64,000 nt of DNA from Gemmatimonadaceae bacterium (GTDB lineage Bacteria > Gemmatimonadota > Gemmatimonadetes > Gemmatimonadales > Gemmatimonadaceae). The number at the start of each line of letters is the position of its first letter. The stretch's first letter is position 1. The notes beneath the pieces are model-generated. The model saw nothing but the letters and a program-made list of their open reading frames with translations, did no database searches and was not told the DNA's origin. The position numbers and the translations under genes were made by a program. The stretch is taken from NCBI GenBank assembly GCA_019186945.1, contig JABAQJ010000017.1, forward strand, positions 62,001 to 126,000, read 5' to 3'. Shown one piece after another: positions 1 through 64,000 of the stretch.

Positions 1-724
1 GCAGCGCAAACCCGGCCGACGATTCTGCCTGCGGAGGGAGTTCCTGGTGCAGCGCAGCGTACATCAGCCCGTCTCGCGATGTCCCCGTGAGCGCGATTCG
101 CCTGGGCAGCGATTCCATCCGCCACTGCTCCACGAACGGCGTCAGCTTCCAGTGCGGGTGCAGCGCACTCCGTTCGCTCAATATCGCAGACCAGCTGGCA
201 GCTTCCCGCCCCCCGGTACAGGCGAGTTCGGCCCGCACGTCGAACGGCACGTCGCGGCGGTCGCGCAAGGTGCGGCGAAAACCGAGAGTCCGCTCCCATC
301 GCACGCTATCGTGGTCGATGTGCTGCGCGTCCTGGGCTGTCCAGCCGATCAAATGCAGGCGACGAACTCGGCTCACGGAAATCCGCCACTCCGATACGAA
401 GACACCACCGATGTGCACGGAGCGCGTTTCCGTCGCACTCAGATCCTCTGCCACGTAGTCCACCGTCAGCTCGGACGGCGTCCAGCGACGCGACACCGGC
501 CGCAATCGGAGTTCGCGCCCCCCCTCGTCCAGCAGCGCGACCGTGAACAATGGCGAAAACGCGTACTGGTAGATCGTTCCTTCATCCCAGAAGCCCGGGT
601 AGTCCAGCCAGACTGGGAAAGCCGGCGCGAACAGAATGCCATCGCCGCACCCGAGAAACCACTTGTCATCGCGTGCAAGCAGGTCGATCGGGTCTACCGG
701 TGGACGTGCGGGAGAATCGGTCAT
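1..724 (-). CDS. Unidentified protein, N-terminal part (runs off the left edge)
   Basis: On the minus strand an open frame starts at ATG 724-722 and stays open to base 1, giving 241 residues with no stop. It begins MTDSPARPPVDPIDLLARDD and has no signal peptide. The residues are rich in aromatic and beta-forming stretches, for example GFWDEGTIYQYAFSPLFTVALLD cut at F-x-x-L, with clear coding character and normal high-GC third positions. The opposite-strand frame at 47-784 is its shadow. I do not recognise the family. The Trp- and Gly-rich beta-sandwich look would suit the N-terminal domain of a glycoside hydrolase of the glycogen-debranching kind, and carbohydrate genes lie elsewhere in the window, but this is a guess. 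It lies 87 bp downstream of tRNA-Ala on the same strand. Confidence 0.7.
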   Translation of the reverse strand, partial: MTDSPARPPVDPIDLLARDDKWFLGCGDGILFAPAFPVWLDYPGFWDEGTIYQYAFSPLFTVALLDEGGRELRLRPVSRRWTPSELTVDYVAEDLSATETRSVHIGGVFVSEWRISVSRVRRLHLIGWTAQDAQHIDHDSVRWERTLGFRRTLRDRRDVPFDVRAELACTGGREAASWSAILSERSALHPHWKLTPFVEQWRMESLPRRIALTGTSRDGLMYAALHQELPPQAESSAGFAL

Positions 725-811
725 AGCGCGCGATCGTGGCCGCTGCGAGGGTGGCCTGGAAAACGACACCGCGCCCGGCCCTGACGGGCGCGGACGCGAC
801 GGCGAACGCGA

Positions 812-884
812 TGGAGCGGACCGGGATCGAACCGGCGACCCCCTGGTTGCAAACCAGGTGCTCTCCCAGCTGAGCTACCGCCCC
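812..884 (-). tRNA. tRNA-Ala (anticodon UGC)
   Basis: Reading the minus strand from 884 to 812 gives a 73-nt cloverleaf. The 7-bp acceptor stem is GGGGCGG paired with CCGCTCC, and it contains the G3:U70 wobble pair that is the identity element of alanine tRNA. The D-arm has GCTC...GAGC, the anticodon stem CCTGG/CCAGG encloses the loop TTTGCAA (anticodon TGC), and the T-arm carries GGTTCGATCCC. The discriminator base is A and the 3' CCA is not encoded. It stands alone, not in a tRNA cluster. Confidence 0.97.
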
Positions 885-1060
885 GATTGACGAGGAATAG
901 TAACGGTCCGGCCGCCGACAGAGGTAGTCGCGCCATCGTTTCAGCAGGTCGCCGGACCGAAATGGGGGAAGTCCTGACGTCGCCAACGATGATCGTCTCG
1001 CCTAACTTCAGGACGGAGATCGTGATCGCACGACAACTACGCCGAGTGTTGGAGCTTCGC

Positions 1061-1507
1061 ATGAACAACGAACACGTCACCCTTCGCTGCCAGTTCTGTC
1101 TAACGTGGAATCGCGTAGATGCATCGCGCATCGACGATCGGCCAAAATGCGGCAAGTGCGAGCGCCCAATGCTGCTCGATCGACCGTGGAAGCTGGAAGA
1201 GGATACATTCGCCCGGACGATCGCGGAGAGCGAACTGCCCGTTCTGGTGGACTTCTATGCTGACTGGTGCGGGCCATGCCGGACCATGGCGCCCGCGATC
1301 GATGAACTCGCCAGAAAACAGCGCGGCAAGGCGCTCGTCGCGAAGCTGAACACGGACCTGGCACCCCAGACCTCCGAACGATTCCAGATTCGCGGCATCC
1401 CAACCGTCATCGTGTTCCGCGGCGGCGCCGAAGTATCGCGTGTGAGTGGCGCGATGCCGCTGCCGGCGCTGGAAAAGCTGGTAGACAACGCCTCTGTCAG
1501 CGCCTGA
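1061..1507 (+). CDS. trxC: Thioredoxin 2 with N-terminal zinc finger
   Basis: A 148-residue cytosolic thioredoxin. Two CxxC pairs near the N-terminus (Cys10/Cys13 and Cys30/Cys33) form the zinc ribbon that marks the TrxC type. The redox motif WCGPC follows at residues 69-73, then the cis-proline segment RGIPTVIVF. TrxC proteins reduce disulfides in the cytoplasm and are often linked to oxidative stress. The frame is open upstream to 887, but ATG 1061 is chosen because GGAG lies 6 bases before it and the zinc finger starts at once. It stands alone, with 176 bp to the divergent tRNA and 154 bp to the next gene. Confidence 0.95.
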   Translation: MNNEHVTLRCQFCLTWNRVDASRIDDRPKCGKCERPMLLDRPWKLEEDTFARTIAESELPVLVDFYADWCGPCRTMAPAIDELARKQRGKALVAKLNTDLAPQTSERFQIRGIPTVIVFRGGAEVSRVSGAMPLPALEKLVDNASVSA

Positions 1508-1661
1508 TTGCTCGCCTGACGGACAGAACGTCGGCCGCGGTCAGCCCAGGCGAACCGGAACCATCTCCAAGGTCGCTCTGTCCGGTGCCGCCCTCCGTGC
1601 GCATTCCGGCAGCAGGTCGAATTAACTAGGTTTTTGTCTCCTTTTTCGAGAGTCGGAATGC

Positions 1662-2360
1662 ATGTCAAACGACCCAAGTCCCGTTCGCCGCAGGTCATTC
1701 GTCAGTCGACTGGCCAGCGGAATTGCGGCGTTTGGAGTGGCCGCCAGCCCCGCTCGCGCCCAAGGGCAGCCAATTCCGGCCGATCGCTGGGAAGCTCGAC
1801 GCCACCCGCAGGACGACTGGCTGGAGCAGATCCCGGGAGCGCACCGCTATTTCTTCGACACGTCGTCGGCGAACGGAGCCGGTGACGGCATCACCTTCGC
1901 CACGAACTATTTCGTTGCCAGCAAGAGCGGCTACGGTCTGGAGGACTCGGACTTGGCCGTCGTGCTCTGTTTACGGCACTTCTCGACGCCCTTCGCCTAC
2001 TCGGACGCAATCTGGGCCAAATACGGAGCGGTCTTCGCCGATCGGCTGAAGTTTGTCGATCCGAAGACGAACGTCGCACCAACGGTTAACGTGTACCAGC
2101 AGAAGAGCTACGGAATGACGCTGCCGAATCGCGGTACGACCTTCGAGATGCTCGCGAAACGCGGAGTGCGCTTCGCCGTCTGCGATATGGCGACGCATGC
2201 TTTCGCGGGAATGATCGCCGCGAAGCATGGGCTAAGGTCGGAGAGCGTTTATCAGGAATTGCGTGGGAACGACATTGGCAGTTGCCACTTCATACCGGCG
2301 GGGATAGTCGCGGTGAACCGTGCGCAGGAGCGGGGTTACTCGATCATCTCGATGCATTAG
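1662..2360 (+). CDS. Tat-exported DsrE-like protein
   Basis: A 232-residue protein. The N-terminus reads MSNDPSPVRRRSFVSRLASG, followed by a short hydrophobic stretch and SPARAQ, which looks like a twin-arginine signal peptide with cleavage near residue 34. The C-terminal half carries the pattern of DsrE/DsrF-like proteins: a cysteine in VRFAVCDMATHAF and the ending HFIPAGIVAVNRAQERGYSI. DsrE-type proteins handle sulfur atoms through a conserved cysteine, but most secreted relatives have no known function. No partner gene lies nearby; the next gene is convergent. Family placement is by motif only. Confidence 0.75.
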   Translation: MSNDPSPVRRRSFVSRLASGIAAFGVAASPARAQGQPIPADRWEARRHPQDDWLEQIPGAHRYFFDTSSANGAGDGITFATNYFVASKSGYGLEDSDLAVVLCLRHFSTPFAYSDAIWAKYGAVFADRLKFVDPKTNVAPTVNVYQQKSYGMTLPNRGTTFEMLAKRGVRFAVCDMATHAFAGMIAAKHGLRSESVYQELRGNDIGSCHFIPAGIVAVNRAQERGYSIISMH

Positions 2361-2490
2361 GGCGCACGTCTCGGAACACCGGCGCGGGGAGCGGTTGCCA
2401 GGTTCACGTCCCTTGACAGCGCGACCGAGGGCGAGACACTCCGACTCGGACGTCGCTGGGGAGGTCAAGGCACGACGCAAAGACGACATC

Positions 2491-2519
2491 GGGGGCTGGT
2501 CGCATGGCGACCGGCCCCC
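2491..2519. terminator. Strong hairpin between convergent genes
   Basis: GGGGGCTGGTCGC, loop ATG, GCGACCGGCCCCC: a 13-bp stem with one G-T pair and a 3-base loop. It lies 20 bases beyond the actF stop and 130 bases beyond the DsrE-like gene stop, so it could end transcription from either side. There is no clear T-run on either side, so intrinsic termination is an inference. Confidence 0.5.
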
Positions 2520-2538
2520 GAATGCATGAACGTCTCGA

Positions 2539-3867
2539 TTACTCGTGCGCTGGCAGCGGCTCCATCGTGCGCGGGTCGCACGGTACTTGGACCTCATCAC
2601 GATACGGCGATGTCATCAGCACGACTCGCATACGGGGGAAGGCGTTCATGAACGCGAGGTATGACCAGCCCCACAGCCCGAGGAAGCCCAGGAACGTTGC
2701 GATCTCCCAGATGCCGAACGGCATCGACGCTGGGTTTCCGTGAGCTCCAGCGTAGATGTCCAGATACTGGTGGAAGTACAACCCGATGAGGCTCGAAATC
2801 GCGAAGAACGTCATGGTTGGCGCAAAGATCTTCGGGAACTTGCCCAGCAGGCCGAAGAATGGCAGCACGAATGCCATGATGCCGACAGCGATCGCCGTGC
2901 CTGTCCAGGGTGCGCTGAGGCGCTTGTGAAACCAGAACGTCTCTTCACCCATGTTACCATACCAGATCACGAGGAACTGGCTGAACGTTAGGTATCCCCA
3001 GAACGCCGTAAATGCGAAGCACAGCTTGCCGACATCGTGAAGATGCGACTCGGTGATCAGCGTGTGCGCGTTCAAGCTGTTGCGCCACGCCCGGACGATC
3101 AGAGCCAGCGCCATGAGCGACATCAGCCAGCCGGCCATGAAGAACTGCCAGCCGTACATGGTCGAATAGAAGTCCGGGTCAATCGACATCGAGTGATCCC
3201 AGGCGAGCACGATCCAGCCGAAGGCGAACACGATTGCGAGGATGACCGCCAGCCGGCCCTGCAGCGAGTGGGTCGTGTGGATCTCCCGCCGTTCCTCGCC
3301 ATAGCCGGCGCGCATCCGGTCACGGAGCCCCTTGGCCCATCGGGCTCCCCATTCCGGGACGAGGCCAACGTCGAGTCGGACGGAAGTATACACGTACCAG
3401 CAACTCAGCCAGGTGATCGCGCCGAAAACGACGATGCTGCGAAGCGTCCAGAACGTGGTACCTAACCAGATGGCCTTTTCGTGCTTCGTCGGCGGCGTAA
3501 TTACCCAAGGGAAAATGTGCTCCTTCCCGACGAATATCGTCAGCATCAACATGACGAACGCGATCGGAAGCCAAGCCACATAACCTTCCATGAAGCGGAT
3601 CACCGGCCGGGACCAGCGCGCGGTGGTGATTCGCTGCACGGCGGCGAACATCACGCCCGCGGAGGACATGACCGTGAAGAAGAGCCAATTGACCTGCCAT
3701 GCCTGCCACGCGCGGGCATTCCCGGTGGCGGCTCCAGCCAGCCACGTACCCAAACCGATGACAGCGAGCGCGAGACACACCTGTTGCAGCCGCGCCGGAA
3801 CCGGTGCGCTCATCAGGCGGACAATGTCGTCGCGGGTCGGGCCCGGCGAATCGTGATGACTGCTCAC
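2539..3867 (-). CDS. actF: Alternative complex III subunit ActF (NrfD-like quinol-binding membrane protein)
   Basis: A 442-residue NrfD/PsrC-family membrane protein with about ten hydrophobic helices, last in the act operon. In alternative complex III, ActC and ActF are the two large membrane subunits that form the quinol site and scaffold. The start is GTG 3867-3865, overlapping the actE stop as GTGA, so translation is coupled. Conserved features include the paired-helix pattern and charged loops such as WAWDHSMSIDPDFYSTMYGW trimmed at DHSMSID, typical of the family. The gene is followed by a hairpin at 2491-2519. No terminal oxidase genes follow, although these often lie beside act operons. 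Confidence 0.93.
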   Translation of the reverse strand: MSSHHDSPGPTRDDIVRLMSAPVPARLQQVCLALAVIGLGTWLAGAATGNARAWQAWQVNWLFFTVMSSAGVMFAAVQRITTARWSRPVIRFMEGYVAWLPIAFVMLMLTIFVGKEHIFPWVITPPTKHEKAIWLGTTFWTLRSIVVFGAITWLSCWYVYTSVRLDVGLVPEWGARWAKGLRDRMRAGYGEERREIHTTHSLQGRLAVILAIVFAFGWIVLAWDHSMSIDPDFYSTMYGWQFFMAGWLMSLMALALIVRAWRNSLNAHTLITESHLHDVGKLCFAFTAFWGYLTFSQFLVIWYGNMGEETFWFHKRLSAPWTGTAIAVGIMAFVLPFFGLLGKFPKIFAPTMTFFAISSLIGLYFHQYLDIYAGAHGNPASMPFGIWEIATFLGFLGLWGWSYLAFMNAFPRMRVVLMTSPYRDEVQVPCDPRTMEPLPAHE

Positions 3868-4607
3868 AGGTCTTCTCCCGATTTCACGGAATCCGCCTTG
3901 ACTGGCTCAGGTTCGGCGGTGTCCAACGGCGCCGCCGTCGGCGAAAGTGCGGGCAGTACGGGCGGCAGCAGCCGCGAAGGGCCAATCCGGCTGGGGCCAG
4001 GCACCATGTCTCCCGTCACGCCCGCTGGCGCCAGCGGTCCCGTGCCGAACGCCGTGCCCGCAGGCGCCTTGCCTTGCAGGGCCCGTATGTAGTTGACGAC
4101 ATCCCAACGATCCATCTCGGCGATCCGGTTGTAGCTGGGCATCAGCCCGCGTCCGTTCCGGATCATGCCGTAGAGGTAGCCATCCGTGCGCTGCGACATC
4201 ATGGCCTCGGAGAGCAGCGTCATCGGGACCATGCCCCACTTGGTCGCCGCGCCGTCGCCCTTGCCGGTATCGCCATGGCACACGGCGCAGTCGATCTGAT
4301 AGTACTTCCGGCCGTTTTCCAGAGATGCGGCCGTGATCGGCGTCGGATTGGGGATGTGCGCCATCGAATCGATCACCCCGGGAAGCTGCCCGTAGGAAAC
4401 CTGATACGCTGCGACGAACGTGCCCGTCGTTGGAACCGAGCCTTGTGGCGCGCCCCGGACCACCGAGGAATCGCTACGCAGAGATTCCCACGTGACGACG
4501 TCCGGCTGGCGCTTGAAGTCCGTAAACCACTCGCAGGCACCCAGGGGCAGCAGGAGGGCCAGCAGGATCAGCCGGCGAACTCGCACGGGGGTGTGCCTAA
4601 CGCTCAT
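3864..4607 (-). CDS. actE: Alternative complex III subunit ActE (monoheme cytochrome c lipoprotein)
   Basis: A 247-residue lipoprotein with one c-type heme. The signal is MSVRHTPVRVRRLILLALLL, with lipobox PLGAC and lipidated Cys25. The heme motif CAVCH lies near residue 110, and GLMPSY supplies a likely methionine ligand. It is the periplasmic electron acceptor arm of the complex and passes electrons to a downstream carrier or oxidase. ATG 4607 is chosen over the upstream GTG 4625 because GGAGG sits 7 bases before it. The start overlaps the actD stop by 11 bases. The proline- and serine-rich C-terminal tail after residue 170 is low in complexity. The ATGAGCGTTAGGC at its start contains one CGTTAGGY motif. 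Confidence 0.93.
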   Translation of the reverse strand: MSVRHTPVRVRRLILLALLLPLGACEWFTDFKRQPDVVTWESLRSDSSVVRGAPQGSVPTTGTFVAAYQVSYGQLPGVIDSMAHIPNPTPITAASLENGRKYYQIDCAVCHGDTGKGDGAATKWGMVPMTLLSEAMMSQRTDGYLYGMIRNGRGLMPSYNRIAEMDRWDVVNYIRALQGKAPAGTAFGTGPLAPAGVTGDMVPGPSRIGPSRLLPPVLPALSPTAAPLDTAEPEPVKADSVKSGEDL

Positions 4608-5100
4608 TCCGCACCTCCAGCGCACCGTGGTCGCGGAGCAGGGCCTCGACCTCCTTCAGCCGCTCGGGCGGCGCCTCCACAAAAATGCCGTAGTCCGTCG
4701 CCGTGAAGCGCGGATCGAAGCCGACGGTCTGAGTGATCTTGGGCACGCGCGACAGGATGAACATGCCGTATACCGTAGAGAGTCCGCCAATCAACACCAT
4801 CAGTTCGAAACAGATAATGGTGTAAGGGATCCACGACGCGACGGCCTTGCCGCCGACAACCAGAGCCCAGTAGTCGCTTGTCCAGATGGAGATCCAGTAG
4901 CCGAAGACCGCCCCGCACAACCCGCCGATCAGCGTGAACTGCCGGACCCTGCTGATCGGCGGCTTGAGCGCGTGTTCGATCTCATGCCGCGGCGTCGGCG
5001 TGTACACCGTGAACTTCTCGATCTTGCGCGCCTTCAGATCCTCGATCGCATCGCACGTCGCATCGAGTTCCCGGAAGTTGGCCACCAGTCCGCGTGTCAT
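4597..5100 (-). CDS. actD: Alternative complex III subunit ActD (DUF3341 membrane protein)
   Basis: A 167-residue protein. It has a soluble N-terminal part with FRELDATCDAIEDLKARKI, then two membrane helices around residues 57-79 and 92-115, and a C-terminal soluble tail with ATDYGIFVEAPPERL. This layout is that of ActD, a small structural subunit that packs against ActC and ActF. Start ATG 5100-5098 overlaps the actC stop by one base (TGATG). The stop codon is the TAG inside a CGTTAGGC motif, an oddity noted in the findings. Confidence 0.92.
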   Translation of the reverse strand: MTRGLVANFRELDATCDAIEDLKARKIEKFTVYTPTPRHEIEHALKPPISRVRQFTLIGGLCGAVFGYWISIWTSDYWALVVGGKAVASWIPYTIICFELMVLIGGLSTVYGMFILSRVPKITQTVGFDPRFTATDYGIFVEAPPERLKEVEALLRDHGALEVRNER

Positions 5101-6542
5101 CAGTCGAATTCTCCCGGAGTCTCAGTCCCGTAGTCCCGATGGTGACCCGATGAGTCGATGTCCGTGCCCCGCGCGTGCGACCGTAGCCGCGGCGGTACGA
5201 CTTCCTTGACTTCGGCTATCGCGATGACGGGGAGGTTCCGGATGAAGAGCAGGAACCACATGAAGAACCAGCCGAACGACCCGATGAGGATCGAGGTATC
5301 GACCCAGCTCGGCAGGTAACCGCTCCACTGCCAGGGCTCGAATTCGTGTGCGAGCGTCGGGACGATGATGACGAAACGCTCGTACCACATTCCGATGTTG
5401 ATCAGAATGGACAGAATGAATAGCCACGTCGGATTACGGCGCAGTCGCTGCGAGAAGAGAGACAGCGGGAAGATCATGTTGCAAGTGAGCATGATCCACG
5501 CGGACCACCACCACTGTCCGAAGACGCGGTTCATGAAGTAGTCCTTCTCAAACGCATTGCCGCTGTACCAGGCAACCCAGAACTCGACCAGGTACGCACA
5601 GCCAACCACCAGCGACGTGAACAGCGCCAGCTTGGCGGCGGCATCCAAGTGATTGATCGTGACGTAGTGCTCGAGCTTGAAGAACTTTCGGATCGGGATG
5701 ATGATCGTGAACACCATCCCGATGCCGGAGTAGATCGCGCCGGCCACGAAGTACGGCGGGAAAATCGTCGTGTGCCACCCCGGGTTGATCGCCATCGCGA
5801 AGTCGAACGACACTACCGAGTGGACCGAGAGCACCAGCGGTGTGCTGAACGCCGCCAGGAAAAGGTACATACGGGCGAAATGCCGCCATTCCGGTTCCGA
5901 GTTCCGCCATCCAAGCGAGAGCACGGCCAGGAACCGTTTTCTGACCGGATTGGTGCATCGGTCGCGGAGCGTGGCGATGTCGGGTATCAGGCCGACATAC
6001 AGGAATGTGGTGGAGATCGTCAGGTACGTTGAGATCGCGAACACGTCCCAGACCAGCGGGCTCTTGAAATTGGGCCAGATGAGGCGCCAGTTCGGATACG
6101 GGATCAGCCAGAAGAACTTCCACGGCCTTCCGATGTGGATGATCGGGAACAGTCCCGCCGTCATTACGGCGAACACCGTCATGGCCTCGGCGCACCGGTA
6201 GATCGTGGTACGGAACCCGGCGCGGAAGAGGAAGAGGATCGCCGAAATGAGGGTGCCGGCGTGACCAATACCGACCCAGAAGACGAACGTGATGATGTAG
6301 ACGCCCCACATCACCGGCGGATTGTATCCGGCGTTGCCGAGTCCCCAGTAGATCTGGTACATCCACGTTCCGGCGCCCCACAGGAACAGGAGGATGGCGA
6401 CGCCTAACGCCGCGAACCATCCCTTGCTGGGGTTGAGCGTCGCGGAAATCTCGCGATCGACCTGGCCATAGTCCTCGACGCCGGGCAGCTGGACGTTCGC
6501 CGAGGCGACATTCGGGCGCAGCGGCTGGGCTGAGACGGCCAT
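5100..6542 (-). CDS. actC: Alternative complex III subunit ActC (NrfD-like quinol-binding membrane protein)
   Basis: A 480-residue polytopic NrfD-family protein, beginning MAVSAQPLRPNVASANVQLP, with about ten membrane helices. Typical stretches include GIGHAGTLISAILFLFR, a conserved quinol-pocket helix of the family, and LPSWVDTSILIGSFGWFF. ActC takes electrons from menaquinol and hands them to the iron-sulfur clusters of ActB. ATG 6542 shares one base with the actB stop (TGATG), implying coupled translation. The frame extends upstream to 7028, but that part is out-of-frame actB sequence and is left out. Confidence 0.95.
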   Translation of the reverse strand: MAVSAQPLRPNVASANVQLPGVEDYGQVDREISATLNPSKGWFAALGVAILLFLWGAGTWMYQIYWGLGNAGYNPPVMWGVYIITFVFWVGIGHAGTLISAILFLFRAGFRTTIYRCAEAMTVFAVMTAGLFPIIHIGRPWKFFWLIPYPNWRLIWPNFKSPLVWDVFAISTYLTISTTFLYVGLIPDIATLRDRCTNPVRKRFLAVLSLGWRNSEPEWRHFARMYLFLAAFSTPLVLSVHSVVSFDFAMAINPGWHTTIFPPYFVAGAIYSGIGMVFTIIIPIRKFFKLEHYVTINHLDAAAKLALFTSLVVGCAYLVEFWVAWYSGNAFEKDYFMNRVFGQWWWSAWIMLTCNMIFPLSLFSQRLRRNPTWLFILSILINIGMWYERFVIIVPTLAHEFEPWQWSGYLPSWVDTSILIGSFGWFFMWFLLFIRNLPVIAIAEVKEVVPPRLRSHARGTDIDSSGHHRDYGTETPGEFD

Positions 6543-9500
6543 CAGCGGGGCCCTCCCGCAGTTGCGGGTGTTGCTGCCGGCGGCGGCACCGCCGTCGGCA
6601 CACCCTCGCCGCCCGTGTGATTCACCTTTCGCAAGTAGACCACCGCCGTGTAGGTGTTGAGTTCCTCGAAGACGTGGTAGCCGCGCCGGTCTCCGACCTG
6701 CTGGGCGACCTGCCACATCGGATCGGCCGCATCGCCGAAAACGATCGCCCGTGACGGACAGGCTTGCGCGCAGGCAGTCGTGAACTCGTTGGGCGCCAGG
6801 TCGCGCTTCTCGAGTGACGCAAGGTTTTCCGCCTCGCGAATCCGCTGCACGCAGAACGAACACTTCTCCATCACGCCCTTGCCGCGTACGGTAACGTCCG
6901 GATTGAGCTGCAGGTGCAACGGATCCGGAAACGCGTACTGACGCCGTGCCGTTTCCCCGTACCCGTGCCAGTTGTAGTACCGCACCTTGTACGGGCATCC
7001 GTTGGAGCAGTAGCGCGTGCCCACGCAACGGTTATAGACCTGCACGTTGAGCCCGTCGGGAGCGTGGTACGTCGCATAGACCGGGCATACGGACTCGCAC
7101 GGCGCGTTTCCGCAGTGCTGACACATCATCGGCAGGAACCGGGTGTCGAAGGCGCTGGTACCGTCTTCCCCTCCCTCGAAGTACCGTTCGATGCGGATCC
7201 AGGCCATCTCGCGTCCCTTGAGGATGTTCGCGCCGGGCCGCGTGTCCCACCCCGATCCGTCCGAGGAGTGGAACGGCCTGAGCGAACGGCCCTGCCACCT
7301 TGCGCCAACCGTCGGCACGTTGTTTTCCGCGTAGCATGCGGTGACGCACGCCGAACAGCCTGTGCATCGCGAGAGGTCGATGGTCATTGCCCAGCGACGA
7401 CGCGCCATGCCGCTGGGGTGCTCAGGATCGTACATCCCCTTGTCCTTCGCCTTCGGATTCGCCAGGTCGCCCTGTGCATCGGCGGCCACCGGCGAGCGCA
7501 ACCCCGGCAGAAACTCGTGACTCGCATCGCCTGGAAGTTCGTGATGCGGCCGTTCGCCGTAATCGCCCGCGGCGAGCTGCGCCGTCGTCACCGCCTGCGC
7601 CAGTTCGCGTCCGTGCTGTCGCGCCGATCCTTCCGTGGTCACGAGTTCCGAGTACTCGTTCAGCTTCGCCACCGTGGCCATCGACTGCGTCAATGCCAAG
7701 GCTCCGGCGCCGTTCCATGTGGCGCCGAGCGCATCCAAAGCGTTCACGCCGATGTCCTGCGCATAGCGCCCGTACGCCGTGTGTCCCTGTCCCAGCGCAA
7801 CGGCCACCGTGTCCTGCCGGATGCCCAGGTACAGGTAGGCTGGCGCAGTGATGCTGCCGCTCGCCGTCTGCACCTTCACGTGGTCCCCTCGCTCGATGCC
7901 CAGCTTCCTCGCGGTCATCGGGTGAATCTCCACCCACGATTGCCAGCAGATCTTCGAGACCGGATCCGGGAGTTCCTGGAGCCATGGCTTGTTGGCGCCC
8001 GCACCAGCGCCAAGGACGGCGTGCGGGTAGACCTGCAGGAAGTACTCGCCCGTCCCACCGATCGCCGCCGGTGGCGTTGTGCCTGAGGCGATGCGCGAGG
8101 AGGCCGCTGTTCTGGCCAGCGCACTGCCCTTTGCCATCGCCTTCGGCAGCGCTGCCGTGAACGCCGCTGCACCGCCAGAAGTGCGCGAGATAAGCCAGTC
8201 ACGATATGTCTTCGCCGGGAACTTCGCCGTGGCGCCATTCGCTTGCGCCACCGCCAGCATCACATCTGGCGTAGCACGCGTCGAAAACACGACGTCCATC
8301 GTCGGCTGCTGCAACCCGAGAACGCCAGCCACCGGCTCGGCGTCGCCCCACGATTCGAGCGGATGACTGTCCGGGAGCACCAGGTCGCAAAGCGACGACG
8401 TCTCGTCCGGATACGACGAGAACGAGACACGGTAGCCTGCCTTGGCGAACGCCTCGGCGAAACCCATGCTCTTTGGAGTGTCGTAGACAGGATTGGCGCC
8501 CCGCACGAAGATCAGGGGCACACCACCGGCGTTGAGCGACGTGGCGACCCGGGACATCGCATCGGCACCGACGGCGCCGGCGAATGAAGTCAGCGCTCCG
8601 TCCAGTCGGATCGTCACGCCGACGTTTCCGGCCGCCTTGTTGATGGCAGCGACCGTGGCTGCGATCTGTGCGGCGTTCGGCGTTGTAACGCCGGACAGTA
8701 CGAGACTGGGGCGGATGTCGCGGACGGAGGTCACCAAGGCATCGAGCGTCTCGACGGAAACGCCGCTCGCTTCCGCCGCCTGCGCCGTGGTCGTCGAGCC
8801 GCCGCCTAACGCGGAGGCGAGAGCGGCGGCGATCGTTTCCTCGCTGCCCGGCTTGCAGGCGATCCACTCGTCGGCGTTCAGCCCCGTTAGAGACCGTCGC
8901 GCGCCAATGTACACGAAACGCGGTCCATTCTGCAGCTTCGCCCGGGCATCCGCGAATGCCAACTGCTGCGGAACGTTGGCCTGCCAGGTCTCGAGGAAGT
9001 CGGCGCCGAAGGACACGATCAGTCGAGCTGCGCTGAAATCCAGGGCGGGGCTCATCGCGCCGTAGGTAGCCTGGTTGGCAGCCCGGACGGCAAGGTCCGC
9101 CTCGGGATCGTACTGGTAGTGGCTGCCGAAACCCAACGCCTCCATCCAGTTGTCCGCGAACGCGCCGAAACTCCCCGCCTCGTGGCGCGAAACGAACGCG
9201 ACCTCGCGCGCCTTGACGTTGGTCCGTGCTTGCGCGACCTGCTGATTCAACGCCTGCATCGCGTTGTCCCATGTAGTCGGCACGAGCTTCCCGCCCTCGC
9301 GGATCATCGGTGTGCGGTACCGATCGGGGTTGTACAAGCCTTGCAGCGACGCCTGGCCGCGCGCGCATAGCGCACCCCGGTTCACCGGATGCTCCGGATT
9401 CCCTTCCACTTTGATCGCTCGCCCATCACGCACTTCCACGACGATTCCGCATCCGGCGGAGCATTCCCGACAGGTGCTGCTGTAATAGTTGGAGACGCCT

Positions 9501-9652
9501 GGAACAGTCTGGTCGGGCGAATTGAGATAGGGGACCAGCTTTTCGATGTCCTCCTGGAAGCAACCGACGGTGCCGGTAGCCGCCGTTGCGGCGCCCAGCA
9601 CCTTGAGGAAATCGCGTCGCTTGACGCCCGCCGTCTCCGTGGACTGGCTCAT
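6542..9652 (-). CDS. actB: Alternative complex III subunit ActB (molybdopterin-oxidoreductase-like and ferredoxin fusion)
   Basis: A 1036-residue fusion. Residues 1-31 carry KRRDFLKVLGAATAATGTVG and Cys31, a twin-arginine signal ending in a lipobox-like VGC. A Cys cluster at about 42-80 (CRECSAGC ... CARG) opens a domain resembling molybdopterin oxidoreductases, to about residue 690; in this family it is known to lack the cofactor. From about 745 to 1000 lie ferredoxin-type cysteine groups (CTGCSACVTAC, CQHCGNAPCESVCP, CSNGCP, CSFC, CAQACP) for the 4Fe-4S and 3Fe-4S clusters. The subunit links quinol oxidation in ActC to the hemes of ActA and ActE. An 88-bp gap separates it from actA. Confidence 0.96.
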   Translation of the reverse strand: MSQSTETAGVKRRDFLKVLGAATAATGTVGCFQEDIEKLVPYLNSPDQTVPGVSNYYSSTCRECSAGCGIVVEVRDGRAIKVEGNPEHPVNRGALCARGQASLQGLYNPDRYRTPMIREGGKLVPTTWDNAMQALNQQVAQARTNVKAREVAFVSRHEAGSFGAFADNWMEALGFGSHYQYDPEADLAVRAANQATYGAMSPALDFSAARLIVSFGADFLETWQANVPQQLAFADARAKLQNGPRFVYIGARRSLTGLNADEWIACKPGSEETIAAALASALGGGSTTTAQAAEASGVSVETLDALVTSVRDIRPSLVLSGVTTPNAAQIAATVAAINKAAGNVGVTIRLDGALTSFAGAVGADAMSRVATSLNAGGVPLIFVRGANPVYDTPKSMGFAEAFAKAGYRVSFSSYPDETSSLCDLVLPDSHPLESWGDAEPVAGVLGLQQPTMDVVFSTRATPDVMLAVAQANGATAKFPAKTYRDWLISRTSGGAAAFTAALPKAMAKGSALARTAASSRIASGTTPPAAIGGTGEYFLQVYPHAVLGAGAGANKPWLQELPDPVSKICWQSWVEIHPMTARKLGIERGDHVKVQTASGSITAPAYLYLGIRQDTVAVALGQGHTAYGRYAQDIGVNALDALGATWNGAGALALTQSMATVAKLNEYSELVTTEGSARQHGRELAQAVTTAQLAAGDYGERPHHELPGDASHEFLPGLRSPVAADAQGDLANPKAKDKGMYDPEHPSGMARRRWAMTIDLSRCTGCSACVTACYAENNVPTVGARWQGRSLRPFHSSDGSGWDTRPGANILKGREMAWIRIERYFEGGEDGTSAFDTRFLPMMCQHCGNAPCESVCPVYATYHAPDGLNVQVYNRCVGTRYCSNGCPYKVRYYNWHGYGETARRQYAFPDPLHLQLNPDVTVRGKGVMEKCSFCVQRIREAENLASLEKRDLAPNEFTTACAQACPSRAIVFGDAADPMWQVAQQVGDRRGYHVFEELNTYTAVVYLRKVNHTGGEGVPTAVPPPAATPATAGGPR

Positions 9653-9740
9653 TCAGTTCATCCTCAACGTTCGAAAGTCGGCGCAGCGTTCCTGACGGCC
9701 ATTCGTCAGGTCCAGCGGCGCGAACGAGCGCATCATGACG

Positions 9741-10379
9741 CTAGTAATGGCAGATCGCGCAATCGTAGCGGGCGGTCTTGGCCGGCATGGCCTCCTGCTC
9801 GGCCGTGGGAGTAACGCCCGCAGCTCGCAAACCATCGGCGAGCTTGTAGCCGTCGACATGGCAGTTCACACACCAGCCCATGTTGAGCGACGAGTACTGA
9901 TAGACCTGTGCCATGTCCTGAACGGGCCCGTGACAGGTCTGGCAGGTGACGCCAGCATTGACGTGCCTCATGTGCGGGAAATGCACATACTCGGGCAGTT
10001 TGTGGATACGAACCCAGTCGATGGACTTCCATTTGTCCGGCTGCCCAATGGGTGCATACTCCTGAAGCTTCTTGATTTCGACGCTGGTTCGCGCCGGCTG
10101 GCCGTTCAGAGCGGGGCGTTGCGGCCCGATGAGCGTGTGGCACCCCATGCACGTGCCAACGGCCGGGAGTCCCGGATCCGGCGATTCATTGGCGGAGTAG
10201 TGGCAGTACAGGCAGTTCATGCCCAGATCCTGTACGTGCCGCGGATGCGGGAACTTGACCGGCTGCTCGGGCGCGAATCCCTGAGACGACGACGCACCGC
10301 TGTAGGCCGACAGTGCAAACGCGGCGACAGCAATTGCGAGAAATCCCGGGACCAGCGCCCACGTGCGCCTGCTCGTCAT
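9741..10379 (-). CDS. actA: Alternative complex III subunit ActA (pentaheme cytochrome c)
   Basis: A 212-residue protein with an N-terminal signal anchor (MTSRRTWALVPGFLAIAVAA) and exactly five CxxCH heme motifs at residues 56, 77, 146, 170 and 207 (CLYCH, CMGCH, CQTCH, CVNCH, CAICH). Many extra histidines (HPRH, HFPHMRH) can act as distal ligands. Five hemes and first place in the operon define ActA. A GTG at 10409 would add ten residues; neither start has a convincing ribosome site. ATG 10379 is preferred because the signal anchor then begins cleanly and the operator at 10419-10436 stays in a leader. Confidence 0.93.
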   Translation of the reverse strand: MTSRRTWALVPGFLAIAVAAFALSAYSGASSSQGFAPEQPVKFPHPRHVQDLGMNCLYCHYSANESPDPGLPAVGTCMGCHTLIGPQRPALNGQPARTSVEIKKLQEYAPIGQPDKWKSIDWVRIHKLPEYVHFPHMRHVNAGVTCQTCHGPVQDMAQVYQYSSLNMGWCVNCHVDGYKLADGLRAAGVTPTAEQEAMPAKTARYDCAICHY

Positions 10380-10418
10380 CGAGGCGAAGGAGTGAAAGGG
10401 GAAGGACACACGCGGATT

Positions 10419-10436
10419 TTGTGAAAGTATTCACAA
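10419..10436. promoter_or_regulatory. Rex-type operator upstream of the alternative complex III operon
   Basis: TTGTGAA-AGTA-TTCACAA is a perfect 7-4-7 inverted repeat of 18 bp. It matches the known Rex consensus TTGTGAAN4TTCACAA at every defined base. Rex is a repressor that leaves DNA when NADH/NAD+ rises and in other bacteria controls respiratory operons. Here the site is 40 bases upstream of actA ATG 10379. It lies in the only sizeable gap before the operon (10410-10582), so control of actA-F is the natural reading. No rex gene is in the window, and a promoter box could not be placed with confidence. Confidence 0.75.
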
Positions 10437-10582
10437 GGCCAGAGGTCCGCGGCGAAAAATGGACCGGTACCTGAGGGCGCGCAAGAGTTGTCAGCAACAC
10501 CATTTGACTAGTGTCGAACCTCGCGTGCCAAGCGGTGTTTTCTCCCACGGACAATCCCGATTCAACTTGTCCGCTTTCCACG

Positions 10583-11368
10583 TTAGGCACCCTTGGGCAC
10601 GCCGGGCACGCCAAGTCGGTACGCGCGCAGCTCCGCCGGCAGCAACGCAAGGTTGGCCCGCGCGACCTGCGTCAGCCGCAACGGCCACATCGTCCCGAAC
10701 GCCAGCCGATCGGCGCCGATGGTCCGCACGAGGTGCGCCAGATCCTCTTCCGGCGGCCCCCAGATCCAACTGATGTCCCACCACACGTGGCGTCGTTCGC
10801 CAGCAGTCAATCCCCAGTGCACTTCCTCGATGAACTCGCGGCCGGCAGCCGTGACCAGCAGATCAACACCGGTGCCGGCCCTCGCCAGCGCCCGGACGGC
10901 TGCCGGCTGCAAGTCGCCCGCAACGTCCAACGGATGGCGCTGGCGAAGATCCTCGAACTTCACGGTCAGGACGAGAGGCAGGCGGCGCTCCGCGCAAGCA
11001 GCCGACAGCTCAATCATACCGTCATCGCTCGGCCCCAGCCCCCATTGCGGCGGGTAGGCACGTATCGCCACCGCACCGCGATTCCAGTACTCGTCCACCT
11101 GGGCACACCAGTCGGGCCAATCCGGCCGAACGGCAGGGACGGCACGGAGGCGCTCGGCATGCGGCGCCAGCAACTCGAACAGCTCCCGCGATCCCGGGCC
11201 GGGATCCCGGTGAAAGACGCCAGGCAAGTGACCTACCCACGCTTCGTCAGTGCCCTCTCGGTCCAACACGCGTACCAGAGTCGCCGGATCCGGATGCGGA
11301 ACATGACGAAACGGATAGGCCCCAACGAAGGCGTTGACGTCCACACGAGGCCGATCTGCGTCCCTCAT
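10583..11368 (-). CDS. Amidohydrolase-family protein (second of a pair)
   Basis: A 261-residue protein starting MRDADRPRVDVNAFVGAYPF. It has the fold signature of amidohydrolase-2 TIM barrels: VDVNAFVG in place of the usual HxH, LTVKFED, and GADRLAFGTMWPL near the C-terminus. The usual metal-binding histidines are not obvious (DVN rather than DxHxH), so it may be a non-catalytic or altered partner of the gene just upstream. ATG 11368 overlaps that gene's stop as ATGA. Last in a six-gene overlapping minus-strand set. The stop codon TAA lies inside an RCCTAACG motif. Confidence 0.8.
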   Translation of the reverse strand: MRDADRPRVDVNAFVGAYPFRHVPHPDPATLVRVLDREGTDEAWVGHLPGVFHRDPGPGSRELFELLAPHAERLRAVPAVRPDWPDWCAQVDEYWNRGAVAIRAYPPQWGLGPSDDGMIELSAACAERRLPLVLTVKFEDLRQRHPLDVAGDLQPAAVRALARAGTGVDLLVTAAGREFIEEVHWGLTAGERRHVWWDISWIWGPPEEDLAHLVRTIGADRLAFGTMWPLRLTQVARANLALLPAELRAYRLGVPGVPKGA

Positions 11369-12216
11369 ACTGGCAGATCCGTGAAAGCACGCGGTGGAAA
11401 GATGCGGCGCGCGTTCCGCCAGCGAATCGCGTCCCGATCGTCTGCGGCAAGGCCGATCACGTCGAGTGCCCACAGCCTCGCAAGTCCGGTGTCGAGAGTC
11501 AGGTCGGCTCCCCACAGCAGTCGCGCTGGCCCCACGGCCTCGATCGCGTCGTCCAGCATGCCGCGATCGGCGCCGCTCCCGGAAAGATCGAGGTAGATGT
11601 TCGGGATCTCGCGAACGGCGGCGAATGTATGCCGGTAGTCTCCTCCGCCAGCGATGTGGGCGAGGATAAACGATACGTGCGGGTGCCGCGCAGCAAGCAG
11701 CGCCAGATCGCTGCCATCCGAGATGTCCTGCGACGGCCAGTGACGGCGGCGGTGCTGCCAGACGTGATGCAGGACGGGAAGGCCGTGGGCCCGTGCGGAG
11801 GCGCACAGCTCATCGAGCAGCGCGTCGTCCGCGCGCCTGGCTGCCGCCAGCTTCAACCCGATGGCGCCAGCGGCCACGCAGCGCTCCACCTCCTCGACCG
11901 CGCCAGCCTGATCGTTCGGATTCACGGCCACGTAGCAGCGGATGCAGTCGGGGTGCGCACGCTCGAGCGCCAGCATCGCATCGTTGCCGGCTACCGTGTC
12001 CGCGGGGGACTGAAAATACGTGGGTGACGTTGCGCCCCAACTTCCCAGGATCGAGGCGACATGATAACGGATCCCGATCCGCGCACCGGCCAGCAGCCGC
12101 GACGCGTTGAGGTGGCGCCACGTGGCCCGTCCTGCTCCGTCATAATAGAAGTGCGCATGCACGTCGATCAGCGGGCCGGGACCACCTAACGCGATTCCGG
12201 CGTCATCGACGGTCAC
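11365..12216 (-). CDS. Amidohydrolase 2 family metal-dependent hydrolase
   Basis: A 283-residue TIM-barrel hydrolase with a complete metal site. It has DVHAHFYYD near the N-terminus (first HxH), GLKLA on the mid strand, VLHHVWQHRR, ILAHIAGGG and WGADLTLDTG with the catalytic aspartate. Such enzymes hydrolyse or decarboxylate small ring or amide substrates; the substrate is not apparent. GTG 12216 overlaps the upstream aminotransferase stop as GTGA, and its own stop overlaps the next amidohydrolase. Pairing with an aminotransferase and a polysaccharide lyase suggests handling of an amino-sugar or uronate-derived compound, which is inference. Confidence 0.88.
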   Translation of the reverse strand: MTVDDAGIALGGPGPLIDVHAHFYYDGAGRATWRHLNASRLLAGARIGIRYHVASILGSWGATSPTYFQSPADTVAGNDAMLALERAHPDCIRCYVAVNPNDQAGAVEEVERCVAAGAIGLKLAAARRADDALLDELCASARAHGLPVLHHVWQHRRRHWPSQDISDGSDLALLAARHPHVSFILAHIAGGGDYRHTFAAVREIPNIYLDLSGSGADRGMLDDAIEAVGPARLLWGADLTLDTGLARLWALDVIGLAADDRDAIRWRNARRIFPPRAFTDLPV

Positions 12217-13589
12217 GCGATTCCTTCCTCCATCAGCTCCACCAGCGCCGCGCTGGCGATGCTCTCCAACTCAGTGAGAACGTCACCTTCGCCGTGGGCA
12301 AGCGATGCGTAGTTGTACGCTCCACGCTTGAAGAGCGCACCGTGACGAACGGCCCGCTCGAGGAAGGCACGTTCCACGTCCGGGCGATCGAACCTGAGCT
12401 GCCACATGGCATCCAAACCCTCGATACGCACGCCACCCACGCCACTCGCCCGAATGGCGGCATCCACACCCGCACGCATCGCGGCCCCGATCTCACCCAG
12501 CCGAGCACAGACATCGCCCTCGCTGTCATAGCGCTCGATGACGGCTGCGGCCGCGGCCAGCGCAACGGCTTCGCCAGCGAGCGTCGAGGAAATCCAGGTC
12601 TCCTGTGCCGCCGACATCACCCGATCGCGCCCCACGACGGCAGCCAGCGGATAGCCGTTCGCCAGCGCCTTGCCGAACGTCGCCAGGTCGGGCGTGACAC
12701 CCGATACCTCCTGATAGCCGCCAGGCCGGAGCCGGAAACCGGTCTTCATTTCGTCAAAGATCAGCACCGCGCCAGCCTCGTCGCACAGCGACCGCGCGGC
12801 GCCGAGCCATTCGGGAGATGGCTCACGATCGACCACCGGCTCCAGGACGATGGCGGCGAGGTCGCGTGCTGCATCCCGCACGGCATCCTGCAACGCGACC
12901 ATGTCGTCGAATGGCACCCGCGTCACGTCTGCATGGGCGCCCGCCGGAATGCCCGGTCCAGCATTCGACCAGTCGTGCCAGCCCAGGTAGCCCGTCGCGA
13001 TCACTCGAGTGCGCCCAGTTGCGGCGCGCGCGATTCGCACGGCAGCGGCGGTAGCTTCCGCACCCGACTTGAGGAACCGCACACGTTCGGCGCACGGGAT
13101 CAGGTCGCACAGGCGTTCGGCGACCTCGATCTCCAGGTAGTGGGCGAGTCCGGCGACATGCCCGGCGGCTGCCGCCGACACCACGGCGCGGGTTACGCCT
13201 TCGTCGGCGTAACCTAACGAGACGGCGCCGAGCGCCATCGTACAGTCTAGAAGCGTGCGCTCACCGACCGTGACGAGATGGCACCCGGACGCGCGGAGGA
13301 AGTGGCCCGGGTACTCGCTGGCCGCATCGCCGAACAGGTTTTGCGGTTGTTTGCTGCCCGTGGAAGCGCCACCCGGGATAACTGCTGCAGCACGCGCACG
13401 CCAATCGCCTTCGATTTCGGTGGCCGACGACTGTCCTTCAGGAATGCCCGCATCCCATTCCGGCGTTCCGGCGTCGTCGTCCTGTGCTGTGGCGTCGTCG
13501 TCTTTACCCGCTTCTTCTGCATCGTCCGGTGGCGCGTCGGCCGGTCGCGCCCGTTCATTACCTCGGCCAAAGAATCGTCGGAATGGCAT
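12213..13589 (-). CDS. Class III aminotransferase, glutamate-1-semialdehyde aminomutase-like
   Basis: A 458-residue PLP enzyme. An acidic, low-complexity N-terminal extension (about residues 10-60, rich in D, E, A and P) precedes the catalytic domain. Recognisable parts are LDCTMALGAVSLGYADEG, the LKSGAEATAAAVRIARA cofactor loop, ATGYLGWHDW, LIFDEMKTGFR, and FGKALANGYPLAAVVG with the PLP-binding lysine. The set most resembles glutamate-1-semialdehyde 2,1-aminomutase relatives found in polysaccharide gene clusters, where they add or remove amino groups on sugars or semialdehydes. A role in heme synthesis seems less likely given the neighbours. ATG 13589 is 37 bases after the methyltransferase stop. 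Confidence 0.88.
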   Translation of the reverse strand: MPFRRFFGRGNERARPADAPPDDAEEAGKDDDATAQDDDAGTPEWDAGIPEGQSSATEIEGDWRARAAAVIPGGASTGSKQPQNLFGDAASEYPGHFLRASGCHLVTVGERTLLDCTMALGAVSLGYADEGVTRAVVSAAAAGHVAGLAHYLEIEVAERLCDLIPCAERVRFLKSGAEATAAAVRIARAATGRTRVIATGYLGWHDWSNAGPGIPAGAHADVTRVPFDDMVALQDAVRDAARDLAAIVLEPVVDREPSPEWLGAARSLCDEAGAVLIFDEMKTGFRLRPGGYQEVSGVTPDLATFGKALANGYPLAAVVGRDRVMSAAQETWISSTLAGEAVALAAAAAVIERYDSEGDVCARLGEIGAAMRAGVDAAIRASGVGGVRIEGLDAMWQLRFDRPDVERAFLERAVRHGALFKRGAYNYASLAHGEGDVLTELESIASAALVELMEEGIA

Positions 13590-13626
13590 GGACGTGAAAG
13601 TATGCGTGCCAGAGCAGCGAGGCGAG

Positions 13627-14442
13627 TCAGGCAGGTTCGTCTACGGCGGCCTCCCCCGCAACGTCGTCCTCGCTTCGCTTGACCAGCTCGGCCTCGATCT
13701 CTCGCCGAAAGCGCTGCTGCTTGTTCACGACTTCGATGGCCATGGCGCGGAGCAGCTGGATTTCCCTCGCGTCCGGACCGGCGCGGAGGGTAAGAGACCT
13801 GAGGGTCCGCAGGATGTTATCCCGGTGTCGCGTCTTGAAGAAGTCGATGGCCTCCAGCGAACGCTCGGCGTCAGCGAAGTATCGCTCGATGGCCTCGGCA
13901 GGCGCCGGCGGCGCGTCCTTCCGAGGTGGCTTCCGCCCGCGAGAGGCATCGCCGGCCGCCAGGTGAAGTTCGTATAGTGCGACGATGATCGCTTGCGCCA
14001 GGTTGAGCGACGCATGGTCGGTCGTAGGTATCGTCACGTGGAGATGTGCCCTGTCGAGCGCTTCGTTCGGCAGGCCGCAGTCTTCACGGCCAAACAGCAC
14101 GGCAACGGGACCATCGGCGGCACGATCGAGCAGCCGGAAGGCGCTCTCGCGAGCAGTCGACACAGCCCACTTGGCGGACCGGTTCCGTGCCGTGAAGGCC
14201 GCCACGAATACACAGTCCGCCAACGCGTCAGCGAGCGACTCGTGCACCTGAACGCGACGCACGATATCCGACGTGTCGTGGGCGATGCCCTCCACGCGCC
14301 AGCTATCGAACAACGCTGGACGAACGAGATACAGGTCGCGAATACCCATGTTCTTCATCGCCCGCACTCCGGCCGCGATATTCACCAGATCCTGCGGTTC
14401 GTAGAGCACCACGCGTACACGGTTCAGCAGCGATTCAGTCAT
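13627..14442 (-). CDS. SpoU/TrmJ-type RNA 2'-O-methyltransferase
   Basis: A 271-residue SPOUT methyltransferase. The N-terminal domain has LVNIAAGVRAMKNMGIRDLY and YLVRP (motif 1). The knot region has VLFGREDCGLPNEALDRA (motif 2) and VTIPTTDHASLNLAQAII (motif 3), as in TrmJ, which methylates tRNA position 32. The C-terminal helical tail, with FFKTRHRDNILRTLRSLT, also fits TrmJ. ATG 14442 overlaps the upstream lyase stop by 8 bases, so this housekeeping-type gene is translationally tied to a polysaccharide cluster, an unusual setting. The acidic last 20 residues are dispensable in appearance. Confidence 0.9.
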   Translation of the reverse strand: MTESLLNRVRVVLYEPQDLVNIAAGVRAMKNMGIRDLYLVRPALFDSWRVEGIAHDTSDIVRRVQVHESLADALADCVFVAAFTARNRSAKWAVSTARESAFRLLDRAADGPVAVLFGREDCGLPNEALDRAHLHVTIPTTDHASLNLAQAIIVALYELHLAAGDASRGRKPPRKDAPPAPAEAIERYFADAERSLEAIDFFKTRHRDNILRTLRSLTLRAGPDAREIQLLRAMAIEVVNKQQRFRREIEAELVKRSEDDVAGEAAVDEPA

Positions 14443-17212
14443 CGACGATTGCAAGAGGGAGAGCGCGATCCGGGTTCTGGCGGTCCCCTTGAAGATAGAC
14501 CCATTCTCCGCGCGCACCGCTCAACACCAGTTGGCCCTGGCGACGTTCGCGTTCCGGCGCCATCAGATTGACGATGAGGTCGAACAGGAATGGAACGGTT
14601 CCCGACTCCGACAGCAGGCTGCGCGGAATCGCGATCTGCATGCGCCATCCATTCGCGGAGACGACCGCACGGGCTGAAGGCTCCTCCATCGCCGTAGCCG
14701 CTCGCCCACCAGATGTCACTCGCACGGCCCCCGAGTGCAAGGGCTCCGGGACTAGTATCCAGGACATCTGGCGTCCGCCCGAGTGCAGGTAGAGTTGCAC
14801 GCCATCGGAGTTGGTATCCGGGTGTTCGTTGTCAAGCGGATTCTCTTCTCGCCGCGGGGCGAATACCGCGTGCGGTGTCTCCACGTCGACGCCCACGAGA
14901 AGCGACTCGGGGTTGGCATGGACGGTGACGCGCGCGGTGGGCCGACCTGCCTCGGCCCAGGTAGGTTCGGAGCGGCGGTACGAGGCTTCGCCGAGGACGA
15001 AACCGACAGTGTCTTCCGTCACCGTGTCCATCCCCACGTGACCCGGCTCGCCGTCAGGCGCACCCACTGCCAGCGCACGGGAAGGAACTATCGTGGGTCG
15101 CGGCCGAGCGTCGCGGTGCTCGGGAACGTGCCGATGCCGCGGCGACGACGCAGCGGCCCGAATGAGTCGTTCGGTGTCGGCAATGCCGGGGATCGTGCTG
15201 CGGATACGGATCCCGCCGTCATTCGTGAGCGCGGTCGCCAGATATCCCTCGGCGCATCGGATCGTGACCGTAGACTGCCCGAACTCCACTTCGGAAACAT
15301 CGGAGGACCACGCCCAAACGCTACGGAGACTGCCGTTGCTGGCGCGCATGCGCTGCAGATGGAACTCGCGTGGTGGCTGGCCCGGCGGGCCGGGGCCGAT
15401 CGCTCTCCACCATTCGACGCCGACTGCATCGAACCATGCGTGTGCTCCTGAAGTCGTCAGGTACAGGCGCTGCGACGTAGCGGTCGCGCGCCACGCCGAG
15501 ATCACGGAATCAAACCCGTCCGCCGTCCCCTGGCCACCGCCGATCGGCGCCTGCTCCCACGAGGTCACGCCAGACAGTTCCCCGACAGCATGAACGGGCA
15601 GATCGAGCTGCAATTCGTGGCGAGCTGTCCAGGAAACATGATCGACCAGGCACCTGTCGAACACGACCACGACACGTGTGACCACGACGTTCGGTGCGAC
15701 TTCCGCTCGGGCTGCGATAACTCCCGCACCATCTCGATCCTCGAATCCGAGCAACTCGCCATCGACACGATCCTGCGACACGCCATTCACCAAAGGAGCG
15801 TTGTGGGCCAGCGAACTTCGGTACCAGTGAAGATCCGGCGATGTGTAGGAGCCCGTGCCGACGTCCTCCAGCACGCGATGTCTGCCGCGTACGAGCCAGA
15901 GATTCAACCTGTCGGGATGTCCGTGGCCGGAACCGCTGTTCCCATAATCGAGCGCTACGTAGGTCTCTCCGCGGTCTCGGCGGATCACGCCGAATCCCTG
16001 CGCCGCGAGCAGCGCCGACGCCGGGGTCGCCTGGTGGATGCTGGGCAACGACTCGACAGCAAACAGCAGCGCTTTCCAGCTGGCGGACGCTCGTGCGAGA
16101 CGGACCGGCGGAGCGTTCTGCTCGACTTCGGCCGTGGAGCGTGACCGGCCGGTGTCGCCGGACGGCACGTCTATCCGATACAACTCACCTAACGCGGCGA
16201 GCAACGGTTGGTCATCCGGATTCCGCGCCACGCCCAGTTCGCACGACTCGGCCACGCGCCATTGTCGTAGCGACACGCCGTACTGCGAATCGCGACGCGC
16301 GGGGAACGTGAGGTCTGGCAACGCCGAGACGAAAGGTGTCCTGAAGCCAAGGTCGAACCTGGCAAGGAGCTCCGCCGGGATATCGACGCCGGCGCGTTCG
16401 GCGAACGTCACGCCGTACCAAAGACCGCGGTGAGCGAACAGATGGTAGTTCTCACCCTCGTACCATGTACCGTCGGCCAGCAATCCGGTCGTCAGGTGTC
16501 GCACGAGACCGGTGCTGCCCGTGGTAGCACGATCCACCAGTTCTGGACGATCGAGGAGGCGACCGCAGGCAACGAGCGCCGCGTTGTTCCAGACCTGCCG
16601 GTTGGAGTCACCCTCGTCGAATCCCGCGATCAGCTTGCCGCTTGGTTCCACGATTCGGTCGCGTGCTCTGTCGCCGGTCGTGCTCCTTCCCCACGCGGCC
16701 TCGAGCAGATCGATGGTCGCTGCGATCTGGAGCAGCCAGATGGACTCGAGGTAGGTGCTGAAGAACAGACGGGTTGGCCCGAGCACGTTGTCCCTGTTCG
16801 CATAGTCGAGATACCGATCTGCATAGCGCGTCAGGATGGACTCGGCAAGCGTCGCCAATCGTGGCGTTCCCAGCAGAGCGCTCAGGGCGGCGGTATGCAC
16901 AGCGCGCTCGGCAAGCCAGAGGTGGTAGTTCATGATCCACCAGCGGTAGTGCACTTCATCCCGGTACATCGCGCCGCATTGCGGGCACGTGTGCGCCCGT
17001 GGTGAGCCGGGGTCGAAGCGCAACAGCATGCCGTCTGCCGAACACCGGCCACCGCGTCGCGTGAGTTTTGCCTTCTCCGGCGGCAGCCAGTCTAGACCGA
17101 ACGCTCCTGCAACCGCGAGATCTTCTTGCAACGACTCCGCAAGCGCCGATAGTTCAGGCGTCCGGATGACCAGCCGTCGTCGCGCGATGTCGATCGGAAA
17201 CAGCCGGCTCAC
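14435..17212 (-). CDS. Heparinase II/III-like polysaccharide lyase with C-terminal CBM9/DOMON-like domain
   Basis: A 925-residue protein. Residues 80-400 form the alpha/alpha toroid: WWIMNYHLWLAERAVHTAAL, FFSTYLESIWLLQ, WYEGENYHLFAHRG. The central beta domain carries DYGNSGSGHGHPDRLNLW, the hallmark of heparinase II/III-like lyases, which cleave acidic polysaccharides by beta-elimination. The last 210 residues (from about PSRALAVGAPDG, ending AIVDD) resemble a CBM9/DOMON sugar-binding domain. No signal peptide was seen, so it may act inside the cell on imported oligosaccharides. GTG 17212 overlaps the solute-binding protein stop as GTGA, the local habit; ATG 17248 is an alternative. Confidence 0.87.
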   Translation of the reverse strand: MSRLFPIDIARRRLVIRTPELSALAESLQEDLAVAGAFGLDWLPPEKAKLTRRGGRCSADGMLLRFDPGSPRAHTCPQCGAMYRDEVHYRWWIMNYHLWLAERAVHTAALSALLGTPRLATLAESILTRYADRYLDYANRDNVLGPTRLFFSTYLESIWLLQIAATIDLLEAAWGRSTTGDRARDRIVEPSGKLIAGFDEGDSNRQVWNNAALVACGRLLDRPELVDRATTGSTGLVRHLTTGLLADGTWYEGENYHLFAHRGLWYGVTFAERAGVDIPAELLARFDLGFRTPFVSALPDLTFPARRDSQYGVSLRQWRVAESCELGVARNPDDQPLLAALGELYRIDVPSGDTGRSRSTAEVEQNAPPVRLARASASWKALLFAVESLPSIHQATPASALLAAQGFGVIRRDRGETYVALDYGNSGSGHGHPDRLNLWLVRGRHRVLEDVGTGSYTSPDLHWYRSSLAHNAPLVNGVSQDRVDGELLGFEDRDGAGVIAARAEVAPNVVVTRVVVVFDRCLVDHVSWTARHELQLDLPVHAVGELSGVTSWEQAPIGGGQGTADGFDSVISAWRATATSQRLYLTTSGAHAWFDAVGVEWWRAIGPGPPGQPPREFHLQRMRASNGSLRSVWAWSSDVSEVEFGQSTVTIRCAEGYLATALTNDGGIRIRSTIPGIADTERLIRAAASSPRHRHVPEHRDARPRPTIVPSRALAVGAPDGEPGHVGMDTVTEDTVGFVLGEASYRRSEPTWAEAGRPTARVTVHANPESLLVGVDVETPHAVFAPRREENPLDNEHPDTNSDGVQLYLHSGGRQMSWILVPEPLHSGAVRVTSGGRAATAMEEPSARAVVSANGWRMQIAIPRSLLSESGTVPFLFDLIVNLMAPERERRQGQLVLSGARGEWVYLQGDRQNPDRALPLAIVDD

Positions 17213-18825
17213 GGGAGTGGATCGCGCGTCGTTCCCGCCCTCGTCCATCGGGAGATAGTGACAAGCTCGCCGCGCAGGTCCATCACCACGCCTGAGAGTT
17301 GCCGACTGACACCCTGGACGCCACGTGCGTGGTACAGCCACGTGACCGGAAGCGACTCGGAGAGCAGGCGCTGGACGTGTTGCCACGCTGTCCGTTCGCC
17401 GCGCGCGTCGGTACTGGCGCGCACAGCGCCGAAAGCCGAATCCAGCTGCGCGGTATGGAAGCCCGCGTAGTCCAGTGCGCCACCGCTGAGGGCGCCGTCG
17501 AACATTCCGCGCAGGTAGGCGAGTCCCAGATCGCCTGGGACGAGCGTGATCAGGGCATCGAACTCCTTGGCCGGCGCGCGGGCGATGGCGAGGAACGCGC
17601 CGAGTTCGAGCTGGCGTATGGACATGTCGATGCCATGGGCGCGGAGGTCGGCCTGGATCAACTGTTCGATGCTGTTATCGCCGCTCCCGACCGTCAGGAG
17701 CGTGAAGGCCAGCGGAGCACGGCCTTTGCTGCGAATCGCGCCGGACCCGCGCGTCCATCCGGCGGCGTCGAGCAGAGAGTCGGCGATGCGTGCAGGGGAG
17801 CGCGCGCTGGCGGTCCAGGCTGGATGCTCCGGAGGGATGGCGCCGTCGGCTGGCGTGCCAAACCCGGCGAGCGCCACCCTCACCAGTCGTGCGCGATCGA
17901 TCGCGACATCGATGGCGCGTCGTACCCGGATGTCGTCGAGCGGTGGGCGCGCGGTATTGAATACCAGCACCTGGGTGGCGAGGACGGGATACGCGATGGT
18001 TCGGAGAGCCGGGTCGCGATCGACGAGGGCCGCCATGGAGGGTGCGATACCGGCGACGTCGAGATCGCCGGAGACCAGACCAGCGAACTTCGTCGTCGGC
18101 TCGTCCACCAGGGTGACGACGAGACGCTCAATACTTGGTGGTCCACCTAACGACTTCGGAAATGCCGGATTCCTGTCGAAAATCCATCTCTGGCCAGGGT
18201 CGCGGCGCAGGAAACGGAACGGCCCGTTGCCGACCGGCGCCGTGTTGAAGCTGGCGCGGCGCAGATCCCGCGGCGCAACGGACGCGAGCAGGTGTCGTGG
18301 GGCGATCGGAAGCTCGGAGAATACCGTGGACAGCGCTGGCTGTGGGCTCCGGAAGAAAATAGTCAGCGTCGTGTCGTCCGGCGCCGTGACCGAATCGATG
18401 GCAGCAACGTCCGCGGCCCTGGGCGACGCGGACGTCGGATCCATCACCGCGCGCAGCGTAAAGGCGGCATCTCGCGCCGTCGTGCGGACGCCGTCGTGCC
18501 AGTATAGCGATGAGTCGAGAGCGAACGAGAGAACGCGGCGGTCGGCGGACCACGTCCATCGGCGCGCGAAGTACGGCGAGGGTTTGAGCAGCGAATCGTA
18601 ACGCGTCAGTGTCACGAGCAGCGCGTGGCGCTGGACCTGGCGTGCGAGCGGGTGGACGGTGGTGATGGGATTCGCGCCTTCCAGGTCGGCGCCGGTCGCG
18701 TACACCACTGTCCCGGTCCGCTCGGACGGAGCGGCGCAGGCCGCGCCCGACATCAGCGCCACAAGCAGGGCGTTCGTGGCCACCGTTGACGACCGCGCGC
18801 CTCGTGGCAATATCACCGTGTGCAT
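17209..18825 (-). CDS. ABC transporter solute-binding protein, oligopeptide/nickel type (family 5)
   Basis: A 538-residue periplasmic binding protein starting MHTVILPRGARSSTVATNAL. A hydrophobic signal ends in SGAACAAP, a weak lipobox. Family-5 features include VVYATGADLEGANPIT, WTWSADRRVLSFALDSSLYWHDG, PVGNGPFRF, and the late segment VRRAIDVAIDRARLV. It should deliver peptide or oligosaccharide to the two permeases that diverge from it. Its ATG (18825-18823) overlaps the permease GTG (18820-18822) region, so the two genes start head to head with no intergenic space. Its stop overlaps the lyase gene. No ATPase gene of the transporter is in the window. Confidence 0.88.
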   Translation of the reverse strand: MHTVILPRGARSSTVATNALLVALMSGAACAAPSERTGTVVYATGADLEGANPITTVHPLARQVQRHALLVTLTRYDSLLKPSPYFARRWTWSADRRVLSFALDSSLYWHDGVRTTARDAAFTLRAVMDPTSASPRAADVAAIDSVTAPDDTTLTIFFRSPQPALSTVFSELPIAPRHLLASVAPRDLRRASFNTAPVGNGPFRFLRRDPGQRWIFDRNPAFPKSLGGPPSIERLVVTLVDEPTTKFAGLVSGDLDVAGIAPSMAALVDRDPALRTIAYPVLATQVLVFNTARPPLDDIRVRRAIDVAIDRARLVRVALAGFGTPADGAIPPEHPAWTASARSPARIADSLLDAAGWTRGSGAIRSKGRAPLAFTLLTVGSGDNSIEQLIQADLRAHGIDMSIRQLELGAFLAIARAPAKEFDALITLVPGDLGLAYLRGMFDGALSGGALDYAGFHTAQLDSAFGAVRASTDARGERTAWQHVQRLLSESLPVTWLYHARGVQGVSRQLSGVVMDLRGELVTISRWTRAGTTRDPLP

Positions 18826-19800
18826 GCTCTCGTCAGGCGCGCCCTCGATGCATTCCTGCTGTTCTGGCTGGTGGTCACGCTCACCTTCATCCTGGTGCGT
18901 GCGGCACCGGGCGATACGGCGGACCTGCTCGTGCCGCCGTCCGCCAGCGCCGGGGACGTCGCGAGAGCACGTGCCGAGTTCGGGCTCGACGCGCCGCTTG
19001 CCACGCAATATGCACGGTGGGTTGGGCTCGTGTTCAGCGGCGACCTTGGCGAAAGCTTCGCCCTGCGCGAGCCCGTATCCCGGATCCTCGGTCGCACGTT
19101 ACCGGTGTCGCTGTGGCTAGGGACGTGCTCGCTGGCGCTGACATTCCTGCTGGGTATCGGCGTGGCCTTCTGGCAGGTTCGGCACGCTGGATCGCGACTG
19201 GATACGGCGGTGACGTCGGCGACGATCGCGGTGTATGCGGCGCCCAGCTACTGGGTGGCGCTCACACTCGTCGCCGTGTTCACGTACGGTGCGGCACGAC
19301 TTGGGTTTCCGCATTGGGCGCGCCTGCCGGCGTTCGGGATGACGGATCCCGCCCGCATCGGATTCTCGCTTTCCAGCGTAGCTGACCTGCTTCGGCACTC
19401 GGTACTTCCGGTGGCGGTACTGACGTCTGTTGGGGCTGCCGGTATCGCCCGCTATGGCAGATCGCGCTTGCTCGATCTCCTGCACGAAGACTGGGTGCGG
19501 ACAGCGCGAGCGAAAGGCCTGTCGACGCGACAGGTCCATCGCATCCACCTGCTCTGGAATGCCCTTCCGACATTGGTTGTGCTGCTCGGGTTGGCGCTTC
19601 CCGGCGTCGTTGCCGGATCGGTGTTCGTCGAGACTGTATTCGCCTGGCCCGGAATGGGGCGGGCAATGCTGTCGGCCATCGCGTCACGCGACTACCCGGT
19701 GGTAATGGGGGTGACGATCGCCTACGCCTTCGTGGTGATCGTCGCGAACCTCATCGCGGACCTGCTGTTGCCGGCTCTCGATCCACGAAGGCGCGGATGA
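18820..19800 (+). CDS. ABC transporter permease, DppB type
   Basis: A 326-residue inner-membrane permease. The first helix, DAFLLFWLVVTLTFILVRAA, is followed by PGDTADLLVPP, the standard DppB opening, so GTG 18820 is firmly supported. The cytoplasmic EAA loop reads DWVRTARAKGLSTRQVHRIH. The last helix ends ADLLLPALDPRRRG. It pairs with the next gene to form the channel of an oligopeptide-type importer. Its stop overlaps the next start as ATGA. Divergent head-to-head start with the solute-binding protein gene is unusual; transporter genes normally share one strand. Confidence 0.94.
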   Translation: MHALVRRALDAFLLFWLVVTLTFILVRAAPGDTADLLVPPSASAGDVARARAEFGLDAPLATQYARWVGLVFSGDLGESFALREPVSRILGRTLPVSLWLGTCSLALTFLLGIGVAFWQVRHAGSRLDTAVTSATIAVYAAPSYWVALTLVAVFTYGAARLGFPHWARLPAFGMTDPARIGFSLSSVADLLRHSVLPVAVLTSVGAAGIARYGRSRLLDLLHEDWVRTARAKGLSTRQVHRIHLLWNALPTLVVLLGLALPGVVAGSVFVETVFAWPGMGRAMLSAIASRDYPVVMGVTIAYAFVVIVANLIADLLLPALDPRRRG

Positions 19801-20630
19801 CGCGGGCAGCGCGCCTCTCGCTGTGGTGCCTTGTGGCGCTCGCCGTTGCCGCCGCGGTCGTGCCGGCGATGTCGCCCCAGGACGGGCAAGTCCTCGCCGA
19901 TGGGCTGGTGGAGCCTCTGGGAAGGGATGGCTCCGGCCACTGGCACCTGTTCGGTACCGATCGCTTCGGCCGCGACCTGGTGGTGCGGATCCTGGTTGCC
20001 GCCCGGTTGTCGCTGGCCATCGGCATCGGCGGATCGCTTCTGGCATCGGCGGTAGGCGTGGCGGTTGGCGCGTGGGCGGGGTGGAGCCGGGGTGTTGTGG
20101 ATCGTGTGGCGATGGCACTGGCGGACATGCTCCTCGCCATCCCGCGCCTGATCCTGTTGCTGCTGGTGGCTGCGCTCTGGCAACCCGGTGCCGGAACGGT
20201 CGTGCTGGTGCTCGCCGTCACTGGATGGATGGGTGTCGCCCGAATGATCCGCGCCGAAGTGCTCGGCGTCCGCGAACTGCCGTTCGTGCAGGGGGCGACG
20301 GCATTGGGCAGTCGACCGGCGCGTCTGTTGTGGCGTCACGTCGTGCCTAACGCGATCGGCCCGGCGATAGTCGCCACCACGCTTGGGGTCGGTAACGCCA
20401 TCGTCCTCGAAAGCGGCCTGGCGTTCCTCGGCCTTGGCGTCCAGCCTCCCGATCCCAGCTGGGGAAACATGATTGCCGGCGGACGCGAACTCATCGTCAC
20501 CGCTCCGTGGATCGCGATCGCACCCGGCCTGGCGCTGATCCTCACTGTCCTGGCGACGACGGTAATTGGCGATGCACTGCGCGACCATTTGTCCGGCCAT
20601 CGCGTCGTCGTTCTGGCCGACCGCGCCTAG
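19797..20630 (+). CDS. ABC transporter permease, DppC type
   Basis: A 277-residue permease with the DppC layout: first helix LWCLVALAVAAAVVPAM, then the periplasmic loop ending HLFGTDRFGRDLVVRIL, a hallmark of DppC, then five further helices. The EAA loop reads REL-PFVQGATALGSRPARLLWR. The end VIGDALRDHLSG is the usual DppC C-terminus. ATG 19797 overlaps the DppB stop. An AT-poor 136-bp gap follows, then dodecin. No DppD or DppF ATPase follows, so the importer must borrow an ATPase encoded elsewhere. Confidence 0.94.
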   Translation: MTRAARLSLWCLVALAVAAAVVPAMSPQDGQVLADGLVEPLGRDGSGHWHLFGTDRFGRDLVVRILVAARLSLAIGIGGSLLASAVGVAVGAWAGWSRGVVDRVAMALADMLLAIPRLILLLLVAALWQPGAGTVVLVLAVTGWMGVARMIRAEVLGVRELPFVQGATALGSRPARLLWRHVVPNAIGPAIVATTLGVGNAIVLESGLAFLGLGVQPPDPSWGNMIAGGRELIVTAPWIAIAPGLALILTVLATTVIGDALRDHLSGHRVVVLADRA

Positions 20631-20766
20631 CACAGTAAGCCGCCGTAGATGCTGGCGTCACGGCGACCGTGCCGTCATGTTGAGAACATCGTGCGACCTG
20701 CCGCGCGCCATCTGGCCTCCGCAGCACCGTCGCCCCGCACCTTACACCCAGATTCGGGAGGTCCGT

Positions 20767-20970
20767 GTGGCCATCGCCAAGGTTTCGGAAATCATTGCGT
20801 CGAGCACCAAGAGCTTCGACGACGCCATTCAGAATGGACTCAAGCGCGCAAACAAGACTCTACGCGGCGTCAGCGGCGCTTGGGTCAAGAGCATGCGCGT
20901 CGAACTCAAGAACGGGAAAATTCAGGAGTATCGCGTTTCGCTCAAAGTCACGTTCGTCCTGAGCGATTGA
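20767..20970 (+). CDS. Dodecin (small flavin-binding protein)
   Basis: A 67-residue protein that fits the dodecin family over its full length: [20 protein letters not shown], then [13 protein letters not shown], and the end [13 protein letters not shown]. Dodecins form hollow 12-mers that store flavin and buffer free riboflavin derivatives in the cytosol. The conserved tryptophan of the flavin pocket is present in GAWVKSM. GTG 20767 is chosen because GGAGG lies 5 bases before it and the residues that follow match the family start. It is followed after 31 bp by a LysM gene on the same strand. Confidence 0.92.
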
Positions 20971-21001
20971 CGACACGGACCACACATTACCGGCAGCCAC
21001 C

Positions 21002-21253
21002 ATGACGAACCCGAACGAGCCGCTTCCGGATTTCTCCGATGTGGAGAGCGGCAGTTCCTCGGCGTCGATGCCCGAGGCGGAAGCGCAACAGCAGACCTAC
21101 ACCGTGAAGTCCGGCGACTCCCTTTCCAGGATTTCGCGCCAGGTGTACGGCGACGCCAGCAAGTGGAAGCTGATTTGGGAGGCGAACAAGGACATCGTCC
21201 GGAATCCTGACTTGATCCACCCGGGTCAAGTTCTAAGGATCCCGCAGGCCTAA
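21002..21253 (+). CDS. LysM domain protein
   Basis: An 83-residue protein with one LysM module in its second half: [20 protein letters not shown], then [20 protein letters not shown] and RIPQA. LysM binds N-acetylglucosamine chains of peptidoglycan. The first 35 residues are acidic and serine-rich, with no signal peptide or membrane helix, like small cytoplasmic LysM proteins of the YgaU/XkdP kind. Its stop TAA lies inside an RCCTAACG motif. It lies between dodecin and a lipoprotein gene, all three closely spaced and likely cotranscribed. Confidence 0.9.
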
Positions 21254-21266
21254 CGAGGTGCGAAGC

Positions 21267-21719
21267 ATGTCTCGATTCCAGACGGCCCCAGCCGTACTCC
21301 TTGTTTGCAGCATCGCGCTCGCGTGCGGCAAGAAGGCAGAACAGGCGACCGATTCCGCGGTCGCTGTCGCGCCGGCCCCCTCGCCCAGCGTGTCTGCGAT
21401 CGCACTTGGCCGCCACCTCGGTAGCAACAACGTCGTGTCGGACACGGCATCGGTGTTCGGCAGGCGCGATACGATCTACGTATCGGTCACCGTGCAGAAC
21501 GCGGCACCGACATCGGCGCTGACCGCCAAGTGGACGTTCCAAACCGGTCAACTCGTGGACTCGACGTCGCAGGCCATCGCACGAACGGATGCGACCAACG
21601 CGACTACGGTGACCGAGTTTCACATCTCGAAGAAGTCCGCGTGGCCAGCCGGGAAATACAAGGTGGAAATCTGGTTGGACGGCGCCACGGTTGGATCGCG
21701 GGACTTCCAGGTCAAGTAG
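21267..21719 (+). CDS. Small lipoprotein of unknown function
   Basis: A 150-residue protein starting MSRFQTAPAVLLVCSIALAC, a lipoprotein signal with lipobox ALAC, followed by GKK and an Ala/Pro linker to about residue 45. The rest is a single beta-sandwich-like domain (VSVTVQNAAPTSALTAKWTF ... GKYKVEIWLDGATVGSRDFQVK) resembling secreted Ig-like domains that bind or present partners. ATG 21267 is preferred over GTG 21258 because of the gap to GAGG. I do not know its function. It ends 6 bases before the convergent GH38 gene. Confidence 0.75.
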   Translation: MSRFQTAPAVLLVCSIALACGKKAEQATDSAVAVAPAPSPSVSAIALGRHLGSNNVVSDTASVFGRRDTIYVSVTVQNAAPTSALTAKWTFQTGQLVDSTSQAIARTDATNATTVTEFHISKKSAWPAGKYKVEIWLDGATVGSRDFQVK

Positions 21720-21725
21720 ACGGCG

Positions 21726-24434
21726 CTATCCGTCCGGCGCAACCTCGGCCGGCAGCCATCGCCGCAACAGGATGGTGACGACCGATCGCGGTGGAGCGAT
21801 GAAGGCGACTCGCCCTTCCGCGATCGGTAATGCGCCTAACGGGGTTTCGTCGAGGCGTGCCAGCATGGCATCGATCGCACCGGGAAGTCGCCAGCTTCCC
21901 TCGACACACTCCTCCAGTACGTTCAGACAGCGCACCGCCGTCCACGACCGATCCTCCCCGGGCTTCGCGCACGAGAAGACCAGCCCGCGACCGGCTAGTT
22001 CGATGCCGTGGAAGGCGACCGGAGGATCGATGGCAGAACGCCAGGTCGTCCCGACGATGGGGAGCAACACGTCTTCCGCCATCTCATGCACCGCCACGAC
22101 CTGGTCCGGCGTCCGCGGCCCGTGCAGCGCCAGGGCGAACGTTGCCTCGTACGGTCCCCTGCTCTGTGCCATGGGTGTGGCCGTGGGCCATCCCGCATGA
22201 CCCGGACGCTCCGGCAGGTGGGCGCGAGACAGGTCACCGGTGGATCGCACGAGCGTAATGGCAATCGACGCGTCGTCGTCCGCCTCGTACTCCGCGAGTC
22301 CGTCACTGAACACGGTCGTCCCGGACCGTGCCGAGTAGCGCGAGACGAACCGATGGAGCGGCGCACCCGGTTGCAGCTGTTCGACAGCCCGGTCGGCGCA
22401 GCGAAGTTCCGGTCGCGCGCGCTCGACGTCGCCGAACATCGCGTCCGCCCAGGTTCGCGCGCTCGCAATCCCGGTATCGAGGCGGACTCGGAGCCGTGCA
22501 TCCGACGCCCGCCACACGCCTCGCACGACTATTCGCACGAACGAGGCGCCGGCGTCCAGCTGCAACCTCGCCTCCACCAGTGCCATCGTCCGACGATGCC
22601 GCACTCGCTCCCCCGTCGCCGTGTGCACGGTTCGCTCGGCGACCGGTACGGTCCACCATGTCGTGAGTTCGCTGCGCCACGGACCCTTCGCCGTCACGCG
22701 CCATCGCGCCAGAGTCCCGATGCAGCGGGATCCTGTGAGAATCGACGGCGTGTAGAGGTCGCCTGCGTCCGCCTCTGACTCGAACGACAGGAAAGCCGGA
22801 AGCTCACGTGCGCCGGCTGTGAGCCTGATCGCGTCGCCCCGAACCTCGACAGACAGCACGCCATTCGCGATGGACGCCGATCCGGCACTTGCCGGCACAA
22901 CGGACTCGGCGGCCCGGACATCGCCGCGGCCCGGAGGCACAACGCGCATCCCGTATGCCGGAACGGCGTCGATCCACGTGAGAGCGCGCCGGCGCTCGAC
23001 CAGTTCGTCGCGCGGATAGTCCCGCGGCGATTCTTCTCGAATGTGCAGGCGTTTCCGGGCCAGGGTTTGAAACGTAGGCAGGCCATGGAGCGACCGGCTC
23101 CCTGAGTTCGGAATCGCCTGAGGCGCCAGGGACGCCGAACCCGGTCCGACACGCACGTGAGCGAGCGGCACATCCCATTCGATCTCTACCACGCCGCTCC
23201 GCGGGCGCGGCGCCCGATTGCGAACGATCAGGCGGGGACGCCATGCGTCGACATCGCTACGCGCCAGGTCCGGCCTGTGGCCCAGCAATTCCCGAAGGGT
23301 GCGATAACGGAGAAACTCGCCTTCGCGAATCGCGGCGACGAGCCGGGCATCCACGGCTGTCGCGACATCGTCCGTCGAGCAGCCGCAGAGAGAATCGTGC
23401 GGATGGGCCAGCAGCACTGCGCGCCAGCATGCGTCCACGAGGACCGCCGAGTGTGCGGCACCGCGCCGCGGGAGGAACGCTACCCAGGGCTCGACGTCGC
23501 GGACCAGGAGCCGCTCGACACGGGCATTGGCTCGCTTCTGCGCCGCTCGCGCTCCAAGCGTTCCACCTAACGTCCAGGTGTAGCCATACGAGTCGCGCAA
23601 TTCGCCGCGGATCGACGGCAGGCGCTCCGCTGCCGCCCGCGAGACGATTTCTCCCGCCAGCTGCGCCAAGCCGGCGGCACGCACCCGGTCCGGAATCGCA
23701 GCCTCTCCGAGTTCGGCTAGCGCCCGATCGAGATTGAGCTGGCGGGCATGGTGATCGGCGCCGTTGGGCAGCAACACGATGCCAAGCATGCTCCGACCAC
23801 CAAGGATGTCGCGAAGCTCGCGCCAGCGTCGAGTCGCCGCGTCGGAAGCGATCGGCAGCGACGCGCCAATCTCGTAGCCATCTGGAGCGAGATGCAGGAG
23901 GACGCACTCCCGACCGCTGGGCGCACGCCAGCGGACGAGATCGCCGGCCGGCCAGCGGGCACCGCCGTACCCGCGCCAGACGATGGCGAGACCGGCCCCG
24001 AAACCGTGGGCCAACTCCGGGAGAGCGGCCGGATGGCCGAACGCGTCCGGTGAGTAGAGCACGGGAGGCGGCGATGCTCCCAGCCGGCGCAAGACACGCG
24101 AACCGGCGAGCAGGTTACGGACAAGGGCCTCAGCCGAAGGGATGAGTTCGTCGGAGAGTACGAACCATGGCCCTGCTTCCAGTCGCCCATCCGCGAAAGC
24201 CCGGCGCAGATCGCTGGAGCGCTCAGGCCGCACGTCGAGATAATCGTCGACCAGGATCGCCTGGCCATCCAGCAGGAACGGAGCGGTGCCTGGCCTATCC
24301 AGCAGATCGTCAATGAGTGCGACCAGGAGCTGCCGGAACTCGCCCGCCGTCCGATACCACTCTCTGTCCCAGTGCGTGTGTGAGACGACCAGTACGTCGA
24401 GTGGGCCGGCACCGGGATGGCGTGGATCTGGCAT
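21726..24434 (-). CDS. Glycoside hydrolase family 38 alpha-mannosidase
   Basis: A 902-residue protein starting MPDPRHPGAGPLDVLVVSHT. The motif SHTHWDREWY (residues 18-27) holds His21 and Asp23 for zinc. YSPDAFGHPAALPELAHGFG carries the likely nucleophile aspartate, and HDSLCGCSTDDV the third histidine region. The C-terminal part is beta-rich, as in other GH38 enzymes, which remove alpha-mannose from glycans. There is no signal peptide, so it should act in the cytosol on imported oligomannose. Upstream frame to 24470 uses TTG and is not needed. Gene neighbours include lyase and transport genes, supporting glycan use. Confidence 0.92.
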   Translation of the reverse strand: MPDPRHPGAGPLDVLVVSHTHWDREWYRTAGEFRQLLVALIDDLLDRPGTAPFLLDGQAILVDDYLDVRPERSSDLRRAFADGRLEAGPWFVLSDELIPSAEALVRNLLAGSRVLRRLGASPPPVLYSPDAFGHPAALPELAHGFGAGLAIVWRGYGGARWPAGDLVRWRAPSGRECVLLHLAPDGYEIGASLPIASDAATRRWRELRDILGGRSMLGIVLLPNGADHHARQLNLDRALAELGEAAIPDRVRAAGLAQLAGEIVSRAAAERLPSIRGELRDSYGYTWTLGGTLGARAAQKRANARVERLLVRDVEPWVAFLPRRGAAHSAVLVDACWRAVLLAHPHDSLCGCSTDDVATAVDARLVAAIREGEFLRYRTLRELLGHRPDLARSDVDAWRPRLIVRNRAPRPRSGVVEIEWDVPLAHVRVGPGSASLAPQAIPNSGSRSLHGLPTFQTLARKRLHIREESPRDYPRDELVERRRALTWIDAVPAYGMRVVPPGRGDVRAAESVVPASAGSASIANGVLSVEVRGDAIRLTAGARELPAFLSFESEADAGDLYTPSILTGSRCIGTLARWRVTAKGPWRSELTTWWTVPVAERTVHTATGERVRHRRTMALVEARLQLDAGASFVRIVVRGVWRASDARLRVRLDTGIASARTWADAMFGDVERARPELRCADRAVEQLQPGAPLHRFVSRYSARSGTTVFSDGLAEYEADDDASIAITLVRSTGDLSRAHLPERPGHAGWPTATPMAQSRGPYEATFALALHGPRTPDQVVAVHEMAEDVLLPIVGTTWRSAIDPPVAFHGIELAGRGLVFSCAKPGEDRSWTAVRCLNVLEECVEGSWRLPGAIDAMLARLDETPLGALPIAEGRVAFIAPPRSVVTILLRRWLPAEVAPDG

Positions 24435-24538
24435 CCCGGCGAGTCTGTCGGGTCGCTGGCGGTAACGCAAGCGGCTGGGCGTTGACCCCAGGACGCCTAC
24501 CGTCGAGGTTTCGCGTCGCTCTTCCTCGAATCCCCATC

Positions 24539-25180
24539 ATGTCATTCCTTGCCGATCTTTTCGAACGACTGCGCGACCTACCAGCGCTCGTGCAGTGGGC
24601 CGGCTACTTCGGCCTTACCGCCATCATTTTCACGGAGACCGGGCTGTTCTTCGGGTTCTTCCTCCCCGGCGACTCCCTGCTAGTGACCGCCGGCCTCCTT
24701 GCCTCGCAGGGTTTCGCGCTCGATGTGTACCAGCTCGGTCTGCTGTTGAACGTTGCAGCCATCGTCGGCGACAACACGAACTACTGGATCGGCCGCCTGA
24801 CGGGTGCGCGGATCTTCAATAGGAGCGAGTCGATCTTCTTCCACCGGAAGCATGTGGACCGGGCCCATGCATTCTACGAGAAGCACGGGCCGAAGACCGT
24901 GGTGCTCGCGCGGTTCATGCCGATCATTCGCACTTTCGCTCCGCTCGTGGCCGGGGTAGGTCGAATGGACTACAAGGTCTTTCTGACGTTCAGCATCCTG
25001 GGCGGGACCGTTTGGATCTGGAGCATGCTCTTCACGGGATATTTCCTCGGACAGTATGTTCCGGGTATCGACAAGCGCATCGAGCTCGTGATCATCACGG
25101 TGATTTTCCTGTCGATTCTCCCGGGGCTGCTGGCGTGGCTTAAGGAACGACGTCACGCCACGCAGGTAGCGGGGAAGTAA
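24539..25180 (+). CDS. DedA family membrane protein
   Basis: A 213-residue membrane protein beginning [15 protein letters not shown]. The DedA core is clear: [19 protein letters not shown], the re-entrant loop with GD, and later [20 protein letters not shown] with the conserved arginine pair, then [16 protein letters not shown]. DedA proteins (SNARE-associated/VTT fold) move undecaprenyl phosphate or other lipids across the inner membrane. The start is set by ATG 24539, 104 bp from the divergent GH38 start. The frame is open further upstream but that part lacks membrane character. It ends 47 bp before sodA. Confidence 0.93.
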
Positions 25181-25227
25181 CTCATGCGACGCCGGTGGCG
25201 TCGCCTTCACATCGGAGAGTTCACGAC

Positions 25228-25836
25228 ATGGCACATGCACTTTCGCCCTTGCCATACGCATTCGATGGCCTGGAACCGCACATCGACGCGCAGACGATGC
25301 AGATCCACCACGGAAAGCATCATCAGGCATATGTCAACAACCTTAACGCGGCGCTGGACAAGCATCCGTCGCTACATGCCAAGTCCGTCGATGCCCTGGT
25401 GAGTGACCTGGCATCCGTTCCCGAGGACATTCGCACCGCGGTACGCAACAATGGCGGTGGGCACTGGAACCACACGTTGTTCTGGCAGGTGATGGCGCCG
25501 GGTGCGGGTGGTGAACCTGGCGGTGCGCTGGGCGACGCCATCCGGGCGTCGTTCGGCGATTTCGCCGGATTTCGGGAGCAATTCGCAGCTGCTGGCGCTG
25601 GCCGATTCGGTTCAGGGTGGGCTTGGCTGGTGAGGAAGGGCAGCGTCCTGTCGATCTCTTCGACGCCAAACCAGGACAATCCGCTGATGGACGGTGTGAG
25701 CGCCGGCAACGTGCTGCTCGGACTCGACGTGTGGGAACACGCCTACTACCTGCGGTACCAGAACCGGCGCCCCGATTACATCGCGGCCTGGTGGAACGTG
25801 GTGAACTGGGGTGAGGTGGCGAGACGGTTCGGTTGA
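25228..25836 (+). CDS. sodA: Superoxide dismutase, Mn/Fe type
   Basis: A 202-residue cytosolic enzyme that converts superoxide to oxygen and peroxide. Metal ligands are visible: His27 in [14 protein letters not shown], His82 in [11 protein letters not shown], and the Asp and His of [14 protein letters not shown]. The pair GGGHWNH and [10 protein letters not shown] places the outer-sphere glutamine on the C-terminal side, as in manganese enzymes, so sodA is favoured, though cambialistic activity cannot be excluded. ATG 25228 has GGAGAG 8 bases upstream; the earlier ATG 25195 would add an unusual tail. It is followed by a 13-bp hairpin. Confidence 0.95.
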
Positions 25837-25851
25837 TCGAGTGCCATTGTC

Positions 25852-25886
25852 GCTAGAGCCGGGCTCAAACGGCGCCCGGCTCTAGC
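25852..25886. terminator. Bidirectional hairpin between sodA and speA
   Basis: GCTAGAGCCGGGC and GCCCGGCTCTAGC form a perfect 13-bp stem around a 9-base loop. It sits 15 bases after the sodA stop and 116 bases after the speA stop on the other strand. A T-rich tail is lacking on both sides, so its action as an intrinsic terminator is likely but not proven. Confidence 0.6.
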
Positions 25887-26002
25887 TGAAGTCGACTTGC
25901 TTGGGGAGGGAGCGAAGGCTGGCCACGCGCCACTTGGCGGCGTCGCTCACTTTGGGATGCACTTCCAAGTCAGATTGCTTGCAGCGGCGTACGCCGGCCC
26001 CG

Positions 26003-27970
26003 CTATTTCGCGGCGTCGCCCTCCAGGTACGTGTAGCCCTCCAGCCCGGCCACGTACTCCGCGATGAAGGTATTCGCTTCCTGGCGGGTGAGACCCGGTG
26101 CCGAGGCCACCTTGCGCCGGAACGTGGTCAGCAGACCCGCAGAACTGAACTGCACGTAGTTGAGCACCTCCGTCACCGTGTCCCCGTGTACCAGGTGCGA
26201 GATGTCGTAGCCCCCATCGCGCATGCGGATATGGACGGCGTTCGTGTCGCCAAAGAGGTTGTGCAGGTCACCGAGGATTTCCTGATACGCGCCCGTCAGG
26301 AAGACGCCTAACACGTACTCCTCATCCTCGCGATACGTGTGAAGCTCGAGGCTCGGCCGGCCGTGCTTGTCGCCGACGAACCGGTCGATCTTGCCATCGG
26401 AGTCGCATGTGATGTCCTGCAGCGTGGCTCGGCGGTCCGGTCGCTCCGTATGACGATGGATGGGAATGATCGGAAAGAGATGATCGATCGCCCACGAGTC
26501 CGGTAACGACTGGAAGAGCGAGAAGTTGCAGAAGTAGCGATCGACGAGTGCCGCCGACACGTCCTTCGAGATCTCGTCGAAACCGTTGGCGCTCTCCTCG
26601 ATGTGCTGCGCGATCCGGTTCACCGTGGCGATATAGATCGTCTCCGCCATGGCGCGTTCGCGGAGCGTCATGACGCCAGCCGTGAACAGCTGCTGCGCCT
26701 TCTCCTTGTCGAACGTCGCGTCGTGATAGATTTCGATGATTTTCCGTCGCGCGAGCTTCTTCTTCGTGACCGCCCGGAAGTCCTCCATCATCTCCACGAG
26801 GAGCGCTGGCGCATCGTCTGTCAGATCCGGCAGCGTGGGATCCGCATGGGATTCGACGTCAATGACCTTGAGCAGGAGCAGGGCGTGATGAGCCGTCAGT
26901 GCGCGTCCCGATTCGCTGATCAGGTGCGGCATCGGCAGGTCGTGCTCGCGACACATCTCGGCGATCGTGTACACGACGTCCGAAGCGTATTCCTGCAGTG
27001 TGTAGTTGGCGCTGGCGTGCGATGTGGAGTTCGTGCCATCGTAATCGACGCCCAGGCCGCCACCGACGTCGACGTGCGTAATGTCGACTCCCAGCGTACG
27101 GAGTTCCGCGTAGAAGCGTGTGATCTCCTGCAGGGCCGCCTTGATGAAGCGGATGTCCGTGATCTGGCTTCCAAGATGGAAATGGATCAGCTTCAACACG
27201 TGGAGTTGATCGCGTTCGCGTAGTCGGTCGATCAGCTTGATCAACTCAGCCACGTTGAGGCCGAACTTGGATTTTTCGCCGCCGCTCTCTGCCCAGCGGC
27301 CCGCGCCTTCGGACGCCAGCTTGATGCGGACGCCGGCTGTCGGAACGACGCCGAGGTCGCGCGCCGCGTCGAGCAGAACATCGAGCTCGCTGAGTTGCTC
27401 GAGGACGATGAAGACGCGATGGCCAAGCTTCTGCCCCATGAGCGCAAGCCGCATGAACTCCTCGTCCTTGTAGCCGTTGCAGATGATGATGTGCTCGGCG
27501 GACTCCGAGAGACCGAGGACCGCCTGAAGCTCGGGCTTTGACCCGCACTCGAGCCCGACGCCATGGGTGATCCCGAACTCGACGATCTCCTCGACGACAT
27601 GGCGCTGCTGGTTCACTTTTATCGGGTACACCGTGGTGTAACCGCCGGTGTACTCGAACTCCCTGATCGCCGAATGAAACCGCTCGCTGAGTTGCTCGAT
27701 CCGCGTCTTGAGGATGTCGGAGAAACGGAGCAGGACCGGCAGCATCACGTTCTGCTGTTCCAGATCGCGCGAGAGTTCGAACAGGTCGATCGATGCGTCC
27801 GGGCGGTCGGGATCCGGACGCACGATCACATGTCCTTTCTCGTTGATGTCGAAGAAACCGACTCCCCACCCGTCGATATTGTAAAGCGCCTTCGATTGCT
27901 CGACCGTCCAAGTCGGCTGGGACGACGATACCTGTGCCGTGTCGTTCGGCGGAATGCGTGTGCTCGTCAT
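26003..27970 (-). CDS. speA: Biosynthetic arginine decarboxylase
   Basis: A 655-residue PLP enzyme, the usual length for SpeA, which turns arginine into agmatine for polyamine synthesis. The N-terminal part has YNIDGWGVGFFDINEKGHV. The PLP lysine lies in TVYPIKVNQQRHVV. Further marks are GLECGSKPEL, ICNGYKDEEF, HFHLGSQITDIR, DVGGGLGVDYDGT and SESGRALTAHHALL. ATG 27970 is the first in-frame start after the open frame that reaches 28099, and the sequence from there matches the family. It diverges from the epimerase-like gene across 163 bp. No agmatine-using enzyme is adjacent. Confidence 0.95.
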   Translation of the reverse strand: MTSTRIPPNDTAQVSSSQPTWTVEQSKALYNIDGWGVGFFDINEKGHVIVRPDPDRPDASIDLFELSRDLEQQNVMLPVLLRFSDILKTRIEQLSERFHSAIREFEYTGGYTTVYPIKVNQQRHVVEEIVEFGITHGVGLECGSKPELQAVLGLSESAEHIIICNGYKDEEFMRLALMGQKLGHRVFIVLEQLSELDVLLDAARDLGVVPTAGVRIKLASEGAGRWAESGGEKSKFGLNVAELIKLIDRLRERDQLHVLKLIHFHLGSQITDIRFIKAALQEITRFYAELRTLGVDITHVDVGGGLGVDYDGTNSTSHASANYTLQEYASDVVYTIAEMCREHDLPMPHLISESGRALTAHHALLLLKVIDVESHADPTLPDLTDDAPALLVEMMEDFRAVTKKKLARRKIIEIYHDATFDKEKAQQLFTAGVMTLRERAMAETIYIATVNRIAQHIEESANGFDEISKDVSAALVDRYFCNFSLFQSLPDSWAIDHLFPIIPIHRHTERPDRRATLQDITCDSDGKIDRFVGDKHGRPSLELHTYREDEEYVLGVFLTGAYQEILGDLHNLFGDTNAVHIRMRDGGYDISHLVHGDTVTEVLNYVQFSSAGLLTTFRRKVASAPGLTRQEANTFIAEYVAGLEGYTYLEGDAAK

Positions 27971-28133
27971 CGGCGTAAGTCTACAGCGCCTCGCTTCGTT
28001 TCGCGAAGCACGGCGTGATGGAACTTGCGCGCGGCCGCGCCAGTTTGCGTTCCCGCTCGATCGGGACTGTCGACGGGGCCGCGGCTGGGTGACTGGCACG
28101 TGACCTCGACACCGTAACGGCGACCGGACTTCG

Positions 28134-28808
28134 ATGGCTGCACTACATCACGTATTCGTTACCGGTGGGACGGGGTACCTCGGCTCGCGGCTGATACCAT
28201 TGCTGCTCTCGCGAGGCCACCGCGTTCGCGCGCTGGTGCGGGGAATCCGGCCGGCGCCCGCAGCGTGCGAAACGATCATCGGGGACGCGCTCGACGCGGC
28301 GACGTTCTCGGAGCGCGTCGCACCATGTGACACATTCGTACATCTTGTCGGCACTCCTCACCCGAGCCCCTCGAAAGCCGCTGAGTTCGAGCGCGTCGAC
28401 ATGGCATCGGTGCTGGCAGCGGTCGGGGCTGCCCGCGCCGGCGGCGTGACGCACTTCATCTACGTGAGTGTGGCGCGGCCGGCGGCGATCATGGCCGCAT
28501 ATGTGAGCGTGCGTGCACGAGGCGAGGCGACGATCCGTGAGGCGGGCATCCCCGCGACGTTCCTCCGGCCGTGGTACGTGCTGGGGCCCGGTCATCGCTG
28601 GCCACACGCGCTGGCCCCGCTCTACTGGGCGATGAAAGCGCTTCCGGCGACGCGCGAGACGGCGCAGCGACTCGACCTCGTCACGCTTCCCAGGATGCTC
28701 GGAGCTCTCGTGCAGGCGGTGGAGTCGCCGCCTGCGGAGTCGCCCAGGATCTGGGACGTGCCACGACTGCGGCTCGCACCTGCACTACAGCCGCCCCGAG
28801 TCCGATGA
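28134..28808 (+). CDS. NAD(P)-binding epimerase/NmrA-like protein
   Basis: A 224-residue short-chain, extended-type Rossmann protein. The dinucleotide loop VFVTGGTGYLGSRLIPLLLS is at residues 7-26. FVHLVGTPHP and THFIYVSVARPAAIM follow, with serine in place but the YxxxK pair replaced (AYVSVRARGEA keeps a Tyr but no lysine), as in NmrA/NDUFA9-like members that bind but may not oxidise. It ends LRPWYVLGPGHRWPHAL with a proline-rich tail. Such proteins often act in complex assembly or redox sensing. Its 3' end overlaps the S9 peptidase gene by 24 bases. Confidence 0.85.
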   Translation: MAALHHVFVTGGTGYLGSRLIPLLLSRGHRVRALVRGIRPAPAACETIIGDALDAATFSERVAPCDTFVHLVGTPHPSPSKAAEFERVDMASVLAAVGAARAGGVTHFIYVSVARPAAIMAAYVSVRARGEATIREAGIPATFLRPWYVLGPGHRWPHALAPLYWAMKALPATRETAQRLDLVTLPRMLGALVQAVESPPAESPRIWDVPRLRLAPALQPPRVR

Positions 28809-31637
28809 GCCCGGCGCAACCTTGGGAGAAGCGAGTTGATCGCGTCCCTTCTCCAGGAACGGGATCCCCTTCACCATCCAGTCCGGGGCTGGAGCGCCTT
28901 TGAGCTTGGTGGCGAAGAACTGCTGCATGCGCAGATCCACATCCTTCTGATTTGCGCGCTTTCGCGGATTGTGGACATCGCCGTTGTAGGTGATGAAGTA
29001 CACTTCCTTGCCCAGGCGGCGCAGACCGACGAACAGTTCGATCCCCTGATACCATGGTACCGCGTCATCGGCGTCGTTATGCATGAAGAAGACCGGCGTG
29101 GTCACGCGATCGAGCTGGAAGAGCGGCGAGTTCTCGAGATAGCGCATCGGGTACTCCCAGAGCGAACCGCCGATTCTGCTCTGCGTGTGCTCGTACTGGA
29201 ACGCGCGGGCGAGACCCGAGCCCCAGCGGATCCCGCCGTACGCACTCGTCATGTTGGCGACCGGTGCGTTCGGGACTGCCGCCGCGAACATGCTGGTCTG
29301 GGTGATGAGATAGGCCGTCTGATAACCACCCCACGATTGCCCCGCGAGCCCGATCGCGCCTGGCTCGACGAATCCGCGCGCGACCAGCGACTGCACGCCC
29401 GGCAGGATGCTCTTGACGGCGCTCGGCCCCGGCCAGCCGGGTTCGTAGACGATGTCCGGGAAGAAAACGAGATAACCTAACGATGTGTAGACGGACGGGT
29501 TAATGACGTTGCGACCCGTGGGAGCGTTGTAGTTGTGCAGCCCATCGGAGAGACGCTCGTAGTAGTAGACGATCATCGGGTACCTGCGCGACGGATCGAA
29601 TCCCTCGGGCCGATACAGGAGACCCTGCAGGGGAATGCCGTCGTCGCTCCGCCACGAAACCAGTTCCACACTCGGCCACAGGTATTCCTGTTGCTGCGGA
29701 TTAGCATTCGAGATCTTCACGAGGTCCGTCAGCGACGATCCCGCCCACAGATCGGGGAACTCGGCAACCGTCTGTTCCGTAAGCAGCAACCGGTCTGCGT
29801 GACGGGCCCGCTGCGGCATGCCGAAGTTCCGGTCCGCCATGATGATGGATTCCGGCGCCCGCGTGCCATCGAGCCGATCGCGGTAGAAGCCGCTCGCCTT
29901 CGTCTTCTCGTTGAACGCGCGCAGCAGCAACGGCGCGCCCGGATCGATGTATCGATCCTCGGGGTCGAGGTCTACTACGCGAAGCGCCGTCTGCGATCGC
30001 ACGCCGGCCGAATCCGTAACGACGTGCGGCGCGCGCTGTCCCGATGGATCCAGTTCCCAGACATCGTAACGATCGTACACGAGCACGCTCCGATCGCCAC
30101 GCGTCCATCCGGCTACGCCGTATGGCGGTGGAGTGTCCGGCTGATCGAACAACTCGTTCGAGAAACAAACACCCTTGAGTGCGCCCGTCAGATCGACCGT
30201 CTTCGCGGTCGCGACGTGGTAGGCGTTCCAGCGATCGTTCTGGAACCAGAGAATATACCGGCCTCCAGGCGAGAGCGTGGCGTTGAACTCGACCTTGCTC
30301 GCAACCTTGCTCGTGCGGCCCGCGGTCGGGTCAGTTACATAGACATCGCTGCCACCTTCGCCCCACATCGCCTCGACCATGTATGGAACCGGGGTGACCT
30401 GGAGTGCCACGCGCCCATCGTCGCTCACCTGGGCTGTCGGCATGGAGTCGTTCGCCAGACGCACGACCTTGCGCGACTTCACGTCGAACCATGCTGCGAA
30501 CGTTCGATCACGATCGCGCGCCGCCTCGAGCCGCTGCTGAGGTTGCAAGCGGTCGTCTTTCCAATTCCACAGATCAAACACAGCCTTGTCAGCCAATGAA
30601 TCGGCCGGAATCGAATCGCGTGGCGTGGGTGCGATACCGAACACGAGAGCGCTACCATCGCGAACGAACTCCAGGCGTCCCTTGTCTGAGGCGTTGAGGC
30701 CATCGATCTGGCCGGGCGCGACAATGGCTATGGCGTTCGGTTCCTTCGTCGCCGCGTAGAACGCCGTGAATCGCGGCTTCTCGGTCCGAAACTCGTCGCG
30801 ATTGGACAGGAATGCCACCGCAGTCCCGTTCCGATCGATCGTCACCTGCCTATAGTCCCCTTCCCCGCTCATCACCGTCGCAACAGCGCCACCGGGCAAC
30901 GATCGGAGGTAGACGCCATCCGATCCCGGAGTTCGCGATGTGACCGCATAGGCAAGGAACCTGGCGGAGTCGTCGAAAACGTAGCTGACGACATCCGGGA
31001 CGCGGACCTCGCTGCCGTCGGACTGATCGCGAATCACCAGTACCGAGCCGTAGTCGCGCCGCTTCCGGTTCGGGGTCCCCTCCCCCTGCGTTCCGCCTGC
31101 GCTGTCGCGCGGCGCCTCGTCGGCTTCGAGCAGGTAGGCCAGGTATCGCCCAGACTCGCGCGGCTGCCGGAACGAGCGAACCCGAGGGATGGCGATCGCC
31201 CGTCCAGTCGCCAGCTCCATCACCGTCAGCGACGCTTTCGGTTGCTGCGAAGCCGGCTTCCGGTCGCGCCGTGCCTGGTCGAACTCCGCCTTTGGGGCGT
31301 AACCGAGGAACGCCAGGAACTTCGAGTCCGCGCTGAACTGGGCCGGGGCGGCGACGAACGGAGAGTCCACCGTCACGGACATGATGGGTCTGCCGGTCCA
31401 GCCGCGCGCCACACGATACTCTGTGCTGCCTTCCGTCGCGCGCACGATCACTTCGCCGTCTCCGACCACCGGAGAGAGAGTGTAGGCAGCCCAGCGGCCG
31501 TCAGGAGATAGCGACGAACCAGAGATCGTGCGCCAGGAATCGTAAGTGTCCTGCGTCAGAACTCGCTTTCCGGATTGAGCATCGAGCGGCAGAGCGGCGA
31601 GTGCGAGCGCGAGAAACAGCCAGGCAGCGAAGCGCAT
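28785..31637 (-). CDS. Secreted S9 family prolyl oligopeptidase-like peptidase
   Basis: A 950-residue protein. The signal peptide is MRFAAWLFLALALAALPLDA, cleaved near DAQ. Residues 30-640 form a beta-propeller with repeated SPDGRW, SADSKFLAFL and GRYILWFQND strands. The C-terminal alpha/beta hydrolase has the nucleophile in GLAGQSWGGYQTAYL, the aspartate in MHNDADDAVPWYQG and the histidine in GDVHNPRKRANQKD. It should cleave short peptides in the periplasm or outside. ATG 31637 starts at the signal peptide. It overlaps the convergent epimerase gene by 24 bases and diverges from the CstB-like gene over only 33 bases. Confidence 0.94.
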   Translation of the reverse strand: MRFAAWLFLALALAALPLDAQSGKRVLTQDTYDSWRTISGSSLSPDGRWAAYTLSPVVGDGEVIVRATEGSTEYRVARGWTGRPIMSVTVDSPFVAAPAQFSADSKFLAFLGYAPKAEFDQARRDRKPASQQPKASLTVMELATGRAIAIPRVRSFRQPRESGRYLAYLLEADEAPRDSAGGTQGEGTPNRKRRDYGSVLVIRDQSDGSEVRVPDVVSYVFDDSARFLAYAVTSRTPGSDGVYLRSLPGGAVATVMSGEGDYRQVTIDRNGTAVAFLSNRDEFRTEKPRFTAFYAATKEPNAIAIVAPGQIDGLNASDKGRLEFVRDGSALVFGIAPTPRDSIPADSLADKAVFDLWNWKDDRLQPQQRLEAARDRDRTFAAWFDVKSRKVVRLANDSMPTAQVSDDGRVALQVTPVPYMVEAMWGEGGSDVYVTDPTAGRTSKVASKVEFNATLSPGGRYILWFQNDRWNAYHVATAKTVDLTGALKGVCFSNELFDQPDTPPPYGVAGWTRGDRSVLVYDRYDVWELDPSGQRAPHVVTDSAGVRSQTALRVVDLDPEDRYIDPGAPLLLRAFNEKTKASGFYRDRLDGTRAPESIIMADRNFGMPQRARHADRLLLTEQTVAEFPDLWAGSSLTDLVKISNANPQQQEYLWPSVELVSWRSDDGIPLQGLLYRPEGFDPSRRYPMIVYYYERLSDGLHNYNAPTGRNVINPSVYTSLGYLVFFPDIVYEPGWPGPSAVKSILPGVQSLVARGFVEPGAIGLAGQSWGGYQTAYLITQTSMFAAAVPNAPVANMTSAYGGIRWGSGLARAFQYEHTQSRIGGSLWEYPMRYLENSPLFQLDRVTTPVFFMHNDADDAVPWYQGIELFVGLRRLGKEVYFITYNGDVHNPRKRANQKDVDLRMQQFFATKLKGAPAPDWMVKGIPFLEKGRDQLASPKVAPGSSDSGRL

Positions 31638-31670
31638 AGTCGACGCGGAGAGAGGGTACGGGAGATGAAG

Positions 31671-33224
31671 ATGCAAGGGCTGGTATGGGCTCCAGCGATC
31701 GGTCAGCTTTCGGGGCCTCGAGGTCCGCTACGCAGGTCACGTGCCCCCCGTTGGAGTTTCCGTCCCTTGCTGATCAGGCGATTCTATCACGACGGCCTCG
31801 CACAAGCGAGCTATCTGGTCGGGTGCCAGCGCACCGGCGAGGCGCTCGTCATCGATCCGAACCGCGACATCGACGGGTACCTTGCGGCTGCAACCAAGCA
31901 TGGTCTTCGCGTCAGCCACGTCACGGAGACTCACATTCACGCCGACTACCTGTCTGGCAGCCGCGAACTGGCAGCGCACGCGGGCGCACGGCTCCTTCTG
32001 TCCGCCGAAGGAGGCAGTGACTGGCAGTACGGGTACGCCGCGCAGGCTGGCGCAATGCTCCTCCGCGACGGTGACGCGTTCGACGTTGGCTCGGTGCATT
32101 TCGATGTCGTCCATACGCCGGGCCATACGCCGGAGCACCTCACCTTCGTCGTCACGGACACGGCCACGGCCTCCCACCCAATCGGCGCATTCACGGGGGA
32201 CTTCCTGTTCGTCGGGGACGTGGGGCGACCGGATCTGCTCGAGCGAGCCGCGGCTATCGCCGGCACGATGCGTAGCAGTGCCGCCCAGCTGTTCGGATCG
32301 TTGCAGCGTTTCGCCAAGCGCTATCCCGACCATCTGCAGATCTGGCCGGGGCATGGCGCCGGCTCTGCCTGCGGCAAGGCGTTAGGTGCGGTCCCGCAGA
32401 GTACGCTCGGGTACGAAAAACTCGTGAACTGGGCGTTCGCCGGTCACGATGAGGCGACATTTATCGAGAGCGTGCTCGAGGGACAGCCGGATCCGCCCGT
32501 ATACTTCGCAACCATGAAGCGGTTGAACCGCGATGGACCGCCATCGCTGGGTGCGGCTCCTCGACTGTCCCGCCAGCCGGCGGCGACACTGGACTCCGTG
32601 CTGGCACAGGGCGGCGTCGTGGTCGACGTCCGGCCGCACGCCGAGTATTCCGCCGGTAACGTTCCAGGGACGCTCAACATCCCCCTGGCCAGATCCTTCG
32701 TGACCTGGGCCGGCTGGTTGCTTCCGTTCGATGTCGATATCTACCTCCTGGCTCGCGACTACAGCGATGAGCGCATCCGTGCCGCCTGTGCAGAGTTGTC
32801 GATGATCGGACTGGATCGAGTAGCTGGCTGGTTCGGTGCAGACGCGATGTCGGACTGGGAACGGCAACACGGCGGGTTGGACACGGTACCCCAGGTCACC
32901 ACGATGGAGCTGGCGGAAAGGATGGCCACGGACGCCTTGCCACCCCGGGTGCTCGATGTCCGAGCGGACGACGAGCGATCGGGGGGGCACATCCCCGGCG
33001 CACTGCACATCCCGTTAGGCAGACTGCGCGAACGTCTGCCCTCGCTCGGACTCACCGGTAGCGAGTCGGTCGTCGTTCAGTGCCAGGGAGGAAGCAGGTC
33101 TGTCATCGCCGCCAGCCTGCTGCGTGGCCGTGGCATCCCGGCGGCGAACCTCCACGGCGGAATGACCGAATGGGTGCGCGAGGGGCATCGGGTCGTGCAG
33201 GACGAAGCGATCACGACGGGATAG
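31671..33224 (+). CDS. CstB-like persulfide dioxygenase with two rhodanese domains
   Basis: A 517-residue protein. A metallo-beta-lactamase domain (about residues 37-280) has FYHDGLAQASYLVGCQRTGE, the metal motif THIHADYLSGSREL and HTPGHTPEHLTF, as in ETHE1-type persulfide dioxygenases. A first rhodanese domain follows (DVRPHAEYSAGNVPG) but its catalytic loop reads LLARDYSDER with no cysteine. The second (about 415-515) has VVQCQGGSRSVIA with the active cysteine. This order matches CstB, which oxidises persulfides to thiosulfate during sulfide detoxification. ATG 31671 is chosen by GGGAG 6 bases upstream; it leaves a basic 37-residue leader that homologues lack. Confidence 0.9.
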   Translation: MQGLVWAPAIGQLSGPRGPLRRSRAPRWSFRPLLIRRFYHDGLAQASYLVGCQRTGEALVIDPNRDIDGYLAAATKHGLRVSHVTETHIHADYLSGSRELAAHAGARLLLSAEGGSDWQYGYAAQAGAMLLRDGDAFDVGSVHFDVVHTPGHTPEHLTFVVTDTATASHPIGAFTGDFLFVGDVGRPDLLERAAAIAGTMRSSAAQLFGSLQRFAKRYPDHLQIWPGHGAGSACGKALGAVPQSTLGYEKLVNWAFAGHDEATFIESVLEGQPDPPVYFATMKRLNRDGPPSLGAAPRLSRQPAATLDSVLAQGGVVVDVRPHAEYSAGNVPGTLNIPLARSFVTWAGWLLPFDVDIYLLARDYSDERIRAACAELSMIGLDRVAGWFGADAMSDWERQHGGLDTVPQVTTMELAERMATDALPPRVLDVRADDERSGGHIPGALHIPLGRLRERLPSLGLTGSESVVVQCQGGSRSVIAASLLRGRGIPAANLHGGMTEWVREGHRVVQDEAITTG

Positions 33225-33233
33225 CGGAAACCA

Positions 33234-33848
33234 ATGAGACGACTGCTCGGGTACTTCCTCAGAGGACTCGTCTTCCTGGCCCCGGTGGCTGTGACGGTCT
33301 ACGTGTGCGTGGTGGCGTTCACGACCATCGACGGCTGGCTCGGCATCGCTATTCCCGGTGTGGGCTTTCTGGCGACTATCGGACTGATCACGCTATTCGG
33401 ATTCCTCACCTCCAACCTGCTGACCCGCGGCGTCCTGACGTTGCTGGATCGCTCGCTCGAGCGACTTCCGTTCGTGCGGTTGCTGTATACGGCCACCAAG
33501 GATCTCGTCGGCGCCGTCGTCGGCGACAAGCGCAAGTTCGACAAGCCGGTTCTCGTGCAGATGCACGAGAACGACACCGGACTCACGCTTGGGTTCATGA
33601 CGCACGAATCGGCCGAGCGACTGGGGCTGGAAGGCTACGTATCCGTGTATCTGCCGTTCTCGTACAGCGTAGCCGGCCGCGTCTATCTCTTTCCATCGCA
33701 CGTAGTATTCCCGGTGGACGCCAGTAGCGCGGACGTCATGGCATTCATCGTGGCCGGCGGCGTACCGGCGATTCCGGAGGTCGGTTCGCCGCCGAGCCTT
33801 CCGCCGGGATTTCCGGTGCGCGCAGCTAGTCGCGCAAGCGACGAATAG
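33234..33848 (+). CDS. DUF502 membrane protein
   Basis: A 204-residue protein with two membrane helices (GYFLRGLVFLAPVAVTVYVC near residue 6 and GVGFLATIGLITLFGFLT near 42), then a soluble domain. Family marks are PFVRLLYTATKDLVGAVVGD, DKPVLVQM, LGFMTHE, YLPFSYSVAGRVYLFPS and the acid-poor C-terminal proline tail. DUF502 proteins are widespread in bacteria; their role is not known to me, though they are often thought of as membrane-shape or stress proteins. It begins 9 bases after the CstB-like stop and is probably cotranscribed with it. Confidence 0.9.
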   Translation: MRRLLGYFLRGLVFLAPVAVTVYVCVVAFTTIDGWLGIAIPGVGFLATIGLITLFGFLTSNLLTRGVLTLLDRSLERLPFVRLLYTATKDLVGAVVGDKRKFDKPVLVQMHENDTGLTLGFMTHESAERLGLEGYVSVYLPFSYSVAGRVYLFPSHVVFPVDASSADVMAFIVAGGVPAIPEVGSPPSLPPGFPVRAASRASDE

Positions 33849-34211
33849 TCGCTCCTCGTGAACGATACCGCGTCGTCAGTGCCAGCAAACGATGCAGCAG
33901 TGGCAGCGCTATCCTCGGCAATGCCCGCCGTCCCTTCGTTGCAGGTGGCGAGTTGACGGCGCTCCCTTGCGTCGGCCGGCTGGGCCACCGTGCCCACGGG
34001 CGGAGTCGGCAGCCGCTCGGCGAGTCGCCGGAGAGTTGACGAAGATTCAGGGATGCAGTGCGCGCCGTGTCGGTGCGAGGCAGATTGGTGCCACGCGATG
34101 GCAATCCTTAGGCCGATGCACGCATCAGGTAGCGCAACGTATCGAAGCACCGCAATTTCCAGACGCGCCTTCAGGCGCCGAGGATCCCGTACGCTTCCCC
34201 ATCGTTCTGTC
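33849..34211. other. 363-bp gap without a convincing gene
   Basis: Open frames exist on both strands (for example 33892-34230 plus) but none starts at a ribosome site, shows a family pattern or has codon use like its neighbours. A small hairpin, GCGCC-TTCA-GGCGC, lies at 34165-34178. The promoter of the amidohydrolase gene at 34212 should lie near its right end, but no clear boxes were found. Confidence 0.5.
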
Positions 34212-35543
34212 ATGCGCCGTTTCGTTCTGACGTCGTTGCTCGGACTTACCGCAATCGTTCCGGCGTCGGCGCAGAGTGCCTCCCCGGCCGCCTCATCACC
34301 AATCCTTCTGCGGCCCGCCAGGGTATTCGATGGCGTGAGCGACGGGTCGCGCGAGGGACTGGTGGTCCTGATAGACGGCGACCGCATCAAGGCGATCGGC
34401 TCCGCCACGGATATTACCGTGGGGAAGGACGCGAGGATCATCGACCTTCCTGGACTCACCCTGCTGCCCGGCCTGATCGACGCCCATTCCCATGTCCTGC
34501 TGCACCCGTATAACGAGGCCAGCTGGGACGATCAGGTTCTCCACGAACCGTTAGGCATGCGCGTCGCGCGTGCCACGGTGCATTTGCGCCAAACGCTGTT
34601 GGCGGGTTTCACCACACTGCGAGACCTGGGCACCGAAGGCGCCGGCTACGCCGACGTTGGGCTCAAGCGGGCTGTGGAGGCGGGCGTCATCCCGGGCCCA
34701 AGACTGCTCGTCACGACCCGGGCGATCGTGGGAAAGGGAAGCTATGGACCGAAGGGTTTCGTTCCGGAGATGGACATCATCCAGGGAGCCGAAGAGGCTG
34801 GCAACGCCGATGAGCTCGTGAAGGTCGTGCGCGATCAGATCAGCCGCGGGGCCGACTGGATCAAGGTGTACGCTGATTACCGTTGGGGGCCAAACGGAGA
34901 GACTCGTCCGGCATTCACGCAAGAGGAGTTGCGCCGGGCGGTAGAAGTCGCCGAAAGCAGCGGTCGTCACGTTGTGGTGCATGCGAGCAGCCCTGAAGCG
35001 ATCCGACGCGCCGTCGAAGCTGGAGTGGTGAACGTCGAGCACGGCGATGGCGCGACCGCCGAAACGTTCGCGCTGATGGCAAGCAGGGGTGTAGTGTTCG
35101 GACCGACGCTGGCAGCGGGAGATGCAGTGACGCGCTATCGCGGATGGCGGCGCGGCGCCGAGAGCGATCCGCCGCGGATCGCCGAGAAGCGTGCCAGCTT
35201 CAAGCTTGCGCTCGCGTCCGGCGTCTCGTTCCTCAACTCGAGCGACGTGGGCGTGTTCACGCACGGCGAGAACTACCGCGAACTTGAGTTGCTCGTGGAC
35301 TATGGAATGACGCCGCTCCAGGCTGTGCGGACAGCCACCTCCGGGACTGCACGCGGTCTGCATCTGCAGGAGTCGTTAGGTGCGGTGAAGCCTGGCCTGC
35401 TTGCGGACCTGATCGCCGTCGATGGTGATCCGACCAGCGACATTACCGCCACGCAACGTGTACGTTTCGTCATGAAGGGCGGGACCGTGTTCCGTGTGCC
35501 TGCCGATGGCGCCAACCCCCGAACGCCCGACCACCCTCGTTGA
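34212..35543 (+). CDS. Secreted metal-dependent amidohydrolase (imidazolonepropionase-like)
   Basis: A 443-residue protein. The signal peptide MRRFVLTSLLGLTAIVPASA is cut before QS. The urease-type barrel has LLPGLIDAHSHVLLHP (HxH), a lysine in ADWIKVYADYRW, VVHASS and NVEHGDG histidines, and NSSDVGVF with the catalytic aspartate. The closing strand is KPGLLADLIAVDGDPTSDIT, typical of secreted dipeptidase or prolidase-like and imidazolonepropionase-like amidohydrolases. The likely substrate is a dipeptide or ring amide. It stands 13 bases before the next gene on the same strand. Two CGTTAGGY motifs occur in it. Confidence 0.92.
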   Translation: MRRFVLTSLLGLTAIVPASAQSASPAASSPILLRPARVFDGVSDGSREGLVVLIDGDRIKAIGSATDITVGKDARIIDLPGLTLLPGLIDAHSHVLLHPYNEASWDDQVLHEPLGMRVARATVHLRQTLLAGFTTLRDLGTEGAGYADVGLKRAVEAGVIPGPRLLVTTRAIVGKGSYGPKGFVPEMDIIQGAEEAGNADELVKVVRDQISRGADWIKVYADYRWGPNGETRPAFTQEELRRAVEVAESSGRHVVVHASSPEAIRRAVEAGVVNVEHGDGATAETFALMASRGVVFGPTLAAGDAVTRYRGWRRGAESDPPRIAEKRASFKLALASGVSFLNSSDVGVFTHGENYRELELLVDYGMTPLQAVRTATSGTARGLHLQESLGAVKPGLLADLIAVDGDPTSDITATQRVRFVMKGGTVFRVPADGANPRTPDHPR

Positions 35544-35556
35544 TGCGCTTGTCGCC

Positions 35557-36777
35557 ATGAACCGACTTGGTTGCGCACGCCGCGCACTCTTCCATCTCGC
35601 CGCCTCGGCGACCATCGCCGCATGCGGAGTCGGCGCGCCGCAGGAGATCGGCGCGTTCGCGCCAATCGACTCGCCCGCCGCCGCCAACAGCGGCGAGAGC
35701 CATCTCGTTGCATCGAGCGACGGCACGCTGCACATGACGTGGCTCGAACGGCTGCCGGATTCGACGGTTGCCCTGCGGTACGCCCGTCGAGTGGGCGATG
35801 CCTGGGACGCGCCCCGAACCGTCACCACGCGGAGCGACCTGTTCGTGAACTGGGCGGACTTCCCTTCGGTCGCGGTCACGTCCGCGGGCCGGCTGTACGT
35901 GCACTGGCTGCAACGCAGCTCGGCGAGCAAGTACTCGTACGATGTCATGCTGTCGCAATCCGCGGACGAGGGCAGAACCTGGAGCGCTCCCCTCCGATTG
36001 CATGGCGACAGTTCCACCGCCGAACATGGATTCGTGTCGATGCTCCCGATGGCGGACTCGATCCTTGCCTTCTGGCTCGACGGGAACCAGACGCATCCTG
36101 GCGGGGGAGCCATGCAGGTGCATGCACGATCGATCTCGGGACTCGGGGCGCCTGGTACCGAGAGCGTTGTGGACACGCGGACGTGCGACTGCTGCCAGAC
36201 CGCGGCGGCGATGAGTGGACGAGGACCGGTGGTCGTGTATCGTGATCGCAGCGAGCAGGAAATCCGGGACATCGTTATCGCGCGCTGGGTCGACGGCGGC
36301 TGGAGCGAACCGATACGAGTTCATGACGACGACTGGCACATCGAAGCCTGCCCGGTGAACGGGCCGGCGGTCGTTGCGGCTGGAGACACCGTCGTCGTGG
36401 CGTGGTTTACCGGGGCGCGCGACACGGCCAAGGTGCAGGTCGCCTGGTCGTCAGACGGCGGCGCCACGTTCGGGAGTCCGACTCGTGTGGACGCGGGCAA
36501 TCCGGCGGGCCGGGTGGCCATGACGAGCGACGGGCGTGGCGCCGTGGTGGTCGCCTGGCTCGAGCGGCTGTCAGGCGACAATGCCGAAGTGCGAGCGCGG
36601 CTGGTTGCTCCCGGCGCTGATCCCGGTGACCCGGTCGTGATCGCGAGATCGACGCACGCCCGGGCCAGCGGTTTCCCGAGGCTGGCGCGTATAGGCGAGC
36701 GCTTGTTCGCTTCCTGGACGGCTCCCGGCGACTCGGCGCGCATTCGGCTGGCGGTCGCTCCCATCGGGACACGCTAG
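35557..36777 (+). CDS. Sialidase-like beta-propeller lipoprotein
   Basis: A 406-residue lipoprotein. The signal MNRLGCARRALFHLAASATI ends in lipobox IAAC. The mature part shows BNR/Asp-box-like strands: LSQSADEGRTWSAPLRL, YRDRSEQEIRDIVIA, VAWSSDGGATFGSPTRV, which place it with sialidase-fold propellers. The pair CDCC in RTCDCCQTAAAMS is unusual and could bind metal. The catalytic arginine triad of true sialidases is not clear, so sugar cleavage is not claimed. It stands 7 bases before a TlpA-like gene; the two lipoproteins probably act together outside the inner membrane. Confidence 0.82.
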   Translation: MNRLGCARRALFHLAASATIAACGVGAPQEIGAFAPIDSPAAANSGESHLVASSDGTLHMTWLERLPDSTVALRYARRVGDAWDAPRTVTTRSDLFVNWADFPSVAVTSAGRLYVHWLQRSSASKYSYDVMLSQSADEGRTWSAPLRLHGDSSTAEHGFVSMLPMADSILAFWLDGNQTHPGGGAMQVHARSISGLGAPGTESVVDTRTCDCCQTAAAMSGRGPVVVYRDRSEQEIRDIVIARWVDGGWSEPIRVHDDDWHIEACPVNGPAVVAAGDTVVVAWFTGARDTAKVQVAWSSDGGATFGSPTRVDAGNPAGRVAMTSDGRGAVVVAWLERLSGDNAEVRARLVAPGADPGDPVVIARSTHARASGFPRLARIGERLFASWTAPGDSARIRLAVAPIGTR

Positions 36778-36784
36778 GACCACG

Positions 36785-37312
36785 ATGCGCTCGCTATGGA
36801 TTGCTTTGCGACTGACCGTCATGGCGCTGGCCGTCGCATGCGGCGAGCAGGTGCCGGCAGTAGTGGAGGTTGGCCAGTCGGCCCCGGTGTACTCGGCGGA
36901 AACGCTGGACGGACGCACGATCTCGACAATGTCGCTTTCGGGACGCGTCGTACTGCTCAACGTGTGGGCGACCTGGTGCGCTCCCTGTCGGGAAGAAATC
37001 CCCTATCTGCAGCGGCTTCATCAGACGCGCGAGAAGGACGGGCTGTCCATCGTCGGTGTGAGCGTCGACGCCGCCGGAGAGGATGCCAGGATCTCGGCGT
37101 TCGTGAAGGAGTTCGCGATGACCTACCCGGTCTGGCGCGATCCCAACGAGCGGATTCTCACGCAATTCATGGCGATCGGCGTGCCGGCGTCGTACCTCAT
37201 CGATCGTCGCGGCGTGCTCGTGTGGAAGCACGTCGGTATCGTCCGTGAGACGAACACCGAGTTTACGGACGCCCTGGAGCAGGCGTTAGGCGATACCACG
37301 GGTTCGGACTGA
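36785..37312 (+). CDS. TlpA/ResA-like thioredoxin-fold lipoprotein
   Basis: A 175-residue protein. The lipoprotein signal MRSLWIALRLTVMALAVAC is followed by a thioredoxin fold: VGQSAPVYSAETLDGRTIS, NVWATWCAPCREEIPYL with the redox pair WCAPC, then GVPASYLIDRRGVLVWKHVG with the cis-proline. Members reduce disulfides outside the membrane, often of apocytochrome c, or serve copper delivery. Its gene follows the sialidase-like gene by 7 bases, and that protein's CDCC cysteines are a possible client. It ends two bases from the convergent giant surface gene. A CGTTAGGC motif encodes its Leu-Gly near the end. Confidence 0.93.
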   Translation: MRSLWIALRLTVMALAVACGEQVPAVVEVGQSAPVYSAETLDGRTISTMSLSGRVVLLNVWATWCAPCREEIPYLQRLHQTREKDGLSIVGVSVDAAGEDARISAFVKEFAMTYPVWRDPNERILTQFMAIGVPASYLIDRRGVLVWKHVGIVRETNTEFTDALEQALGDTTGSD

Positions 37313-37313
37313 T

Positions 37314-40300
37314 TCAGGGCGCTGGTTTGAGCGGCACGGCCACCAGCGCCCACGGGCGGGCCGCAGAAGCGGTCCAGCTCATGGTCATCGTCGTTGCCCC
37401 GGCCTTGCTGGAGCCACTGGCAACCACATTATCGACTCCGAGAAGCGACCCCGACTGCCCGACCCAGTGACGCGTCTGGCCAGTTCCTGCCGTAACTGTC
37501 TCGGCGCTGTTCTGCTTGGCGGCAACGTCGATCACCACCTGACCCGCGCCGCTGGATACCGTCAGCGACGCCGCCGTACTGGCCGACTGTGCCTTGGTGA
37601 CCGCTGTGCCTAACGGTGTAGTCTGATGTACGCCGGTGAACGAGACCGCGCCACCCGCCATGGCTCCCGACTTTCCGCCCGCGAGCGCGACAGCGATTGT
37701 TCGCGTCCCGGTCGGCGGATTGACGAGGTACCACAGCTCCGCCCGAACGTTCTTGCCCTGCGTGACCGCTCCCACGCGCGTCATGGGGGCGGTTCCCCAC
37801 TTCACCGAGGCCACCGTCTGGGTATTGTTGGCTCTAATGCCCACGGAAACGATGAGGATGCGATTGGTGCCAGTCGTACCTATCGTGTGACTCCAGGACA
37901 ACGTCCTCAGGGAGAACAGCCCGGTGCTGGAGCTGGATGACCGATCGACGGCGATTGCCTGACCTTGGACGAATCCGAAGTCTACTCCCGCATCGACGCC
38001 AGAATGAGTCGCCAGCGTCACAGAGGTCGGGCTGCCGTTGCTGTCCTTGAGCGGATCGCCGCCCTGCCCGGACAGCGTCGGACTGTACCCGCTTGGGGTG
38101 ACCACTGTGACGGTGTAGCTGCCGGCGAACAGCCCCGCAAACGCGTAGCTGCCGTTGGCCGCGGTGATGGTGCTGGCGTTACCGGCGCCAGAGAGCGTAA
38201 CCGTGACGCCCGCCAGTCCTGGTTCGCCCGCGTCCTGAATGCCGTTTGCGTTGAGATCGTTCCACACGAAATCGCCGATCGAGCCCGTCCCTCTGACGAA
38301 GCCGACGTCCACGGACACGTCCATCGTGGACGACGTTGCCAGTGTGACGGAGGCCGGAGAGCCGTTGCTGTCCCGGGCCGGATCCGCACCCTGCGCCGTC
38401 GGACTCAAGATGTACCCGTTGGGGGTGGCGACCGTCACGGAATAGGTACCCCCAGCCAGCGACGTGAACGAGTACGCGCCCGTGGCGTCGGTAGTAGCAA
38501 CCTGGGTGCCACCAGGACCGTTCAGCGTCACGGTTGCACCCGCGATCCCGGCCTCGCCGGGATCCTGGATGCCATTGCCGTCCGCGTCATCCCAGACCAG
38601 GTCGCCGATCTGCCCCGTGGCAATCGCCGCAAATCCGAAGTCGATCCCGTCGGCCGCGCTGTTGTTCGCTGCGAGTGTTACTGCAGCCGGACTCCCGTCG
38701 CTGTCCTTCGACGGATCGCTCCCCTGATTCGACGGACTCGCCTGGTAGCCTGCTGGCGTCGATACCGAAATCGTGTAGGAGCCGGCGAAGAGTCCATCGA
38801 ACGAATAGCTGCCGTCGGACGCCGTCGTCGTGCTGCCGCTGGCCGCGCCTGTGAGCAGAACGACCACCCCTGCCAAGCCTGGCTCGCCTTGATCCTGGAG
38901 GCCGTTTCCATTGGCATCGTCCCACACGAAGTCGCCGATCGAACCGATTCCCTTCGTAAAGCCGAAATCGACTGACAGGTCGCTCGTCGACGGAGTGGCC
39001 AACACGATCGTGGCGGGATTGCCGTTGCTATCCTTGAGCGAATCGCCGCCCTGCGCCGTAGGCGATGGGACATACCCGTTAGGCGTCGCGACCGCGATCG
39101 AGTAGCTGCCTGCATCCAACCCGCTGAACACGTAGTGTCCGGCCACGTCCGTCGTGGTGGACAGTGGCCCGCCGGGGCCCGTCAGGTTCACTGCTACGCC
39201 AGCGATTCCAGGCTCGGCAACGTCCTGCACGCCGTTGCCGTTCGCGTCGTACCATACCACATCGCCGATCTCACCAATCCGATTCAGCACGAAACCGGCA
39301 TCGATGCTCAAATCCGCACTCGCGTTGGTCGCCAGCACAACGCTCGCTGGGCTCCCGTTGCTGTCCCTGAGTGGATCGCCGCCTTGGCCGAGGAGAGTTG
39401 GATTGTACCCGACTGGCGTGCTGACCGATATCGTGTACGCGCCAGCGAACAGCCCTCCGAAAACATAGTGTCCGGTCGAGTCTGTCGTGGTCACCGCCGT
39501 CGCGGCCCCGCTGAGTGCAACGCTCACGCCCGCCATTCCCGGTTCGCCCGGATCCTGCACGCCGTCCCCGTTCAGATCATTCCAGATGAAGTTTCCGAGC
39601 GCTCCCGCTCCCATGGTGAAACCGAAGTCGACGGAACCGTCGATCGTCGCGCTGGTGGACATGGTCACGGAAGCCGGGCTCCCATTGCTGTCCTTGGCTG
39701 GATCCGAACCTTGCGACGATGGCGTGGTGACGAACCCGTTCGGTGTCGCCGCATCGATCGTATAGGTGCCGGCGGCAAGGCCCGAGAAGCTGTAGTGACC
39801 AGTGCCATCGGTGGTGGTGGTGCGTGGACCGCCGGGTCCGTTAAGCGATATCGTCACGCCCGCGATCCCAGGTTCAGCCACGTCCTGAACGCCATTCGCA
39901 TCGACGTCGTACCAGACGAAGTCTCCGATCTCCGCCAACGCGGGCTGTCTGAACCCGAAGTCGACACTGAGGTCCGTGGCCGCATTCGTCGCCAGCGAAA
40001 CCGCCGCCGGATTGACGTTGCTGTCCTTGAGCGGATCGCTTCCCTGGTTCGCCGGTGTCGGAACATAGCCGCCAGGCGCAACCACGGTCACGGTGTAGGT
40101 TCCTGCGAACAGATTCCCGAACACGTAGTGTCCAGTCGCATCCGTCACCGTGCTCGCCGACGCGTCACCCGACAGCGACACCGTAACGCCGGCGAGTCCG
40201 GGTTCGCCCACATCCTGCACGCCATTGCCATCGAGGTCGTCCCACACCGCGTCTCCGATGGCACCGACGCCCATCGTGAACCCGACATCGATCGAGGAAT

Positions 40301-43300
40301 CTACCGTCCTGTTGTTCGCCAGAACGACCGTCGCTGGACTCCCGTTGCTGTCCATCTGCGAATCGCCGCCCTGCGCCGATGGCGAGGCAATGAAACCGTT
40401 GGGCGCGGCGACGGTGACGACATAGCTGCCGGCGCCCAAACCAGTGAACTCGTAATGCCCCGTGCCGTCCGTCGTGGCCGACAGCGGCCCGCCGGGGCCC
40501 GCCAGGTTCACGGTCACGCCAGCGATTCCGGGCTCGGCGGCATCCTGCACGCCATTGCCGTTCACGTCGTACCAGACGATGTCGCCGATTTGCCCGCTCA
40601 GGATTTCGACAAATCCGAAATCCGCCGACAAGTCCGCGCTTGCGTTGGTCGCCAGCGTCAGCGTCGTTGGGCTGCCGTTGCTGTCCTTCAGCGGATCGCC
40701 GCCCTGACCTGCCGGCGATGGGCCATAGCCATCTGGCGTCGCCACCGTCACCGTATACGTACCGGCGAACAGGCTGCCGAACACGTAGTGACCCGCCGCA
40801 TCTGTCGTCGTGCTGCCGCTCGCCGCACCTGACAGGTTAACTGTCACACCCCCGAGACCAGGCTCGCCTGCGTCTTGTACGCCGTTGCCGTTCAGGTCAT
40901 TCCAGACGACATCGCCGATCGCACCGTTGCCCTGAGTGAAGCCGAAATCGACCGAGACATCGACGCTCGTGTTGGTCGGCAGCGTCGTCGTTGCCGGACT
41001 GCCGTTGCTGTCGGTCAGAGAATCGCTACCCTGAGCGGGAGGAGTAGCCGTGAACCCGACCGGAGCAGCAACCGAGATCGTGTAGCTGCCGGCGCCAAGC
41101 CCGCTAAAGCTGTAGTGGCCAGTTCCGTCCGTTGTTGTCGTGCGCTGACCGCCAGGTCCGTTCAGAGTCACCGTCACACCGCCGATCCCGGGCTCTGCGA
41201 GATCCTGAATGCCATTGGCATTGACGTCGTACCACACGAAGTCGCCGAGCTGTCCGACCTGGTTTTCCCTGAAGCCAATGTCGATCGACAGGTCCGAACT
41301 GGCGTTCGTTGTCAGCGTCACACTTGCAGGGCTGGCGTTGCTGTCCATCAGCGGATCCCCCCCTTGGGCAGTTGGCGCAGGCGAGTAGCCGGCCGGGGTC
41401 GCGACAGCGATCGTGTACGCACCGGCGAACAGACCGGCGAACGCGTAGTGCCCGCTTGCATCGGTCGTGGCTGTAGCTGATGCGTCTCCGGAGAGCGTCA
41501 CAGTGAGGCCAGCAAAGCCAGGTTCTCCACTGTCCTGAATCCCATCGCCATCGACGTCATCCCAGACGAAGTCACCAATGACACCCGTCCCCATCGTGAA
41601 CCCGATGTCGATCGACGGATCGACGGTTTGGTTGCCCGTCAGGGTCACCATCGCCGGGCTCCCGTTGGAGTCGACGAGACGGTCGCTTCCCTGGTTCATC
41701 GGCGTGGCCACGAAGCCGTTCGGCGCCGAAACAGTCACGGTGTAGCTGCCGGCACTCAGCGCCGTAAACTCGTAGCGGCCGGCGGCATCTGTGGTGGCCG
41801 TGTACGGACCGCCGGGCCCGGTCAACACGACCATGACACCGGCAATACCGGGCTCACCGGCATCCTGAAGTCCGTCGCCATCGACATCGTACCACACGAG
41901 GTCGCCGATTCGTGCCGCCGGATCCTCGATGTACCCGAAATCCACCGCAAGCTCGGCTGTGGCGTTCGTCGCAAGGGTCACGTTGACAGGGCTGCCGTTG
42001 CTGTCCTTGAGCGGATCCCCACCCATGCCCACCGGAGATGCCGAGAAGCCGGGCGGCGCGGCGACGGTGATCGTGTAGCTGCCGGCGATCAGTCCGCCAA
42101 AGACGTAGTGCCCGACGGCATCCGTTACGGTAGTCGCCGTCGCAGCTCCCGTCAGGATCACCTGTACGCCGGCCAGCCCGGGTTCTCCGGAATCCTGGAT
42201 GCCGTTGCCGTTCAGGTCGTTCCAGACGAAGTCCCCTATTGCGCCCGTACCTTGCGTGAAACCGACATCCACCGCGAGTGTGGAGCTGGTGTTCGTGGCG
42301 AGCACCACCGTGGCCGGACTGCCGTCGCTGTCGGTGTCGCGATCCAGCCCTTGCATTGCCGGTGCGGGCACGAAACCGCTGGGAGTCGCTACTGCGATGG
42401 TGTAGCTGCCGGCCGCCAGACCGGCAAAGCGGTAGTGGCCGGTGCTGTCGGTGGTCGTCACGAACGGGCCACCGGGCCCAGTCATGGTCACCGCATGTCC
42501 ACCGATTCCCGGCTCGAGAGCATCCTGCAGCCCATTGCCGTTCACATCGTACCACACGAAATCGCCGATCTCGCCCGCCGGTGTTTGCCTGAACCCGACG
42601 TCAATCGAGAGTTCGGAAGCCGCGTTCGACGTCAGCACCACCGTTGCTGGGCTGCCGTTGCTGTCCCTGAGTGGATCGCCGCCCTGTTGCGATGGCGAGG
42701 CGCTGTACCCGTTCGGCGCTGTAACCGAGATCGAGTAGGTGCCGGCGAACAGGCTCCCGAACACGTAGTGCCCGGCGGCGTCCGTGGTGGTTGTGGCCGA
42801 AGCGTCACCCGAGAGCGTAACAGCCAATCCTGCCAGGCCCGGCTCGCCACCGTCCTGAATCCCGTCTCCATCGAGATCCTCCCAGACGTAGTCGCCAATT
42901 ACCCCCGCACCCATGGTAAACCCGATGTCCAGCGACATGTCCGCGCTGGCGTTCCCGATCAGCGTTACTGGCGCCGGACTGCCGTTGGAGTCCGTCTCAG
43001 GGGCCGATCCGGGAGCCTGGGTCGGCGCCGGCACGAAACCAGGAGGAGTCGCGACCGCGACGGTGTAGCTGCCGGCAGCGAGTCCGGTGAACAGATAGCG
43101 TCCCGTGCCATCCGTCGTCGTGGTTTGGGATCCTCCCGGCCCCGACAACTGGACCGTCAGCCCCGCGATCCCAGGTTCGGCCGCGTCCTGAATGCCGTTC
43201 CCATCCACGTCGTACCAGACCAGGTCGCCGATTTGACCCGCCAGGTTCACCACGAAGCCGAAGTCGATTGCCAACGCCGAACCGGCATTCCCGTTCAGTG

Positions 43301-46292
43301 TGACCGATGCCGGGCTGGCATCGGAATCCTTCAGCGGATCGCCCCCCTGCTGAACGGGACTGGCGCTGTACCCGCCCGGCATGGTCACGGTGACGGAATA
43401 GGTGCCGGCGAACAAGCCACCGAACACGTAGCCACCAGTGGCATCCGTAGTCGTAGTGGCCGACGCCGCGCCGCCTAACGTCACTACGACTCCAGGGATC
43501 CCTGGCTCGCCCGCATCCTGAACGCCGTTGCCATTTGTGTCGTCCCAGACGAAGTCGCCAATGACGCCCACGTCTTTGGTGAAACCGAAATCGATGGAGA
43601 CATCCGAACTGCCGCTCGTCGCCAGCGTGACAGTCGCCGGACTGTCGTCCGAATCGTTGTCGCTCGTACTGCCGCTGGCGCGCGCGACAGTGGGCACGAA
43701 ACCGGACGGTGTTGCCACACTGACGGTGTAGCTGCCGGCGGCCAGGCCGCTGAACAGATAGTGACCCGATCCATCGGTCGCGACCGTCACCGGTCCACCG
43801 GGACCGGACAGCGTCACGTCGACGCCGCCGATCCCCGGCTCGGCCATGTCCTGAATCCCGTTGCCGTCGACGTCATACCACACGACATCGCCGATTTGGC
43901 CGCTGCGAATCTGGACGAAGCCAAAGTCCGTCGACAGGTGGGATCCAGTGTTCGTCATCAGCGTCACCGAAGCCGGGCTGCCGTCCGAGTCCTGAAGCGG
44001 ATTTCCCCCCTGGCCGGCAGGGCTCGGCACGTATCCCGGAGGGGTCGCGACAGCGACGGTGTAGTCGCCAGCGAAGAGCGCACCGAACGAGTAGAATCCG
44101 CTCGCATCCGTGACAGTCTGGGCGCTGGCTGCGCCGGAAAGAATCACCTGCACCCCGGGAAGGCCCGGTTCGCCGACATCCTGGATACCATCGCCATCGA
44201 CGTCGTCCCAGACGAAGTCGCCGATCGTCCCCATACCTCGCGTGAAACCGACGTCGATCGTCGGCTCCCTGCTGGCATTGGTGCCTAACGTGACGGTTGC
44301 CGGACTGCCATCGCTGTCGGTTCCGGCATCGTTGCCCTGCGTTGTCGGCGAAAGCACGTAGCCGCTCGGCGTCGTCACGGACAGCGTGTACGTGCCCACA
44401 CCAAGACCGCTGAAGACGTAATGACCAGTGGAATCGGTCGTGGTGCTCCGTACGCCGCCCGGCCCCGACAGCGTCACGTCCACGCCCGCAAGGCCCTGCT
44501 CTCCAGCGTCCTGGACGCCGTTGCCATCGGCGTCGTACCAGACCAAATCCCCGATCTCGCCCGTCTGATTCTCGACGAAACCGGCATCGACGGCCAAGTC
44601 CGTGCTCGAGTTCGTGGGGAGCGTCACCGTAACGGGGCTGGCGTTGCTGTCCTTTAGCGGATCCGACCCCTGGTTCGATGGCGACGGACTGAAGCCGGCG
44701 GGCGTGGCTACGGTGACGGTGTAGTTTCCTGCGAGAAGGCCAGCGAACACGTAGTCGCCATTCGCGCCCGTCGTCGTCGTTGCAGTCGCCGAGCCGGACA
44801 AGGTAACCTGCACTCCAGCGAGACCGGGTTCGCCGACATCCTGGATACCGTCGCGATTCAGATCATTCCAGACAAAGTTGCCGATCGCGCCAGTTCCGCG
44901 AGTGAATCCGATGTCGATCGACGCATCGGCGGTCGCGTTGGTTGCCAGAGTGACGCCGGCTGGACTGCCGTCCGAATCGTTGCTTGCGGTGCTGCCGGGC
45001 GCGTGGACCGTGGTGGGGACGAAGCCATCGGGTGTGGCTACGGAGACGGTGTAGCTGCCGGCAGGCAAGCCGGAGAATGCGTATTGACCGCTGCCATTGG
45101 TTGTGCCGGTGCGATTGACGCCCGGACCGACCAGGGTGACCGTGAGCCCTGCCAGACCCGGCTCGCCAGCGTCCTGAATGCCGTTGCCGTCGACATCGTA
45201 CCAGACCACGTCGCCCACCTGGCCGGTGTTGTCGAACCACCACGATGCGGCGAATGGGTCCGACTTGAAGCCGGCAACGAGCCTCGGACCTGCCTTGTCC
45301 ACACCACCGCGGATGAAATGGATTCCTGCCGTGTCGTAGTCGGCACACACCACTGACAGGCCGTTGTCGTTCGGAACGATACCATTCGAGAACAGATGCG
45401 CGCCCCACCCGACCCAGGGCGCAACGACGGGTCCAAGGTCGGGATCCGCATTCATGTTCCCCCGACCAGCGATCTGGTCCTCGATGATCCACTTGAGGCC
45501 GAACCCCTGTTCGAAATTGTTAGGCTCTGGCCCGGTACCGGGGCGGTAGCCCTGATAGTAGTGCGTCGTCAGGTACGCCAGCCTTGTGTTCGGATATCGC
45601 TGCTTGAACATGCGGATGACGACTTCCATGCTGTCGCGATAGTTTTCCTGCTCGAGCGGAAAGCCATAGACAGGCGGCCGGGTTTCGCCCAGCATGAACC
45701 ACACGACCTGTACCTGGGCAGGCGTCACGCCGGCCAGCGAGAGTCGGTAGTCGACACCAAGCCACGCAGTATCGCTCGGTACCAGCCACGAGCGGATGGA
45801 CTTCGCCTTCTGCGCACCATTTACGATGATCAGCCTGGGGTTCTTCGATGCGTCGGCATCAGCCAGCGGCTTGTACGCATTCGCGTAGATGCCGGCGATG
45901 CCGGCGGAGTCTCCGGCGAACACGCGTGCTGCTGTGGAAGCGCCGACCGATACTTGCACGATCTTCCCGTTGACCAGATCCACATTCCCATTTCCGTCGC
46001 GCGGCTGAACTTCCGCTGCCATGCGATAGCCGAGGGCCACGTGCGCCGGCGGCATGACGTTCGAACCGCCGGGATAGTTCCCTCCCTGCGATCCGAGATA
46101 GGTGGATGTGCCTAACGACGGAATCGCCGTCACGCCCGCAATGGAGGTCCGCGTGCACGCTGGAGCCAGGATCTGACCTGGGTCTGCCGGCAGCGCCGGG
46201 GGGCCAGTCGCGGGGTCGAGGTCCGTTGCCATCTTGCAGGCGGCCACGAACGCCGCGATCACTCCGGCAACGCGCCATCCCTTGCGCATCAT
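37314..46292 (-). CDS. Giant surface lipoprotein with 22 SdrD_B-like repeats
   Basis: A 2992-residue protein. It starts MMRKGWRVAGVIAAFVAACK, a lipoprotein signal with lipobox VAAC. Residues 20-356 are a unique domain shared with its neighbour (marks: STYLGSQGG, GKIVQVSVGASTAARVFAGD, THYYQGYRPG, GIHFIRGGVDKAG), a little like SGNH hydrolases. Then 22 repeats of about 110 residues run to about residue 2776, each with a calcium-loop-like DVDGNGIQDAGEPG. A C-terminal domain of about 216 residues ends WALVAVPLKPAP. It should form a long calcium-stiffened rod at the cell surface. The ATG overlaps the neighbour's stop as ATGA, so the two are one operon. Confidence 0.93.
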   Translation of the reverse strand: MMRKGWRVAGVIAAFVAACKMATDLDPATGPPALPADPGQILAPACTRTSIAGVTAIPSLGTSTYLGSQGGNYPGGSNVMPPAHVALGYRMAAEVQPRDGNGNVDLVNGKIVQVSVGASTAARVFAGDSAGIAGIYANAYKPLADADASKNPRLIIVNGAQKAKSIRSWLVPSDTAWLGVDYRLSLAGVTPAQVQVVWFMLGETRPPVYGFPLEQENYRDSMEVVIRMFKQRYPNTRLAYLTTHYYQGYRPGTGPEPNNFEQGFGLKWIIEDQIAGRGNMNADPDLGPVVAPWVGWGAHLFSNGIVPNDNGLSVVCADYDTAGIHFIRGGVDKAGPRLVAGFKSDPFAASWWFDNTGQVGDVVWYDVDGNGIQDAGEPGLAGLTVTLVGPGVNRTGTTNGSGQYAFSGLPAGSYTVSVATPDGFVPTTVHAPGSTASNDSDGSPAGVTLATNATADASIDIGFTRGTGAIGNFVWNDLNRDGIQDVGEPGLAGVQVTLSGSATATTTTGANGDYVFAGLLAGNYTVTVATPAGFSPSPSNQGSDPLKDSNASPVTVTLPTNSSTDLAVDAGFVENQTGEIGDLVWYDADGNGVQDAGEQGLAGVDVTLSGPGGVRSTTTDSTGHYVFSGLGVGTYTLSVTTPSGYVLSPTTQGNDAGTDSDGSPATVTLGTNASREPTIDVGFTRGMGTIGDFVWDDVDGDGIQDVGEPGLPGVQVILSGAASAQTVTDASGFYSFGALFAGDYTVAVATPPGYVPSPAGQGGNPLQDSDGSPASVTLMTNTGSHLSTDFGFVQIRSGQIGDVVWYDVDGNGIQDMAEPGIGGVDVTLSGPGGPVTVATDGSGHYLFSGLAAGSYTVSVATPSGFVPTVARASGSTSDNDSDDSPATVTLATSGSSDVSIDFGFTKDVGVIGDFVWDDTNGNGVQDAGEPGIPGVVVTLGGAASATTTTDATGGYVFGGLFAGTYSVTVTMPGGYSASPVQQGGDPLKDSDASPASVTLNGNAGSALAIDFGFVVNLAGQIGDLVWYDVDGNGIQDAAEPGIAGLTVQLSGPGGSQTTTTDGTGRYLFTGLAAGSYTVAVATPPGFVPAPTQAPGSAPETDSNGSPAPVTLIGNASADMSLDIGFTMGAGVIGDYVWEDLDGDGIQDGGEPGLAGLAVTLSGDASATTTTDAAGHYVFGSLFAGTYSISVTAPNGYSASPSQQGGDPLRDSNGSPATVVLTSNAASELSIDVGFRQTPAGEIGDFVWYDVNGNGLQDALEPGIGGHAVTMTGPGGPFVTTTDSTGHYRFAGLAAGSYTIAVATPSGFVPAPAMQGLDRDTDSDGSPATVVLATNTSSTLAVDVGFTQGTGAIGDFVWNDLNGNGIQDSGEPGLAGVQVILTGAATATTVTDAVGHYVFGGLIAGSYTITVAAPPGFSASPVGMGGDPLKDSNGSPVNVTLATNATAELAVDFGYIEDPAARIGDLVWYDVDGDGLQDAGEPGIAGVMVVLTGPGGPYTATTDAAGRYEFTALSAGSYTVTVSAPNGFVATPMNQGSDRLVDSNGSPAMVTLTGNQTVDPSIDIGFTMGTGVIGDFVWDDVDGDGIQDSGEPGFAGLTVTLSGDASATATTDASGHYAFAGLFAGAYTIAVATPAGYSPAPTAQGGDPLMDSNASPASVTLTTNASSDLSIDIGFRENQVGQLGDFVWYDVNANGIQDLAEPGIGGVTVTLNGPGGQRTTTTDGTGHYSFSGLGAGSYTISVAAPVGFTATPPAQGSDSLTDSNGSPATTTLPTNTSVDVSVDFGFTQGNGAIGDVVWNDLNGNGVQDAGEPGLGGVTVNLSGAASGSTTTDAAGHYVFGSLFAGTYTVTVATPDGYGPSPAGQGGDPLKDSNGSPTTLTLATNASADLSADFGFVEILSGQIGDIVWYDVNGNGVQDAAEPGIAGVTVNLAGPGGPLSATTDGTGHYEFTGLGAGSYVVTVAAPNGFIASPSAQGGDSQMDSNGSPATVVLANNRTVDSSIDVGFTMGVGAIGDAVWDDLDGNGVQDVGEPGLAGVTVSLSGDASASTVTDATGHYVFGNLFAGTYTVTVVAPGGYVPTPANQGSDPLKDSNVNPAAVSLATNAATDLSVDFGFRQPALAEIGDFVWYDVDANGVQDVAEPGIAGVTISLNGPGGPRTTTTDGTGHYSFSGLAAGTYTIDAATPNGFVTTPSSQGSDPAKDSNGSPASVTMSTSATIDGSVDFGFTMGAGALGNFIWNDLNGDGVQDPGEPGMAGVSVALSGAATAVTTTDSTGHYVFGGLFAGAYTISVSTPVGYNPTLLGQGGDPLRDSNGSPASVVLATNASADLSIDAGFVLNRIGEIGDVVWYDANGNGVQDVAEPGIAGVAVNLTGPGGPLSTTTDVAGHYVFSGLDAGSYSIAVATPNGYVPSPTAQGGDSLKDSNGNPATIVLATPSTSDLSVDFGFTKGIGSIGDFVWDDANGNGLQDQGEPGLAGVVVLLTGAASGSTTTASDGSYSFDGLFAGSYTISVSTPAGYQASPSNQGSDPSKDSDGSPAAVTLAANNSAADGIDFGFAAIATGQIGDLVWDDADGNGIQDPGEAGIAGATVTLNGPGGTQVATTDATGAYSFTSLAGGTYSVTVATPNGYILSPTAQGADPARDSNGSPASVTLATSSTMDVSVDVGFVRGTGSIGDFVWNDLNANGIQDAGEPGLAGVTVTLSGAGNASTITAANGSYAFAGLFAGSYTVTVVTPSGYSPTLSGQGGDPLKDSNGSPTSVTLATHSGVDAGVDFGFVQGQAIAVDRSSSSSTGLFSLRTLSWSHTIGTTGTNRILIVSVGIRANNTQTVASVKWGTAPMTRVGAVTQGKNVRAELWYLVNPPTGTRTIAVALAGGKSGAMAGGAVSFTGVHQTTPLGTAVTKAQSASTAASLTVSSGAGQVVIDVAAKQNSAETVTAGTGQTRHWVGQSGSLLGVDNVVASGSSKAGATTMTMSWTASAARPWALVAVPLKPAP
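37967..45224 (-). repeat. 22 SdrD_B-type repeats in alternating A/B order
   Basis: The region holds 22 coding repeats of about 330 bp (7258 bp in all). Odd repeats (A) read IGDxVWYDVDGNGIQD with GPGG in the next strand; even repeats (B) read GxGxIGDFVWNDLNGNGIQD with GAAT or GDAS. The order is strictly A-B eleven times, so the unit of duplication was probably a 660-bp pair. Copies differ at many bases and are not recent perfect duplicates, though stretches for GGDPLKDSNGSP stay nearly the same. Confidence 0.92.
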
Positions 46293-49051
46293 GGCGCGGG
46301 CCTCAACGGGACCGCCACTATCGCCCACGCTCGCGCGGCGGACGACGTCCACTTCATCGTGACGCTGTTGGCTCCCGGACGTTCCGACGCCGCGGCCACC
46401 ACGTTGTCGCTTCCATTCGTTCGGCTCGTCTTGGCGGTCCAGCGTTGTAGCTGGCCGACAGCCGGAATCACCGGCTCCAGGGCGTTCTGCTTGACGACCG
46501 CGTCGACGACGACCTCGCGAGCGGTACTGGCTACCGTCATCGAGACCGCCTTACCGGATGCAACCGTCTTCGTCACTGCGCTGCCGAGTGGCACCGTCTG
46601 GTGCACCCCCGTATAGGAGACTGCTCCAGCCACCATGCCCGTAGCCGCACCGGAGAGCGTCACCTTGATCGTGCGGATGCCGGTCGGCGGGTTGATCAGA
46701 TACCAGAGTTCGGACCTGACGGCGCTCCCCTGTGTGACGCCCTTGATTCTGGTGAGGCTGGCACCACCCCACTTCACGCTGGAGACGGTTTGACCCGCTT
46801 TCGCACGCACGCCGACGGAGACAAGCAGAATGCGGTACGTACCTGACCCAGTAACCTTATGGCTCCAGCTCAGGCTCGAGGCGACGGCCCCTGCTGTCGT
46901 GGCGTTCGACGTGTTATCGATCACGATGACCTGCCCAGGCACAAACCCGAAATCGACTCCGCTGTCGACGCTCGCGTTCGTCGCCAGCGTCACGGATGCC
47001 GGGCTGCCGTTGGAGTCCTTGAACGGATCCTGTCCCTGGTTAGGCAGCGTTGGACTGTATCCGGCCGGAGCAGCGATGCTTACGGTGTAGCTGCCGGCAG
47101 CCAGACCGGCGAACAGGTAGCGACCGGCTGCGTCCGTCGTCGTTCCCACGGTCCCTCCCGGACCTGTAAGCGTTACGGCAACACCGGCCAGTCCGGATTC
47201 ACCAGTATCCTGCAAGCCGTTCCCGTCAGCGTCGTTCCACACGAAGTCGCCGATCGACCCGTTCGCGTCAGGCACGAATCCGAAGTCGATGCCCGTCACG
47301 ATCTCGCTTGGTACAGTCAGTGTCACCGCTGTCGGACTCGGATCGCTGTCACGCTCCGGGTCGCTCCCCTGCTTCGCCGGTGTGGGCTGATACGCCGCCG
47401 GAGTCGTGACCGAGACAGCGTACGTACCGGGACCGAGCCCGGTGAAGACGTAGTGCCCAGTGGCATCGGTCGTTGCAGACGCTGTCGCGGCTCCGGACAG
47501 CATCACGGAGACACCCGCCAAGCCCGGTTCGCCCGGATCCTGAATGCCATTGCCGTCGGTATCCGACCAGACCAGGTCGCCAATCTGTCCCGTCGGCTGC
47601 TGCGTAAAGCCGATGTCGAGAGACAGATCCACAGCCCGGTTGGTGGCGAGTACGACCGCGGCAGGACTGCCGTTGCTGTCCATGAGGGAATCGCTCCCCT
47701 GCCGTGTCGGGCTGAGCGAGTACCCACCAGGCGTTGCCGCTGTTACCGTGTAGCTCCCCGCAGGAACCGCCGTGAACAGGAATGCGCCATTCGCGTCTGT
47801 CGTCGTGCTCCGGTTCACCGCCGGCCCGGAGAGCGTAACCGTGACATTCGACAGCCCCGGCTCTCCCGAATCCTGAATCCCGTCGCCATCCACGTCGTCC
47901 CAGACGCGATCGCCGATCTGACCGGTGTTGTCGAGCCACCACGAGACGGCTGTGGGGTCTGTGCGGAAGACACTCTCGATGGCTGGGCCGGCCTTGTTCA
48001 CGCCGGGACGCATGAGGTGCACTCCGTTCGAATCGAAATCCGAACAGATGAAGAACAGGCCATCCGCGTTGGGGACGATACCGTTGGTCCACAGGTGACG
48101 TGCCCATCCCAGCCACGGCGCCGTGACCACACCGCGCGCCGGATCCGCGTTCATGTTCCGCTGCCCCGTGATCTGGTCCTCGATCACCCACTTCAGCCCG
48201 AAGCCCTGCTCATAGTTCTGCGGTTCCGTGTTGCCCGGCCGGTACCCCTGGTAGTAGTGCGTGCTGAGATATCCCAGCTTCATGTTCGGGTAGCGCGCCT
48301 TCGCCATTCGGATCACGACCTCCATGCTGTCGCGATAATTCCGGGCTTCCTGCGGGAACCCTGTCGTCGGCGGACGTCCTTCGGCGATCATGAACCAGCC
48401 CACCTGGACTTGCGCCGGCGTTACTCCGGCAGCGGCGAGTCGCTGATCCGCGATGATCCATGCAGAGTCCGCTGGATCCAGCCAGTACTTGAGCGGCTTG
48501 TTCGCCTGCGCCGTGTTGACGATGACGAGCCTGGGATTCTTGTCCGGGTCCGCGTCGGCGAATGGCTTGTACGCGGTCTGGATAACCCCATTCATCAGGG
48601 CAGAGTCGCCAGCAAAAACACGGACCGCCGTGGATGCACCGAAAGACACTTGTACGACCTTTCCGTTGAAAGGATCGACGGCACCGCTGGCGTCGCGCGG
48701 CTGCACTTCGGAAGCGAGGCTCAGTCCCAGGCTCAGGTGAGCAGCGGGGATCGTGTTCGTTCCGCCGGGATACATCCCGCCCTGCTCACCGAGGTACGTC
48801 CCAGTGCCCAACTGCGGGATCGAAACCAGACCGGGAATGGATGTCCTCGCGCAATTGGCGAGGAACACTCCGGCGCGACTTCCTTCCAGCGTCTGACGCA
48901 CGCCAGGCGCGTCGTGCTCCACGATTCGCTCGCACGCCACTGCGAGCAATGGAAAGACCAGCCACGCAAGGCGTGACAACGTTCCGCGCCCGGGACAGGA
49001 CTCGCAGCCCAAGCCGTGATGCTGCTCCCGACCACCTTGTTCCCACATCAT
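46289..49051 (-). CDS. Surface lipoprotein with 3 SdrD_B-like repeats, paralogue of the giant protein
   Basis: A 920-residue lipoprotein. A long N-region (MMWEQGGREQHHGLGCESC) precedes a hydrophobic stretch with lipobox LLAVAC. Residues 60-375 match the N-terminal domain of the giant protein closely (STYLG/GTYLG, THYYQGYRPG, GLKWVIEDQITG, GVHLMRPGVNKAG). Three SdrD_B-like repeats follow, then the same C-terminal domain ending WAIVAVPLRPAP. ATG 49051 is chosen over 49066 because GGAGGGGGG lies just upstream, 8 bases off. First gene of a two-gene operon; a CRP-like palindrome lies 85 bp upstream. Likely a short and a long version of the same surface device. Confidence 0.92.
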   Translation of the reverse strand: MMWEQGGREQHHGLGCESCPGRGTLSRLAWLVFPLLAVACERIVEHDAPGVRQTLEGSRAGVFLANCARTSIPGLVSIPQLGTGTYLGEQGGMYPGGTNTIPAAHLSLGLSLASEVQPRDASGAVDPFNGKVVQVSFGASTAVRVFAGDSALMNGVIQTAYKPFADADPDKNPRLVIVNTAQANKPLKYWLDPADSAWIIADQRLAAAGVTPAQVQVGWFMIAEGRPPTTGFPQEARNYRDSMEVVIRMAKARYPNMKLGYLSTHYYQGYRPGNTEPQNYEQGFGLKWVIEDQITGQRNMNADPARGVVTAPWLGWARHLWTNGIVPNADGLFFICSDFDSNGVHLMRPGVNKAGPAIESVFRTDPTAVSWWLDNTGQIGDRVWDDVDGDGIQDSGEPGLSNVTVTLSGPAVNRSTTTDANGAFLFTAVPAGSYTVTAATPGGYSLSPTRQGSDSLMDSNGSPAAVVLATNRAVDLSLDIGFTQQPTGQIGDLVWSDTDGNGIQDPGEPGLAGVSVMLSGAATASATTDATGHYVFTGLGPGTYAVSVTTPAAYQPTPAKQGSDPERDSDPSPTAVTLTVPSEIVTGIDFGFVPDANGSIGDFVWNDADGNGLQDTGESGLAGVAVTLTGPGGTVGTTTDAAGRYLFAGLAAGSYTVSIAAPAGYSPTLPNQGQDPFKDSNGSPASVTLATNASVDSGVDFGFVPGQVIVIDNTSNATTAGAVASSLSWSHKVTGSGTYRILLVSVGVRAKAGQTVSSVKWGGASLTRIKGVTQGSAVRSELWYLINPPTGIRTIKVTLSGAATGMVAGAVSYTGVHQTVPLGSAVTKTVASGKAVSMTVASTAREVVVDAVVKQNALEPVIPAVGQLQRWTAKTSRTNGSDNVVAAASERPGANSVTMKWTSSAARAWAIVAVPLRPAP
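46940..47925 (-). repeat. Three SdrD_B-type repeats
   Basis: Three coding repeats of about 330 bp inside the 920-residue lipoprotein, each with a DxDGxGIQDxGE-type loop (DVDGDGIQDSGEPG, DTDGNGIQDPGEPG, DADGNGLQDTGESG). They do not show the strict A/B alternation of the neighbouring gene. Confidence 0.88.
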
Positions 49052-49135
49052 CGTGCCCCCCTCCATAGCGTGTCTTCCATGTCACGCTGCCACCCCGAGC
49101 CTCACGTACAACACTCGCGATCGAACTCGCGAAAG

Positions 49136-49151
49136 TGTGAGCTACATCACC
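49136..49151. promoter_or_regulatory. CRP/FNR-like palindrome upstream of the surface lipoprotein operon
   Basis: TGTGA-GCTACA-TCACC matches the CRP half-site consensus TGTGAN6TCACA at nine of ten defined bases. It lies 85 bases upstream of the ATG at 49051. Just downstream (toward the gene) are two ACTCGCGA repeats 4 bases apart (about 49112-49131). A CRP-family regulator is possible; none is encoded here, and a chance match cannot be excluded. Confidence 0.4.
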
Positions 49152-49266
49152 GAGTCATGGCGCATTATGCTCCACAGGTGGTGAAATCGCCAGTGGGATA
49201 TGCCCGGCGTCAGCCGTCAGGCATTCCCGCATACCGATGAGGTCGGTGAACCGCTGCCACAGTGGA

Positions 49267-49298
49267 ACCGCCCCGATCTGCGAGACAGTCGGGGCGGT
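49267..49298. terminator. Hairpin downstream of the small basic protein gene
   Basis: ACCGCCCCGA and TCGGGGCGGT form a perfect 10-bp stem around a 12-base loop, 44 bases beyond the stop of the minus-strand gene at 49342. No T-run follows. It also lies in the leader region of the surface lipoprotein operon, so another role is possible. Confidence 0.5.
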
Positions 49299-49341
49299 AG
49301 GCCATTCGCGAAGTCGATTCACCCGGTGCGCACGCCGCACC

Positions 49342-49593
49342 CTATTTCAGCTTCTTCCGCTTGCGGTTCTTGACGACTACCCCAGCTGCAACAACGGCGG
49401 CGGCCACACCCAAGGCAGTCGCAGCCACCTTCGCTCGGCGACGCTTCGCGGTCCGGCCCGAGACCGAATCCGCCAACTTCGCCGATTTGTCAACGAGCGA
49501 GGACGCAGCCACCTTCGCCCGCTTGGAAATCGTCTTCGCTGTCTTGCCAGCTTCCTTCATCGCCTTCTTCGCGGTTCGTTCGAGCCCTGCCAT
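49342..49593 (-). CDS. Small lysine-rich membrane protein, histone H1-like
   Basis: An 83-residue protein beginning MAGLERTAKKAMKEAGKTAK. It is very basic and alanine-rich (KTAKTISKRAKVAASSLVDK), like histone H1-type bacterial proteins, but has a hydrophobic stretch ALGVAAAVVAAGVVV near the end followed by the basic tail KNRKRKKLK. That suggests a membrane-anchored, DNA- or membrane-binding small protein. ATG 49593 is chosen because GAGGTG lies 4 bases upstream; the longer frame to 49683 has no ribosome site. Function unknown. It is flanked by the surface operon and, divergently, by a cell-wall protein gene. Confidence 0.75.
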   Translation of the reverse strand: MAGLERTAKKAMKEAGKTAKTISKRAKVAASSLVDKSAKLADSVSGRTAKRRRAKVAATALGVAAAVVAAGVVVKNRKRKKLK

Positions 49594-49744
49594 GGTCACC
49601 TCGCTGGTGAAACGTTGCGTCGTCCCCTGTCCACGCCCCAATGTATGCCAGGCATCGCCACTGTGCGCGCTCTCGTAACTCACCCCGTCGACCGTGCCAT
49701 AGCGTTCTCGCCCTTCGACTCAACCGATTTCGACAGGAAGACCG

Positions 49745-50953
49745 GTGATACGACTCGGTTCGTTCGACCCTGCGGTGTCCCCGGCCGCGCGCGAGGAATA
49801 CCTGAGGCGCGTCGAGGAAGCAACGCGCGTACGCATTTCGGACCTCGCTGACGGAAGCGACCGCATTGCGCTCGTCCCTCTGCAGACAGATGCACAACAA
49901 CCGATGTCAGTTACCGACATCCAGCAGGGGCTGGCGGCGGCGGGTTTCTTTCCCAGCGGAGCCATCGATGGTATCTGCGGCTACCGCACGCTCTCTGCCA
50001 TGCGCCTGTTCCAGGAGTATGTCCGTACGGTCGAGGGTCTGCCGATGATTCCCGACGGACGATTCGGCGCTACGTCGCAGCAACAACTGAGGCGCTGGAT
50101 TTCTGCTCGCCTGACGACACGATGGGAGCCGACCATCCGGGCATGGCGCACCGGACCGTCGGGCGCCGGCGAATACGCGGACTGGCTGAACTTGCTGGAC
50201 CGGGTGAAACAGCGATATCTCGCCAGCCCCAACAGGATGCTGCAATTGGTTTCGGCATTCACCAGAGCGTCGGACACTCGCGACGTCACGCGCTGGGATT
50301 TCTCCCCTGATGCCATCCATCTGATCGGCGTACGTCGACAGGAAGCGTCAGGAAAGTTCGACGACATCTTCGTTCTGTTGATCAAGGGCCTGGTATTCAA
50401 GTTCCAGGGTTCCACCGAGCCAGGATCATCCACGAATCCGGCGGGCGTCCCGTACCTGGTACAGGGACAACATGACTACCATTTCGGCTGGCACAAGAAG
50501 CAGTATCTCGCGCTTCGCCCGCTGCATCTGGACCGAGGCGTACTGGTAGTCCGCTCTGGGGATCTGCGACTGGACGAAGCCGACCTGGACAATGGTCTGG
50601 AGGCGAACGCATCGATCAACGTACATTGGGGCGGCAAGGGGAGGACGTTCGATGTGAAGTCCTGGTCCGAGGGCTGCCAGGTGATAAATGGATCGGCGTA
50701 TGTCGACGACGAGGATGCGCTCATCGACTGCTCCACATTCGCCGCAGCCAACAACGGCGAACTGGCGGCGAACCCGTCGCGCACGCGCGGTGCGTACAAC
50801 GTCCTGCTGGATCTGGTAACGGCCATGTCAGGCGATATGTCGAGCAATGCGGTGCGTTACACGCTGCTGGTGGAGTCCGACCTCGATCTCGCCCCTTCCC
50901 TGAAGCAGCGTCTCATCGACGCGCGTGCCAGGGCGGTCGCCATTCTCGCCTGA
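49745..50953 (+). CDS. Peptidoglycan-binding protein with YkuD-like C-terminal domain
   Basis: A 402-residue protein. A peptidoglycan-binding helix bundle lies at about residues 54-118: VTDIQQGLAAAGFFPSGAID, GYRTLSAMRLFQEYV, DGRFGATSQQQL. The second half has INVHWGGKGRTFDVKSWSEG then CQVI, an H-x(15-20)-S-x-GC pattern like the L,D-transpeptidase YkuD active site. No signal peptide is seen. GTG 49745 is supported by AGGAAG 5 bases upstream. It may be a cell-wall cross-linking or lytic enzyme, perhaps from a phage-like or secretion-like source, but no such neighbours are present. 27 bases separate it from the next gene. Confidence 0.78.
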   Translation: MIRLGSFDPAVSPAAREEYLRRVEEATRVRISDLADGSDRIALVPLQTDAQQPMSVTDIQQGLAAAGFFPSGAIDGICGYRTLSAMRLFQEYVRTVEGLPMIPDGRFGATSQQQLRRWISARLTTRWEPTIRAWRTGPSGAGEYADWLNLLDRVKQRYLASPNRMLQLVSAFTRASDTRDVTRWDFSPDAIHLIGVRRQEASGKFDDIFVLLIKGLVFKFQGSTEPGSSTNPAGVPYLVQGQHDYHFGWHKKQYLALRPLHLDRGVLVVRSGDLRLDEADLDNGLEANASINVHWGGKGRTFDVKSWSEGCQVINGSAYVDDEDALIDCSTFAAANNGELAANPSRTRGAYNVLLDLVTAMSGDMSSNAVRYTLLVESDLDLAPSLKQRLIDARARAVAILA

Positions 50954-50979
50954 CGCGCGTTCTACCGAGGTATCGTCCC

Positions 50980-51582
50980 GTGCCCCTGACGACCGCGATC
51001 CTCCTGTTCGACGATGTGGAGGTGCTCGACTTCGCCGGCCCGTTCGAGGTATTCTCTGTGTGCGGCCGGCGTCACAAGTTCGAGCCGTTTACGGTCATTA
51101 CGGTGGCCGAGCGAGCGCGGCCGGTGATCGCGAGGAACGGATTGAGCATCAACCCCGCGCACTCGTTCGCCGACTGCCCGGCGCTAGACATTCTCGTTGT
51201 GCCTGGCGGATACGGCACCCGGCGCGAGATGCACAGTCCGGTCATGCTCGAATGGGTCGCGGCACAAGGCCGGACCGTGCAGTTCCTTCTCTCGGTCTGT
51301 ACGGGCGCTCTGATTCTCGGCGCTGCCGGATTACTGGACGGCCTGGCGGCCACCACTCACCACCTGGCGTATGGCGAACTGCGCGCCGTGGCGGGCAAGA
51401 CGGACGTGCGCGAAAACGCCCGCATCGTCGACAACGGACGCGTGATCCTCTCGTCCGGAGTGAGCGCCGGAATCGACATGGCCCTGCATGCGGTCTCGCG
51501 GATCCTCAGCCCGGAAATGGCCCGCGAGACCGCTCGCTACATGGAATACGAAGGGAACTGGACGGATCGATCCCGCGCGTAG
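50980..51582 (+). CDS. DJ-1/PfpI family protein
   Basis: A 200-residue glutamine-amidotransferase-fold protein. It begins VPLTTAILLFDDVEVLDFAG with the conserved acidic residue, has LDILVVPGGYGTRRE, and the nucleophile elbow FLLSVCTGALILG with the family cysteine, then GVSAGIDMALHAV. It resembles the sensor half of PfpI/AraC-type regulators but has no helix-turn-helix. Members act as chaperones, glyoxalases or isocyanide hydratases. GTG 50980 is supported by GAGG 9 bases upstream. Its stop (TAG) directly abuts the stop of the convergent BNR/VPS10-like gene, sharing TAGCTA. Confidence 0.9.
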   Translation: MPLTTAILLFDDVEVLDFAGPFEVFSVCGRRHKFEPFTVITVAERARPVIARNGLSINPAHSFADCPALDILVVPGGYGTRREMHSPVMLEWVAAQGRTVQFLLSVCTGALILGAAGLLDGLAATTHHLAYGELRAVAGKTDVRENARIVDNGRVILSSGVSAGIDMALHAVSRILSPEMARETARYMEYEGNWTDRSRA

Positions 51583-54500
51583 CTACGAAATCGTCTTCTT
51601 CGGGACGACGACGCCGGGAACGCCCTTCTCCTTCAGCAGCGCATTGAATCGTTCGATGTCGTTCATCAACGCGTCGAGTCTGGCGCGGATCTGCGTCCAC
51701 TGCGCCTCCACCTCGACCGCGCGGCTCGTCATTCCCTGCGTCGGTGCAGCATCGCTGTTGTCGATGGCGCTTTGCAGGTAGGCGAACTGCGCGCTGATAC
51801 CGTTCCGGAAATTGATGATGTCCTGCCCGTTCCTGGATTTAGCCTGCGCCATGCTCTCGTCGACCGTGTCGGCGCGCGCTGCCAGACTCTGACCCATCGT
51901 TACCAGCTGCGCCCCATCGACGACGCCCTTGGCGCGATCGGCAGCATCCTTCACCTGGTCACGAACGTTGCGCAGGTCCAGCACGCTTTGATGAATCTCG
52001 TTCATGCGCTGCCAGATCGACTTTGCCGCCGCGACGGCGCGTTCACGATCCGCATTCGACACGTCGACGCGTGGATCGCCAACGACGGTAACCTGCTCGG
52101 AGAGCGTGCGTCCATCCGCCAACAGGCGCACCGTGTATTGTCCCGGTGCCACACGGTAGCCGATCACCGGGTCCGGCAAGAAAAGGCCCGGTACCGTGAC
52201 GGGCGGCATGCTGCGAAGGTCCCATGCGAACGAGTTCATTCCTTTGCGTCCGGGCAGCGTTCCCGAGGCGGTTCCACCGCCGAAGGGTCTGCCGCCTCCG
52301 GCGGCGCTGCGGTTCGGATCGGGCTTGCTGCTGTAGGTGCGCACGATGTTGCCGGCAGCGTCGACGATCTCCAGCTTCACCTCACGAGTGGAGTCAGCCG
52401 GCTGCGTCAACACGTACCGGATGTTCGCGCCGGGTACGGGATTCCGCCCCGCTCCGTTGCCGCTGCCAGCATCCCAGTCGATGCGTAACGCCTGACGCGG
52501 CTTGAACAGGAAGGGACCGGTCGCCACGCGCGCCTGGGCCATCTGACGCAGTGGCGTGACGTCGTCCATGATCCAGAAGGCGCGCCCCTCTGTCGAAATT
52601 GCCAGATCGTCGTGATGAACCTTGAGGTCCGTCACGGGCACGTGCGGCAGGTTCCTCTGCAACGACTGCCAGTTACCGCCATCGTCGAAGGAGACGTAGA
52701 CGCCGCGTTCGGTCCCGGCATAAAGCAGTCCCTTGAGAACGTTGTCTTCCCGGATCACGCGAGTCGCTTCCACGGTCGGTATCCCGGTCGTGATTCTGGT
52801 CCACGTCTGCCCGAAATCGGTCGTCCTGAACAGGTATGGCTGGTCGTCGTTCCACTTGTACCGCATCATCGCGATGTAGGCCGTCCCCGCGTCGAAATGC
52901 GATGGATCTATCGCATTGACGATTGCATCGTTGGGTCCGTTCTTCGGCGTCACGTTTACCCACGTCTTCCCGTCGTCTCGCGTGAGTTGCACGTTGCCGT
53001 CGTCAGTGCCAACCCAGATGACCCCGCGTTGTACCGGCGATTCGCTCACCGCGAATATCGTCCCGTAGATCTCGCCGCCAGCGCCTTCGTTCGTGATCGG
53101 AAAGCCGCCGACTCCCTGCCTCGACTTGTCGTTCCGGGTCAGATCCGGACTGATGACGGTCCACGTGAACCCTCGATCGTTGGAGCGGAAGACGACGTTG
53201 GCCGCGTGATAGATCGTGCTTCCGTCGTGCGGCGACCCCATGACGGGCGAGTTCCAGTTGAAGCGGTACTTCATCTGATCGCTCGGCTCAGCAAGACCTA
53301 ACGCAGGCCATGACTGCACGTTCCTCCGCATCCCTGTCACCCGGTCGTATTCCTCTATGATCCCCTGATAGCAGTTTGCATACGTGAAGCGCGGATTCTT
53401 CGGGTCGAAGGTGACATGGGCGCTCTCGCAGCCGCCATGGATCTCCCAGTCCTTGTCGCCAATCTCGAACGAGCCGAATACGCGGCTCTTGATCGCCACC
53501 GATGTGTTGTCCTGCTGGCCACCGTACACGAAGTAGTCGGGCGCGTCGTCGGCGCTGATGCGGTAGATCTGCGCCGTTGGCTGGTTGTTCTGCGTGGACC
53601 ACGACTTGCCGCCGTTGAGCGTGATCGACCCACCCCCATCGTTCGCGTTCGCCATCACCAGCGGATTGGCCGGATTGATCCACAACCAGTGGTTGTCCCC
53701 GTGCGTGGCTGGCAACACCTGAAACGTTCGACCGCCGTCGATCGACTTCCAGATCGGCGCGTTCATCACGTAGACGACGTCGGCATTCGTCGGATCGGCA
53801 AACACGTTCATGTAGTACCAGGAACGCGCGCGGATGTCCGTAGTTTCCACCAGCCGACGCCAGGTTGCACCTGCATCGTCCGAGCGGAAGAAACCGCCGT
53901 CGGCGGCCTCGATTATCGCGAAGACACGATCCGGATTGGCTGGCGACACGGCCACGCCGATCTTCCCCATCAACGCTGGCAAACCGTTCGTCAGGCGATT
54001 CCACGTCTCGCCACCGTCGGTCGACTTCCATATCCCGCTGTTCGGCCCGCCCGAGCGCACCTGCCAAGGCACACGCTGGTGCTCCCAGAACGCCGCGTAC
54101 AGCACGCGCGGATTCGCAGGATCCATGCTGAGCGCGCTGACCCCGGCTTTGGGATCGACGAACAGCACGCGGCGAAACGTACGACCTCCATCGGTCGACT
54201 TGTAGACGCCACGATCCTCGGTCGGCGCCCAGCGACTCCCTTGCGCCCCGACATAGACGATGTCGCTATTCCTTGGGTGGACGACGACGGCGGAGATCTG
54301 CTTTGTCGCCTCCAGCCCCAGATGCGACCACGTTCGGCCAGCGTCGGTCGACTTGTAGACGCCGTCGCCGTGCGACGACGCAACGCCACGCACCGGATGC
54401 TCGCCCATACCGACGTATATCACGTTCGGATCGTCGTCAGCTACCGCGATCGCCCCAACGCTGCCTGTCCTGAAATACTTGTCGGTTATGTTGCGCCAAT

Positions 54501-54798
54501 TGAGTCCCGCATCGTCGGTCTTCCACACACCACCGCCAGTCGTGCCCATGTAGAACGTCAGAGGTTGCGACGGAACCCCGGCGATCGCGACCGCACGTCC
54601 GCCACGGAACGGGCCGATGGAGCGCCATTCGAGCGCCTGCAGTAGAGACGAGTCGACAGCGGGCGCCGCGATCGGCGCCTGAGCGACGGTCTGAGGCGCG
54701 GTACGCGGGCGCTGGCCGCGCACCTCGATCGGAACACTGAGCACGATCGCCGCGAGCGACGCGGCAACAAGGCGGGGAAAACGATGAAGTCGCAGCAT
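51583..54798 (-). CDS. Secreted BNR/VPS10-like beta-propeller protein
   Basis: A 1071-residue protein. The signal peptide is MLRLHRFPRLVAASLAAIVL, ending near RGQ. The propeller shows many BNR/sortilin Asp-box strands: TGGGVWKTDDAGLNW, GVYKSTDAGRTWSHLG, GIWKSTDGGETWNRL, VFRSNDRGFTWTV, RTTDFGQTWTRI. A C-terminal beta domain (GLFLPDPVIGYRVAPGQYTV) and a helical tail follow. Such exoproteins are often labelled glycosyl hydrolase, but catalytic residues are not evident here. It has a shorter relative at 58197 with the same plan. Start and signal are clear; its promoter lies in 54799-54928 beside the M20 gene. Confidence 0.9.
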   Translation of the reverse strand: MLRLHRFPRLVAASLAAIVLSVPIEVRGQRPRTAPQTVAQAPIAAPAVDSSLLQALEWRSIGPFRGGRAVAIAGVPSQPLTFYMGTTGGGVWKTDDAGLNWRNITDKYFRTGSVGAIAVADDDPNVIYVGMGEHPVRGVASSHGDGVYKSTDAGRTWSHLGLEATKQISAVVVHPRNSDIVYVGAQGSRWAPTEDRGVYKSTDGGRTFRRVLFVDPKAGVSALSMDPANPRVLYAAFWEHQRVPWQVRSGGPNSGIWKSTDGGETWNRLTNGLPALMGKIGVAVSPANPDRVFAIIEAADGGFFRSDDAGATWRRLVETTDIRARSWYYMNVFADPTNADVVYVMNAPIWKSIDGGRTFQVLPATHGDNHWLWINPANPLVMANANDGGGSITLNGGKSWSTQNNQPTAQIYRISADDAPDYFVYGGQQDNTSVAIKSRVFGSFEIGDKDWEIHGGCESAHVTFDPKNPRFTYANCYQGIIEEYDRVTGMRRNVQSWPALGLAEPSDQMKYRFNWNSPVMGSPHDGSTIYHAANVVFRSNDRGFTWTVISPDLTRNDKSRQGVGGFPITNEGAGGEIYGTIFAVSESPVQRGVIWVGTDDGNVQLTRDDGKTWVNVTPKNGPNDAIVNAIDPSHFDAGTAYIAMMRYKWNDDQPYLFRTTDFGQTWTRITTGIPTVEATRVIREDNVLKGLLYAGTERGVYVSFDDGGNWQSLQRNLPHVPVTDLKVHHDDLAISTEGRAFWIMDDVTPLRQMAQARVATGPFLFKPRQALRIDWDAGSGNGAGRNPVPGANIRYVLTQPADSTREVKLEIVDAAGNIVRTYSSKPDPNRSAAGGGRPFGGGTASGTLPGRKGMNSFAWDLRSMPPVTVPGLFLPDPVIGYRVAPGQYTVRLLADGRTLSEQVTVVGDPRVDVSNADRERAVAAAKSIWQRMNEIHQSVLDLRNVRDQVKDAADRAKGVVDGAQLVTMGQSLAARADTVDESMAQAKSRNGQDIINFRNGISAQFAYLQSAIDNSDAAPTQGMTSRAVEVEAQWTQIRARLDALMNDIERFNALLKEKGVPGVVVPKKTIS

Positions 54799-54928
54799 GG
54801 GTCGTGGGATAACTGAAGGGCGCCGCCGCGCTGGAGTAGCGGGACGTCGAGAAACTACTGCCGCCGAGACAAGCGCGGAACGCGTGGTATGGCTGGTAAT
54901 CGCCGTACCGAGGTTCGGTGCAATCCGG

Positions 54929-56215
54929 TTACTGAACGACCCGGCTGGTTGCGGCGGTGCCGTCGCTGAGGGCGACCGCAAGCAACAGGACCATCTTCGC
55001 TGCCGGCAACGCACTCGGCCAGTACGCCCATTCGGAGAGCGTGTGCTGGTTCCCTCCAACCGACCGGCCGATCGAGATGGACGGAATCCCGCGCACCACG
55101 CCCATGTTCGCGTCCGTCGAGCCGGTCGCGACAGCGTCTTTCCCGGAAGGACCGATGTCGATACCCAGGAAGTTGTGAACGTCGATTGCCGTCTGGACGA
55201 TCGGGTGTGAACGAGCGTTGGTAAGCATCGCTTCGGTACCCCCGGCCCTGTTGTGCTGCACGATCTCCTTCCTCGTCTCCACGCCTTCCTGCCTCGCTGC
55301 GGCCACCACGACGCGGTCAATCTCGCCATCCAGCGAGTCGAGCAAGGCCGGATTCGGCGAGCGGAGATCCATGGTGAAGTACAGTTCCTGCGGGATGCCG
55401 TTGAAGATCGCGCCGCCGTGCACCTGCCCCACGTTGGCGACAGCGCCGTTAGGCAGCGGCGGGAAACGCAACGCGTATACTTGTCCGATTGCATCCGCCA
55501 GCGCCTTCACCGGGGTTGGCTTGCCACGCGATGTCACGGTGTGCGATCCCGGGCCCGTAAAGAAGTACCTGGTCCAGTAGATGCCGAGCGCCCCGTAGTT
55601 GATCGGTCCCAGCCCACCGTCCATCGCGACGAGGATGTCTGGCTTCGGGTTGTGCTCCAGCCAGTAGTCCATGCCGCGCAAGCCGAGTTCCTCCTGGGTC
55701 GTGCCTATGAACACGAAGTTGGCGGCGGTCTTGATGGCGGCCGCGCGCATGGCCCGAATGACGGCGAGCATGTTCGCGACGCTGGCGCTGTTATCGAAGA
55801 TCCCCGGCGCTCGAAGAGTGTCGCCATCGCGCCGCACCGTGAGGTCTGTCGCTGGCGGATGAACGATGTCGATGTGGGCGGCGAAGACTATCGTCGGCCC
55901 GGGGCGTCGTTCCTTGAGGCGCCCGACCACGTTCCCGATCGAATCGACGGTTACCGACATCCCTTCCGCCTCCATCATTCGTCGCAAGTAGACGCCGCGC
56001 TCCTGCTCGTGTTCGGACTTTCCCGGCATTTCGGCAATGCGAATCCACTCTTCGACCTGCTTCGGGAAATTGCGTTCGAGATACGTCAGCGCCGACTTGA
56101 CGTCCGGACGTTCGGCAAGTGCGGGCGACCACAGCGTAGGGTACGACCGCTGAGCGCCCAGCATGCCGAACGGGGAGACGACGAGTAGAAGGAAGCAGAA
56201 GATGCGTGCGGACAT
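54929..56215 (-). CDS. Secreted M20 family metallopeptidase
   Basis: A 428-residue protein with signal MSARIFCFLLLVVSPFGMLG ending AQ. The M20 metal site is visible: VFAAHIDIVHPP (first histidine), APGIFDNSASVANML (bridging aspartate), TTQEELGLRGM (catalytic Glu pair), VAMDGG, and NQHTLSEWAYW with the last histidine. It should trim peptides or dipeptides in the periplasm, beside the S9 enzyme. ATG 56215 marks the signal peptide start; the GTG 56263 extension is not needed. The gene downstream on the same strand is the BNR/VPS10-like protein, 130 bp away. The upstream frame is a decayed gene. Confidence 0.93.
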   Translation of the reverse strand: MSARIFCFLLLVVSPFGMLGAQRSYPTLWSPALAERPDVKSALTYLERNFPKQVEEWIRIAEMPGKSEHEQERGVYLRRMMEAEGMSVTVDSIGNVVGRLKERRPGPTIVFAAHIDIVHPPATDLTVRRDGDTLRAPGIFDNSASVANMLAVIRAMRAAAIKTAANFVFIGTTQEELGLRGMDYWLEHNPKPDILVAMDGGLGPINYGALGIYWTRYFFTGPGSHTVTSRGKPTPVKALADAIGQVYALRFPPLPNGAVANVGQVHGGAIFNGIPQELYFTMDLRSPNPALLDSLDGEIDRVVVAAARQEGVETRKEIVQHNRAGGTEAMLTNARSHPIVQTAIDVHNFLGIDIGPSGKDAVATGSTDANMGVVRGIPSISIGRSVGGNQHTLSEWAYWPSALPAAKMVLLLAVALSDGTAATSRVVQ

Positions 56216-56428
56216 CGGAGTCTCGCGATCCAGGGTTCCCAAATATCGACGTCGGTCGACCACGGCGCGATGCGCGTGTCGTCGAATGCAACCCGGCGCG
56301 CGTGAACGACGTGTCGTTCATGCTCCGTCTTCCGGCTATCTCGTGGCCTCGCTCGCCTGGAACGACGCGTACGGTGGCGCTCACTGGGACGCTTCTGTGA
56401 GCCTTCACAGTCGCCTGAACGCTGACGG

Positions 56429-56755
56429 TTAGCACTTCGTCAGGAAAGGAGCCCAAGTCGCCGCAAGGCGGATCTGGCGGACAGGTGACACCGCCGTCGC
56501 GAACGACGATTGTCTTGAACGCCGCAATCGATCCCCGAAACGCACGTGTGGCGCGAGATCTCGCTCGAGCATGACCGTTGCGCCGAGTCCTTTGCCGGCT
56601 CCACCCTGATCGTTGGCCTGATAGACGCCCATTCCTAACCCTGCCAGTACGCGCACTTCCGAGTGCATGTGCTGCGCAGCAGCTGACCGTGCGCCTGCCA
56701 GAAAAAGCGCGATGACCGAGACGGCCCAAACGACGGCGACGGACTGGGTCCGCAT
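56429..56755 (-). pseudogene. Frameshifted outer-membrane protein remnant
   Basis: The minus-strand frame from ATG 56755 reads MRTQSVAVVWAVSVIALFLA with a signal peptide to AAAQ, then SEVRVLAGLGMGVYQANDQG, which looks like a beta-barrel outer-membrane protein. After HVRF (near 56536) coding character moves to another frame, RGSIAAFKTIVVRDGGVTCP, and the first frame soon stops at 56429. A single base lost at the GGGG run would explain it. The second frame has no stop before the M20 gene, so the original 3' end also seems lost. A sequencing error is an alternative. Confidence 0.65.
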
Positions 56756-56926
56756 CGTGCTACCAGAACCCGAGCGGTGGTCCCCGATAGGGGAGCCAGT
56801 CGAATACACGCAAGTGAAGGGTTGCTCGCATGGGGCCGAACCAGCACGTGGCGGCAGCAGGCCAGACGCAACAAAGTCGATCGACACCCGAGCAGATTCG
56901 CCAGGCGCTTAGCCAGGACATTTCGC

Positions 56927-57880
56927 CTACTTCTTGGCCATCAGCGTCTTCTTCACCCATCCCTCGCCGCTCGAACCCTGGACCTTCAGGAAACCATCGG
57001 ATTCCTCGCCCAGGAAAACAACTTCGTCCGTCTTCTTCAGCATCGACACGACCTTGGCGGCATCATTCGCCTCGGCCAAGAGCTTCACGTTATCGATCTT
57101 GGGGGCGAGGACCGTACCCTCCGCGAACGTCGCCCCAGCCTTGGTGTCCGCACCGGAAAGCCCGGTCGCCTTGAACTTGTCCGCACGGCCCATCAGTTCC
57201 GGATCCGCCTTGATGGCAGTGACGATGTTGTTGAAGTTATCGAGGTATGACGCGGCGATGACCTTCCCTTCGGCCGTGTTGGTGTATCCGCCAACCGCAC
57301 CAACCGCGCCGCCGGCCCAGCCTAACGCGCCGAGTGCGAAGTCGGTTTTCTTCGCCTTCCCTTCAGCCGCGGCAACCTGAATCGTCGTCCGCGCATCCGC
57401 GATCAACATGGAGGTCTGCGCTTCCTTGAACTTCAGACCTCCGGCGATAGCCGCAAGGCCGGAACGGCGACCAAGGAGACCGCCGACCGCCCCGCCAACG
57501 CCACCGGCGTTCGGATTGCTGATGACGACGGCAGGCGTCAGGATGAAATCAGCGGCCTTCATCTGCCCACCGCCCATGTTCTCGTCCTGTTGCAGCTCCC
57601 CGGCCTTCGCCAGCTCGCGTTCCTGCTTGATGTTGTTCATCGCCTGGCCTCGTTCCACAACCAGGAAACACTTCGACTGCTGCACCATCATGCGGATCAG
57701 ACCCGTCGGCGACCCGAGCTGATAGCGCTGCAGGGCGATGAGATACTCGTTCTGTGGCTCGACGACGGCGAGGGTGCCGATCGGCTTGTCACACTTCTGC
57801 AGCTGGTCCTTCGTATCCTGCGCGCCCGCCGACGTTGCGACGAGGCCAAGCGCAGCGATTGCTACCCGGTACGTGCTCAT
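56927..57880 (-). CDS. CsgG-like secreted protein with C-terminal SH3-like domain
   Basis: A 317-residue protein starting MSTYRVAIAALGLVATSAGA, a signal peptide. The middle part resembles CsgG/curli-assembly and GNA1162-like domains: GTLAVVEPQN, FLVVERGQAMNNIKQERELA, ADFILTPAVVISNPNAGG, a glycine-rich stretch, then SMLIADARTTIQVAAAEG. The last 70 residues (PKIDNVKLLAEANDAAKVVS ... SSGEGWVKKTLMAKK) are a bacterial SH3 domain that binds cell wall. It lacks the lipobox of CsgG. It could be part of an outer-membrane pore or envelope-stress device. ATG 57880 has GGAG upstream; GTG 57895 is the alternative. Confidence 0.85.
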   Translation of the reverse strand: MSTYRVAIAALGLVATSAGAQDTKDQLQKCDKPIGTLAVVEPQNEYLIALQRYQLGSPTGLIRMMVQQSKCFLVVERGQAMNNIKQERELAKAGELQQDENMGGGQMKAADFILTPAVVISNPNAGGVGGAVGGLLGRRSGLAAIAGGLKFKEAQTSMLIADARTTIQVAAAEGKAKKTDFALGALGWAGGAVGAVGGYTNTAEGKVIAASYLDNFNNIVTAIKADPELMGRADKFKATGLSGADTKAGATFAEGTVLAPKIDNVKLLAEANDAAKVVSMLKKTDEVVFLGEESDGFLKVQGSSGEGWVKKTLMAKK

Positions 57881-57956
57881 TCCTGTCATCTCCACAAGTT
57901 GAACGGGCTGCGCCCGTAAGATCCATGTTGCACGGGGACGCGCTACAGCTACGGGA

Positions 57957-57994
57957 AACCAGATGCTTCGTCAAGAACCAGATGCTTCGTCAAG
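57957..57994. repeat. Tandem 19-bp duplication in a divergent promoter region
   Basis: AACCAGATGCTTCGTCAAG occurs twice without a gap. It sits in the 316-bp gap (57881-58196) between the divergent CsgG-like and BNR/VPS10-like genes, which otherwise holds no gene. The copy number may vary between strains, and promoter spacing on either side would change with it. Confidence 0.8.
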
Positions 57995-58196
57995 AACGAA
58001 AGCCCGCAGACAATATGCGCGGAATGCGAGCGAAAACCGTCACCCGGACAGTTCCCAGCCCAGACCAGCAAGACGAATGCCGATCTGCTGCGCGCTCGCT
58101 CGCGAAGGCGGCGCCCGTTCGCTAACATCGTGTTCACCACATGCCGCGGTACTCTCCCTCGAGTGTTCGCTTCCTCGCAAGCAAGGAGCTGTTCGG

Positions 58197-61100
58197 ATGA
58201 CTGTCGGTCGCTTCCTCGCCGCCTCCTTCACGACCGCCCTCCTCTCCACGATGGCCGGCGCACAGTCCAACCCCTTTGCCGCGCTCCGATTCCGCACGAT
58301 CGGCCCGGCGAACATGAGCGGGCGGATCACGGACATCGCCGTTAACGAGAGCAACAGCTACGAGTTCTATGCAGCGAGCGCGACTGGCGGCGTATGGAAG
58401 ACGAGCGACAACGGCGTCACATGGGCGCCGGTCTTCCAAAACGAGGCGACGCACTCGGTCGGTAGCCTCGCCGTGGATCAGCGTAACCCTCGGACCGTAT
58501 GGGTTGGAAGTGGCGAGGCCACCAACCGTCAGAGTTCGAGCTGGGGAGACGGCATCTACAAGTCGACCGACGGCGGAAGAACATGGGCCAACATGGGGCT
58601 CCGGGACAGCCACCACATTGCACGGATCGTGGTGGATCCGGCTAACTCGGACGTCGTTTACGTCGCCGTCCCCGGACACCTCTGGGGCCCCAACAGGGAG
58701 CGCGGCCTGTACAAGACCGTCGACGGCGGCCGCACCTGGAGTCTCGTGCTGGCGAAGGACGAGGATACCGGCGCCGTAGACGTCGCGATCGATCCTTCCG
58801 ATCCGAATATCCTGTATGCGGCGATGTACCAGCGACGCCGGCAACCGTTCGGTTTCGTGGGCGGCGGCCCAGGCAGCGGTCTCTTCAAGAGCACGGACGC
58901 GGGAAGGACGTGGCGTCGCCTCGATGCCGGCCTGCCCGAAGGCATAGTCGGCCGGATCGGGATCTCCATCTATCGAAAGGATCCTCGAATCGTCTACATC
59001 TCGCTGGAGCAGGGCGAACGATACACCTCCTCGATCTCATACGCCAAGCGCCTGGGCGGCGTGTTTCGTTCCGATGACAGGGGCGAGTCGTGGCGAGCGA
59101 TGTCAGACTGGAATCCTCGGCCGGCGTATTCGTCGCAGATCCGGGTGGATCCCAACGATGTGAGCAGGATTTACATGGTGCAGTATTCGGTCAGCGACGA
59201 CAGCGGGAAGACGTTCCGGTCGCCTCCTCAAAGCCTGCATGGCGACGATCGCGTGGTCTGGGTGGATCCGAAAGACTCGCGGCACCTGATCAAGGGCGAC
59301 GATGGCGGAGTCGGCATCAGCTACGATCGCGGGGTCAAATGGCTGTACGTCAGTTCGCTACCGGTCTCCCAGTTCTATCACCTGTCCGTCAACAACGCCA
59401 AGCCCTACATGGTGTGTGGCGGTTTGCAGGACAATGGAAGCTGGTGCGGACCCAATCAGACATTCTCGACCGAAGGTATCTCCAACGACGATTGGATCCG
59501 GGTCGGCAGCGGCGATGGCTTTCACAACGTCATAGACACGACGGACAACCGAACGCTCTATTCTTCGTCCCAGTATCTCGGGATCACCAAGGTGGACCTG
59601 CGCACTCTCGAGGTCAGGAACCTCCGTCCGACGGTGAAGGAAGGTGAAGGGCCGAAGCTGGGTAACTGGGGCGCACCAGACCCGAAGGTGGGCAAGAAGA
59701 TTCCGCCAGCGGGCTGGAACTCCCCATTCCTGATCTCGTCGCACGACGCCAACACGATATACGCCGGGATGGCGGTACTCTGGACGAGCAGCGACCGTGG
59801 CACCACGTGGCGCTCGTTAGGGAACCCAACCACCGGTCTCGATCGCCGATCGCTGACGATCATGGGCCAGACGCCTGAGCAGGTGTCGCTCTCGCTAGAC
59901 GACGGGGTGTCCTACTTCCCGACGATTTCCGCACTGGCCGAGTCGCCGGTGGTGAAGGGACTGCTGTGGGTCGGGACGGACGACGGTAACCTTCAACGTT
60001 CGCGCGACGGTGGCAGAACCTGGAAGAACGTGATCGGCAACGTTCCCGGAGTTCCGAAGGGAACATGGGTCGCCGCGATCGCCGCCTCGCGATACGCCCC
60101 GGGGACCGTGTACGTAGCATTCGATGGGCACCAGGCGGACGACTATACGAACTACCTCTACAAGACCGTCGACCACGGGGAGACGTGGCATCCGATCGTT
60201 TCGGACCTGCCGGCCGATCGCGTGATCCATGCGATCCTCGAAGACACGCGCAATCCCAATGTGCTGTATCTGGGCACGGAGTTCGGTCTTTTCGTCACGA
60301 CGGACGGTGGAACGCACTGGGTTGCGCTAAGGAACAACATGCCGACATTACCGGTGAACGACCTCGCATTGCAGGCGCGCGAGAACGACCTCGTCCTTGC
60401 AACGCACGGTCGCGGGATCTGGATCCTCGACCAGGTCAATGCCATCCGCGAGCTGACACCGGCGGTTGCGGCTGCCGACGGACACGTCTTTTCGATCAAC
60501 CCGGCGGAGATGACGCGCCTGGCGAGCACGAAAGCGCATGCCGGCGACATGATCTTCCGCGGCGAGAATCCGCCAGCCGGCGCGATCATCGACTTCTACG
60601 TGCGTCAACCAGTCAGCGGCGCCCGTCTGCGCATCCTGACGCAGGCCGGCGCTACGGTCGTCGCGCTGCCTGTCGACTCGTCGCTCGACGCCGGCGTGCA
60701 CCGCATCGTCTGGAACCTGCGGCAGCCGCCGCTCCGGCAACCCGTCAGACGCGCAGACGGCGACGACGACAATGGCGGACTGCCGGGCCGGTACGTCGAT
60801 CCCGGCACATACGTCGCGCAGCTTATCGTGAGCGGCAAGTCCTTCGAGCGGCGCTTCGAGGTTCGGGAAGATCCGCGAATCGCCGTGACGGCTCTGGAGC
60901 GGAAGCGGTGGACAGACGCGTTGGACAGGATCGCGACGCAGTATCGCGCGTCGGTGGCGCTGGCTGACTCCGCTCGTGCCGAACGGACGAGATTGGAGCG
61001 CGATGGCACGACGGATCCTCGTCGCCTCGCCGAAGTCAGGGACATCGCCGAGACCGCAACTGAACTGGTCGAACGCATCGCGGCACTCTACGGCAATGTG

Positions 61101-61211
61101 GTTCGGGTCACGGAGTCGCCGACGGCCGATCAGCGCGCACAGGCAGCCTACTTCCCCACGGTGCTCCGCGAGCTGCAACTGCGCTGGCGTGCCGCAGGAA
61201 CTCGCAGCTGA
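58197..61211 (+). CDS. Secreted BNR/VPS10-like beta-propeller protein (second copy)
   Basis: A 1004-residue protein with signal MTVGRFLAASFTTALLSTMA ending AQS. It has the same plan as the 1071-residue protein at 51583: GGVWKTSDNGVTWAPVF, GIYKSTDGGRTWANMG, GLYKTVDGGRTWSLVL, GLFKSTDAGRTWRRLD, GVFRSDDRGESWRAMS, then a beta domain and a helical tail. AAG GAG at 58183 lies 8 bases before ATG 58197. The two genes are paralogues on opposite strands, separated by the M20 and CsgG-like genes. Likely exported and surface-linked; enzyme activity is not shown by the sequence. Confidence 0.9.
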   Translation: MTVGRFLAASFTTALLSTMAGAQSNPFAALRFRTIGPANMSGRITDIAVNESNSYEFYAASATGGVWKTSDNGVTWAPVFQNEATHSVGSLAVDQRNPRTVWVGSGEATNRQSSSWGDGIYKSTDGGRTWANMGLRDSHHIARIVVDPANSDVVYVAVPGHLWGPNRERGLYKTVDGGRTWSLVLAKDEDTGAVDVAIDPSDPNILYAAMYQRRRQPFGFVGGGPGSGLFKSTDAGRTWRRLDAGLPEGIVGRIGISIYRKDPRIVYISLEQGERYTSSISYAKRLGGVFRSDDRGESWRAMSDWNPRPAYSSQIRVDPNDVSRIYMVQYSVSDDSGKTFRSPPQSLHGDDRVVWVDPKDSRHLIKGDDGGVGISYDRGVKWLYVSSLPVSQFYHLSVNNAKPYMVCGGLQDNGSWCGPNQTFSTEGISNDDWIRVGSGDGFHNVIDTTDNRTLYSSSQYLGITKVDLRTLEVRNLRPTVKEGEGPKLGNWGAPDPKVGKKIPPAGWNSPFLISSHDANTIYAGMAVLWTSSDRGTTWRSLGNPTTGLDRRSLTIMGQTPEQVSLSLDDGVSYFPTISALAESPVVKGLLWVGTDDGNLQRSRDGGRTWKNVIGNVPGVPKGTWVAAIAASRYAPGTVYVAFDGHQADDYTNYLYKTVDHGETWHPIVSDLPADRVIHAILEDTRNPNVLYLGTEFGLFVTTDGGTHWVALRNNMPTLPVNDLALQARENDLVLATHGRGIWILDQVNAIRELTPAVAAADGHVFSINPAEMTRLASTKAHAGDMIFRGENPPAGAIIDFYVRQPVSGARLRILTQAGATVVALPVDSSLDAGVHRIVWNLRQPPLRQPVRRADGDDDNGGLPGRYVDPGTYVAQLIVSGKSFERRFEVREDPRIAVTALERKRWTDALDRIATQYRASVALADSARAERTRLERDGTTDPRRLAEVRDIAETATELVERIAALYGNVVRVTESPTADQRAQAAYFPTVLRELQLRWRAAGTRS

Positions 61212-61222
61212 TCCCGGTTCCC

Positions 61223-63145
61223 GTGCCTGAATCCAACGCGACCGATACCACCCAGCAGCCCGGACCGCTCGAACGTTTCGGTCTTCGCGGCGCCCGACCG
61301 CGCGACATCTTCCTGCTCGCGCTCTGGGTAGGAACGCTGGCCGGTCTTCTCGAGGCGCTGGTTGCCGAGGTCGGCGCCCGCATCCTTCACCTGCCCGCCG
61401 GCGACCTGATCCCGGCCGAAGTGTTCTGGATCGCTCCGCTGGCCGCGGCCGGCTGCCTGACGATCGTAGCCGTTGTGTTGTTCCTGCTCGATAGATTGCT
61501 GCCGTCGCTATCGCTGCGGAGCCTCGCATTCCCGCTCTTCGTGACGGTTTCCGCCTACAGCCTGATCCGCTCGTTTCGCCTGGGCGTCGCATGGTTCGCC
61601 GCGTTGGTGCTGGGCCTTGGCGTGGCCGTACTGTGCGTGCGCCTCGTCGCCAAGCGACCGGGGTTTACGGCGCGCACCGTTCCGCGGACGCTGGCCTGGG
61701 CGGCGGCCCTGCTGACTGCGTACGCGGCAATCGTTCCGATGGCACGGCGCGTCATCGAGCGCCGTGCGCTGGCCGCACTTCCCGCACCGCCCAGCGGAAC
61801 TCCGAATGTCCTTATCGTGGTGCTGGATGCCGTGCGTCAACTGGACGTCTCGCTGTACGGATATCCGCGTGAAACGACACCCAACCTGACGGCATTCGCA
61901 AAGCGCGGGGCTACGTACGACCGCGCATTCGCGACGTCACCTTGGTCGCTGCCATCGCATGCGTCGCTGCTGACGGGAAAGTATCCTGACGAGATGACCG
62001 CCGGTCACCGGCAGCCACTCGACGGTTCGCTCCCAATGTTGCAGGAAGTGCTCGGAAGGAAGGGCTATGCGACCGGCGGCTTCGTCGGCAATCTCTCGTA
62101 CCTCCAACCGGACTTCGGAATAGCGCGCGGATTCCTCACGTACGACTCGCGGGCACCCATCACGCTGCCTGCAATGCTCAACACGTGGTGGCTCGGACGA
62201 ACTGTGTTCGAGTCGATCAACGCCGCTCGCGGTATTCACCAGAAGCTCCTGCGCCGCAGTTCTGCCCACGTCAACCAGGAGCTGCTTGCATGGATCGATC
62301 GACGCGGTGCACGACCGTTCTTTGCGTTCATCAACTATTTCGAGGCACACGAGCCGTACCTTCCGCCGGCACCGTTCGACACCGCGTTCGGCGACGGACG
62401 GCGGCGCCGATATTGGCACGACGAGTTGCCACGGCCCTATTCGCCCACGGAACTCTCTGACATGCGATCGTCGTACGACGGCGCCATCCGGTACATGGAT
62501 GATCAGCTCCAGCGCCTGCTCGATGCGCTGAGAGAACGGGGCGAACTGGACAGGACGATCGTCATCGTCACTGCTGACCATGGCGAGGAATTCGGCGACC
62601 ACGATCCGTCGCTGGTAGGTCATAGCCTGACGCTGCACACGACATCGACGCTGGTGCCGCTGGTGCTCGTTTACCCGCCGGCGGTCCCGGCCGGTGTGCA
62701 CCGTGCCGAGCCGGTTAGCCTGCGCGACATCCCCGCAACAGTGATGGGGCTGGCGGGATTGTCGGCGACGCCACCATTCGAGGGAGTCTCACTCGCGGCC
62801 TACGCGCACGACTCGGCTCCGCCCACGCCACGTGCCATGAACGTGGAGCGGGCACGCAAGGGCGCGTTGCCGCCGTGGACGGCTAACGACGGCAACATGT
62901 TTGGAGTCGTCGAAGGCAACATGCACTTCTTCCTCGATGCCCAAGGCGGTGAGCACCTGTACGATCTGTCGACCGACATCGAAGAGCGCACCAACCTTGC
63001 CGACAGACCGGAAACGGCCGACGTGCGCACTCGGTCCCGGTTTCTGCTCGACAGCCTGATGGCGGGCCCCAACCACACGCTGCGAGTCCGGGCCCCAGCC
63101 ACTGGCAAGGGCTTCGGCCGCGGCAAGAACAAACGCAAGGGCTAG
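61223..63145 (+). CDS. Membrane-anchored sulfatase
   Basis: A 640-residue protein. Four or five membrane helices occupy residues 30-190 (FLLALWVGTLAGLLEALVAE, LAAAGCLTIVAVVLFLLDRL, and others). The alkaline-phosphatase/sulfatase domain follows: NVLIVVLDAVRQLDVSLYGY with the metal aspartate, then WSLPSHASLLTGKYP where the catalytic position is Ser, NYFEAHEPYLPPAP, and TADHGEEFGDHDPSLVGHSL with the second metal site. The usual C-x-P-S-R is S-L-P-S-H, a variant seen in membrane sulfatase or phosphoethanolamine-transferase-like enzymes. GTG 61223 starts 11 bases after the previous stop. Confidence 0.9.
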   Translation: MPESNATDTTQQPGPLERFGLRGARPRDIFLLALWVGTLAGLLEALVAEVGARILHLPAGDLIPAEVFWIAPLAAAGCLTIVAVVLFLLDRLLPSLSLRSLAFPLFVTVSAYSLIRSFRLGVAWFAALVLGLGVAVLCVRLVAKRPGFTARTVPRTLAWAAALLTAYAAIVPMARRVIERRALAALPAPPSGTPNVLIVVLDAVRQLDVSLYGYPRETTPNLTAFAKRGATYDRAFATSPWSLPSHASLLTGKYPDEMTAGHRQPLDGSLPMLQEVLGRKGYATGGFVGNLSYLQPDFGIARGFLTYDSRAPITLPAMLNTWWLGRTVFESINAARGIHQKLLRRSSAHVNQELLAWIDRRGARPFFAFINYFEAHEPYLPPAPFDTAFGDGRRRRYWHDELPRPYSPTELSDMRSSYDGAIRYMDDQLQRLLDALRERGELDRTIVIVTADHGEEFGDHDPSLVGHSLTLHTTSTLVPLVLVYPPAVPAGVHRAEPVSLRDIPATVMGLAGLSATPPFEGVSLAAYAHDSAPPTPRAMNVERARKGALPPWTANDGNMFGVVEGNMHFFLDAQGGEHLYDLSTDIEERTNLADRPETADVRTRSRFLLDSLMAGPNHTLRVRAPATGKGFGRGKNKRKG

Positions 63146-63166
63146 CACAACCCAGCCGACCTCGCG

Positions 63167-64000
63167 TCAGCCAGTGCGGCTCGGATCGTCCAGGCCTTCC
63201 GCCGCTCTCGCCCACTGTTCCATCGCCGCATCGAGCGCCCGCTGAGCGAGCGACAGCTCGCGCTGCAACCTGACGGCGGCGTTTACGTCGCCGCTGCCGT
63301 CGTACAGCGTAGGATCGTTCAACACGGATTGCAGCCGGAGCACCTCCGCCTCCTTCGCGTGCACGTCCTGCTCCAGTGACTCGACGTCTCGACGAGCCGC
63401 GCGCAAAGAGTCCTGCTCCTTTCTTCGCGCCTCGATCGACTTCCTGTCGCGCAGCCGTGCCACGTCGCGAGCTGCCGCCGCCGTCGCTGTCTCGTGCCTT
63501 AGCCGCTGCGCGACACGCTCGGCGTGACGCCTCTCCCATTCTACGAACGGCCCGCGGAAATCCTCGACTTGCGTACCGTCGAACGCCCAAACGCGTGTCG
63601 CCAGCTCGCGCAGGAAGGCCCGATCGTGACTCACCAGCAACACCGTGCCTTCGAAGTCCTCGATGGCATCCTCGATGGCCTCGATCGATTCGACATCGAG
63701 ATGATTGGTCGGCTCGTCGAGGACCAGCAGGTTCGCGTGCCGCAACGTCATTATCGCCAGCGCAACCCGCGACCGTTCGCCACCGGACAGCGTCGAGGTA
63801 TTCCACAGCACCTGATCGCCACTGAAGCCGAAGGCGCCGAGGTGCCCCTGGACCTGACCGCGGTTCCAGAGAGATCGCAGATCCGCAATGCAATCGTAGA
63901 TCGTGCGGTCGCGCGGCACTTGGGCCAGATCCTGTCGGAACCATTCGGCGGTCACCGAACCGCCAATGCGCGCCGTTCCGCTGGCGGCGGCACGGCTGCC
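63167..64000 (-). CDS. ABC-F family ATPase, C-terminal part (runs off the right edge)
   Basis: The minus-strand frame is open to base 64000 and gives 277 residues of the C-terminal half. The second nucleotide-binding domain is partly present: STLSGGERSRVALAIMTLRH (signature) and NLLVLDEPTNHLDVESIEAI (Walker B and the DEPTNHLD mark of ABC-F), then TVLLVSHDRAFLRELATRVW. A basic coiled-coil C-terminal tail follows (RLRHETATAAAARDVARLRD ... VLRLQSVLNDP), as in Uup or EttA/ABCF3 proteins. These soluble ATPases act on the ribosome or on DNA structures; which group is not decidable from this part. Confidence 0.93.
   Translation of the reverse strand, partial: GSRAAASGTARIGGSVTAEWFRQDLAQVPRDRTIYDCIADLRSLWNRGQVQGHLGAFGFSGDQVLWNTSTLSGGERSRVALAIMTLRHANLLVLDEPTNHLDVESIEAIEDAIEDFEGTVLLVSHDRAFLRELATRVWAFDGTQVEDFRGPFVEWERRHAERVAQRLRHETATAAAARDVARLRDRKSIEARRKEQDSLRAARRDVESLEQDVHAKEAEVLRLQSVLNDPTLYDGSGDVNAAVRLQRELSLAQRALDAAMEQWARAAEGLDDPSRTG

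Follow-up and report, generated by a model that had tools for sequence, protein, structure and literature searches.

In a 64,000-nucleotide stretch of DNA from a Gemmatimonadaceae bacterium (the window), two overlapping genes encode proteins of 920 and 2992 residues that follow one layout: a putative signal sequence, a degenerate SGNH-like N-terminal domain, an array of SdrD_B repeats (3 in the short protein, 22 in the long one), and a C-terminal domain with the predicted fold of a phage minor tail protein domain. The reading that we favor, with a probability of about 0.5, is that the pair are two surface adhesins of one layout that act at two fixed reaches. The diverged sequences of the end domains, the loss of catalytic residues from the N-terminal domain, and the age of the repeat arrays all bear on this reading and on its alternatives, and are considered in turn below.

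The gene pair

The lengths, coordinates, and ATGA overlap that an earlier note had given for the two genes are exact (Table 1). On the minus strand, the ATG of the long gene shares bases with the TGA of the short gene, and the GAGG sequence of the long gene is positioned 8 bases 5′ of its ATG, within the final codons of the short gene. The overlap and the GAGG permit translational coupling, but the earlier statement that the two must be made together was an inference beyond this. A promoter scan returned none, with 1.6 expected from shuffles. Candidate lipobox-like motifs followed by a cysteine were read by eye in both proteins and also in several free-standing relatives of the N-terminal domain.

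The operon stands alone. A thioredoxin-like gene (36785–37312) converges on it from one side, and a PG_binding_1 gene (49745–50953) on the opposite strand points away from it on the other. None of the genes beside the pair was recognizable as encoding a partner, a surface layer, or an assembly factor, and no phage tail genes were recognized near it.

Table 1. Positions in the window of the two genes, their translation signals, and the domains of their products.
Feature	Position	Strand	Remarks
Short gene, predicted 920-aa lipoprotein	46289..49051	(-)	Putative signal peptide, then degenerate SGNH domain, three SdrD_B repeats, and C domain resembling tail proteins
Ribosome-binding site of short gene	49056..49063	(-)	GGAGGGGG, read from sequence
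Cys40 of short protein	48932..48934	(-)	Candidate lipidation site (LLAVA-C), from sequence
N domain of short protein	47921..48853	(-)	SGNH-like; DxxH Asp replaced by Asn
SdrD_B repeats of short protein	46931..47923	(-)	3 repeats (111, 110, 110 aa), EF-hand-type loop in each
C domain of short protein	46292..46933	(-)	All-beta, predicted phage minor-tail-protein fold
Long gene, predicted 2992-aa lipoprotein	37314..46292	(-)	Layout of the short gene, with 22 SdrD_B repeats
Ribosome-binding site of long gene	46301..46304	(-)	GAGG, read from sequence
Cys19 of long protein	46236..46238	(-)	Candidate lipidation site (FVAA-C), from sequence
N domain of long protein	45222..46157	(-)	SGNH-like; DxxH Asp replaced by Ala
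SdrD_B repeats of long protein	37959..45224	(-)	22 repeats (109-111 aa), A-B x 11, EF-hand-type loop in each
C domain of long protein	37317..37961	(-)	Same family as the C domain of the short protein

The SdrD_B repeat arrays

The counts of 3 and 22 repeats are confirmed by two approaches, as PF17210 matches, all above the family cut-off, agree with direct motif parsing. Taken over whole proteins, the Pfam E-values of 0 (long) and 1.1e-85 (short) exclude chance matches, and the rest of the genome contains no further SdrD_B domains above the cut-off. The D-x-[DN]-x-[DN]-G loop and the 109–111-residue period are kept in all 25 repeats, the 22-repeat frame with its 110-residue period is intact, and the B repeats match the solved SdrD structure with an E-value of 9e-45.

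The long array is a series of eleven A-B dimers built from two alternating repeat types: repeats two places apart (lag 2) share 62.5% identity on average, against 54.0% for adjacent ones (lag 1), a pattern that was not equaled in 10,000 shufflings of the order. The repeat tree places S1 among the type A repeats, S2 beside L20, and S3 beside L22, all at moderate support, and the final short repeat is nearest to the final long repeat (69.7% identity). The pair probably goes back to the duplication of a gene with several repeats already in place, after which the arrays diverged in length; in the simplest history, the duplicated gene already bore an A-B array, and dimers were then gained or lost. 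The best repeat pair reaches 74% DNA identity and Tandem Repeats Finder (TRF) detected no tandem array, indicating that the array is old and seemingly not slippage-prone, and its length appears to be fixed rather than phase-variable. An origin of the count of 22 in slippage or misassembly was also considered and is unlikely, since the repeats differ enough from one another to be assembled correctly.

The N-terminal domain, a degenerate relative of SGNH hydrolases

The earlier note did not put a name to the N-terminal domain. Pfam and NCBIfam give it no name, with no match above threshold and only weak direct matches to Pfam GDSL families (best E 0.014), but profile comparison identifies the domain as a remote relative of the SGNH/GDSL hydrolases. 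In hhalign comparisons with domain-bounded PF13472 (SGNH/GDSL) proteins from related genomes, the N-terminal domain reached scores of 37.6–45.8, against 14.5 ± 2.8 and a maximum of 21.7 for column-shuffled controls (n = 60), and the alignment spans the entire domain, in register and with the blocks in order. The AlphaFold2 (AF2) model has a pLDDT of 51 and an alternating alpha/beta order, and its top fold matches in the PDB are mostly SGNH esterases, none of them at E ≤ 0.001; as the model is poor, these matches serve as supporting evidence only. A profile of 23 relatives of the domain gave chance matches only when compared with PDB sequences.

The conserved blocks of the family are GMSNTTQE, NGAxGG, and DGTHPS. 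The aspartate of the DxxH motif is kept in 33 of 34 relatives and is absent from both copies of the pair, and the Gly-Gly of block II is likewise lost in both. The nucleophile serine and the histidine are kept in each, leaving the Ser-Asp-His triad incomplete. Because the DxxH aspartate and the block II glycines are lost, both N-terminal domains are probably inactive, and the best reading of their sequences is that they are pseudoenzymes. A full match of this domain to an enzyme family that explained the pair, which the earlier note had named as evidence against its proposal, was thus found in part: the family has an enzyme fold, but both copies of the pair have lost catalytic residues, and the pair is not explained by it.

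The two N-terminal domains form one clade on a long stem with 100/100 support. Their family consists mostly of free-standing proteins that retain the serine and the Asp-x-x-His motif; it is present in 38 of 395 sampled genomes of the phylum from which the window comes, about a tenth, and also occurs in Verrucomicrobiota and Planctomycetota. Two free-standing relatives (L040 and L041) carry glycine in place of the nucleophile serine, and L041 also lacks the DxxH aspartate, so that catalysis has apparently been lost elsewhere in the family too. One Planctomycetota genome (G418) encodes two copies (L009 and L011), one of which has an additional N-terminal stretch.

The C-terminal domain and its resemblance to phage tail proteins

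The C-terminal domain, which ends in PAP in both proteins, has no above-threshold match in Pfam or NCBIfam, and its profile has no match among PDB sequences. Its structural model (pLDDT 79, pTM 0.83) has the predicted fold of a phage minor tail protein domain. A Foldseek search with the model returned 80 viral models at E ≤ 0.001, many of which are named minor tail protein (mycobacteriophages), and no solved structure at the same threshold. The best matches are unnamed tailed-phage proteins (E 2e-14, TM 0.87), those named as phage minor tail proteins reach E-values down to 4.6e-12, and PHROG 553 (minor tail protein) matches the domain with an E-value of 3e-14. A tblastn search of annotated phage records gave no match and one of plasmids gave one partial match; relatives of the domain are located on viral contigs. 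Within the phylum the domain is rare (3 of 298 sampled genomes, including the present one), and one of the two other carriers is a large multidomain exoprotein.

Other virion domains of the mycobacteriophage Douge attach to the host surface (PMC13033339), which makes an adhesive role for the C-terminal domain plausible.

Divergence of the two copies and their distribution

According to the earlier note, the two proteins share their end domains, and repeat number is nearly all that sets them apart. The ends are indeed homologous, but they have diverged to 65% amino acid identity in the N-terminal domain and 55% in the C-terminal domain, with synonymous sites near saturation. The dN/dS between the paralogues (NG86) is about 0.15 for the N-terminal and 0.24 for the C-terminal domain, with dS near saturation; these low ratios suggest that both copies have been kept by selection. 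As the domains flanking the repeats have diverged, the two proteins may bind different things, and the idea of one rod made in two lengths is weakened, since the diverged ends may have different targets.

No adjacent short/long pair was found in the genomes covered (395 from the phylum, 59 from nearest relatives, and 289 from a verrucomicrobial phylum), a sample in which the genus is represented by one genome, the present one. The pair is known from this genome only, a result that the earlier note had said would count against its proposal, and which does so in part. In the same three genome sets, no N-domain protein outside the present pair lies in a frame longer than 673 residues, so that in no relative is this domain part of a long rod. 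In the family, the rods that come nearest, for example a 736-residue frame with three B repeats, carry other end domains. Four SdrD_B proteins of the same bacterial family (L047, L049, L050, and L051) end in a common C-T-x-G-Y-W-K-(N/T)-H domain and represent a separate rod architecture.

Proposed function and alternative explanations

On the favored reading, the operon would produce two paralogous lipid-anchored surface rods. After lipidation and export to the surface, the N-terminal lipid would keep each protein in the outer membrane, where the presumably dead SGNH-type domain beside the membrane could serve as a scaffold or bind glycan of the wall or the surface. The SdrD_B repeats would form a stalk, presumably stiffened by calcium bound in the EF-hand-type loops, and the C-terminal domain would form a distal binding tip. 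With 3 repeats in the short stalk and 22 in the long one, related tips would be held at two fixed distances, very roughly 10–15 nm and 90–100 nm by our estimate of about 4 nm per repeat. The proposal of two reach lengths on the surface is a reasonable one with a precedent in the sdr locus (PMC3775735), but no pair was found in the relatives sampled. A stronger claim, that the 3:22 contrast in length between these phage-tail-type-tipped rods is itself a selected trait, for example for contact at two distances or for layering of the surface by rod length, we consider rather doubtful. Both kinds of module, the SdrD_B repeat and the phage-like beta domain, are also present in exoproteins that have no known adhesive role, which counts against adhesion.

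The main competing explanation is ordinary paralogue divergence, in which the copies of a duplicated surface protein drifted apart, each toward a target of its own, and the unequal arrays are a by-product. We regard this as possible, though less probable than a pair of adhesins: end domains that are just 65% and 55% identical, a change in length that must be old (at most 74% DNA identity between repeats, and no TRF array), and the lack of a conserved pair in relatives all fit it, but the two genes have kept a four-base overlap that could allow co-translation, the long frame and its period are intact, and dN/dS is low in both copies. It is improbable, judging from the catalytic residues, that the N-terminal domain works as an esterase on surface glycan at two tether lengths, docked by the C-terminal domain. 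Its family does align with the GDSL hydrolases, and the serine and histidine of the SGNH-type triad could still work as a dyad; however, the aspartate that 33 of 34 relatives keep has become asparagine or alanine, the block II Gly-Gly is gone from both copies, and, as the domain adjoins the presumed anchor, rod length would not position it.

Two further explanations were rejected as very improbable. The ruler-like system suggested in the earlier note, taken here to mean that the two rods together define surface-layer spacing or the gap between cells, draws on the two fixed lengths, the regular 110-residue period, and the possible translational coupling; it found no support, as neither a partner nor a structure to be measured is encoded beside the pair, where the flanking genes specify a thioredoxin-like and a PG_binding_1 protein, and nothing in the sequence measures length. 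A periscope-type phase-variable adhesin, with two allele lengths side by side, would account for a many-repeat surface rod whose lengths differ, but such proteins are by definition built of highly identical repeats (PMC9704523), and the identity of the repeats here, 74% in DNA for the best pair, is too low.

Comparison with known systems

The nearest precedent for the pair is the sdr locus of Staphylococcus aureus, which likewise encodes paralogous surface proteins that differ in their numbers of B repeats: SdrC, SdrE, and SdrD carry 2, 3, and 5 B repeats of 110–113 residues, each with an EF-hand loop (PMC3775735). SdrE is stabilized by Ca2+, and the B repeats have been hypothesized to serve as spacers (PMC3775735). 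The sdr proteins, however, bind ligands through an A domain at the N terminus, carry SD repeats and an LPXTG anchor, and are made from three separate transcripts, whereas the present pair has a presumed N-terminal lipid anchor, a C-terminal binding candidate, overlapping genes, and 3 versus 22 repeats. The pair has no Pfam match to an MSCRAMM A domain, its N-terminal domain being alpha/beta and SGNH-like rather than IgG-like, and both proteins lack an LPXTG sortase signal and C-terminal SD repeats, their C terminus being all-beta. As the A domain, the SD region, and the LPXTG signal are absent, the two proteins are not members of the Sdr family.

Similarly to the Periscope Proteins, the pair would form single-chain rods in which the number of repeats sets the projection of the binding domain (PMC8201768, PMC9704523). 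In Sgo_0707, however, adjacent domains share 82–100% identity (PMC8201768), whereas the repeats here are far from identical and the two lengths are fixed in two genes. The N-terminal domain resembles the SGNH/GDSL hydrolases (PF13472) in its block order, serine nucleophile, and histidine, and differs from them in lacking the DxxH aspartate, the block II Gly-Gly, and an above-threshold Pfam match. The C-terminal domain shares its predicted fold and weak sequence similarity with the PHROG 553 minor tail proteins but, unlike these, caps a bacterial lipoprotein rod.

Variation in stalk length has usually been examined by comparing strains of pathogens. In the present case, a single operon that stands alone, in an organism outside the Gram-positive sortase world, encodes two fixed stalk lengths next to each other, and a tip related to virus tails is combined with a base that probably derives from a broken enzyme. 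Names also become available for two domains that are absent from current family libraries or listed there only as phage domains. Swapping or deleting a single stalk would be a simple genetic way to ask whether reach by itself makes a difference.

Other genes in the window

About 8 kb from the pair, a protein with a CsgG domain and an SH3_3-like tail is encoded at 56927–57895 (-); the CsgG domain is that of the curli secretion component's family. Two large Sortilin-Vps10/BNR-repeat proteins are encoded close together on opposite strands, at 51583–55494 (-) and 57963–61211 (+), and the listed frame of the former opens well upstream of its likely start.
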